Origin: Verrucomicrobiales bacterium
GTDB taxonomy: Bacteria; Verrucomicrobiota; Verrucomicrobiia; Limisphaerales; UBA1100
Assembly: GCA_005809105.1 (NCBI GenBank)
Contig: SYLI01000038.1
Coordinates: forward strand, 1 to 39,219
Direction of reading: 5' to 3'
DNA length: 39,219 nt
A program made the position numbers and the translations under genes. Numbering within the stretch: the first letter of the stretch is position 1; each line of letters begins with the position of its first letter. The notes beneath the pieces were generated by a model that was not told where the DNA came from, did no database searches, and saw only the letters and a list, made by a program, of their open reading frames with translations. Positions 1 through 39,219 of the stretch are shown in pieces.

Positions 1-3000
1 AGCCACGTGCGCAGCGTCTCCTCCACGCGCGCCAGGTTTTCCTCGCCGCCGCCGGCCATCAGATGGTTGCAGGCAAACTCCAAGAAGTCCGGCGGCAGGT
101 CCGTGCGGTGCTTGTCAAACAGCGCCGTGTTGGCGGTGAATTGTTCCATCGCCCGGTTGCGGTCGCCCAGCCGAAGGTAAAGGGTTGCCTGCAGCAATGG
201 GGCCATGGGGCTGGACTCATCAATCGTCAGCCCCACCGCACCCATCCGCGTGTGGGCGCGCAACACCGCCTTGCGCCCCTCCTCGGCGACCTCCTTGGGC
301 ACGTTGGAAATATGCACCAGCATGCCGCTCAGCAGGGTCGCGCTCTCGGTGAACCGTTTCTGCTCAAACCCCCGCTGCGCAAAGCTTCGAAGATTGTTCC
401 AACGCCCGTGGTCGTTGTGGGTCTGCCGCGTGGCGCGCGAAAGCCGCAGCAGCGTGGTCATCGGCGGCTCGGGCAGACCCGCCGTGGCATTGTGCGCGAG
501 CATCACCTCGCAGGCGGCATAGGCAGAGTAGTCGCGGCACTGCACATCCTGAATGGACGCGAGGACCTTCTGCTGCGAGGGCACATCGAGCTTCTTGTAC
601 TCCTTGTTGTTCAGGGTGTACGCGGCGTTCTGCGTGGTGAAGTCCCACCACAGGCCCGCCGTCTCGCGCCAGTCGGGATTGGCAAAGGGCACCTCGCGCT
701 GCTGCGATTCGATCCGCGCCAAGCCCTCGGCAAAGGCCGCGACATTGCCCTGCAGGCGCAGGACATCGGTGAGATCTTGTGCCGCCATGCGCGCGCGCAA
801 CTCGGGCCAGCGGTATTCGGCCAGTTCGCGCCACGGCGCGGGCACCGCGGGCGAATGGCGCAAATAGCGCTCGGCGCAGGTGCGCTCCACCGCATATTGC
901 CCCTCGGAGGGCGCCTCCACCACGCGCTTCCACCAGTCCAGCGCCTGGGTCTTGAGGTTGAGCTTCCAAAGCATGTCGCCGATGTAGTCGCTGTACACGG
1001 TGGAGATGCCGCCGCGGATCGCCCAGTCGTACACCTGCGCGGCCAGGGCCGCGTCCTGATTGATTTCAGCCGCCTGCATGAGGCTGCGGTGCAGCTCGTA
1101 GTCGCGCTTGGGCGGCAGCGCCATGAGCAGCAGCGCATGGGCCCTGGCCTCGGCCTTGGTCTTGTCGGCCATGGTGCCCGTCATGAGCCAGTAAACGCCC
1201 ATGTGTTCCTGCGGGAATCGCTGGTAAAAGCGGGTGGCCAGCGCGTGCGCGCGCACCGGGTCGGGCTTGGCGGTGCTATGAAGGAGCGTGTCGCGCTGCA
1301 CTTTCACCAGCGAGAGCAGCGTCTCGCGGCTGAGCTCATTAAACGCCCCCAGCGCCGTCTCCCGCAGGGGCAAGGCTGCGTTGGGCGCGGTGGTGTAATT
1401 GCCGTACCTGATGAGGGATTGAAAGAGCGGCGAGGCGTCCTGCCTGACGAGTTCGGCCGCAACCTGCTGCGCCTTGGGCCGGTGATCCTTGTTGGCGTTG
1501 GCCTCGGCCACCCAATTGGGCAGCAGGTTCAGGTGCGCTCCCGCGGTGAAGAGTTCCTGCCGCAGCCGCAGCAGCACCGCCGCATCCGCCGCGAACTGCG
1601 GCCCCATCGGCTGGCGCCACAGCAGATCATGTCCCAGCGTCTGCACCCGCGTGTCGTCGCCGCGAAATTCCAGCAGCGCCGCGCGGGCGTGGGCGAGCGA
1701 ATTGGCCTCGTTCTTGACCGCCAGCCAGACGCCACGACTCAACGCAAACCGGCACGCGAGCTTGTCCACGGGATTGGTGGACTGGTTGAGAGCCGCCGTG
1801 AGTGTCTGGTCTGCCTCGGCGGTGATTTGATTGAGCGCGTTCTGCGCCGTCGCCACGCCCTGCGTGGCCACCGCCACCTGCGCCTCTGCGGCCAGCCGCA
1901 CCTTGAGCGCCGCGTCCACCGCGTCCTGCGCCGCCTTCTTGGCGTTGGCATCCACCGTCTTGGCCAGCACCGCGCGCTTGTCCGTTTCATCCTTGCGCGC
2001 GGCCTCGGCTGCGGCCTGCGCCTGATCCAGCGTGGTCTGCGCGCTCTGCCGGTCGGCCATGGCCTTGGCCAAAATAAACTGGGCGTAAATATCGGCGACG
2101 TTGGCTTCGTTGGCTCCCATGACCAGCGCCGGCACCAGCACCCGCGCACCGCGAAGCGCGTCGCCTTCGCGATTGTAGGCATGGGCAAGGTAGTAAAGCT
2201 GAACGGCCCTATCGCGGCGCTGGGGATGACGCGCAAGGTAGGCTTGCACTTCGGGTTCAAGCTGCGCGGGCTTGATCCCCAGCGAGTACATGTAGGAAAT
2301 CTGCCTCGCGGCAAGGTCGGCGTCGTCGCCGAGCGCGCGCGCCAGCTTCAGGCTCTCCAGCGCGTTCGTGAACTGACCCTGGTGGGCAAAGTTTTCCGCC
2401 ACCTGCATCTGCAGTGTGCGCTGGACATGGCGGGTGAGGGGCAGCCCCTTCCTGAGCATTTTCTGCGCGAGGAGGTTCGCATCGCTCCACCGGCCCAGCG
2501 TCCGGTAGTCCGCAAAACCGCGCAGTCCGGCATGCAGGGTGAATTCTCCGGCAGGGAGCTTGTCGTGCATTTCCTCGGCGATCTGGGCGACACGGGTGCG
2601 CAGGCGCGGATTGCCGCTGTGGACGTAGAGTTCGCTGGCGCGCTGTCCGGCTTCACGTGTGGCAGGGCCGGGCCGGTTGGCCCACAGCGTGCGGAACGCG
2701 TCGGCGGCGTCCACATGCTTGTTGGCCGCCACGAGCAGATCGCCCAGCCGGTGGGCCAGCCCCTGCGCATCCGCGGAGTCGGGATAGCGGGTGAGGTACT
2801 GGCGGGCGTACACGGCAAAGTCTTCATGCCGGGCGGCCACCTCCAGCCCATCGAGCAACTTCAGCATCACCTCGCGATGCCGCGCATGATTGGGCTGGGC
2901 CTTGACGAAGCGCTCAGACACGCGCGTGAGGCCAAACACCCGCGCGTGGAGGTGGTAGAGGTCCACCAGTTCGAGCATGACGCGCGCACCTTCGGGCGAG

Positions 3001-3134
3001 GTGTCCAAGGCCTTGTTGAGCTGGCCTTCCAGCGTGGTCGCCTTCTGGTCAATGGGGTTTGCGGGCGCTTCGGCTGCGCCGAGGGAAACGGCCAGCGTCA
3101 GGGCGCCGTAAAGGAGGGCGGTTCGCAGGATCAT
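1..3134 (-). CDS. Large exported TPR/coiled-coil repeat protein (partial)
   Basis: The reading frame is open from an ATG at 3134 to the window edge (1044 codons), so the C-terminus is missing. The start MILRTALLYGALTLAVS is a Sec signal peptide ending near GAAEA, so the protein is exported. The body is helical and looks like degenerate TPR-type pairs, for example around QYLTRYPDSADAQGLAHRLG. Roughly residues 358-445 form an Ala/Lys/Asp-rich coiled coil of the same flavour as the inserts in the WD40 and PPC proteins of this window. It begins 20 bases after the stop of the upstream TPR gene with no clear Shine-Dalgarno, so the two are probably co-transcribed. No catalytic motif was seen. A scaffold role is inference only. 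The frame was checked at both ends and at two internal places; a long open frame on the opposite strand is its antisense shadow. Confidence 0.8.
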   Translation of the reverse strand, partial: MILRTALLYGALTLAVSLGAAEAPANPIDQKATTLEGQLNKALDTSPEGARVMLELVDLYHLHARVFGLTRVSERFVKAQPNHARHREVMLKLLDGLEVAARHEDFAVYARQYLTRYPDSADAQGLAHRLGDLLVAANKHVDAADAFRTLWANRPGPATREAGQRASELYVHSGNPRLRTRVAQIAEEMHDKLPAGEFTLHAGLRGFADYRTLGRWSDANLLAQKMLRKGLPLTRHVQRTLQMQVAENFAHQGQFTNALESLKLARALGDDADLAARQISYMYSLGIKPAQLEPEVQAYLARHPQRRDRAVQLYYLAHAYNREGDALRGARVLVPALVMGANEANVADIYAQFILAKAMADRQSAQTTLDQAQAAAEAARKDETDKRAVLAKTVDANAKKAAQDAVDAALKVRLAAEAQVAVATQGVATAQNALNQITAEADQTLTAALNQSTNPVDKLACRFALSRGVWLAVKNEANSLAHARAALLEFRGDDTRVQTLGHDLLWRQPMGPQFAADAAVLLRLRQELFTAGAHLNLLPNWVAEANANKDHRPKAQQVAAELVRQDASPLFQSLIRYGNYTTAPNAALPLRETALGAFNELSRETLLSLVKVQRDTLLHSTAKPDPVRAHALATRFYQRFPQEHMGVYWLMTGTMADKTKAEARAHALLLMALPPKRDYELHRSLMQAAEINQDAALAAQVYDWAIRGGISTVYSDYIGDMLWKLNLKTQALDWWKRVVEAPSEGQYAVERTCAERYLRHSPAVPAPWRELAEYRWPELRARMAAQDLTDVLRLQGNVAAFAEGLARIESQQREVPFANPDWRETAGLWWDFTTQNAAYTLNNKEYKKLDVPSQQKVLASIQDVQCRDYSAYAACEVMLAHNATAGLPEPPMTTLLRLSRATRQTHNDHGRWNNLRSFAQRGFEQKRFTESATLLSGMLVHISNVPKEVAEEGRKAVLRAHTRMGAVGLTIDESSPMAPLLQATLYLRLGDRNRAMEQFTANTALFDKHRTDLPPDFLEFACNHLMAGGGEENLARVEETLRTW

Positions 3135-3154
3135 GGCGGTGTGCGGGCGGGGGC

Positions 3155-5518
3155 TTAGGGAGTGGCCTTGGTCAGCGCCTGGCTGATGCGCTTGGCTTCA
3201 GCCGCCAACGGGCTTTCGGGAAATTCGTCGATCAGCTGATCGAACCGCCGCTTGGCGTCGCTCTTACGATCCATCCGGTAAAGGCAGCGGCCATAATTGA
3301 AGAGGATCACGTCCAGAAAGTTGGCGTCGGGGTGATCCGCCAGAACTTTCTCAAAGACGTCCACGGCGCGGGCAAAGTCCTGCTTCTGATAATAGAAGTT
3401 GGCCATCTTCGCCACGGCGTCACCCACGCGGCCGCTCTCGGGGAACTGGTCAAACACGGCCTTGTAGGCTTGGAACGCGCGCTCGAAGAGCGGCTCGCTA
3501 CTGGCCCGCGCGGCAGCCTTGGCCATCTCCTCGTAGCATTCGCCGATGCCATATTGGCCCTCGCCGCGCAGCTGGCTCTTGGTCAGGCTGGTCAGGTTGG
3601 AAAAGAGGGCGATGGCGCGGGGAAAGTCGCCCCGCTTCTGCGCCACGCGCGCCTGCTGCAGGATGGCCTCGTCCAGAAACCCGCTCTCGGGAAACTCGCG
3701 CTGCAACCGCAGGCTCATGGCAGCAGCCAGATCAAGCTGATCCATCGCAAAGTAAATGCGCCAAAGCTGCACGTAGGTTTCCTCGAGCATGGCACCGCCC
3801 AGTTTCCGGGCCTCGTCGGCGGCTTCTTCGCACACGGCTAGGGCTTCGCGGAATTTGCTCTGCGCCTTCTGCTCCAGTCCAAAATCCTTGTACTGCGCGC
3901 CGATGAAAGTGAGGGCACTGGCGGTCTTGAGCTTGGTCTTGAGTGCGAGCTGCTCGTCGGCAATCTCCGTCCGGGTGACGCGAACACCGCCCAAGTTGCC
4001 TTCCACGCACCGTGCCATAGTGGTGATTTCGCGCGGCTGCGGCGTGATGTTGCTCTGGTCCAGATACACGATGCGCACCCAGTCGCCCGGGCGCGATTCC
4101 AAGCGCGCATTGCCCGCCGTCACCGCCTCAGCCTGATCCAGAGGAACACTGGCGCGGAAAACGCCCGTGTGCAGCGAGGGATCCTCCGGCGTTGGCGCGA
4201 GGACGGGGGCGGGCAGGGTTGCGTTCCCCTCCTTCGTGGCGTTGGCGTCGGCGGGACGAATCACCCTTGTCTCGATTCGCGGCAGGCGCACCTCCGTGAA
4301 ACTCACCAGCACCGAGTCCACCACCTTGTAAGGATCCACTTCCGGCTCGGGCTCCTCAAGGCGAACGCCGGCGATGCCGGGCACGATGGGCGGCTTGCCG
4401 GGCGCCAGAGGCTTGGGATCCTGCGGCTTGTTCTTGCGCTCCAAGAGCAGCTTGTTGCGTTCGGTCTCGATTTCCTCGGCGGTTTTCTGGCGCAACACCT
4501 CCACGCGCGCCTGCAGGGTGTCGGCCCCATCGCCCACGTCGCGGTCGGCATCGCTCACCTGCAGGTTCACTTCCTTGCCCAGCACCACGCCCTGCAGTCC
4601 CTCGGAAAACGCGCCGTCCATCACTTGCACCAAGGCGTTTCCCACGACGGCAACCTGGCGCTGCCGGGCGGTGTTAAACTGGCGCGCGGCCGTGTGCGAG
4701 TCGGTGTAGCGCACAGTGACCTTGCTGGTGCCGGTGACTTCCAGAACGCCGTTGCCCTTTTGTGGCCGGCCCAGCCGGCTGGGAAGCGAGCCCAGCACGA
4801 CGCGGACATTGCGGCCCACGGGGACGCACGAGAGCTTCTCTTCGTCGCCTTCGGTGGTGGTGAGCGTGACCGGCACGGAATCGTCCTTCTCCAGGATGGC
4901 CAGATCGGCGTCCTCAATCTTCACGTAGAAGCGCTTGCCCGCCTCGAGCTTTTCCGCGTTCTGATCGCCCTGGCCCACGGCGGTTCCCACGCGCTCGAGC
5001 GATTCGATGGCCCGGCCGTAATGGCCTTGTTTGAAGTGGCCCAGCCCGATGTAGTAGTAGGCTTGGTTGACCTGGGTGGAAACAGGGAAGCGCTCGATGA
5101 CCCGGCGCATCATCTCAAAGCATTGGCCGTAATGCCGCGCCTCGTAAAAGCACACGCCCACCTGCAGCGTGGCCTCGGCCCGTTGCGAGTCGTCGCGGTT
5201 CTCCTCGCCGGCGGCGGCTTCGAAGTGCGCACGCGCCTTGTCGTAAGCCTGCTTTTTCTGCAGGTGATACGAGCCTAGCTTGAGGTGCGCCTCAAATCGC
5301 ACTTTGCTGCGAGGGTAGCGCTCAATGACCGACTGCCAGATTTCCGCCGCCTTCTCCAGTTCCGCGGCCTCGTAGCGCATGTCGCCGGCCAGAAGCAATT
5401 GTTTGGCGGCGCGATCCTCCAGCATCGACCCCTGTGTGGCCGCCGGGGCGGGTTCAGCAACTCCTGCGCGGGCTACGACCACACTAAAGACCAACGCAGC
5501 GACCAGGATTTTTATCAT
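3155..5518 (-). CDS. Exported TPR protein with central beta-sandwich segment
   Basis: This is a 787-residue protein. The ATG at 5518 was chosen because it gives the signal peptide MIKILVAALVFSVVVARAG directly; an upstream TTG in frame would add eight residues. Residues about 45-200 are TPR units (EIWQSVIERYPRSKVRFEAH, MRRVIERFPVSTQVNQAYYY) and residues about 533-787 are a second TPR block. Between them lies a beta-rich segment with the signature of repeated beta-sandwich domains in large secreted proteins: VSDADRDVGDGADTLQARV near residue 316, then HTGVF near 449 and a GDWVRIVYLDQSN edge strand. A Pro/Lys-rich linker splits this segment. TPR ends flanking a sandwich suggest an envelope scaffold, but no function can be assigned. 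It is probably transcribed from the promoter-like site in the 146-base spacer upstream and is followed by the second TPR gene. Confidence 0.85.
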   Translation of the reverse strand: MIKILVAALVFSVVVARAGVAEPAPAATQGSMLEDRAAKQLLLAGDMRYEAAELEKAAEIWQSVIERYPRSKVRFEAHLKLGSYHLQKKQAYDKARAHFEAAAGEENRDDSQRAEATLQVGVCFYEARHYGQCFEMMRRVIERFPVSTQVNQAYYYIGLGHFKQGHYGRAIESLERVGTAVGQGDQNAEKLEAGKRFYVKIEDADLAILEKDDSVPVTLTTTEGDEEKLSCVPVGRNVRVVLGSLPSRLGRPQKGNGVLEVTGTSKVTVRYTDSHTAARQFNTARQRQVAVVGNALVQVMDGAFSEGLQGVVLGKEVNLQVSDADRDVGDGADTLQARVEVLRQKTAEEIETERNKLLLERKNKPQDPKPLAPGKPPIVPGIAGVRLEEPEPEVDPYKVVDSVLVSFTEVRLPRIETRVIRPADANATKEGNATLPAPVLAPTPEDPSLHTGVFRASVPLDQAEAVTAGNARLESRPGDWVRIVYLDQSNITPQPREITTMARCVEGNLGGVRVTRTEIADEQLALKTKLKTASALTFIGAQYKDFGLEQKAQSKFREALAVCEEAADEARKLGGAMLEETYVQLWRIYFAMDQLDLAAAMSLRLQREFPESGFLDEAILQQARVAQKRGDFPRAIALFSNLTSLTKSQLRGEGQYGIGECYEEMAKAAARASSEPLFERAFQAYKAVFDQFPESGRVGDAVAKMANFYYQKQDFARAVDVFEKVLADHPDANFLDVILFNYGRCLYRMDRKSDAKRRFDQLIDEFPESPLAAEAKRISQALTKATP

Positions 5519-5572
5519 AGTGATTAACGCGCGTGAGCCCAAGGCCGCCGCACCATGGATGGAGTCGCCATC

Positions 5573-5600
5573 AGGATAGTGCGCCGCCCGCCTTTGGCAA
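5573..5600 (-). promoter_or_regulatory. Sigma70-like promoter for the TPR gene pair
   Basis: On the minus strand TTGCCA is followed after 16 bases by TATCCT. The first box matches the -35 consensus at five of six positions and the second matches the -10 at four of six. It lies in the spacer between the DUF1501 gene and the TPR gene and would give a leader of about 50 nucleotides. A second, weaker pair (TTGGGC, 17 bases, TATGAT) overlaps the start codon itself. This is prediction only. Confidence 0.4.
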
Positions 5601-5664
5601 TGTCCTTGTGCCCAGCCTGCACGCCCCGATGCGGCTCGCGTCGGTGGGCGCTGGGCCGCTGGAC

Positions 5665-6927
5665 TCAGGCGAAGAGTTCGCTCACCGGCTTGGCGCCATC
5701 AGCGACCAGTCGCATCGGCCGCTCCAGCGGCGTGTTGACCTCTTTCTTGTGGTCGATGCCCAGCGCGTGACACACCGTCGCATGGAGGTCTTCGGGCTTC
5801 ACAGGCCGCTCGGCCGGTTGCATTGCGTCCTGATCCGACTTGCCGATGACCTGCCCGCCCTTGATGCCGCCGCCCGCCATGAAGCAGCTAAAGCAGCTGG
5901 CGTGGTGGTCGCGCCCGGCTTGGGCGTTGATCACGGGAGTGCGGCCAAATTCGCTGAGCATGATCACCAGGGTCTTGGCCAACTTGCCGGATGCAGCCAG
6001 GTCCTCGATGAGCGAGGCCAGCGCCGGATCCATCGTCTCGCCGTGCGCTTCCATGGCCGGGAAGTTGTTGGTGTGCGTGTCAAACCCTCCGCGGTTGATC
6101 TGCACGAACCGCACGCCGGTTTCCACAAGACGCCGAGCCAGCAGCGCGCCGCGCCCAAACTCGGTGTCGCCGTAGCGCTCCAAGGTCTTCGGATCTTCCT
6201 TGTCCAGCTCGAACGCCTTGAGCGCCGGGCTGCGCATCAGATTCACGGCTTCCTGCGTCGCTGTTTGGACGGCCTGGTGATCGCCCGCACCGGGGCGCAC
6301 CCCTTGTTTTTGGTTCATGCGCGCCAGGATTTCCAGCCGCTTGTTGCCGCGCATCTGCGTGATGCCGGCTGGGAAGGCGAGGTACGGATCGCGCTCGCCG
6401 GGGCGGCCCACATAGTAGGCCTCGCAACGCTGGCCCAGATAGCCCGCGCGGTGCGACTGGCCGCTGATGGTGATGAATTGCGGAAGCTCTCCAAGCTTCT
6501 CCCGTTCGTGCACCACGACGGAGCCGATTCCCGGATGCAGCAGATTGGGGCTGGGATTATAGCTGGTCTGCAGCTGGTAGGTGGCGCGCCCGTGATCGCC
6601 GTTGTTGCCGTTGATGGAGCGAACCAGTGCGCAATGATGCATCTGCTTCGCCAGCTTGGGAAAGATGCTGCTGATCTGCACGCCATCCGCACTGGTCTTG
6701 ATGGCGTCCAATTCTCCCTGCACGGGCCGGCCCGGCTTGGGATCCCAAGTGTCCACATGGCTCATGCCACCGCCGTTCCAGAACAGGATCACATGCTCGG
6801 CCTTGGCCGGGCTTGCTGTGCCGGCGCGCGCCAGAACCTGCGCGATGGGCATGCCCAGCAGCGTGGCGCCCGTCATCGAGAGCATGCGCCGGCGGGTCAG
6901 TTGATAGTCGAAGCATCCAGTAGCCAT
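5665..6927 (-). CDS. DUF1501 family protein, Tat-exported
   Basis: This is a 420-residue DUF1501 protein. The start at 6927 is favoured by a GGAAGG ribosome-binding site just upstream and by the N-terminus LTRRRMLSMTGATLLG, a twin-arginine signal. The family hallmarks are present: WNGGGMSHVDTWDPKPG near the start, then SEFGRTPVINAQAGRDH with a following AGGG near the C-terminus, and the final EL tail. As I recall, Pfam places DUF1501 in the alkaline phosphatase-like clan, and the paired Asp/His of GRDH would suit metal binding. No substrate is established. It starts 46 bases after the DUF1549/DUF1553 gene, the usual pairing in planctomycetes and verrucomicrobia. It diverges from the tandem group at 25588-35031 in lacking the FLQIG-type signal. 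Confidence 0.92.
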   Translation of the reverse strand: MATGCFDYQLTRRRMLSMTGATLLGMPIAQVLARAGTASPAKAEHVILFWNGGGMSHVDTWDPKPGRPVQGELDAIKTSADGVQISSIFPKLAKQMHHCALVRSINGNNGDHGRATYQLQTSYNPSPNLLHPGIGSVVVHEREKLGELPQFITISGQSHRAGYLGQRCEAYYVGRPGERDPYLAFPAGITQMRGNKRLEILARMNQKQGVRPGAGDHQAVQTATQEAVNLMRSPALKAFELDKEDPKTLERYGDTEFGRGALLARRLVETGVRFVQINRGGFDTHTNNFPAMEAHGETMDPALASLIEDLAASGKLAKTLVIMLSEFGRTPVINAQAGRDHHASCFSCFMAGGGIKGGQVIGKSDQDAMQPAERPVKPEDLHATVCHALGIDHKKEVNTPLERPMRLVADGAKPVSELFA

Positions 6928-6973
6928 GATGGTTTTCCTTCCGTGTATTTGTGCTTGAGCGTTTGTGTCCGGG

Positions 6974-9067
6974 TTACGGCAGATAGCGAAATTCGTTGGA
7001 GTTGAGCAGCGCCCAGCGCAGGTCGGCCATTCCCTCAAAGGCGGCTTCGCCCTGGCCGACAATTTCGCGCGCGGCCGCCATCTCCTCGCCCTCAGGCTTG
7101 CGAGTCAGGATTTCCAGATACGCAAGCTCGATGGCCTTGTCGATCTGTGCCTTCGGGCCGCTCAGCAGCCGGTGCATCGGCTCCAGCGGGCCCACTCGCG
7201 CGGCTTCATGTGTGGCCTTGCCGTTGAGGATCATGAGCTGCTGGCGCATCGAGGGGGTGTGCTCGCGCAGTTCGCCCACGCTGTCGCGCGCAGGCTGGCC
7301 AAAGACGCGCAGAAAGTGCGCCGGCGGCGCAGGCGTGGCCATTTGCATGGTGCTGCCAAACCGGGGATTGTCGTCCACCTTGCGTTCCACCGTCATGGTC
7401 TTGTAGCGCATGCGCGGCGTCGGTTCCATGCGGGCCATTTCCTCCTGCTGCTTGGCCAGCTCCGCGTCGGTCAGCTTCTTCATCGCCTCGATGTCCTTCG
7501 CAAGCTCGGTCTTGAGAAGCTGGTTGAAGTCCAGGGAAATGGCCTGCTCCAGGTCGTAGCCCGTTCCGCTGGCCTTCATGGCCATCATGTTGGGGGCCAT
7601 GTTGGGCGTGCCGCCGGCCACGGTCTTGCCGCCCGCCTGGCCGATGGGAACCTGCACCGACTCTGTCAGTGTGCGCACGTTGGCGCCCGCGGGCCATTTC
7701 ACCTCGGTGAGATGGCCGGCAATGACGATGCTGTCATAGAGCACTTCGCTCAGCATGCGGCGCGGGCTCGCGCCGGTGAAGGCCGCGGCCGCTTCGCGCT
7801 GTTCCTTGGCGGTGGCCTGCGAGGCCACGGCCCCGCGCCCGTACGCCTCGGTGAGGACGATGGCCTTGATGGTGCTTCGCAGGTCAAAGTTGCTGGCGAT
7901 GAATTCGTCCGCCAGATGCTCCAGCGTCTTGGGGTGCGAGACGTTGTCGCCTTGAAAGTTGTCCACGGGCTCGTACAGGCCCCGGCCCATGAGCTCGGCC
8001 CAAAGGCGGTTTGCCATGTTCCGCGCGAAGTAGCGGTTGTTCGGGCTGGTCACGTGCTTGGCCAGCTCGGCCCGTTGCAGGCTCTGCCGGTAAAGGTCGC
8101 CTTCCACGTCCAGTGCGCGTGTGTCCTTCCGTGCTTCTCCAGCGACATCGAACCCGCCCGCCTTCGGGCCTTTGAAGGCCGCGCTGGTGTCCGCTTTGTC
8201 CAGCAGGCTGTCCAACGACGCGCCAGGGTCGGCCTTGGCCAAGGCGGCTTGTTGGGCGACCAGTTTCTTCGCCTGCATGCGCTTGATGTGATCGGGAGGG
8301 GTGTCGTACTGCTCAAGCTCGATGGGGAACTTGGGCGCCACGGCATTGCGCGAGGCCGGTTTCAGCCGTTCGGGCGGCCACAGCACGGTGGTCTCGGCGG
8401 CCTCGGTGGTATAAATCTGCTTGGAGAAGCGGTTCTCGATGCGGCGCGTCTTGCCGAAGTAGGTCGCCAGTTCGTAGAACTGCTTTTGCTTCCACGAATC
8501 AAAGGGATGATTGTGGCACTGGGCGCAGCCCATGCGCACGCCCAGAAACATCTGCGCGGTGGCGGCGGCCAGCGCCATCGGGTCGGCCTCCTCGCCCAGT
8601 ACAAAGCCGACAGCCGGAACCTTGCCGGTGGTGCCGTTGGCGGCGATCATTTCGCGCGCCAGCTCATCCCACGGGCGCCCCTGTTCAACGGCCGTGTGCA
8701 GATAGGCCAGAAGCGCATTGCCGCCGGTCGCCGCGCTGCGCACGCGCATCACGTCGGAGAGGAACACCGTCCAGCGGTCTGCGAAGCGCGGGTCCTTGAG
8801 CAGCTGATCCACCCATTGGGTGCGGCGCGTGGTGGCCGACCATTTCTGGTACGTCTCGATTTCCGCTGCGGTGGGGATGCGGCCAATGATGTCGACCGCC
8901 GCCCGGCGCAGAAACGCCAGGTCGTTCAAGGGTGCCCCCAACAGGGTTTTGCGATCCTTGTTATCCTGCGCCAGCAGCCCATCGGTCTGCGTGGGCGCGG
9001 CGGGAAGGGGGGTTGTGACAAGGTTGCCGGCGAGGGCCCCAAGGGTCAGAAGCAGCGCGCGTTTCAT
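6974..9067 (-). CDS. DUF1549/DUF1553 protein, short form without PSCyt1
   Basis: This is a 697-residue exported protein. The ATG at 9067 gives the signal MKRALLLTLGALAGNL. DUF1549 is recognised by LNDLAFLRRAAVDIIGRIPT and by the CAQCHNHPFDSW motif near residue 180, a CxxCH that could hold haem or metal. DUF1553 follows, with NRYFARNMANRLWAELMGRG and a C-terminal TRKPEGEEM segment. It lacks the N-terminal Big2 and PSCyt1 domains of the paralogue at 27003-29480. It also lacks the CECER cysteine pair of many DUF1553 proteins, reading VGELRE at that place. A central insert of about 100 residues (near PPDHIKRMQAKKLVAQQ) separates the two domains. The downstream DUF1501 gene is its expected partner. 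The biochemical role is unknown. Confidence 0.9.
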   Translation of the reverse strand: MKRALLLTLGALAGNLVTTPLPAAPTQTDGLLAQDNKDRKTLLGAPLNDLAFLRRAAVDIIGRIPTAAEIETYQKWSATTRRTQWVDQLLKDPRFADRWTVFLSDVMRVRSAATGGNALLAYLHTAVEQGRPWDELAREMIAANGTTGKVPAVGFVLGEEADPMALAAATAQMFLGVRMGCAQCHNHPFDSWKQKQFYELATYFGKTRRIENRFSKQIYTTEAAETTVLWPPERLKPASRNAVAPKFPIELEQYDTPPDHIKRMQAKKLVAQQAALAKADPGASLDSLLDKADTSAAFKGPKAGGFDVAGEARKDTRALDVEGDLYRQSLQRAELAKHVTSPNNRYFARNMANRLWAELMGRGLYEPVDNFQGDNVSHPKTLEHLADEFIASNFDLRSTIKAIVLTEAYGRGAVASQATAKEQREAAAAFTGASPRRMLSEVLYDSIVIAGHLTEVKWPAGANVRTLTESVQVPIGQAGGKTVAGGTPNMAPNMMAMKASGTGYDLEQAISLDFNQLLKTELAKDIEAMKKLTDAELAKQQEEMARMEPTPRMRYKTMTVERKVDDNPRFGSTMQMATPAPPAHFLRVFGQPARDSVGELREHTPSMRQQLMILNGKATHEAARVGPLEPMHRLLSGPKAQIDKAIELAYLEILTRKPEGEEMAAAREIVGQGEAAFEGMADLRWALLNSNEFRYLP

Positions 9068-9193
9068 TGGGCTTAACTCTAACACCGGCCGGACAATAAG
9101 GCCGGAAAACCAGGGTTCCGACGGGAGCACGTGGCCGCGTATTCACTGCCATCTGCTTCAGCCCCCCGATGGGCGTGCCCAAGCGGAGGGGTC
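9068..9193. other. Spacer with small inverted repeat upstream of DUF1549 gene
   Basis: This 126-base spacer lies between the tRNA 3' end and the DUF1549/DUF1553 start. It holds a six-base-pair inverted repeat (CCGGCC at 9085-9090 with GGCCGG at 9100-9105, nine-base loop) about 20 bases before the start codon. I see no convincing -35/-10 pair and no gene. Confidence 0.3.
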
Positions 9194-9270
9194 TGGCGCT
9201 CCCGGCCCGATTTGAACGGGCGACACGCGGTTTAGGAAACCGCTGCTCTATCCAACTGAGCTACGGGAGC
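9194..9270 (-). tRNA. tRNA-Arg (anticodon CCU)
   Basis: A full cloverleaf reads on the minus strand. The acceptor stem GCTCCCG pairs with CGGGAGC, the D arm is GCTC-AGTTGGATA-GAGC, the anticodon stem GCGGT/ACCGC encloses the loop TTCCTAA, and the T arm GCCCG-TTCAAAT-CGGGC is followed by discriminator G. The 3' CCA is encoded at 9194-9196. Anticodon CCU reads the AGG arginine codon. Its first base lies only six bases after the stop codon of the trypsin/PDZ gene at 9277, with no room for its own promoter, so it is probably processed from the longer transcript. Confidence 0.96.
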
Positions 9271-9276
9271 AGGGGA

Positions 9277-10281
9277 TTAGGGAAGGGCCGCCTTGGCGAT
9301 GGCCGCAGCCTTTTCGCCGAGCACGCGGCGCACGTCCTCCACCGGGATGGCGAAGAACTCCACCCGGTTGGACCGCGCGATGTTGATGCCCACCAGCCGG
9401 CCTTCCAAGTCGAGGAGCGGCCCCCCGATGTCGGTCGTGGTCATCGTGACATCATGCTGGATGATGCGCTCAAAGCCAGCCCGCCGCTTGGAAACCTCGC
9501 CGCTCATGCGCAGATTGCGCTCGAGCATCCCAAAGACCTCCGTGCGATAGCCCAGCGTGATTTCCACGTCCATCGGCTTGTCCTCGCGCTTGAGGGCCAG
9601 CTTCACCTTCTCGCCCGGATCATGCCGGTTGACCGATTCGATGAGCTTCTCGCGCGTGCGAACCGGCGTGCCGTCCACCGAAAGGATGATGTCGCCCTTC
9701 TTGAGTCCCGCCTTTTGCGCCGGGCCATCCTTGACCACCTGATCCACCGTGACGCCGCCGGTCTGGTTGCCGTCGGCCCCCAGCATGATGCCGATCACGC
9801 CGCCGGTCTTGGCGATGGGGCGCGGATAGGCGCTTACAATGCCCGCGCGGATGCCGGGACTCGCGTCCACGCCCGCCACCAGCCACTGGGCCATCGCCAG
9901 CTTGTCGCTGGCACCCCATTGCAATCCTGCGTCGTAATTGATGTCCGACTTGAGGATCGCCAGATCTGTCCGCGCATCATGCGCCACCAGCACCGCCCGG
10001 TGCAGTCGCCGGTCGCCGCCCGCCACACGGTACGGCTGCCGCGCGCCCTCCAGCTCGCTGTACTTGGTCACGATGATTCCGTTGGTGGACACCAGCGTGC
10101 CCAGACACAGCACCTTCACTCCGTCGAGCAGCGTGACCTTGCACTTGCTTGCCACTTTCTCCGCCTCGGCAAATGCCGCCACCACCTGCCGCCCGTCCGT
10201 CCGAAGATGCGGCGCCAGCGAAGCCGCCTGCATCCACGGCTGCGCCGCCCAAACCAGAATTGCCAACAAAAGCCCTCTCAT
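9277..10281 (-). CDS. Trypsin-fold pseudoprotease with PDZ domain inserted in the protease fold
   Basis: This is a 334-residue exported HtrA-like protein with signal MRGLLLAILVWAAQP. Strands of a trypsin fold are clear: TLVSTNGIIVTKYSEL, then HDARTDLAILK, then GIVSAYPRPI. The chain next enters a PDZ domain (about residues 155-245, including GPAQKAGLKKGDIILSVDG). Only afterwards does it return to the second protease half (IIQHDVTMTTTDIGGPL, then DLEGRLVGINIA and FFAIPVEDVRRVL). In ordinary HtrA proteins PDZ follows the complete protease domain. Aligned with the neighbouring protease, the catalytic His is Ser75 and the catalytic Ser is Ile285 (TDIGGPL instead of GDSGGPL); Asp106 remains. It should therefore be inactive as a serine protease and may act as a binding or regulatory partner. 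Its ATG overlaps the stop of the active protease by four bases, indicating translational coupling. Confidence 0.88.
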   Translation of the reverse strand: MRGLLLAILVWAAQPWMQAASLAPHLRTDGRQVVAAFAEAEKVASKCKVTLLDGVKVLCLGTLVSTNGIIVTKYSELEGARQPYRVAGGDRRLHRAVLVAHDARTDLAILKSDINYDAGLQWGASDKLAMAQWLVAGVDASPGIRAGIVSAYPRPIAKTGGVIGIMLGADGNQTGGVTVDQVVKDGPAQKAGLKKGDIILSVDGTPVRTREKLIESVNRHDPGEKVKLALKREDKPMDVEITLGYRTEVFGMLERNLRMSGEVSKRRAGFERIIQHDVTMTTTDIGGPLLDLEGRLVGINIARSNRVEFFAIPVEDVRRVLGEKAAAIAKAALP

Positions 10282-11357
10282 GGTTTTTCCTTGCTTGGCG
10301 GTTCTGGGAACTTCTTCTTCGGCCCCTTGCCCGGCCCGGGCGGCCCGGGTTCGTCGGGCTCCTCCTTCGGAAGATCTGACGCGGGCTTCTTCCCCAGCTT
10401 GATGGTGAGGGTCTGCGGCTTGCCTTCGCGCTCCACCCTCAACACCACCGTTTCGTCCGGCGCCATCTGGTTGAGGATGTGCCGCACGCTCTCGCCGCCA
10501 AAGATTTTCTTGTCGTTGATGTGCGTGATGACATCGCCCACCTTCGCGCCCGCCTTGGCCGCCGGCGAATCTTCCACCACGTGGTTCACCCGCGCGCCAG
10601 CCGGATGGTCGGCGGCAATCAATCCCAGATAGCCCCGTTTGCTTTCCTCGATGGGCTTGATCGATTTTCCATCCGCCAGTGCCTTCCAGTCGTCATGGAA
10701 GGAAATCATCGCCACGTGAAAGTTTTGGTCGGGCCGGCTGGAAATCCGGCTGTGGATGCCGATGACCGTGCCGTTGAGGTCAAAGAGAGGCCCACCTGAA
10801 TCACCGCCCAAAAGTTTGCAATCGGTGCGCAGCGTGTCGCGTGTGGTGCTGATGATGCGGCCCAGCCGGAACACGCTGCCGCGTTTCTCATCCCAGCCGC
10901 CGGGATTGCCCACGGCCAGCACCCAGTCGCCCGTCTCCGGCATACTGGGGGTGGCATAACCCACCGTCGGCAGATCCTTGGGCTTGGTGATGCGGATCAT
11001 GCCCGAATCGGTCGCGTCGGACTTGCCCAGCGCCTTGCCCTCGAACTTGCGCCCATCGGCCAGAATCACCTCGAACGTGCGCCCCGGGGTTCCCGACACG
11101 TGGCCGGCCGTCAGCACCAGTCCGTCATCGGAGATGATGACCCCGCTGCCCGATCCGCCGCCGGCGCGCACCGCCACGGTTGCTGCGCGCACCTTGGTCA
11201 GCACTTTTGACACCTGCTGCTGGATTTGCAGCAGGTCCGCCTTGTTTTCCGGCGCCTTCTTGTCCCATGCCGCCGGCGCACCGGCAGCCCACGCCATCGG
11301 CACCAAAAGTGCCGCCCCGAGGCACAGCCTCAGGCACGATGCAGTTCTCAACACCAT
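10278..11357 (-). CDS. S1C-type serine protease with C-terminal PDZ domain
   Basis: This is a 359-residue exported protease with Sec signal MVLRTASCLRLCLGAALLV. The trypsin-like domain has a complete candidate triad: His86 in LTAGHV, Asp117 in DATDSG and Ser187 in GGDSGGPL. A PDZ domain follows at about 240-322 (EDSPAAKAGAKVGDVITHIN). The tail is rich in Pro, Lys and Glu (about 325-359) and ends SKEKP. HtrA-family proteins degrade or guard misfolded envelope proteins; that role is inferred here. The stop overlaps the start of the pseudoprotease gene by four bases, so the two are probably made together and may form mixed assemblies. The gene lies 48 bases after the GYF_2 membrane protein. Confidence 0.93.
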   Translation of the reverse strand: MVLRTASCLRLCLGAALLVPMAWAAGAPAAWDKKAPENKADLLQIQQQVSKVLTKVRAATVAVRAGGGSGSGVIISDDGLVLTAGHVSGTPGRTFEVILADGRKFEGKALGKSDATDSGMIRITKPKDLPTVGYATPSMPETGDWVLAVGNPGGWDEKRGSVFRLGRIISTTRDTLRTDCKLLGGDSGGPLFDLNGTVIGIHSRISSRPDQNFHVAMISFHDDWKALADGKSIKPIEESKRGYLGLIAADHPAGARVNHVVEDSPAAKAGAKVGDVITHINDKKIFGGESVRHILNQMAPDETVVLRVEREGKPQTLTIKLGKKPASDLPKEEPDEPGPPGPGKGPKKKFPEPPSKEKP

Positions 11358-11405
11358 CGGGCGTTTGTAGCCCTCGCCTTGCGGATTTGCAACCCCTAGT
11401 GTGCC

Positions 11406-12650
11406 CTAGCGTGAAGCCGGGCCATCCTGCGCGTCGGAACGCCCCGCGAGAAGATCGGTTGCCGCCCAAACCAGCAGCAGGGCGCCCCCGCCGTGCCAGA
11501 GCAGCGCCTTGAGCGTCAGGCCCGCCTGAGCGGCCGCCAGTCCGGCCTGACGCAGCCACCCTTTTCCAAAGTCGCCGACGGGCGAGTGCAGCCGCGTCCA
11601 TTCCGCCAGTAGAAGCACCGCCACCAACGCCCCGCCAGCCGTGAGCAGCCGCTGCGCGTGTCCGCAGAGATTTGCGATGCCGTCGGTGGATCGCCCGTCG
11701 CTGGCCAGCGCAAGAGTGCCCGCCGCGCCCACGCTTGCGATGATGGCCGCCAGTCCCGCGAGTCCAATCAGGGTGGACTTTTGAAACAGGGCGAGCGTGC
11801 GCACGAGCAGCACGCCGCCCGATTCCTCAGGCCCCAAGGGCAGCAGCCAAGCCATCAACACCAGCGCGCCACCGGCGCAGCCCGTCCAGTACGCGGCGCG
11901 GCTGTTGGGCCGATAGCGGCGAAGCTGTGACGCCACGAGCATCGCCGGCGCACCCACTGCCAGCAGCACTCCCGACGCCGGCTGCAAAAAGAGCGCCGTG
12001 CAAACTTGCTCGAGCCATTGCGGCAGCCAAGCCTGCGTGGGCGGGGTGCTGGCCGCGGCAGCCACGCTGGTCGCCCAAAGCAAAAGGCCGCAACCCAGTC
12101 CCGCCACGCCGCGCCAGGGCGCACGCAGCGCGCCGCCCAGAAGCAGCAGTGCCGCCCCCATGGCGATGGGGAAAATGAGTTGCGCCATCCCCCAAGTGGC
12201 GAGCCCTGAAAATTGAAGGTTGGGAAACGCCAGTCGGGCGTTGCCAGTGTACACGGGCAGGAGGCCGCCCAGAAGCAGTGCGAGCGCCAGCCGAGTGAGC
12301 GTGGACTTGCGGCGCGCTTCCTCCACCATGGGGTCAACCTGCGGCCGGTGCCGGCGCTCGCGGCTGACCACCCGCGGATCGTAGCCGCAATGAGCGCAAG
12401 CGCCGCCCGATTGCGGCCCCAGCGGCGCATCACATTGTGGACACCGTGGCTCTCGCGCCCCGCTGGGGGCGGGCGGATGCAGCGGCGTGCCGCCCTCGGA
12501 AAGCACCTGCGCGAGTGTGGCCCATTCAGCCAGCCCTTCGCGCCAGGCTGGGTCTTGGGGTTTGAGTCGGCCTGAATCCACCAGCTCCTGCACCTGGGCA
12601 GGTGAGTACGGGCCATAGGTCTGCCCCTTGATGCGGACGTGGATTTCCAT
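11406..12650 (-). CDS. GYF_2 domain / zinc-ribbon multi-pass membrane protein
   Basis: This is a 414-residue protein. The first 55 residues are a GYF_2 domain (KGQTYGPYSPAQVQELV and DPAWREGLAEWATL), a small module thought to bind proline-rich peptides. A four-cysteine zinc ribbon follows (CPQCDAPLGPQSGGACAHCG) at about residues 70-90, then a basic linker. From about residue 115 there are roughly eight hydrophobic helices, so the N-terminal module should be cytoplasmic. It lies 21 bases after the esterase gene and 48 bases before the active protease, within a compact same-strand run. The proline-rich tail of that protease is a conceivable GYF target, but the two would sit on opposite sides of the membrane, so I do not press this. 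Function unknown. Confidence 0.85.
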   Translation of the reverse strand: MEIHVRIKGQTYGPYSPAQVQELVDSGRLKPQDPAWREGLAEWATLAQVLSEGGTPLHPPAPSGAREPRCPQCDAPLGPQSGGACAHCGYDPRVVSRERRHRPQVDPMVEEARRKSTLTRLALALLLGGLLPVYTGNARLAFPNLQFSGLATWGMAQLIFPIAMGAALLLLGGALRAPWRGVAGLGCGLLLWATSVAAAASTPPTQAWLPQWLEQVCTALFLQPASGVLLAVGAPAMLVASQLRRYRPNSRAAYWTGCAGGALVLMAWLLPLGPEESGGVLLVRTLALFQKSTLIGLAGLAAIIASVGAAGTLALASDGRSTDGIANLCGHAQRLLTAGGALVAVLLLAEWTRLHSPVGDFGKGWLRQAGLAAAQAGLTLKALLWHGGGALLLVWAATDLLAGRSDAQDGPASR

Positions 12651-12671
12651 GCGGCGGGCGCGTGCGCGTGG

Positions 12672-13958
12672 CTATTTCTTGTCCCGTGGCTTCAAGTGTT
12701 GATCGGCAAACTTGAGGTACTGCTCCCAGTCGTAGGCCGTCACATCATGTTTGCCCGTGCGGATGTGGTAGCCCAAGGCGCCCATCACAGGCTGGTTGAG
12801 CGCCGGAAAGCCCGGCTGGGGAAGGCCCGCGGTGCCCAGCAGCCGGTACACAGGGTCGGCATGAACCACCGCGAGGTGTTCGCCGACAGGGTCGGCCCAC
12901 GAGTCGTCCTGCGCGCTGGCGACGTACGCCCCGCGCGGGGCAATGAGTGCGAGCAGCATGTGCTGATCCACCGGCAGGGCGGCTTCCTGATCGTTGTATT
13001 TTTTGTGGTTGCCGCAGAACCAGTGGGGGAAGGCGGTGTTGATGCGCCCGACCGTCTCGCCAAAGATGCGCTTACTCAACGCCGCGCCGCCGCATCCCGA
13101 ATTGTTGGAGATGACCACGGCAAAGCGCTCGTCCTGCGCCCCGGCCCACAGCGCCGCCTTGCCGAGGCGCGAATGACCCATCACCGCCACACGCGTGGCG
13201 TCAATGGCTTCGTCGCTGGCGAGGTAGTCGAGCGCGCGGCTCAGCCCCCAGGCCCACGCGCCGATGGTGCCCCATTCATCCGCACCGGGCCGCGTCTGAC
13301 CGGCCTTGTAGAAGAGCGGATGCGGGCCGTTTTGAAAGCCGTCGTCAAAGTCCGGATCGACATCGCCATAGTACATCGTGGCCAGCGCGTAGCCTTTTGC
13401 GAGAATGGTTTCCACCGCCCAGCGCGAGCGCGTGGCGCCCCGCGACTTTGCCGTGGCGCGATTATCCGCAATGCCCAGCGCGGGGTCGTTGCGCACCCAG
13501 CCTTGGGTCACCAAGATTTCCGGATCAGAATGGATGGCGTGGTTGCCCGCAAAGTTGAGCCCCAAGAACGCCGGCGCGCGCCCCTGCCGCTGGTTAGGCA
13601 CGTACAGCAAGAGGCCCATGCGAAGTTCCTTCCCTTCGCCGGCCCGGATTTCCACCTGCCGGCGCGTGGCCAGTCCGCCCAGCGCCTTCGGATTTTCCTC
13701 TCGGATGACAAAGCTGAGCTTCGTGGGCGCCGCCGGAGTGCGTCCGTACACGTGCTCTTCAAAGAGCCGCAGCACCTGCGTGCGCCGTTGGCGCCACTGC
13801 TCAGGCGTCTTGACCGGGCTGCCGTCGGCAAACTCCAGCACGGCCGGCAGCGTGTACGGCGGCACCTTGCCTTCGTCGGAGATGGTCGGGCGGTTCTGGC
13901 CCAGAAGCAGACTGCAGGCGGTGATCCAAGCGAGGCAAGCAAGGCGGGGGCGTTGCAT
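12672..13958 (-). CDS. CE15-like alpha/beta-hydrolase (glucuronoyl/acetylxylan esterase type)
   Basis: This is a 428-residue secreted esterase. The ATG at 13958 gives the signal [20 protein letters not shown]. The nucleophile motif is [13 protein letters not shown] with Ser263, matching carbohydrate esterase family 15, whose members cut lignin-carbohydrate glucuronoyl esters. [18 protein letters not shown] and [15 protein letters not shown], the latter holding the likely catalytic His404, also fit. The acidic residue commonly found just before SGxGG is Asn286 here (SNNSGCGG), so an alternative acid must serve if the enzyme is active. Length is normal for single-domain bacterial CE15. The promoter-like site directly upstream suggests near-leaderless transcription. 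It follows the beta-propeller gene by 63 bases. Plant cell-wall use by the host is a reasonable inference. Confidence 0.87.
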
Positions 13959-13963
13959 GCCGC

Positions 13964-13992
13964 ATGATAGGGGCACCGGTGCCGCCGCGCAA
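13964..13992 (-). promoter_or_regulatory. Promoter-like site giving a near-leaderless esterase mRNA
   Basis: On the minus strand TTGCGC is separated by 17 bases from TATCAT, a five-of-six match to the -10 consensus. The -10 box ends only five bases before the ATG at 13958, so transcription would begin at or next to the start codon. No Shine-Dalgarno is present, which agrees with a leaderless message. The -35 box is weak. Confidence 0.35.
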
Positions 13993-14021
13993 GGCACAGT
14001 CCCCACAGGCCCGACACCCTT

Positions 14022-15233
14022 TTAACGGGCCAGTTCCATGCACACCAGATCGCCCGCGGCGTTGCGGCAGTAGATGCGCGCATGGCTCAAGACCGGCGCC
14101 GTCCAGCAGCGCCCCTCCAGCACCTGCGCCGACACCGTGGCCGCAAAGCCCTTGGGCGACACCGGCCCGATGGAGAGCTTGCCCTGCTCGCCCAGCACCA
14201 CCAGTTGGCCCGCCGCCGCCGTGAGCGAGCCGCAGCCAAAGCCGCCCTGTCGCCATTGCACCTTGCCCGTCGCCAGCTCCATGCAGACCAGTTCCTTGGC
14301 GCCGGGCATGTGCGCGTTGCCGTCGATGCCAAAGACGTGCGGCCCCACCACCACCGAGTTGTTCATGTGATTGCTCATGCCCTTGTGGGCATAGACCTGC
14401 TTGAACTCGCGCCCGTCGAACTCGAAGAAACCGCAGCCGCGGCCGTAACCGGTGGAAACAAAGATGTGCGCGCCGGCAACGACCGGCGTGGTGGAGTTGG
14501 TGCGGAAGGAGGTGCGCCAGTCCTGCACGGCCACCGTCTTGCCGGTGGCGGCGTCCAGAATCACCAGCCCCTCGGTCTTGAGCGTGCAGAGCAGCAGCCT
14601 CGCGCCGTGCTGGAAGGCCACGGGCGAACCGTACGCCGGCTGGAAAGCCTGGCTGCGCCAGACTTCGCGTCCGGTCTTCTTGTCGAATGCGAAGGTCGCG
14701 CTCGCCTCGACCACGACGTGATCGCCCACGATGAGCGGCGAACCTGCAAAGCCCCATTCCGGCGGCCGCGCCATCGCCGCACGCTCCATCAGGTTCGCCG
14801 TCCAATGCCGCTTCCCGGTCGCAGCGTCGTAGCAATTGAGCCGGCCATCCTTGCCCAGCGTGAACACCCGCCCGTCCTCCACCGTCGGCGTCGCCGCGGG
14901 CCCGCCTTCGTGCAGGTTGTCGACGAGCTGCGCGGGGTAGGTGTCCTTCCAGACTTCACGGCCCGTCGCGGCATCCAGACAGATCACCGTCTCCTGATTT
15001 CCGGCGCGCTTGCCCGTGCATCCCATCGTGTACACACGCCCCTTGCTGACGGCGACGCTGGAGAAGCCCACACCCACGTTGACGCGCCATGCTCGCCTGC
15101 CCAAGTCGGCCTTCCAGCCCGCTTCGCGCGAAACGCCATCATGGTGCGGGCCGCGCCAGTTGGGCCAGTCCTCGGCCGGCGCGCTGAAGATCCACGCCGC
15201 GCACGTCATGCAAATCATCACCCTTCGCCACAT
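14022..15233 (-). CDS. Exported PQQ-like beta-propeller repeat protein
   Basis: This 403-residue protein begins with a signal-like MICMTCAAWIFSAPA segment (Met6; Met1 is at 15233) and opens with EDWPNWRGPHHDGVS, the typical lead-in of PVC outer-membrane-biogenesis-like PQQ repeat proteins. About seven propeller blades follow, each with a variant of LDAATGREVW (CLDAATGREVWKD, CYDAATGKRHW, FDKKTGREVW, LDAATGKTVAV, MELATGKVQW). The repeats resemble those of quinoprotein dehydrogenases and BamB, but no cofactor or calcium site could be read, so enzymatic activity should not be assumed. It is the first gene of the minus-strand run down to the tRNA. TAGGAT lies six bases before the ATG and could be a -10 box of a near-leaderless transcript. 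Confidence 0.88.
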   Translation of the reverse strand: MWRRVMICMTCAAWIFSAPAEDWPNWRGPHHDGVSREAGWKADLGRRAWRVNVGVGFSSVAVSKGRVYTMGCTGKRAGNQETVICLDAATGREVWKDTYPAQLVDNLHEGGPAATPTVEDGRVFTLGKDGRLNCYDAATGKRHWTANLMERAAMARPPEWGFAGSPLIVGDHVVVEASATFAFDKKTGREVWRSQAFQPAYGSPVAFQHGARLLLCTLKTEGLVILDAATGKTVAVQDWRTSFRTNSTTPVVAGAHIFVSTGYGRGCGFFEFDGREFKQVYAHKGMSNHMNNSVVVGPHVFGIDGNAHMPGAKELVCMELATGKVQWRQGGFGCGSLTAAAGQLVVLGEQGKLSIGPVSPKGFAATVSAQVLEGRCWTAPVLSHARIYCRNAAGDLVCMELAR

Positions 15234-15382
15234 GGGCGCATCCTAGCCCGTGCGCATCGGTTGGGGAGCCAAATCTGCCCCGGTGTCTGCTGCACTTTTA
15301 GCGCACACTGTTGACTGCCACAGCCACCCGGCTAACCTCAAGGAACATCGCACGGAAGCAATCGTCGGCTCTGCGATGTTTC

Positions 15383-17578
15383 ATGGCCACCAACAAACAC
15401 ACCTCGCGCGCCGGGCGCCGCGCGGTGCCAGCGGCTCGCCCCCGCCATCCCAAGGCTTCCCGCTACATCAACCGCGAACTCAGTTGGCTGGAGTTTAATC
15501 AGCGGGTGATTGAGGAGGCGCTGGATGGCAAGAACCCGCTGCTGGAGCGGGTGAAGTTTTTTTCCATCGCCAACTCCAACCTTGACGAGTTTTTTGAGGT
15601 GCGCGTCGCCGGCCTTAAGCAGCGCATCGAGAGCGCGGTGGTGGAGCGGTCCATTGACGGCCTCACCGCCACGGAAACCTTCCACGCCGTCACGCGTCGC
15701 ACGCGCGACATGATGCACGCGCTCTCCGCGTGCTGGCGCAACGAACTCAAGCCCGCGCTGGCCAAGCGCGGCTTCCACTTCCGGCGAATCGAGGACCTGG
15801 CCCCGGACGACCTGGTGTGGGTGAGGCGGTTTTACAGACAGAACGTGCGCCCGGTGCTGACGCCGCTGGCGGTCGATCCCACCAAGGCTTTCCCGCTCAT
15901 CCTCAACAAATCGCTCAACCACATTGTGCGCGTGGAGCGAAAGCGCGGCCGCGCAGCCGAGCAGCGCCTCTGCATCGTGCAGGTGCCGCGCGTGCTGCCC
16001 CGGCTGGTGCCCCTGCCGCGCACGCCACCGGGCCACGAGTATGTCTTTCTCGCCGACATGATTTCCCACTTCGTGGCGGACCTGTTTCCCGGCACGACGG
16101 TCTTAAGCGCGTGGTGCTTTCGCGTCACGCGCAATGGCGAACTCTACGTGGACGAGGACGACGCGGAGAACTTGCTGCAGGCGGTGGAGAACGAACTACG
16201 CAATCGGCGCCGCGGCAACGCCGTGCGGCTGGAGGTGGATCATTACTGCCCGGAGAACCTGGTGGCCGAATTGCAGGAGAAGCTGGAGGTGGCCCCGGAG
16301 GATGTGTACCGCATCAATGGGCCGGTGAACCCGGTGCATCTCAACACGCTCTGCGTCGGCGACCACTCACCCGAGCTGCGCGACCCACCCTTCGTGGCGC
16401 CGACGCCGCCCGCGTTTTCCGGGCGCGCGGATTATTTCGAGCTGCTTCGCCAGCAGGATGTGCTGGTGCATCATCCCTTCGACAGCTTTGACTGCGTCGT
16501 TGATTTCCTCAACCAAGCCGCCGACGACCCCCGCGTGCTGGCCATCAAGCAGACGCTCTACCGCACCGGCGGCGACGCGCGCATCGTGGGTGCGCTCATG
16601 CGCGCCGCGCAGAATGGCAAGCAGGTGACGGCGGTGGTGGAATTGCAGGCGCGCTTTGACGAGGCCAACAACATCCGGTGGGCGCGCGAGCTGGAGGAGG
16701 CGGGCGCGCACGTCTCCTACGGGCTGGTGGGCTACAAGATCCACGCGAAGCTCTGCCTGGTGATCCGGCAGGAGGACGAGGGGCTGCGCCGCTATCTGCA
16801 CCTCTCCACGGGCAACTACAACCCCGGCACGGCCCGCGCGTACACCGATCTGGGCCTGTTCACGGCGCGCGCGGATCTTGGCGAGGATGCCGCCACGCTG
16901 TTCAACCTGCTCACGGGCTTCTGCCAGTTCCAGGGGACGCGCAAACTCATCGTGGCGCCGTTCGACTTTCACCGGCGCATCATCGATCTTATCCGGCAGG
17001 AAACACGGCTGGCCCGCGAAGGCAAGCCGGCGCGCCTCATCGCCAAGATGAACGCGCTGGTGGATCAGCCGGTGATTGACGCGCTCTACGACGCCAGCAA
17101 GGCCGGCGTGAAGGTGGACCTCATCGTGCGGGGCATCTGCTGCCTGCGCCCGGGCCTGCCGGGCTTGAGCGAAAACATCACCGTGCGCAGCATCGTCGAC
17201 CGGTTCCTCGAGCACAGCCGGGTGTTTTACTTCGAGAACGCGGGCGCCCCGCAGCTGCTCCTGAGCAGCGGCGACTGGATGAACCGCAACTTTGAGAAAC
17301 GCATCGAGGTGGCCTTCCCCGTCGAGTCGCCCTCGCTGCGCGACCGAATTCTCGGCGAGATTCTCCCCGCCTATTTTGCCGACAACACCAAGGCGCGCTG
17401 GCTTGCGGCCGATGGCACCTACGTTCGCCGTCAGCCCGTCGATGGGGAAAAGCCGCGCCGCAGCCAGTTCGAGCTGATCCAACGGGCCCGGCCCGAAACC
17501 AAGCCCGTCAAGGGCGGGCCCGCGGAGACCCTGCCGGTGCGCGGCGCCGAACGGCCAGCTCCGCCATCGGACCTCTAG
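15383..17578 (+). CDS. ppk1: Polyphosphate kinase
   Basis: This is a 731-residue PPK1, which reversibly polymerises the gamma-phosphate of ATP into polyphosphate, usually at the inner face of the membrane. The ATG at 15383 precedes a basic leader and the conserved opening YINRELSWLEFNQRV; a TTG at 15311 would extend it by 24 residues. The four-domain order is intact. The autophosphorylated histidine is His454 in YKIHAKLCLVIR, and the second phospholipase-D-like histidine is His611 in DRFLEHSRVFYF. NSNLDEFFEVRVAG and STGNYNPGTARAYTDLG are also family hallmarks. It is the only plus-strand gene in the central 35 kb. Its TAG stop shares a CTAG with the stop of the convergent ROK kinase. TTGACT with a poor TAACCT box (15311-15338) is a possible promoter. 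Confidence 0.97.
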   Translation: MATNKHTSRAGRRAVPAARPRHPKASRYINRELSWLEFNQRVIEEALDGKNPLLERVKFFSIANSNLDEFFEVRVAGLKQRIESAVVERSIDGLTATETFHAVTRRTRDMMHALSACWRNELKPALAKRGFHFRRIEDLAPDDLVWVRRFYRQNVRPVLTPLAVDPTKAFPLILNKSLNHIVRVERKRGRAAEQRLCIVQVPRVLPRLVPLPRTPPGHEYVFLADMISHFVADLFPGTTVLSAWCFRVTRNGELYVDEDDAENLLQAVENELRNRRRGNAVRLEVDHYCPENLVAELQEKLEVAPEDVYRINGPVNPVHLNTLCVGDHSPELRDPPFVAPTPPAFSGRADYFELLRQQDVLVHHPFDSFDCVVDFLNQAADDPRVLAIKQTLYRTGGDARIVGALMRAAQNGKQVTAVVELQARFDEANNIRWARELEEAGAHVSYGLVGYKIHAKLCLVIRQEDEGLRRYLHLSTGNYNPGTARAYTDLGLFTARADLGEDAATLFNLLTGFCQFQGTRKLIVAPFDFHRRIIDLIRQETRLAREGKPARLIAKMNALVDQPVIDALYDASKAGVKVDLIVRGICCLRPGLPGLSENITVRSIVDRFLEHSRVFYFENAGAPQLLLSSGDWMNRNFEKRIEVAFPVESPSLRDRILGEILPAYFADNTKARWLAADGTYVRRQPVDGEKPRRSQFELIQRARPETKPVKGGPAETLPVRGAERPAPPSDL

Positions 17579-18552
17579 GCCGGCAGCCGGCTGCGCGCCA
17601 GCACCGCGGCCCCTGTGATTCCCCCGGAATCCCCCAGCCGGCTCGTGACGATGCGGACTCCCTTCATCGTCCCCGGCAGCACATGCGCGGCGGCCGTCCG
17701 CCGGATGATGGGCAGCATCGCGCCCTTGAGCGCCTCGATCACGCCACCGCCCAGCACGACGTACTGAGGCCCGAAGGCACTGATGAGGCTGGCCACGGCC
17801 AGCCCGACATCCCCGGCCGTCTCGCGCACCACACGCCGCACCAGCCCGTCGCGCCTGTTCCATGCCTGCCGCAACTGCCGGCTGCGCACGCCCTTCAACG
17901 TGCGGCCTGAATCGGCCGTCAGCACGGTCTTTGCACCGCGGGCAATCTCACGGCGCAGCCGCCACAGAATGCCCTGCCGACTGGCGAGCGTCTCAAAGCT
18001 TCCGCGAATGCCAAAGCCTGTCTTGGGCCGGGCGCGGTCGAGGATGAGCAGGCCAAATTCGCCCGCCCCTTGCGTGAAGCCGACGTGCAGTTTGCCATCG
18101 ATGATGATGCCGCCGCCGATGCCCGTGCCCAGGAAAACGCCCAACAGGTGCCGGGGCTTGCCTTGGAATTCCACCGCGTGCACCCCCAGCGTGAAGAGGT
18201 TGCAGTCGTTGTCGGCAAACACCGGGCGGCGCAGGCGATCTCGCATTCGCTCTTCAATGGGGAGGTTGGCCCAGCCCAGATTGGAGGCACACATCACTTT
18301 GCCCTCCCGCACCACGCCGGGCAGTCCCATCCCCACCGCTCGCACGTCGGCCATCCGCAATCCCTGCGCCGTCACGACCCCGCGCACGGCGTGTTCGATC
18401 CGATCCAGCACCGCGCGCGCGCCCTCCTGGGAACGTGTCTTGACTTTAAGCGCGCCCAGGAGGCGCAGCGAGGTGTCAAACACTCCGGCGAGAATCTTGG
18501 TTCCCCCGACATCCACCCCGACATAGACCGGCTTCATCCGCGCGCGGGCCAT
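17575..18552 (-). CDS. ROK-family sugar kinase lacking the zinc-binding motif
   Basis: This 325-residue ROK protein has the phosphate-binding DVGGTK (14-19), a likely catalytic Asp116 in ADNDCN, the loop LGTGIGGGIIIDGKLH (141-156) and GAGEFG (162-167). Unlike ordinary ROK kinases it has no CxCGxxGCxE zinc site. The matching stretch is TGFGIRGSFE, with Thr178, Phe180 and Ser185 replacing the cysteines, and the usual zinc-ligand His is Leu168. The glycines and final Glu187 are kept, so the change looks like true loss in a folded protein. ROK members phosphorylate glucose or other hexoses with ATP, and some related enzymes use polyphosphate. The convergent ppk1 makes that worth testing, though orientation argues against an operon. 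Met6 (18537) is an alternative start. Confidence 0.88.
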   Translation of the reverse strand: MARARMKPVYVGVDVGGTKILAGVFDTSLRLLGALKVKTRSQEGARAVLDRIEHAVRGVVTAQGLRMADVRAVGMGLPGVVREGKVMCASNLGWANLPIEERMRDRLRRPVFADNDCNLFTLGVHAVEFQGKPRHLLGVFLGTGIGGGIIIDGKLHVGFTQGAGEFGLLILDRARPKTGFGIRGSFETLASRQGILWRLRREIARGAKTVLTADSGRTLKGVRSRQLRQAWNRRDGLVRRVVRETAGDVGLAVASLISAFGPQYVVLGGGVIEALKGAMLPIIRRTAAAHVLPGTMKGVRIVTSRLGDSGGITGAAVLARSRLPA

Positions 18553-18635
18553 CGCTAGTGGAATTCAACGCACGCACTTGGAGGGCGCACAACGCAAACT
18601 TGTTCGCCCGTCGTGATTCCCTGCCGAAAATGCAA

Positions 18636-18662
18636 CAAGCCTGCCGGGGTGCGGCAGGCTTG
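18636..18662 (-). terminator. Rho-independent-type terminator of the WD40/PPC/DUF1501 series
   Basis: An 11-base-pair perfect stem (CAAGCCTGCCG at 18636-18646 with CGGCAGGCTTG at 18652-18662) encloses a five-base loop. It lies 19 bases after the stop of the WD40 gene. Read on the minus strand it is followed by TTGCATTTT, a modest T-rich tail. It would close the long minus-strand series before the ROK gene. Confidence 0.75.
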
Positions 18663-18681
18663 CGCGATGAAAAGGGGCCTC

Positions 18682-21600
18682 CTACTTTTTCTCTGGAGCC
18701 TTCGGTTCTTCCGGCGGCTTCGGCGGATCGAAGGCCGCCACGACACTCGCGTTGGCCAGCGTCCAGACTCGAAGCGTGCTGTCCTGCCCTCCTGCCACGA
18801 CCAGCTGCGCATCGGGCGTGGTGGCGCAGGCGTACATGTAGTCGGTGCCACCGGCAAGGCTTCGCACGTCGCCCAAGCTGGACGCATTGATCACCCTGAC
18901 GGTCTTGTCTCCCGACGCCACGACGGCCTGATCGGTGAAGCCCACGTAGGAGATGGCGGAGACCTCCTTGCCGAAATTGACGCGCTGGGCGCCGCGTTCG
19001 CCGGTTTCAAAGTTCCAATGCCTCACGCTCTTGTCGGCGCCAGTGCTGACGAGCTGGCGGCCATGCGGATGCCACGCCACGCCCATCGCATGATGCGTGT
19101 GGCCCTCGAAGGTGCGCACCACCTTGCCGGTAGACAGGTCGGTGACCTTGACGAACTTGTCGGCGCTGGCCGAGGCCACGTGCCTGCCGTCGCGCGAGAA
19201 GGCCAGCCCCAGCACCGAGTCGCTGTGCACGTCCGCCAGATCCTTCTGCAACTTGCCATCGGCCACCGTCCAGATCTTGATTTCGCCGCCGCGGCTGGGC
19301 TCTCCGCTGCCCGAGGCCACGAACTGCCCATCGACGCTAAAATCAATCGCGTTCACGCGATCGGAAATCGGGGAATTTGCGTCGCCCGATCCCAGCGTGC
19401 GCTCCAGTTTCCATTCGGATGCGAGCGACCATTCCCGCGCCACCTTGTCGGCCCCCACCGACAGCAGTTTCCCGCCGACGGTGAGCGCCAGGGCCTTCAC
19501 GGCCCCCGTGTGCCCCGCGTAGGTCGCCAAGGGCTGGCCATCCTGCACGGCCCACGCCTGGATGGAATGGTCGTCGCCCCCGGTGAGGAGCATCTGGCCA
19601 TCGGCTGAGAACGCCACCGAGCGCATCGGCTTCTCGGCCTTGGTGGCGGCCTCCTTGGCGGCGGTCGCCGCGGCGTCGGCTTGCTTCTGCGAATTGTCGG
19701 CTCCTGTCTTGTCGGTCTCGGCCTTCTTCAAGGCTTCATCGACCAGCCCCTTGGCCTTGGTGGCCAGGTTAAACTCGTTGACGGCTTCCTGCCTCGGGTC
19801 ATCGAGCTTTTTGAACTCGGTTTCCGCCGTGGTGATGTTGCGCATGATCTCGGCGAGCTTGGTGGTGGCCGCCGTCTGATCGGCATTAAGCTTGGTCTGC
19901 ATCGCCTTGATGTCATCGGCCACCTTGCGCTTTCCAAGGGCGAGCTTTTCCGCGTCGGCCTGAACCGTCTTGGCCTTGGTGGCCAGAAGGGTTGCGGCGT
20001 CCGCAGCCTTGGTGGCATCGGCAGATGCTTTCTCGGCCGCTTGATATGCCGTCGTGGCCGTGGCGACCTGCGTCTTGGCTGTGGCCAGCGCCGTCTCCGC
20101 GGTTTTAACATTGGCTTGCGCCTGCGTCAGTTTCTGCCCGGCCGTGGTGGCGGCCGTCCCTGCCGTGGTCTCGGCCGCCTTGGTCTTGTCGGCCTCGGCC
20201 TTGGCCGTGTTGGCCAGCGCGCGCTTGGCGGCGGCATCCTTGTTGGCGGCGTCCTTTTCCTCAGGCTTCTTGGCCGCATCCCCTGCAATTTTCTTGGCCA
20301 ATTCCTCGGCGTCCTTCGCCACCTTGTCCGCTGCCGCAAACGCGGTCTGCGCTTTCGTGTTCCCAGCCTTGGCGTCGGCCAGCGCCTTGTCGGCGTCCTT
20401 CGCAACCTTGTCGGCGTCGGCCAACGCCTTCTGATCGGCGACCAGTTTGGTCTCGGCAGGCTTGAGCTGGGTGTTGGTGAAGGTCTCGACTTGTTTCATG
20501 GCGGCGGCTGCGGCCGTCTTCTTGGCCGTGGCGTCGGCGCCTTTGGTCGTGGCGTCTGCCACGGGCGCGACGGCATCCGCCTTGGCCTTTGCGGCGGCGG
20601 CTTCGTCGTCCTTGGCGGCTTTGTCGGCCGCTTCAAACGCCTTGCCCGCGCTCTCGATGTCGGTCTTGAATTTGGCCAGTGCGTCTTCGGTCGTCTTCTT
20701 GTCCGCGAGGGCCTTGTCAAGCAGGGCCTTCTTTTCGGCGATGGGCTGGCTCTCGGCCTTCTTCTTGGCCTCGTCGCCCTTCTTGATGCGCTCGTCCGCC
20801 TGTTTCTGCGCGTCCTGCTTGGCTTTGACATTCCCCACATGGTAGGCCACCTCGGCCTTGGCGAAGGTGGCAAGCCGGTCCTTGTGCATCTGGTCGAGCT
20901 TGGGCTCGCGCAGGCCGCGCACCTCGGAAATCTGCGCGCCGCTCGTGGCGTTCCAAACACGGGCGATGTTGTTCTCGCCGGCGGAGGCAAATTTCTGGCC
21001 ATCGGGACTGACGGCGATGGCGGCCACCGGACCGCCATGGGTGATGGACCGGATGCTGGTGCCCGCCGCGGCATCCCAGTGGCGCGCGCTGCCATCCTTG
21101 CTGCCGGAAAGAACCTGGGTCGGCACGCCGGGAATCCGCGAGAGCCCGGTGATGGCACCGGTGTGGCCCTTGAGTTCCTTGAGCGGCTTGAGCCCGAGCA
21201 GTTGAGCGGCCTTTTCGGCGTCGCGCGACTTCGTGAGTTCGGTCTGGGCCGTTGCCGCGGCCGTCTTGGCGTCCGCAGCGGCCTTGTCGGCCGCCACCAA
21301 ATCCGCCTTGGCCTTGGTATCCGCGACCTTGGCGGCGGCGTCGGTGTTGGCTGCCGCGAGGGCTGCGGCGGCCTTCACTGCGGCCGTCTTGGCCGTGAGG
21401 GCCAGCGCAGCCGTGTCTTTGCCAGCCTTGTCGGCCACATCAAATGCCTTCTGCCGGTCAGCAGCGGCCTTGGTTGCATCGGCAACCGCCTTGGCCGCCG
21501 TTTCATTGATGGTGAGGGCCCCTGCCATGTCCCATGCGCGAATCACATTATCCTCATGCGCCGTGACGAGCAGCGTGCCGCTCGTGGTCCAAGTGGCGGC

Positions 21601-22611
21601 GGTGATGCGCGAGGGTTTTTCCAATTCCAGCTTGGGGGCGACAAACTTGCCGTCCGCCAGCGTCCAGATGTGGTAGGCGCCATCGGCGGCGCCAGAAAGC
21701 AGCCGCGTGCTGTCGGGCGCGAACGCCACGGATTGCACGAGCGCCTTGTGGCCCGAGAGGGTCTTGGAGGCGGCACCGGTCGCGTAGTCCAAAATCTTGA
21801 TGTCGTTGCCTTCGGCGGCGGCAATCCATTTGCCGTCGGGGCTCACGTCCACAATGGCGGCGTCGGAATTGATGGGCAGCGCCCGCAGGGGCTTGGCCTG
21901 CTGCCGGCGCCAGAGTTTCACCTCGCGGAAGCCGCCGCTGGCCAAGAGCGTGCCGTCTTCGCTGAAGTCCAGCGCGTGCACCATGTCCAAGTGCGCCACG
22001 CCTTGCTTGTACAGACCCTTCTTGAGCAGGGCATCGTCGGTGAGACGCGCCGCCACTGTTTTGGTGGGCAGATGGTAGATGAAGATTTGGTTGGCACGCC
22101 CGGCCGCCGCGTACTGCCCGTCGGCGGTCACCGCCACGGAGTAGATGGGATTGAGGCCCGCCGGCAACGGCTGCCATTCGATGTCGCGCGCCAGACGCAC
22201 CTCGCCCTTGGCGCCCTGTTCAATCCACAGTTTGATGAGGCCCAACTCCTGCGGAGTGAGCGAGCGCGCCGAGACCTTGTTGTCCAAAGGCGGCATCACA
22301 GGATCGTCGGCATGGCTGGCGGCCTTGAACACGGTGCTCTTGGCTGCGTCGCCCGGCACGACCGCCTTGGCTGCCACGATGTCCTTGGGCGATTCCAGAA
22401 TGAGATCGCCCTTGGCCTTGGTGCGGTTGTGACAGGCCAGACAGTTGTTGCGAAAGATGGGGAGGATTTCGTTTTGGAAATCCACCGGCGTCGTGCGAGA
22501 GACCGGCGCCACCGGCAGGGGCTTGGGCGCGCCAAAGAGCGTCGCACTGCAGCCTGCCAGAAGGGCGGCACACACCGCGCCGCGCGTGAGGGAAGTATTC
22601 TTGCGTTTCAT
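18682..22611 (-). CDS. Giant WD40 lipoprotein with cytochrome-type motif and coiled-coil inserts
   Basis: This is a 1309-residue protein. The signal ends in LLAGC, a lipobox with Cys21, so lipid anchoring is likely. A PSCyt1-type segment follows, with NNCLACHN (Cys57, Cys60, His61) and a downstream MPP, suggesting bound haem. WD40 blades run from about 155 to 370 (SGHKALVQSVAFAPDSTRLL). An Ala/Lys/Asp-rich helical insert of about 100 residues (370-473) follows, then two blades (476-566). A second helical insert spans about 425 residues (567-990), and the last blades cover 991-1295 (TGGDDHSIQAWAVQDG). The protein ends in a Pro/Glu/Lys tail. PSCyt1 joined to WD40 is known in PVC bacteria; the size of the inserts is unusual. 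It lies 47 bases after the PPC gene. Inserts placed between blades would project from the propeller. Function unknown. Confidence 0.9.
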   Translation of the reverse strand: MKRKNTSLTRGAVCAALLAGCSATLFGAPKPLPVAPVSRTTPVDFQNEILPIFRNNCLACHNRTKAKGDLILESPKDIVAAKAVVPGDAAKSTVFKAASHADDPVMPPLDNKVSARSLTPQELGLIKLWIEQGAKGEVRLARDIEWQPLPAGLNPIYSVAVTADGQYAAAGRANQIFIYHLPTKTVAARLTDDALLKKGLYKQGVAHLDMVHALDFSEDGTLLASGGFREVKLWRRQQAKPLRALPINSDAAIVDVSPDGKWIAAAEGNDIKILDYATGAASKTLSGHKALVQSVAFAPDSTRLLSGAADGAYHIWTLADGKFVAPKLELEKPSRITAATWTTSGTLLVTAHEDNVIRAWDMAGALTINETAAKAVADATKAAADRQKAFDVADKAGKDTAALALTAKTAAVKAAAALAAANTDAAAKVADTKAKADLVAADKAAADAKTAAATAQTELTKSRDAEKAAQLLGLKPLKELKGHTGAITGLSRIPGVPTQVLSGSKDGSARHWDAAAGTSIRSITHGGPVAAIAVSPDGQKFASAGENNIARVWNATSGAQISEVRGLREPKLDQMHKDRLATFAKAEVAYHVGNVKAKQDAQKQADERIKKGDEAKKKAESQPIAEKKALLDKALADKKTTEDALAKFKTDIESAGKAFEAADKAAKDDEAAAAKAKADAVAPVADATTKGADATAKKTAAAAAMKQVETFTNTQLKPAETKLVADQKALADADKVAKDADKALADAKAGNTKAQTAFAAADKVAKDAEELAKKIAGDAAKKPEEKDAANKDAAAKRALANTAKAEADKTKAAETTAGTAATTAGQKLTQAQANVKTAETALATAKTQVATATTAYQAAEKASADATKAADAATLLATKAKTVQADAEKLALGKRKVADDIKAMQTKLNADQTAATTKLAEIMRNITTAETEFKKLDDPRQEAVNEFNLATKAKGLVDEALKKAETDKTGADNSQKQADAAATAAKEAATKAEKPMRSVAFSADGQMLLTGGDDHSIQAWAVQDGQPLATYAGHTGAVKALALTVGGKLLSVGADKVAREWSLASEWKLERTLGSGDANSPISDRVNAIDFSVDGQFVASGSGEPSRGGEIKIWTVADGKLQKDLADVHSDSVLGLAFSRDGRHVASASADKFVKVTDLSTGKVVRTFEGHTHHAMGVAWHPHGRQLVSTGADKSVRHWNFETGERGAQRVNFGKEVSAISYVGFTDQAVVASGDKTVRVINASSLGDVRSLAGGTDYMYACATTPDAQLVVAGGQDSTLRVWTLANASVVAAFDPPKPPEEPKAPEKK

Positions 22612-22658
22612 CCAGTCAATCCTTTCTTAGACTCGTGTCTTGGGGTCGCCCTGCAACA

Positions 22659-25433
22659 TCATTTGGCCGCCACTTTCAAAGGCAGAGGCAGCGTGACCTT
22701 GATGGCCTGGTTCTGAACCCGCACCGTCGCCTCCAGCTCCAGCGCGAGGTCGCCGATCGTGGCTTTATCTCCGATCGCCAGCATGAGCTGGACGTCGTTC
22801 TTGCCGGCGTCGATGGTGGCTTGCGCCACCGAGAGCCCGGTGCTGCCCTTGGGCATGCCCACCGACAGGGTCACGGCGTCCTTGAAGTCATATTTGCGCA
22901 CGATGGAGACCGCGATGGGCAACTTGTCGCCCTGCTTGCCGCTAATGGCGGCCGGCGGCTTGACCTCGATGGGTGCCGCGGCAACCTTCACCACAAAGGG
23001 CGCGGAGTAGAACGTGCCTGTGGCATCCCGCGCCTTGTTCCCCTCGGTCAGCACGCGCACCACCTCGGCCGCGGCCTTCTTGCCGGTGTCGGCGGCGGCG
23101 TTGGCGGCCGTGGCGTCATCGGCCTTCTTCTTCGCATCAGCCTTCTGCGCGTCGGTGGCGCCGGCCAGTTTCTGAATGGCTGCCAGCGCATCAGCCGAGG
23201 TCTTGACGGCAGCCGTGGCGGCCGCGGCCGACTCATCGGCCTTTTTCTGCGCGTCCTTGGCGGCAGCCAGTTTGGCGTCCGACTCCTTCTTGTATTTGCC
23301 CTTGGCCGACGCCTGCAAATAAAGCACGTGCGTCCCCTCCGGAAGCTTGTAGGTGGCCAGATTGAGCTCCACCTGCCCCTTGGCCTCGCCCTTGGGCAGT
23401 TTGATGGCCTTGAACTTGGCGACCTCCGCGTGGCCCAGGAGTTGCACGTCCTTCTCCACGTCCTTGAAGCCGTCGTCCACCGTCAGCTTGATGGGAATCT
23501 GCAGGGTGCTGAAGACGCAGTTTTCCCACACCTTGTTCTCCGAGGGCGCCAGTGACACCGGGATGGTTTCCGTGTCGGTCACCGCCAGCTTGAGGCCGCT
23601 GGTGAGGCGGGCGCGGCTGTTGGCGCGGTTGGCCTGCGCATTGTAGGTCACGCTGGTGACATCGGCCATGCGGGCTTCGCGCACCACGGGGACGTTGTTG
23701 ATCGTGGCCTTGCCCATGAGGGCGACCTGCCCGGCCCACGCCGCCGCGTTGGTCTGCGCCTGCAGCAGCACAAGCCCGCTGGTGCTGCCTGCCGGGATGA
23801 GAGCCGCGCCAGCCACCACCTGGCCGGGAAGCCCGGCCACCGAAAGCTCGATGTCGCCGGCAAAGTTGTCGCGCCGAAACGCGAAGACGCGCACCGGCAG
23901 CACCTCGCCGCGGCGCAGAAAGCCCGTGCGCGATCCCGGCGCCTGATTCCCCGCCGCCGGCGTGGGCTCCAGCATGGCCACCAGCCTGAAGTCCGGAACT
24001 TCCTTGCGAACGGAAAGCCGGTAGAGCGCGTTGGGAGCGCCCTGGTTGTAGAGGTCGTAGAGCAGCACGCGATAGGTGCCGTCGTCCGTGGCCTCAAAGC
24101 GAAATGCCGGATCGGGCGTGCTGGTGTTAAACAGCGGGCTGGCGGCTGCCGTGGGCGATTCGGCCAGCTCCCGCACCACCGTGACCTGCTCCTTGCCGTC
24201 CGCACCCTTGGTCACGCGCTCCACGCGCAGGAAGGGGTTGACCGGCGCGCCCAGGCGCTCGGCCATCACTTCGATCTGGTAGATTTCGCCCTTCTTGGCG
24301 TCGAAGCTCATCCAGTCGCGGTCGCGCCGGGGATGAAACCGCCCCGCCACGTCGCAGGGCACGGTCAGCTTTTGAGCCTGCTCGGGTTTGTCGTTGGGCT
24401 GCGCGGCCTCGACCACCACGGGCGCGTCGGCAAAGTAGAGACGCACGGGGTTGGAAGCCCCGCTGGGGCTGGGCAACCGGTACTCGATGCCATCAAGCAT
24501 GGACTGTCCCGGGCCCACGGGCATGGCGCCGCCCAAGGCGGTGCGCGCGGCGGGATCGCCCGGCAGGGCGATGCTAACCACCTGCATGTAGAGGGGCTTG
24601 TCGCCGCTGGCCGTCATCTGCGGCGCGAGCTGGCCCGCCGGCAGATTGCGGCCGTACAGGGTGAACTGGCCGGTTTTGCCCGGTTCGCCCACGGGGGGAA
24701 AGATGAAGTCGATTTGCGGCCGCGTCGAGATGGCCAGCCGGTAGACGTGCTCGGCGTCGCCGCCGTAGATGAAGTCGTGCAGCACCGCCTGATAATCGCC
24801 GTCCGCCGGCACGGCGAAGTCGATGGGCGCGCCCCGGAAGCTGCGCTCGAGCTCGCGCCCGGCGGCATCCCGCACAAAAAACACGGCCTCCATTTTGGAA
24901 TCGAGCTCGCGGGCGGCGCATTCGATGGTCACTCGCTGCCCGGCCTTGGCGGCGAACTTAAAATGGTGATAGATGCGCGCGGCCGCCTGGCCGTTCACCA
25001 CCGTTCCAATCGGAACGGCCAGCGCGGTGTCCGGGCTGGTGGCGTTGGCCAGCCTCATTTCGGCCAGGTCGCCGACGGCAAACGCCCGCGCGTTTGAGGT
25101 GCCATAGCGCCCGCCCCCAATCGTCACATCGTAAATGCCCGCCGGCACCGCGGCGGCGATGGTGACCACGTACTGGCCGGGCAGCGGCTTGCCCGCGGCG
25201 TCGGCCTTGGGCTTCGCTGTCAGGCCGGGATTGGAAAAGACCAGATCCTTCGCGTCGTCGAGATCGGCGCCGCTGACGGCCACCTCCACCGTGGCCCCCT
25301 TTTGGCCTCCGGCGGGGAACAGGGAATTCAGCCGGGCGCTGGGAAGGGGCTGGGCCCAAGCCCCTCCGGCAAGACCGAAGGTGGCCACCAGAATTAGACT
25401 CAGAGGAATACCCAGAGGGGTGTGTGATTTCAT
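22659..25433 (-). CDS. Exported PPC/Ig-like domain protein with coiled-coil insert
   Basis: This is a 924-residue protein. The ATG at 25433 gives the signal SLILVATFGLAGGAWAQ. Domain order is an Ig/IPT-like domain (LNSLFPAGGQKGATVEVAVS), a PPC-type beta-sandwich (IYHHFKFAAKAGQRVTIECA), a second IPT-like segment (IDFIFPPVGEPGKTGQFTLY) and a second PPC (DRDWMSFDAKKGEIYQIEV). More beta domains follow and are interrupted at about 711-801 by an Ala/Lys/Asp-rich coiled coil (AAAKDAQKKADESAAAATA). That insert matches in style those of the next gene. PPC domains occur in many secreted proteins and usually bind or assist folding. Large PPC proteins commonly sit beside DUF1501 and DUF1549 genes in this phylum, as here. 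No catalytic residue is visible. Transcription is probably from upstream, though the 154-base spacer could hold its own start. Confidence 0.88.
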   Translation of the reverse strand: MKSHTPLGIPLSLILVATFGLAGGAWAQPLPSARLNSLFPAGGQKGATVEVAVSGADLDDAKDLVFSNPGLTAKPKADAAGKPLPGQYVVTIAAAVPAGIYDVTIGGGRYGTSNARAFAVGDLAEMRLANATSPDTALAVPIGTVVNGQAAARIYHHFKFAAKAGQRVTIECAARELDSKMEAVFFVRDAAGRELERSFRGAPIDFAVPADGDYQAVLHDFIYGGDAEHVYRLAISTRPQIDFIFPPVGEPGKTGQFTLYGRNLPAGQLAPQMTASGDKPLYMQVVSIALPGDPAARTALGGAMPVGPGQSMLDGIEYRLPSPSGASNPVRLYFADAPVVVEAAQPNDKPEQAQKLTVPCDVAGRFHPRRDRDWMSFDAKKGEIYQIEVMAERLGAPVNPFLRVERVTKGADGKEQVTVVRELAESPTAAASPLFNTSTPDPAFRFEATDDGTYRVLLYDLYNQGAPNALYRLSVRKEVPDFRLVAMLEPTPAAGNQAPGSRTGFLRRGEVLPVRVFAFRRDNFAGDIELSVAGLPGQVVAGAALIPAGSTSGLVLLQAQTNAAAWAGQVALMGKATINNVPVVREARMADVTSVTYNAQANRANSRARLTSGLKLAVTDTETIPVSLAPSENKVWENCVFSTLQIPIKLTVDDGFKDVEKDVQLLGHAEVAKFKAIKLPKGEAKGQVELNLATYKLPEGTHVLYLQASAKGKYKKESDAKLAAAKDAQKKADESAAAATAAVKTSADALAAIQKLAGATDAQKADAKKKADDATAANAAADTGKKAAAEVVRVLTEGNKARDATGTFYSAPFVVKVAAAPIEVKPPAAISGKQGDKLPIAVSIVRKYDFKDAVTLSVGMPKGSTGLSVAQATIDAGKNDVQLMLAIGDKATIGDLALELEATVRVQNQAIKVTLPLPLKVAAK

Positions 25434-25587
25434 GGTTCTGCCTGTGCCTCGTTCCCGGATTGCACCTCTGCTAAAACCGCCGCGCCCGGGTGCGGCGTTA
25501 GCTTGGCCTTTTGGACGGCGCACACCTGTGCCGTCATCAATGCGAATGTGATGGGGCGTTCCATCCCGCTGCGGCGCGCGCTCGCTG

Positions 25588-26994
25588 TCAGGCAAAAAGC
25601 TCGTCGATCGGCTCGCCAAAGGGCAGCACCGGATGCGGGCGCCCCGCGAAGTCCACGTACTGGGCGCGGGTGTCGATGCCCATGTGGCGGTACATCGTGG
25701 CCAGCACTTCCTGCGGCTTCACGGGCCGCTCGTTGGGTTCGGCGCCGCGGGAGTCGGAGGTGCCGATGGCGCGACCGCCCTTGATGCCGCCCCCGGCCAC
25801 CGCCGCGCTGAAGACGTTGGGATAATGGTCGCGCCCGCCGGTGGAGTTGACCTTGGGAGTCCGCCCGAATTCACCCCAGGCAATCACCATCGTGCTCTCG
25901 AGCATGCCGCGCTGATCCAAATCCTCGATGAGCGCCGTGTATGCCTGGTCCCACCGCGGCAGGAACCCATCGCGCATGGATTCGTGGCCCTTGACGTGCG
26001 TGTCCCACCAGCGCACGTCCACCGTCACCAGCCGCACGCCCGCCTCCACCAGCCTGCGGGCCAGCAGCACGCGCTGGCTCCATGCGGGCACGCCACAACG
26101 GTCGGGGGTCGGCGCCTTGTATTCCGCCATGAACCCGTAGCGTTCGCGAACGGCCCGGGGCTCGGCGTCGAGGTCGAACGCATCGCGCGCCTGAGGACTT
26201 GCCAGAAGATCCCATGCCTTCTGCTGGTACTGGTTCAGTGTCGCCATTTGCGCGCTGGCGCCGGCCGCCCCGCGGATCTGGTCAAAGCCCGATGCCAGTT
26301 CGCGCCGCGAGCCCAAGCGCTGCAGGTCGATCCCCTCGGTGAGCGAAAAATTGGGGACACTAAAAGGGCCTTCGCGCGCGGGATCGGCACCCGTTTCGAA
26401 GGGCGCATGCTGACTGCCCAAGTACGCGGCGCCCACTCCCGGGGAGTTTCGCGGAATCATCACGTACGAGGGCAGGCGCGGGTTGAGATGCCCCAACTGC
26501 TTGGAGACGACGGCGCCGCAGCTGGGATAGATGTTCCCCGTTCCTTCCGCCGCGGGGTTCGGCGCCGCCGGATACCCGGTGAACAGGATTTGGTCGCCGC
26601 TGGAATGACCGGCATCGTTGTGATGCAGGCTGCGAATCACGGAGAACTTGTCCATGATCCGCGCGCATCTGGGCAGAAGGTCGCAAATGTGGAGCCCGGG
26701 AACCTTGGTGGGCATGGCGCCGAACGAGCCGCGATAATCGGCCGACGCGTAGGGCTTGGGATCCCAAGTCTCGTGCTGGCTGGGGCCGCCCCGCATCCAA
26801 AGGATGATCACCGACTTGTCGCGCGACACCTTTGCGCGGGGGGCGGCCGCTTCGAGCCGCAGCAAATCCCCGAGGGTCAGTCCCGCCACGCCGGCGATTC
26901 CGGCGCGCACAAACCCGCGCCGATCCATCGCCAGCCGCCGGCGGAATTCCGCGCAGCCGATTTTGTTTGCTCGATCGTGCTGCGGGAATGCCAT
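25588..26994 (-). CDS. DUF1501 family protein, paired with DUF1549/DUF1553
   Basis: This is a 468-residue DUF1501 protein with a Tat-type signal, DRRGFVRAGIAGVAGLTLG. Hallmarks are [35 protein letters not shown] and the C-terminal FGEPIDELFA. Its start lies eight bases after the stop of the DUF1549/DUF1553 gene, the tightest coupling in this series and the canonical order for the pair. It is slightly longer than its tandem relatives and has a different signal sequence, closer to the DUF1501 protein at 5665-6927 in its ELFA tail. This suggests it descends from the paired lineage rather than from the recent tandem expansion. Activity is unknown; the conserved Asp/His residues would suit a metal-dependent hydrolase fold. 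Confidence 0.92.
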   Translation of the reverse strand: MAFPQHDRANKIGCAEFRRRLAMDRRGFVRAGIAGVAGLTLGDLLRLEAAAPRAKVSRDKSVIILWMRGGPSQHETWDPKPYASADYRGSFGAMPTKVPGLHICDLLPRCARIMDKFSVIRSLHHNDAGHSSGDQILFTGYPAAPNPAAEGTGNIYPSCGAVVSKQLGHLNPRLPSYVMIPRNSPGVGAAYLGSQHAPFETGADPAREGPFSVPNFSLTEGIDLQRLGSRRELASGFDQIRGAAGASAQMATLNQYQQKAWDLLASPQARDAFDLDAEPRAVRERYGFMAEYKAPTPDRCGVPAWSQRVLLARRLVEAGVRLVTVDVRWWDTHVKGHESMRDGFLPRWDQAYTALIEDLDQRGMLESTMVIAWGEFGRTPKVNSTGGRDHYPNVFSAAVAGGGIKGGRAIGTSDSRGAEPNERPVKPQEVLATMYRHMGIDTRAQYVDFAGRPHPVLPFGEPIDELFA

Positions 26995-27002
26995 GGACGC
27001 AA

Positions 27003-29480
27003 TTAGTGGTTGAAGAGAAACTCCTTGGTGTTGAACAGCGCCCAGATCACGTCTTCGTAGGCGACCTGCCGTTCCACGGGTTTCTTGTTGCCCTTGCCGT
27101 CGTCCACCTCCCGCGCCATGTGCTGGCGCGCGAGGAAGGTCTCGCCGGCGCTCGGCTCGCGCGAGAAGGCCAGTATGAACAGCTCCCGAACCTTGGCGTC
27201 ATCCTCCCGCGTTTTGTCGCCCGCCAGTTTCGCGGCGCGCCCGCTGCCGCTGCTCAGCTGCGACTGGATGTCGCGCGAATTAAGCAGGTGCAGGCTCTGT
27301 GCCAGGCTGGCGTCGTTGGATCGCTCGCATTCGCAGGAGCTGGACGAATCAGGCCGGCCGAACACGGTCAGGAAGTACGACTGGCTGTTGAAACTGTTGT
27401 CCGGAAGCTGCACCGCGCGCGTGCCCGCGGGCAGCCCATTAAACGCACTTTGCGCGCCCGTCATCGTGTTGATGGCGTCGTAGAGCACCTCGGCGTTGAG
27501 CCGCTTGGGGTAGTAGCGCGAGAAGTAGGTCTTGTCCTTCGCGTTGCTCTCATTGGGGATGGAGCTGAGCTGGTAGGTGCGCGACTGGCAGAGGGTGCGG
27601 ATCAGCCCCTTCATGTCGAATCCGCTCTTGATGAAGTGCTGCGCCAGCGCCTCCAGAAGCTCCGGATTCACCGGCGGGTTGGTCTCGCGCATGTCATCCT
27701 CCGGCTCCACCAGCCCGCGGTTGAAGAAATGCTTCCAGTACCGGTTGGCCAGCGTGTGGGCAAAGAACCGGTTGCCCGGCTGGGCCAGCCAGTCCACCAA
27801 GGCATGCCGCGGATCGTCATCCACCGTCAGCGACACGGGCTGATCGCCCAAGCCGGCGGCCAGAACATTTTCGCCGTTCTTCTTGTTCTGCGTCTGCGCG
27901 GCTTGCCGCCGGTGGTAGATCACTTCCTCGCCCGGCTCGCGGCCCGGCTTGCGCGACACCGTGGAGAAGAAGGCGCTGAAGCTGTAGTAATCCCTCTGGC
28001 TCCATTTCTCAAAGGGGTGGTGGTGGCACTGGGCGCACTGCAGCCGCGTGCCCAAAAAGAGCTGGGCCGTGTCCTCCATCTGGGTCTGCATGGTCTTGAC
28101 CTCGCGGTACCAAGTGGCCGGCGGGTTGTCCCTCATGTCGCCGGAGGCGGCGAGCACCGCGCGCGCCAGCTCGTCGTAGGGCAGGTTCCGGTTGATGGCG
28201 TCCCGGATCCATGCGTGAAACGCGTAGTTGCCGCGCATGTCGTTCGCGTCGCCGCGCTTGTTACGCAGCAAAGCACCCCACTTGTTGGCAAAGAAATCCG
28301 CATGCTCCGGGCTGGCCAGCAGATGGTCGATCCACTTGTCGCGCTTGGCCGGATCCGGGTTTTTCAAGAAGGCTTCCGTTTCCGCCGTCGTGGGCGTGCG
28401 GCCCGCGATGTCAATGGCGGCCCGCCGCAGGAAGGTCGCATCGTCGCAAACCTCCGAGGGCGGCATCCCCACCGAGCGCAGCTTCTTGAACACCAGGTCA
28501 TCAATGAAGTTCCGCGGCTCGGGCACCTTGGCAACCGGCGCGCCCAAGGGCACGCTGGCCTGATACACAGACACCTGCCCGAGGTAGCGAATCATCACAG
28601 AGACGTCGCCGGGTTGCTCAAAGTACGCGACGTGCCCCGTGCTGCTGGCCTCGGCAATCTCCTTGTCGTTGGCCTCATAGGTTGCGCTGTGCGTGGCGTC
28701 CTCGGCGTGCCCATCGCTGTAATAGGCCGTCACGCTCAGCTGCTGCTCCCCCTTGATGCTGGCAAGCCGCTGTTTGGGATGCACATCGATGCGCACCACG
28801 GTGGGGTCGCCTTCCTTGCCGTAGACCATGCCCTGCGCCACCCAGCGGGTGATGAGCGCGTAATCGTGCGAGTCAGGATCCAGCCGCTTGCCGCCCCCGT
28901 GGGGCAGGATGGCCGCGCCCTTGAGCAAAAGCAGGCTGTTGGCCGGTGCCGTCGGGCTCAACCGGCGCCCGCGCGATTCCTTGACGAGATACTCGTAGTC
29001 TTCCTGCGGTTCAAAACCCAGCAGTGAGAGGGCGAATCCGTTTTGCCCGCCGGACTTGCCGTGGCAGCCGCCCCCGTTGCAGCCCGCCTTGGTGAAGATG
29101 GGGACAATCTCGTTGGCAAAGTTGATGGGCTGCACCACGCCAAACTGCTTGACCGACACTTTGACGGCCGCGCTCAGCCCGTCGGCATGGCGGGCCGTGA
29201 TGGTCGCATCGCCATCGCCCAGGGGCGTCACCAGGCCCGTGGGCCCGACGGCCACCACATTGGCGGGCACCGCGGCGTACTGCACCTTGCGCGTGACGTC
29301 CGTGGGCAGGCCGGCCTCCGTCGCCGTCGCCACCAGCTGCTGCCGGGAATGCTTGCCCGTCAGCACGAATTGCTTTGCGCCGCCACCCGACTGCGCGGCC
29401 ATGTCCAGCGCGGTGGGTTTGGCCCCCGCCCCGGTTGCACTCGCGACGCCCAGCGCCGCCATCATCCACAATGTTCTCAT
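27003..29480 (-). CDS. Big2 / PSCyt1-like / DUF1549 / DUF1553 protein
   Basis: This is an 825-residue exported protein. The ATG at 29480 follows a good AAAGGATC ribosome-binding site and starts a signal peptide, MRTLWMMAALGVASATG. Domain order is a Big2-like beta domain (about 35-110, ending TITARHADGLSAAVKVSV), a cytochrome-like segment with the spaced motif CNGGGCHGK near residue 135 (CX4CH rather than CXXCH), and a second Big2-like domain (about 235-320). DUF1549 follows with FLRRAAIDIAGRTPTTAE and CAQCHHHPFEKW, then DUF1553 with FFAHTLANRYWKHFFNRGLV and the CECER cysteine pair. Two possible haem or metal sites hint at electron transfer, which is unproven. It has the full-length family architecture, in contrast to the short paralogue at 6974-9067. 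Confidence 0.93.
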   Translation of the reverse strand: MRTLWMMAALGVASATGAGAKPTALDMAAQSGGGAKQFVLTGKHSRQQLVATATEAGLPTDVTRKVQYAAVPANVVAVGPTGLVTPLGDGDATITARHADGLSAAVKVSVKQFGVVQPINFANEIVPIFTKAGCNGGGCHGKSGGQNGFALSLLGFEPQEDYEYLVKESRGRRLSPTAPANSLLLLKGAAILPHGGGKRLDPDSHDYALITRWVAQGMVYGKEGDPTVVRIDVHPKQRLASIKGEQQLSVTAYYSDGHAEDATHSATYEANDKEIAEASSTGHVAYFEQPGDVSVMIRYLGQVSVYQASVPLGAPVAKVPEPRNFIDDLVFKKLRSVGMPPSEVCDDATFLRRAAIDIAGRTPTTAETEAFLKNPDPAKRDKWIDHLLASPEHADFFANKWGALLRNKRGDANDMRGNYAFHAWIRDAINRNLPYDELARAVLAASGDMRDNPPATWYREVKTMQTQMEDTAQLFLGTRLQCAQCHHHPFEKWSQRDYYSFSAFFSTVSRKPGREPGEEVIYHRRQAAQTQNKKNGENVLAAGLGDQPVSLTVDDDPRHALVDWLAQPGNRFFAHTLANRYWKHFFNRGLVEPEDDMRETNPPVNPELLEALAQHFIKSGFDMKGLIRTLCQSRTYQLSSIPNESNAKDKTYFSRYYPKRLNAEVLYDAINTMTGAQSAFNGLPAGTRAVQLPDNSFNSQSYFLTVFGRPDSSSSCECERSNDASLAQSLHLLNSRDIQSQLSSGSGRAAKLAGDKTREDDAKVRELFILAFSREPSAGETFLARQHMAREVDDGKGNKKPVERQVAYEDVIWALFNTKEFLFNH

Positions 29481-29532
29481 AGATCCTTTTTTTCGTTGGC
29501 AGGGCCCCAAAGCCCCGGTTGCTGCCAAGTCC

Positions 29533-29550
29533 TGATTCCTTTGATTCCTC
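29533..29550 (-). repeat. Two-copy 9-base tandem repeat in DUF1549 leader
   Basis: Two nine-base units differing at one base (AAGGAATCA and GAGGAATCA on the minus strand) lie just after the upstream DUF1501 stop and about 53 bases before the DUF1549 start. Each contains an AGGA core. A separate seven-base inverted repeat (29496-29502 with 29522-29528) sits between the repeat and the start codon. Confidence 0.6.
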
Positions 29551-29552
29551 GA

Positions 29553-30869
29553 TTAAACCAGTTCGCGCATCGGCATGCGGCCGGGCGTCACCAAATACTG
29601 CGGGCGGCCCGACAAATCCGTTAATGTCGTCGAGCGAACGTCGATGCCGCAATTGTGATAAAGGGTGGCGAAGATTTCCTCGACATGCACCGCGCGGCTG
29701 GCTGCCTCGCCGCCCAAGCGGTCGGTGGCGCCGATGGCCTGCCCGGTCTTCATGCCGCCGCCAGCCAACAGCGCACCCATCACCCGCGGCCAGTGGTCGC
29801 GCCCCGCACCGCGGTTCACCTTCGGCGTACGCCCAAACTCGCCCCACACCACCACGCTGACGTCATCCCCCAGCCCGCATTGGTGCAGGTCTTCCACCAG
29901 GCACGTCACGCCATGATCCAGCGCCGGCAACTGGCGGCTCAGGGTGGTAAAGTTGCGCTCGTGGGTGTCCCAGCCGCCGAAACTCAGCGTCACGCAGCGC
30001 GCCCCGGCTTGTATCAGCCGGCGGGCCGTGAGAAAGCGCGTGAGGTCGCCATTGTTGCGCGCGCGGCTGTCGCCCACCTTGTTGTACCGCTCCACATCAC
30101 GTGGGTCTGCCTTGCTGGTGCTCAGCGCGTCCGCCAGCCGGTTGGAGGTGATGACCTCAAACGCCTGCTGGTTGAACCGGTCCACCCCTTCCATCAGGCC
30201 CTTGGAATCCACGTCCCGCCGCAGCTGGTCAAATCCCTCCAGCAAGCCCTTGCGGTCTTCCAAGCGGTTCAAGGTGATGTCGCCCAGCTTCATGTCCGAC
30301 ATGCCCTTGCCGCTCGGGGAGAAGGACTGATGGCTGGCGCCCAGATAGCCGCCGCCGCTGCGCGAGCCCATCATGCTGATGTACGGGGGCGCACCCTGCG
30401 CGGCGCGCGGCATGGCCTTGGCCAAAATGGCACCCAGCTCCGGCCAGCCGCCCGAGGGCTGCGGCTTCTCGCGCATCTGCCGGCCCGTCAGGCACTGGTA
30501 GCTGCTGTGGTCGCCCTCGCTGCCCACCACCGAACGAACCACGGCAAACTTCTCCATGTTGGCCGCCACGCGCGGCATATGCTCGCACAGGCGCACACCG
30601 GGCACGCTGGTGGCGATGGCGGAGAATTCGCCGCGATAATCCGCAGGCGCGTCCTCCTTGATGTCGTACATGTCCTGGTGGCTCGGCCCGCCACCCAGAT
30701 AAATCATGACCACGCCCTTGTGCGAATCGCGGATGCCCGCGGCATCCTCCGCCCGGAGCAGTTGCGGCAGCGCCACGCCGCCCATCGCCAGTCCGCCAAT
30801 CTGCAAGAAACTGCGCCGGGAAACGCCGTCGCAATATCCGCCCGCTTTGCCGCCCCAGATTTTTAACAT
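29553..30869 (-). CDS. DUF1501 family protein, tandem copy 4
   Basis: This is a 438-residue DUF1501 protein with Tat signal [20 protein letters not shown] preceded by a short hydrophilic lead (MLKIWGGKAGGYCDG). Hallmarks are [50 protein letters not shown] and the tail MPMRELV. It is closest by eye to the next copy upstream (30997-32292), sharing the signal, the AGRDHWPRVMG stretch and the FNQQAFEVITSNRL region. Such closeness argues for recent tandem duplication. Its leader carries three perfect copies of a nine-base unit ending at the start codon. Function unknown, as for the family. Confidence 0.93.
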   Translation of the reverse strand: MLKIWGGKAGGYCDGVSRRSFLQIGGLAMGGVALPQLLRAEDAAGIRDSHKGVVMIYLGGGPSHQDMYDIKEDAPADYRGEFSAIATSVPGVRLCEHMPRVAANMEKFAVVRSVVGSEGDHSSYQCLTGRQMREKPQPSGGWPELGAILAKAMPRAAQGAPPYISMMGSRSGGGYLGASHQSFSPSGKGMSDMKLGDITLNRLEDRKGLLEGFDQLRRDVDSKGLMEGVDRFNQQAFEVITSNRLADALSTSKADPRDVERYNKVGDSRARNNGDLTRFLTARRLIQAGARCVTLSFGGWDTHERNFTTLSRQLPALDHGVTCLVEDLHQCGLGDDVSVVVWGEFGRTPKVNRGAGRDHWPRVMGALLAGGGMKTGQAIGATDRLGGEAASRAVHVEEIFATLYHNCGIDVRSTTLTDLSGRPQYLVTPGRMPMRELV

Positions 30870-30871
30870 AA

Positions 30872-30898
30872 CTCGCCTTTCTCGCCTTTCTCGCCTTT
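30872..30898 (-). repeat. Triple 9-base repeat forming iterated ribosome-binding sites
   Basis: On the minus strand the unit AAAGGCGAG occurs three times in perfect tandem, ending two bases before the ATG at 30869. Each copy carries a Shine-Dalgarno-like AAGG core. The copy nearest the start is very close to the ATG; the middle copy is at the best distance. Copy-number change in such a repeat could alter translation. Confidence 0.8.
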
Positions 30899-30933
30899 TA
30901 TGCCCGTTCTCAAATGCACCCCAGTAGGATGGT

Positions 30934-30974
30934 CCGGCTGTTGGACAATCCCTCTCTACAACCTATTCAGCCGG
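30934..30974. repeat. Inverted repeat between DUF1501 copies
   Basis: CCGGCTG at 30934-30940 pairs with CAGCCGG at 30968-30974, and three further inner pairs (TTG with CAA) are possible. It lies in the 127-base spacer after the stop of the DUF1501 gene at 30997. No T tract follows in either direction, so it is not a clear terminator. It may be an attenuator or an mRNA processing or stability hairpin. Confidence 0.4.
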
Positions 30975-30996
30975 CCGCGAATGGCCCACGCCACGC

Positions 30997-32292
30997 CTAG
31001 ACCAGCTCGGCCATGGGCTGGCGGCTGCCGTCCACCAAGAACTGGGGCCGACCATTGAGGTCGGGCAACGTGACCGTGTTCACGTTGATCCCCACGTTGC
31101 GGTACAGCGTCGCGAAAATTTCCTGAATATGCACCGGCCGATCGCTGGCATCGGAGCCTTCGCGGTCGGTGGCGCCAATCACCTGCCCGGTTTTCATGCC
31201 GCCGCCGGCCAGGAGCGTTCCCATCACCCGCGGCCAATGGTCGCGCCCCGCGCCGCCGTTGACGCGCGGCGTGCGGCCGAACTCGCCCCAAACCACCACC
31301 GTCACATCGTTGAGCATCGAGCGGTCGGCCAGGTCTCCCACCAAGGCGCTCAGCCCCACGTCAAGCGGCGGCAGCTGCCCCTTCAAATGGGTGAAGTTGT
31401 TTCCGTGCGTGTCCCAGCTGCCCCATCCCAGCGTGACAAAGCGCGCGCCGGCTTCGACCAGTCGCCGCGCGGTGCAGAAGGAGTTCACCTGGTCGTTGGG
31501 CGTCTTGTAGCGCGCCAGCACCTTCGGGTCTTCCTTCTGAAGATCCAGCGCATCGAGCAGCCGCGTCGAAGTGATGACGCCGAACGCCTGCTGGTTGAAG
31601 GTGTCAAACCCCTCCATCTTGCGGGAGTTGTCCGCGTCTCGCCGAAGCTGGTCGAAGCGATTGAGCAGCCCCTTGCGATCCTCGAGCCGGCCGGCGGTGA
31701 TGCCATTAAGCACAAGGTCGGCGCGGCCCTCGCCGCTGGGCATGAATCCCTTGTAGGGCGCGCCAAGGAAGCCCGGGCCCACCGCATGACCATTGAGGTC
31801 GAAGTACGCCGGGGTGCCGTGCGGGCCGCCGCCCTGGAGCTTGGACATGACGGCACCGATGCTGGGCCACCCGCCCGAGGGCATGGGCCGCTGGCGCGTG
31901 CGCCCGGTCATGCAGTCGAAGGGGCTGTGATCCTCGAACTGGCCGACCGTGGAGCGGATGGCGACAAACTTGTCGAACATGCGCGCCACGCGCGGGAAAT
32001 GCTCGCAAATGCGGATGCCGCGCACGTTGGTGTCGATGGCGGAGAAGTCGCCGCGATACTCCTTGGGCGCCCCCTCCTTGATGTCCCACATGTCGGTGTG
32101 CGAGGGCCCGCCCGGCAGGTAGATCATGATGATGGCCTTCTGCCGCTGGGCCGAGGATCCCGCCGCCTGTTCGGCCCGCAGCAGTTGTGGCAGCGCCATG
32201 CCGCCCATCGCCAGCCCGCCGATCTGCAGGAAGTTCCTCCGGCTGACGCCGTCGCAAAACCTGCCCTTTTCACCCGTGTGAATGGTCAACAT
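30997..32292 (-). CDS. DUF1501 family protein, tandem copy 3
   Basis: This is a 431-residue DUF1501 protein with Tat signal SRRNFLQIGGLAMGGMALPQ. Hallmarks are [57 protein letters not shown] and the tail QPMAELV. The central part keeps the FNQQAFGVITSTRLLDAL element shared with copy 4. It is 43 bases from the stop of the upstream copy and preceded by a duplicated purine-rich ribosome-binding block. Retention of all family motifs in each copy suggests that every paralogue is functional and perhaps acts on a different substrate. Confidence 0.93.
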   Translation of the reverse strand: MLTIHTGEKGRFCDGVSRRNFLQIGGLAMGGMALPQLLRAEQAAGSSAQRQKAIIMIYLPGGPSHTDMWDIKEGAPKEYRGDFSAIDTNVRGIRICEHFPRVARMFDKFVAIRSTVGQFEDHSPFDCMTGRTRQRPMPSGGWPSIGAVMSKLQGGGPHGTPAYFDLNGHAVGPGFLGAPYKGFMPSGEGRADLVLNGITAGRLEDRKGLLNRFDQLRRDADNSRKMEGFDTFNQQAFGVITSTRLLDALDLQKEDPKVLARYKTPNDQVNSFCTARRLVEAGARFVTLGWGSWDTHGNNFTHLKGQLPPLDVGLSALVGDLADRSMLNDVTVVVWGEFGRTPRVNGGAGRDHWPRVMGTLLAGGGMKTGQVIGATDREGSDASDRPVHIQEIFATLYRNVGINVNTVTLPDLNGRPQFLVDGSRQPMAELV

Positions 32293-32296
32293 AAGT

Positions 32297-32319
32297 CTTC
32301 CTCTTTCGCCTTCCTCTTT
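32297..32319 (-). repeat. Duplicated 10-base ribosome-binding block
   Basis: On the minus strand AAAGAGGAAG occurs twice, separated by GCG, and ends four bases before the ATG at 32292. Both copies contain GAGGA, a good match to the anti-Shine-Dalgarno. The same theme of iterated sites, with a different unit and spacing, occurs before copy 4. Confidence 0.75.
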
Positions 32320-32335
32320 TCGGCGCCCCGCCCTG

Positions 32336-33622
32336 CTAGACCAGTTCCTTGATGAGTTTGCCCTGTTCGATCATGTACGTCGGCCGGCCCTGCGGACTGG
32401 TGAACTGCAGCTTGGGGTCGATGCCATACATGTGCAGGATGGTGGCCATCACGTCCTGCGGATGCACCGGGTTTTCCTCGGGCACCTCGATGTTGCGCGA
32501 GCTGCGGCCAATCACCTGGCCCATGCGCAATCCGCCGCCAGCCAGCGCCATCGTGCACAGGCGGCCCCAGTGGTCGCGACCGGCGCTGCGGTTGACGCGC
32601 GGGGTGCGGCCAAATTCGCCGGTGATCACCACCAGCGTATCCTCGAGCTGACCGCTCTGATCGAGATCCTCAATCAGCGCTGAGACCCCGCGGTCCATCT
32701 GCGGGGCGCGGCTGGTGATGCTTCGCACCAGGCCGCCGTGCATGTCCCATCCGCCATAGTTGATGTTCACAAACCCGCATCCGGCCGCGCACAGGCGCTT
32801 GGCCAGAAGCAATTGTTCGCCCAGGCCGCCGCCGTAACGCTCGCGCGTTTTCGCGCTTTCCTTGCCGAGGTCGAAGGCGCCCTTCGCATCGCCCAGAACC
32901 AGATTGAAGGCCTGCTGCTCAAACCCGTCCAGCCCCTCCATCTGTCCGGAGCGGTCGGTTTCGCGGTTGATGGTGTCCAGCCCGCGCAGAAGGCCGCGCC
33001 GGTTTTCCATGCGACTGGCGTCAATCCCCAGCTCCATGTTGCGCTTGGCCTGCCCGCTGGGATCCAGCGCCTGATACTGCGCGCCCAGCCAGCCGGCGCC
33101 ATCGCTGCGGATGTTGCCCATCCGCACGTACGTGGGCATTCCGGTGCCCGGATGCGTCGTGCCGGCCGCCTTGGAGATGATGGATCCCAGCGAGGGTTTT
33201 TGCATGTCCCGGTCTTCATAGCCGGTCATGACCCACGTGGTGGCGGTGCCGTGACTGCTGTTGCCGTGCGCAAAGGACCGAATGAGGGCCATGCGATCGG
33301 CCACGCGGGCGATTTTCGGGAAGGTGCCGCCAATGGTGACGCCCGGGATGGGCGTGGCGCATTCGCCCGTCATGCTCCGGTATTCCGCGGGCGCGTCCAT
33401 CTTGGGGTCGAACGTCTCCACGTGCGTGGCGCCGCCGGAGAGCCACAGCCAGATGACAGACTTGTTGCGAACCTGCTTGCCATCCTTGGCGGCCAGCGCC
33501 CGCGCCTCCAGCAGGTTGGGCAGGGTCAGCCCCGCAACACCCAATGCGCCGACCTGAAGAAAGTTCCGCCGCGAGAGCCCGTCGCAGTCGTTGCCATTGT
33601 GTCGTCCAAAGATTTTCAGCAT
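32336..33622 (-). CDS. DUF1501 family protein, tandem copy 2 (divergent)
   Basis: This is a 428-residue DUF1501 protein with Tat signal SRRNFLQVGALGVAGLTLPN after MLKIFGRHNGNDCDG. Hallmarks are WLSGGATHVETFDPKMDAP, TGEFGRTPRVNRSAGRDHWG and the tail KLIKELV. It differs from its tandem neighbours at many family positions (GGATHVETFD instead of GGPSHxDMWD; Thr instead of Trp before GEFGRTP), so it is the most divergent of the four consecutive copies. A purine-rich leader lies in the 65-base spacer upstream, with AAGGAA (33645-33650) about 22 bases before the ATG and GAGGGG nearer to it. Confidence 0.93.
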   Translation of the reverse strand: MLKIFGRHNGNDCDGLSRRNFLQVGALGVAGLTLPNLLEARALAAKDGKQVRNKSVIWLWLSGGATHVETFDPKMDAPAEYRSMTGECATPIPGVTIGGTFPKIARVADRMALIRSFAHGNSSHGTATTWVMTGYEDRDMQKPSLGSIISKAAGTTHPGTGMPTYVRMGNIRSDGAGWLGAQYQALDPSGQAKRNMELGIDASRMENRRGLLRGLDTINRETDRSGQMEGLDGFEQQAFNLVLGDAKGAFDLGKESAKTRERYGGGLGEQLLLAKRLCAAGCGFVNINYGGWDMHGGLVRSITSRAPQMDRGVSALIEDLDQSGQLEDTLVVITGEFGRTPRVNRSAGRDHWGRLCTMALAGGGLRMGQVIGRSSRNIEVPEENPVHPQDVMATILHMYGIDPKLQFTSPQGRPTYMIEQGKLIKELV

Positions 33623-33687
33623 AACAAGCCCCTCAATTTCGCTTCCTTAAGTTTCTCACCTATTCCGAAATTCCTAAGGCGCCCACC

Positions 33688-35031
33688 CTACCCCACCATT
33701 TCGCGCAGCGGCTTGCGGCCGTCATCCACCAAATACCGCGGCCTGCCCTGCAAATCGGGCACGGTGGCGGTGTTGATGTCGATGCCCATGCCCGCATACA
33801 GCGTGGCAAAGACGTCGCCAAAATGGACGGGCCTGTCCACCGCCTCGCCCGCCTGCTTGTCGGTCGCGCCAATCACCTGGCCGTGGCGCAGCCCGCCGCA
33901 GGCCAGCGCCGCGCATGAGACATTGGGCCAATGGTCGCGCCCGCCGTCCTTGTTCACCTTGGGAGTGCGGCCAAATTCGCCCCAGCACACCACGCTCACA
34001 TCTTTGTCCAGCCCGCGTTGGTGCAAATCATCCACCAGTGCGCTCAGCGCCTGATCGAGCATCGGCATTTCCTCGCGGCCCTGCTTGAAGTTGCCGCCGT
34101 GCCAATCCCAGCGGCTAAACGCCACCGTGACGCAACGCGCACCGGCCTCCACCAGCCGCCGGGCCATGAGGAAGTCGTCCAGCAGGCGGTGCGATCCATC
34201 GTCCTTGAAGGTCGCAAAGCCGCGCCCGTAGCGGTCGCGCAGCTTGGGATCCTCCTTTTCCAAATTGAGCGCCTCGGCCAGCCGCGAGCTGGTCAGCATG
34301 GACAGCGCCTGCTGATTGAAGGCGTCCAGCCCCTCCATCCGCCGCGTCTGATCCACGTCGCGTCGAAGGGTGTCAAACTGCTGGAGAAGCGTGCGGCGGC
34401 TGCCAAATCGATCCAAGGTCAGCCCGTTGAGCGACATGTCGTCCTTGCTCTCCTTGGCGGGCTTGAACGGCGCGTGCGCCGGCCCAAGAAAGCCTGCCTG
34501 CCCGGGGTCGCCCCAAGGCCTGTGTCCGGTGTTGGGCGCAAGGCTGACAAAGGGCGGCACCCCGGCGCGCGCCGAGCCGTGCAACGAGGAGAGCACCGAT
34601 CCCATGCTGGGCCACTCGCCCGGCGGCTGGTTGGCGTGCGTGTTGCGCCCGGTAAGGCACTGGTAGGCGTAATGGTTTCCAGTGGCGCCGACGATGGAGC
34701 GGATGATCGTGAACTTGTCCATCATCCGCGCCATCCGCGGGAAAGTCTCGCTCACCTGGATGCCATCGACGTTTGTCCCTATCGGCCGGAACTCGCCGCG
34801 AATTTCGCTGGGGGCTTCGGGCTTCAAATCCCACATGTCCTGATGCGGCGGCCCACCGGGAAGGAAAATCATGATGACGGCCTTGTGCGACCTCCCCAGC
34901 CCCTGCTTCTGCTCCGCCTGCAAAACCTGGGGCAGTGTCATGCCCCCCATCGCCAAGCTTCCAATTTGCAGGAAGCTGCGACGTGAAAGGCCATCGCAGA
35001 ACCGATACTTCTCGCCGAGCAATGTGATCAT
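33688..35031 (-). CDS. DUF1501 family protein, tandem copy 1
   Basis: This is a 447-residue DUF1501 protein with Tat signal [20 protein letters not shown]. Hallmarks are [55 protein letters not shown] and the tail KPLREMVG. It is the first DUF1501 gene after the cyclase and has the longest mature chain of the tandem group, with an extra loop around [24 protein letters not shown] box at 35094-35099 on the minus strand, about 60 bases upstream, could be a -10 element for a start independent of the cyclase, but no good -35 accompanies it. Confidence 0.93.
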
Positions 35032-35045
35032 ATTGCGAGGGGCGG

Positions 35046-35080
35046 CCCGCCCCGGTTCTTTGACGGGAAGGCCGGGCGGG
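35046..35080. other. GC-rich hairpin in cyclase/DUF1501 spacer
   Basis: CCCGCCCCGG (35046-35055) can pair with CCGGGCGGG (35072-35080) with one bulged base and a 16-base loop. It lies in the 93-base spacer between the cyclase stop and the first DUF1501 start. There is no T tract, so complete termination is unlikely. It could reduce read-through or set relative expression. Confidence 0.35.
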
Positions 35081-35124
35081 GCATTCAGCGTGATTCTAAC
35101 AGAAAAAATCGCCCCGACCCGCGG

Positions 35125-37344
35125 TTACAGACGCCCCATTGAGGCGGGCACTTCGTCCCCCTGGGCTGCCAGGCGATACACACTTTGGGGATCGGCAAAT
35201 CCTTTGATCTCCAGAGGCGGCAGCATTTCGCCCTTTTCACCCGCGCTCTCGAAGGTGGATTCGTCCACAAGCACTTCCATCTGCCGCGCCGCGTTGCACA
35301 GCCGGCTTGCCAGATTGGCGCCGCGACCAATGACCGTAAAATTAAGCCGGTCAACCGACCCCATGAATCCGGCGAGCATCTCGCCCGTGGCAATGCCGAT
35401 GCCCACCTTGATCTCGCGCCCGGTGAGGACATTGAGCCGCGTGCGATCCTTGAGCATATCGCGGGCGCAGGCCACCGCGTGCAAGGGCGCCTGCGGGTCT
35501 TCGGTGGCCGCGCCAAACACCGCCATCACCATGTCGCCGACAAATTTGTCCACCACGCCCCCGTGCTGGTGCACGACGCGCGTCATGGCGGTCATGTGCT
35601 CGTTGAGCAGCGCCACCTGCTGATGAGGCGCGAGGCCTGCCGTCAGCTCGGTGTACCGGCGAATGTCGCAGAAGAGAACCGTCATGCGCCTCGTCTCCCC
35701 TCCCAGCGCGCCATTGCGTGCCAGCAGCTGCTCGGCCACGTCTGGATCGGCCACCTTGTTTAACACCTCGCGCAGGCGCTCCTTCTGGGCCAGTTGCACG
35801 ACCGTCGCGTTGAAGGCCGCCGTCAGCTGCCCGATCTCGTCGCCGCCGGAAACCGGAAGGCGCGCGGTGTAGTCCCCGCGCTGGACGCGCAGGGCGGCGT
35901 GGTGGAGCCGTCGCAGGGGCTGCGCCAGCCCGTGCGAAAGCAGCCAGCTTAGCACCATGGCCAGAAGCCCCATCGCCCCGCCAATGACCAGCACCTGTGC
36001 GCGCAGATCGGCCTGCACCGCCAGCGGCTCCGCCCAGGAATAAAGCCCCACCTTGTAGGCCGCCGGCAGGCCCGCGCCCTCATTGAGCGACGTGTAAAAC
36101 ACCCCGTAGGGAATGCCGCACAGCTCCACCGTGTCGTGCGACCGCGCCGGGTCGGGGATCCCGTCATCGCCGGCGTCCGCGGCCTTTTGCAGCCACGCCT
36201 CCAGGGGCGCCTTGCAGGCCGCCGGGATGGTGTGCGAATGCACCTCGCCGTCGACAAAGAGGCCGCTCTGCACGGCGCTCACCTCGCTCAGCGTTTGCTC
36301 GCCCTGCGTGTACATGGGAAAGCCCATGAGCAGCGTGCCCACCTTGCGGCCGCCCCCGGCCTGTTCCACGGGGGTAAACACCACCTCGATCACCTGCCGG
36401 TGATCCCGTTCGCCCACTGCGACGTAGCCCACCGCTTGCTTCTCCAGCTTCACGATTTGCGCCGCGAGCGACTGCGCCCGCTCACGAAACTGGCGGCGGA
36501 GCTGGCTCTCGAGAAAACCGCTGGCCTCCGCCGGCGGGGTGATGATCTCGCCTTGTTCGCCGACAAATGCCAGGAACGACGCCGTGTAGGGCTCGCGCGC
36601 GGCCCTCGCGCCGGGGCCCTTGGGCGCGCCTGCCTTGATTGCCGGCGCCTGGGGGACGGCGGGCGGGGGCAGCGGGCCCCGTGGTTCCGCGGGCGCGAGG
36701 ATGGGCGCTGCGGCCAATTGGTTGGCGTTGCTTTCCAGTTGCGTGGCCAGACCCCGCAATTCGCTGGCGGCCAGCCTGCCCGCGCCGGTGCTCGTGGACG
36801 CCAGCCACCGGGACAGCGGCGCTCCGTCTCCCCGCAGCAATGCAGGCAGCAACACCGCAACAGGCGGCGAGTCGCCGGGCGCCGGCGGATCGCCGGGAGT
36901 GGGCAAGCCGCTGCGGGCCATTCCATCTTTGTCCAGCATCGTGGCCAGCCGCGTCAAATCCACCGCCGTCTGGCGCTGCCAGGCCTGCCGTGCCGTCTTC
37001 GCCTCATAGGCGTTAAGCGACGCCGTGAGCTGTTCAAACTCGCGCGCGAGCATGGCCTGCAATTGGCGCCGGGCCAGCACGTAAAGGCGCAGGCCGCTGC
37101 GTTGTTCCATCGCCTCGCGAACTTCCGTCAAGTCGGCGAATTCGATGCTCCGGGCCCTCACCACTCCCAGCCTGGCCTCCTGTTCGCGCGGCAGGTAATT
37201 GAGTTGCTCGGCCACGCGGGCGCGGAAGAGCCCGTCGTGCGCCTGCTCAATCCGGCTCATCGACACCGCCAGCATCGCCGCCGAGGCGGCAGCCACCAGC
37301 GCCAGCATCGCCAGCATGAGTTTGAGTCGGAAACTAAAGGTCAC
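35125..37344 (-). CDS. Membrane-bound class III adenylate cyclase with HAMP domain
   Basis: This is a 739-residue protein starting at GTG (37344) behind GGGGGAAAA. The first helix spans residues about 8-28, followed by a long periplasmic sensor region to about 450 with a Pro/Ala-rich stretch (about 215-250). A second helix lies at about 450-472, then HAMP (LAQPLRRLHHAALRVQRGDY, GDEIGQLTAAFN) and a class III cyclase domain (about 545-725). Both metal aspartates are present (LFCDIRRYTEL, KFVGDMVMAVFG), as are the transition-state residues of NLASRL. The Lys of VDKFVGD with the Thr of FTVIG predicts ATP rather than GTP, so the product should be cAMP. It reads toward five DUF1501 genes with a 93-base spacer, suggesting a link between an envelope signal and that locus. 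Confidence 0.93.
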   Translation of the reverse strand: MTFSFRLKLMLAMLALVAAASAAMLAVSMSRIEQAHDGLFRARVAEQLNYLPREQEARLGVVRARSIEFADLTEVREAMEQRSGLRLYVLARRQLQAMLAREFEQLTASLNAYEAKTARQAWQRQTAVDLTRLATMLDKDGMARSGLPTPGDPPAPGDSPPVAVLLPALLRGDGAPLSRWLASTSTGAGRLAASELRGLATQLESNANQLAAAPILAPAEPRGPLPPPAVPQAPAIKAGAPKGPGARAAREPYTASFLAFVGEQGEIITPPAEASGFLESQLRRQFRERAQSLAAQIVKLEKQAVGYVAVGERDHRQVIEVVFTPVEQAGGGRKVGTLLMGFPMYTQGEQTLSEVSAVQSGLFVDGEVHSHTIPAACKAPLEAWLQKAADAGDDGIPDPARSHDTVELCGIPYGVFYTSLNEGAGLPAAYKVGLYSWAEPLAVQADLRAQVLVIGGAMGLLAMVLSWLLSHGLAQPLRRLHHAALRVQRGDYTARLPVSGGDEIGQLTAAFNATVVQLAQKERLREVLNKVADPDVAEQLLARNGALGGETRRMTVLFCDIRRYTELTAGLAPHQQVALLNEHMTAMTRVVHQHGGVVDKFVGDMVMAVFGAATEDPQAPLHAVACARDMLKDRTRLNVLTGREIKVGIGIATGEMLAGFMGSVDRLNFTVIGRGANLASRLCNAARQMEVLVDESTFESAGEKGEMLPPLEIKGFADPQSVYRLAAQGDEVPASMGRL

Positions 37345-37505
37345 TTTTCCCCCACGGCCCGATCTTCCGCCTCCCGGCAGAAAAGCCCGAGCGCTTTCTC
37401 ATAGACGCCGGAGAGTCATCGGCCGCTCCAACCGTGTCTGTAAAATTGTGCAAAGCCCGTGAGGCCACTTGACGCCACCCAAGCGGGGCGCGACCGTGCC
37501 AGCCC

Positions 37506-37997
37506 ATGGAAGCGCTCCCAAGCCCCTCCAGTTCGCCGGTTCCTGCGCCCAGTCACGGCCGCCTGTTTTTGCGGGCGCTCTGTGCCGTGCTGGCAGGGGT
37601 GCTGGCGGGGGTCGGGGTCATCATGCTGGTGGAAATGTTGGGGCATCTGCGACACCCGCCGCCGCCGGGCCTGAACCCCAAGGATACCGCAGCGCTGGCC
37701 CGATGGGTGGCAACCTTGCCCGCAGGGGCGCACGCCGTGGTGCTGGCGGCGTGGGCTGCCGGCATGTTCACCGGCGCAGCTGTCGCGGCGCGCGTCGGAC
37801 AGGCACGCTGGCCGGCGCTGGTGGTCGCCATGTTTCTCCTGGCGGGCAGCATCCAGATGCTCATCACACTGCCGCATCCGGTGTGGATGTGGCCGGGCGC
37901 ATTGATCCTCTGCCCGTCGGCCGCGTTTGCCGGCGTGCGGCTTGCCGGTGCCATGCGGCCCGATGCATCGCCCCAAGCCCCTCAGGGCAATTCCTGA
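37506..37997 (+). CDS. Small four-helix membrane protein
   Basis: This 163-residue protein has a hydrophilic Pro/Ser-rich N-terminus and four hydrophobic helices: about 20-46 (LFLRALCAVLAGVLAGVGVI), 74-96, 104-122 and 127-147. A conserved-looking extracytoplasmic loop HPPPPGLNPKDTAA follows helix 1. Similar small proteins are widespread hypotheticals; I do not recognise a named family. It is transcribed away from the cyclase and overlaps the convergent DUF1080 gene by 16 bases at its 3' end. TAAAAT at 37441-37446 is a possible -10 box, but no matching -35 was found. No ribosome-binding site is clear. Confidence 0.75.
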   Translation: MEALPSPSSSPVPAPSHGRLFLRALCAVLAGVLAGVGVIMLVEMLGHLRHPPPPGLNPKDTAALARWVATLPAGAHAVVLAAWAAGMFTGAAVAARVGQARWPALVVAMFLLAGSIQMLITLPHPVWMWPGALILCPSAAFAGVRLAGAMRPDASPQAPQGNS

Positions 37998-38602
37998 AGG
38001 GTGATGTTGCGGTACCACGCCTCGCTGGGCGGGCCGCCGTGAATCTGGACGGCGATGATGCCGTGTTGCTCAATCTTGGTGTCGGCCTCGGTGTAATCCA
38101 CCGTTTGCGTGCCGTTGAGTGAGAGCCGCACGCGCCGGCCTTCGCAGCGGATTTCGTACCGGTTCCATTCGTCGCGTCGGATGACCTTCTCCACCACGTC
38201 GGGGTCGGCCTTGGCCAGCACGCGGTTGCGGCGCGACTCGTCGTAAAGACTGCCCCACCAGCCGTCCCCCATGTCGGCCTGATAGCCGCTCACTTCATGG
38301 TGCTTGGGAATGCGCACGGTCCGGATTTGTACGCCCGCATTGGCCTTGGGGCCGCCCAGCAGCTTGAACTCCAGCTTGAGCACAAAGTTGGTGTAGCTGC
38401 GCGTGGTGGCGAGAAACTCATTGCGCGGCACCGGCGCCTTGAGGCTGCCGGCGACGATGGCGCCGGACTCGATGCGGAAGGTCTTGTTGATGTCGCCTTC
38501 CCATCCGGCGAAAGTCTTGCCGTCAAAAAGCGGCCGGGGTTCTGCCGCCTGCGCCGCGACGGCGACCGCGCACGCAGCCAGGAGGGCGAAGGGGTGTTGC
38601 AT
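37982..38602 (-). CDS. DUF1080 (3-keto-disaccharide hydrolase-type) secreted protein
   Basis: This is a 206-residue protein with Sec signal MQHPFALLAACAVAVAAQA. The family opening PLFDGKTFAGWEGD and the jelly-roll strands SYTNFVLKLEFKLLGGPKAN, AGVQIRTVRIPKHHEVSGYQ and RRDEWNRYEIRCEG mark a single DUF1080 domain of normal length. Members are concanavalin-like sandwiches, and some are named 3-keto-disaccharide hydrolases. Which sugar this one handles cannot be read. It is monocistronic as far as visible, divergent from the radical SAM gene and convergent with the membrane protein. AGAGG three bases before the ATG is its nearest ribosome-binding match. Confidence 0.92.
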   Translation of the reverse strand: MQHPFALLAACAVAVAAQAAEPRPLFDGKTFAGWEGDINKTFRIESGAIVAGSLKAPVPRNEFLATTRSYTNFVLKLEFKLLGGPKANAGVQIRTVRIPKHHEVSGYQADMGDGWWGSLYDESRRNRVLAKADPDVVEKVIRRDEWNRYEIRCEGRRVRLSLNGTQTVDYTEADTKIEQHGIIAVQIHGGPPSEAWYRNITLQELP

Positions 38603-38608
38603 GGCCTC

Positions 38609-38636
38609 TTTGTATCAGCGGCCGCCCTGCCCACAA
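38609..38636 (-). promoter_or_regulatory. Weak promoter-like site for the DUF1080 gene
   Basis: On the minus strand TTGTGG, 16 bases, then TACAAA. The boxes match consensus at three and four positions. The -10 would end six bases before the ATG, again implying a very short leader. Confidence 0.25.
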
Positions 38637-38671
38637 GCCCCAAACCCGCGCGCTCCTTTTCTCATTGCCCC

Positions 38672-38699
38672 TTGGCAATCGGATGCCGGCGGCTATAGT
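38672..38699 (+). promoter_or_regulatory. Sigma70-like promoter of the radical SAM gene
   Basis: TTGGCA (38672-38677) and TATAGT (38694-38699) each match consensus at five of six positions and are 16 bases apart. The -10 ends ten bases before the ATG at 38710, leaving a leader of only a few bases and no room for a Shine-Dalgarno. Confidence 0.55.
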
Positions 38700-38709
38700 G
38701 CGCCCCCAC

Positions 38710-39219
38710 ATGTACTGGCGCATGGCCAAGCGGCTGTTCTGGGAGACGGACAAGCGACTCGTCGCCAAGGCCGCGCTGAATCTGGGCTGGGGCGGGGCGC
38801 GATCGGTGATGCGCTTTAAGCGCGGCCTCAAGCGCGGCGAGTATTTTCCGCCCTTCCTCTACATCTCCGTGCTCAACAGCTGCAACCTGCGATGCCAGGG
38901 CTGCTGGGTGGATGTGGCGGCCAAGCAGGAGCGGATCCCGGCGTCGGACCTGCACCGGCTTCTGCGCGAGGCGCGCGAGGCGGGCAACACGTTCTTCGGC
39001 ATCCTGGGCGGCGAGCCCTTCATGTACAAGGGGCTGCTCGACATTTTGGAGCAGCATCCGGACTGCTATTTCCAGATTTTCACCAACGGCCAGCTCATCA
39101 CCGACGAACTCGCGGCGCAGATGCGGCGCATGGGCAACGTGACGCCGCTGGTTTCCATCGAAGGCACGGAGCTGATCAGCGACGAGCGGCGCGGGAAAAA
39201 GGACGTGCTCTCCAAATCC
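38710..39219 (+). CDS. Radical SAM protein (partial, C-terminus beyond window)
   Basis: 170 codons are present. After an N-terminal basic lead of about 45 residues, the radical SAM core opens with FPPFLYISVLNSCNLRCQGC. Cys58, Cys62 and Cys65 form the CxxxCxxC site for the [4Fe-4S] cluster that cleaves S-adenosylmethionine. ILGGEPFMYKG (GGEP motif, about residues 99-103) and QIFTNGQLI follow as expected. The aromatic Trp after the third cysteine and the VSIEG stretch resemble SPASM-type members that modify peptides, but the deciding C-terminal domain is outside the window. Met5 (38722) is an alternative start. The promoter just upstream favours the first ATG as a nearly leaderless start. Confidence 0.92.
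   Translation, partial: MYWRMAKRLFWETDKRLVAKAALNLGWGGARSVMRFKRGLKRGEYFPPFLYISVLNSCNLRCQGCWVDVAAKQERIPASDLHRLLREAREAGNTFFGILGGEPFMYKGLLDILEQHPDCYFQIFTNGQLITDELAAQMRRMGNVTPLVSIEGTELISDERRGKKDVLSKS

Follow-up and report, generated by a model that had tools for sequence, protein, structure and literature searches.

The window, that is, the whole 39,219-nucleotide stretch of DNA analysed here, contains an open reading frame on the reverse strand (gene B, 9277-10281; 334 aa, ATG start, stop codon at 9277-9279) which raises the question of what a PDZ domain does in the middle of a trypsin-like protein that has lost its catalytic residues. A sequence-only reading had described the product as a conserved, non-catalytic binding module in which a PDZ domain sits inside the trypsin fold and could, on binding a ligand, directly move the dead active site. 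The protein is 82% identical to its counterpart in a same-genus relative and about 50% identical to that in another relative.

Domain order of the gene B product

Pfam searches with B gave Trypsin_2 at residues 61-154 and PDZ_2 at residues 162-243 (E 1.4e-19); a weak match to the viral family Peptidase_C107 (E 0.013) was taken as chance. In comparison with solved HtrA structures, B residues 59-156 matched protease residues 98-197 of 22kg_A, residues 271-317 matched residues 203-254, the stretch around the catalytic serine, and residues 173-243 matched residues 291-361, which is the PDZ domain following the protease in that chain. The matched HtrA chains thus read N-half, C-half, PDZ, whereas B reads protease N-half, PDZ, protease C-half. 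The same permuted order was obtained with the family profile of B against HtrA chains of known structure (E 6e-51). Sub-profiles for the N-half, the PDZ and the C-half, run over all fetched loci, yielded 73 distinct B proteins, mostly from one Verrucomicrobiota class (74 aligned rows, as the query is present twice). The PDZ lies between the two halves in all 73 and outside the barrel in none. The proposed order is therefore borne out by the structure matches, the profile and the homologues alike, and the sequences support a conserved, apparently non-catalytic module with its PDZ nested between the two halves of one trypsin fold. The coordinates of these regions and of the residues discussed below are collected in Table 1.

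Structure prediction was informative for the PDZ. An AlphaFold model from B and two relatives had a mean pLDDT of 44, while a model from an 8-row alignment resolved the PDZ alone (pLDDT 72-91; barrel pLDDT 25-60). Compared with solved structures, the predicted PDZ gave a Z of about 15 to the PDZ domains of HtrA proteins, a value that covers the PDZ alone. As neither model resolved the barrel, it is by homology that the two halves of B would be expected to close into one barrel.

Table 1. Features of genes A and B, with positions in the window.
Feature	Position	Strand	Basis
B residues 1-20, hydrophobic N-terminus, probable signal peptide	10222..10281	-	read from sequence
B residues 45-157, protease N-half to strand GIVSA and L3 Arg154	9811..10149	-	structure-chain and profile matches
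B residues 158-244, PDZ inserted at loop L3	9550..9810	-	PDZ_2 match, predicted structure
B residues 245-264, conserved linker F..xRNxxMSGxxSxRR, PDZ to C-half	9490..9549	-	alignments
B residues 265-325, protease C-half QHD...GGPLLDLEGRLVGINIA...FAIP	9307..9489	-	structure-chain and profile matches
B S75, at catalytic His position	10057..10059	-	alignment
B D106, at catalytic Asp position, kept	9964..9966	-	alignment
B I285, at catalytic Ser position	9427..9429	-	alignment
B R154, equivalent of DegS Arg178 in L3	9820..9822	-	alignment
B Q275, equivalent of DegS Gln191	9457..9459	-	alignment
Gene A, HtrA-like partner, 359 aa, conventional protease-PDZ order	10278..11357	-	Trypsin_2, PDZ_2; conserved adjacency
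A Ser187 in GGDSGGPL	10797..10799	-	conserved in all A partners
A His86	11100-11102	-	conserved in all A partners
A Asp117	11007-11009	-	conserved in all A partners
A residues 166-186, strand glycine to Ser187, L3 mostly deleted	10800..10862	-	length comparison
A residues 240-322, C-terminal PDZ of A	10392..10640	-	PDZ_2; sub-profile

Loss of the catalytic residues, distribution and origin

The residue numbers first proposed for the replaced catalytic His (Ser75) and Ser (Ile285) were right by alignment. The catalytic His is present in 0/74 B rows: 71 rows have Ser there and the others E or A. The residue at position 285 is M (31 rows), C (16), V (9), I (8), A (4), Q or T (2 each), or L or S (1 each), and the single row with Ser lacks the His. 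What is conserved is thus the loss of the serine (73/74 rows); the change to Ile, also suspected of being conserved, is not, since the residue varies. A sub-clade including L054, L055, L056, L057, L058, L045, L047 and others has QCGGP or LCGGP at the Ser position and no His; for lack of the His, a cysteine protease was rejected, and the Cys might have a redox or disulfide role.

Of 384 sampled genomes of the class, about 75 have, among the matches listed, a collinear full-length B; genus g50, with its small genomes, is among them. Beyond the class, a phylum-wide profile search gained a single family, f95 (G440, G542). No match covering >80% of the query was found in plasmids, and homologues sought in viral contigs were protease-only and PDZ-only proteins. 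Some loci depart from the common form: a B-type protein at L061:3021-4484 (-) has two tandem PDZ domains inside the fold, B of L018 has an internal stop, and a 935-aa open frame (G210:C20:3459-3677) matches the end of the B profile only (positions 260-332).

In a tree built from only the barrel parts, a branch with SH-aLRT 99 sets all 54 B rows apart; 51/51 A rows are likewise set apart by a branch, and B forms a split together with two DegP-type rows (SH-aLRT 91). By the splits that hold the B rows, the PDZ insertion looks to have had a single origin, and it probably arose in a canonical HtrA.

The PDZ stands in place of loop L3

In an alignment with DegQ, the first half of B runs to DegQ residue 164 (GIVSALGR), and the match picks up again with the second half at about 168-170, ahead of the catalytic residue at 187. 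The insertion site is therefore loop L3, and by alignment the PDZ of B stands in place of that loop. The register of two residues known from DegS was set by their distance from the strand glycine and from the catalytic residue, which in DegS is S201; the DegQ alignment yielded the same register (R154 = Arg178, Q275 = Gln191). In DegS, L3 (176-189) is shifted when the PDZ binds its ligand (PMC11642142). Arg178 then touches the LD' loop of the adjacent subunit as part of a cluster to which Thr167 and Gln191 also belong (PMC11642142). R154 is kept in 99% and Q275 in 96% of the B rows, although the triad is gone; their conservation could instead serve fold stability. By eye, no conserved residue of B aligned with DegS Thr167. 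Gly164 in the carboxylate loop of the PDZ is present in 74/74 rows.

A catalytic partner encoded directly upstream

Gene A lies directly upstream of gene B and overlaps it by 4 nt. The His-Asp-Ser triad is kept in every A partner. The distance from the strand glycine to the Ser is 20-22 residues in 71/72 A proteins (21 in the query's A), as against 31-33 residues in two DegP-type proteins of the same bacterial group, and most of L3 has therefore been lost in A. Most A proteins of genus g50, whose genomes measure 2.2-3.5 Mb, and those of L052 and L053 have no PDZ of their own, and B keeps its PDZ there. Because most A proteins do have their own PDZ, B is not the only possible sensor of the pair.

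The two genes are closely associated. Sixty-four of the 73 B domains are encoded directly downstream of an A gene on the same strand and 7/73 share a single polypeptide with A (in the order A-B in six and B-A in one), leaving two with no A visible. Alongside B, the best A matches reach E 1e-73 to 1e-123 (1e-60 in the divergent G440). Genomes where no B was found have no close A either, the best A matches falling to generic HtrA levels; within g50 these are only 1e-6 to 1e-14. Pairwise identities of A and B correlate over 70 loci (r = 0.92), as expected for a pair inherited together; such a correlation also follows from shared descent alone. Taken together, the complementary loss of catalytic residues in B and of L3 in A, the linkage, the fusions in both orders and the lack of a close A where B is missing suggest that the two proteins work as one machine. 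That the genes are linked and co-occur shows that they share a pathway, which is compatible with either direction of regulation.

At L049, a B-type protein (2169-3839) and an A-B fusion (3848-5977) stand in tandem on the forward strand, both divergent. In the window, a GYF_2-domain protein is encoded just upstream of gene A (11406-12650, reverse strand); a GYF-domain gene is found beside A-B only in the same genus and was therefore not counted in the system. On the other side, a tRNA-Arg (anticodon CCT; 9194-9270), on the reverse strand like gene B, begins 6 nt past the gene B stop codon, and the same tRNA-Arg (anticodon CCT) follows B in the relative L001. Further genes in the window encode a 1309-aa protein that consists largely of WD40 repeats (18682-22611, reverse strand), DUF1501 proteins (5665-7062 and 25588-26994) and a DUF1549/DUF1553 protein (6974-9130).

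Possible division of labour between A and B

We give roughly even chances to a reading in which A and B make up a two-subunit, signal-controlled envelope protease, with B as a non-catalytic sensor subunit that controls A. In such a complex, A would be the catalytic subunit, with its intact triad and mostly deleted L3, and B a dead HtrA-fold subunit with its L3 replaced by the PDZ. A peptide, probably the exposed C-terminus of a misfolded protein, would bind the PDZ of B and move the L3 stem that carries R154; R154 and Q275 might then act on the neighbouring A subunit, so that the active site of A would be switched on by B, or held off by it as long as no ligand is bound. This presumes that A and B associate physically, and their hydrophobic N-termini suggest that both are exported. 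A split-function HtrA machine, with catalysis in the L3-poor A, sensing in the dead B and the ligand acting between subunits, is possible, if slightly on the doubtful side. Of the earlier idea that the PDZ moves the dead active site, the nesting of the PDZ in the fold has held up, but the target has shifted: given an insertion at the PDZ-sensing L3 and a live partner poor in L3, the signal would more likely be directed at the active site of A.

The same observations can be read in other ways. B might be a substrate-delivery adaptor or chaperone, whose PDZ would pick up unfolded or tagged proteins and pass them on to A with no allostery, L3 being merely a permissive place for an insertion. PDZ domains of HtrA proteases do bind substrates, B has the pair's only PDZ in lineages with a PDZ-less A, and the tandem PDZ domains of L061 fit binding capacity. 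As this would leave both the loss of L3 in A and the retention of R154 and Q275 in B unexplained, we consider it unlikely. We find it rather improbable that B is instead an inhibitor or assembly partner, keeping A inactive in a mixed oligomer or setting the oligomer size while its PDZ anchors the complex to a membrane or client: live subunits are often diluted or restrained by dead ones, and translational coupling and 1:1 fusions fit a fixed stoichiometry, but a PDZ placed in L3 suggests dependence on a signal.

Two further readings would separate B from A or from the HtrA fold. If A were a mere neighbour, B could have an unrelated binding role (e.g. metal or ligand) or, in the Cys sub-clade, cryptic catalysis. 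In MamO, a repurposed trypsin fold serves to bind metal (PMC4794232), and Cys stands at position 285 in 16/74 B rows; however, the fusions and the fact that A is missing along with B suggest a function in common and the sub-clade has no His, which makes this very unlikely. Finally, the C-terminal residues of B could form a separate domain, the order then being due to chance resemblance or an assembly artefact. The structure models, with their poorly predicted barrel, would allow this, but the match of residues 271-317 to the half of HtrA with the catalytic Ser keeps the same spacing, which speaks strongly against a separate domain after the PDZ, and the order is common to 73 homologues from many independent genomes. 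With that shared order and one apparent origin, an artefact or frameshift fusion was rejected too, and we regard this last reading as scarcely credible.

Comparison with known systems

B is related by sequence to the DegP/DegQ/DegS trypsin-2 type fold, as seen from the profile match (E 6e-51) and the split with DegP-type rows (SH-aLRT 91). Like DegS, DegP and DegQ (MEROPS S1C) it has a trypsin-fold core, an HtrA-type PDZ and the register of the L3 Arg and the Gln; unlike them it has lost the catalytic His and Ser, and its PDZ is at L3 and not after the protease. Of the HtrA features tested, B has neither a PDZ C-terminal to the protease nor the His-Asp-Ser triad. Because of these two differences B falls, as far as its sequence tells, outside the catalytic HtrA family and is better described as an HtrA-derived pseudoprotease with a catalytic partner. 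It also scores below the NCBIfam cut-offs for Do/DegS (best TIGR02037, 125.1 bits against 416.2).

A functional parallel is the magnetosome HtrA pair of MamO and MamE, in which MamO, a dead HtrA homologue, activates the live MamE without catalysis (PMC4794232). B has a degenerate triad and a linked gene for a live HtrA partner that might depend on it, and a MamO-like action of B on its partner would be the best reading by analogy. The build is different: for MamO a TauE-like transporter domain and metal binding are reported and no nested PDZ is described, whereas B has its partner encoded in the adjoining gene or in the same polypeptide, belongs to a different phylum and reaches only 20.9 bits against 800 with the MamO model NF040961. 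Plant Deg5, an HtrA protease without PDZ, resembles the A proteins of g50 (PMC3640471), but Deg5 and Deg8 both have catalytic triads and the PDZ of Deg8 is C-terminal, unlike B. In SpoIVB (peptidase S55), a trypsin-like double barrel is closely entwined with a PDZ, as is expected for B; what is called a 'PDZ domain insertion' there is, however, a PDZ that precedes the protease, with one strand going into the core (PMC12502668). With the SpoIVB model TIGR02860, B gave 34.8 bits against a cut-off of 305, for the PDZ part only, and the order differs. In CtpB/Tsp (S41) a PDZ gates the protease active site, but the protease fold is unrelated to that of B and catalytically active.

A PDZ survey of 1,474 microbial genomes distinguished 12 families, with the order N-PDZ-C in none (PMC6411480). 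In the open-access literature we found no description of a nested-PDZ pseudoprotease or of the A-B pair, which agrees with the initial impression that no family with this arrangement had been described. The architecture is real, widespread and apparently undescribed. How HtrA active sites are switched by PDZ binding via L3 and LD is understood from homotrimers, in which one and the same chain both senses and cuts. Here the two functions appear to be split into two co-encoded proteins, with the PDZ put directly into L3, and between-subunit signalling would therefore be separable from signalling within a subunit. If true, this would be a form of regulation new to trypsin-fold proteases, and a naturally occurring insertion of a domain into an allosteric loop.
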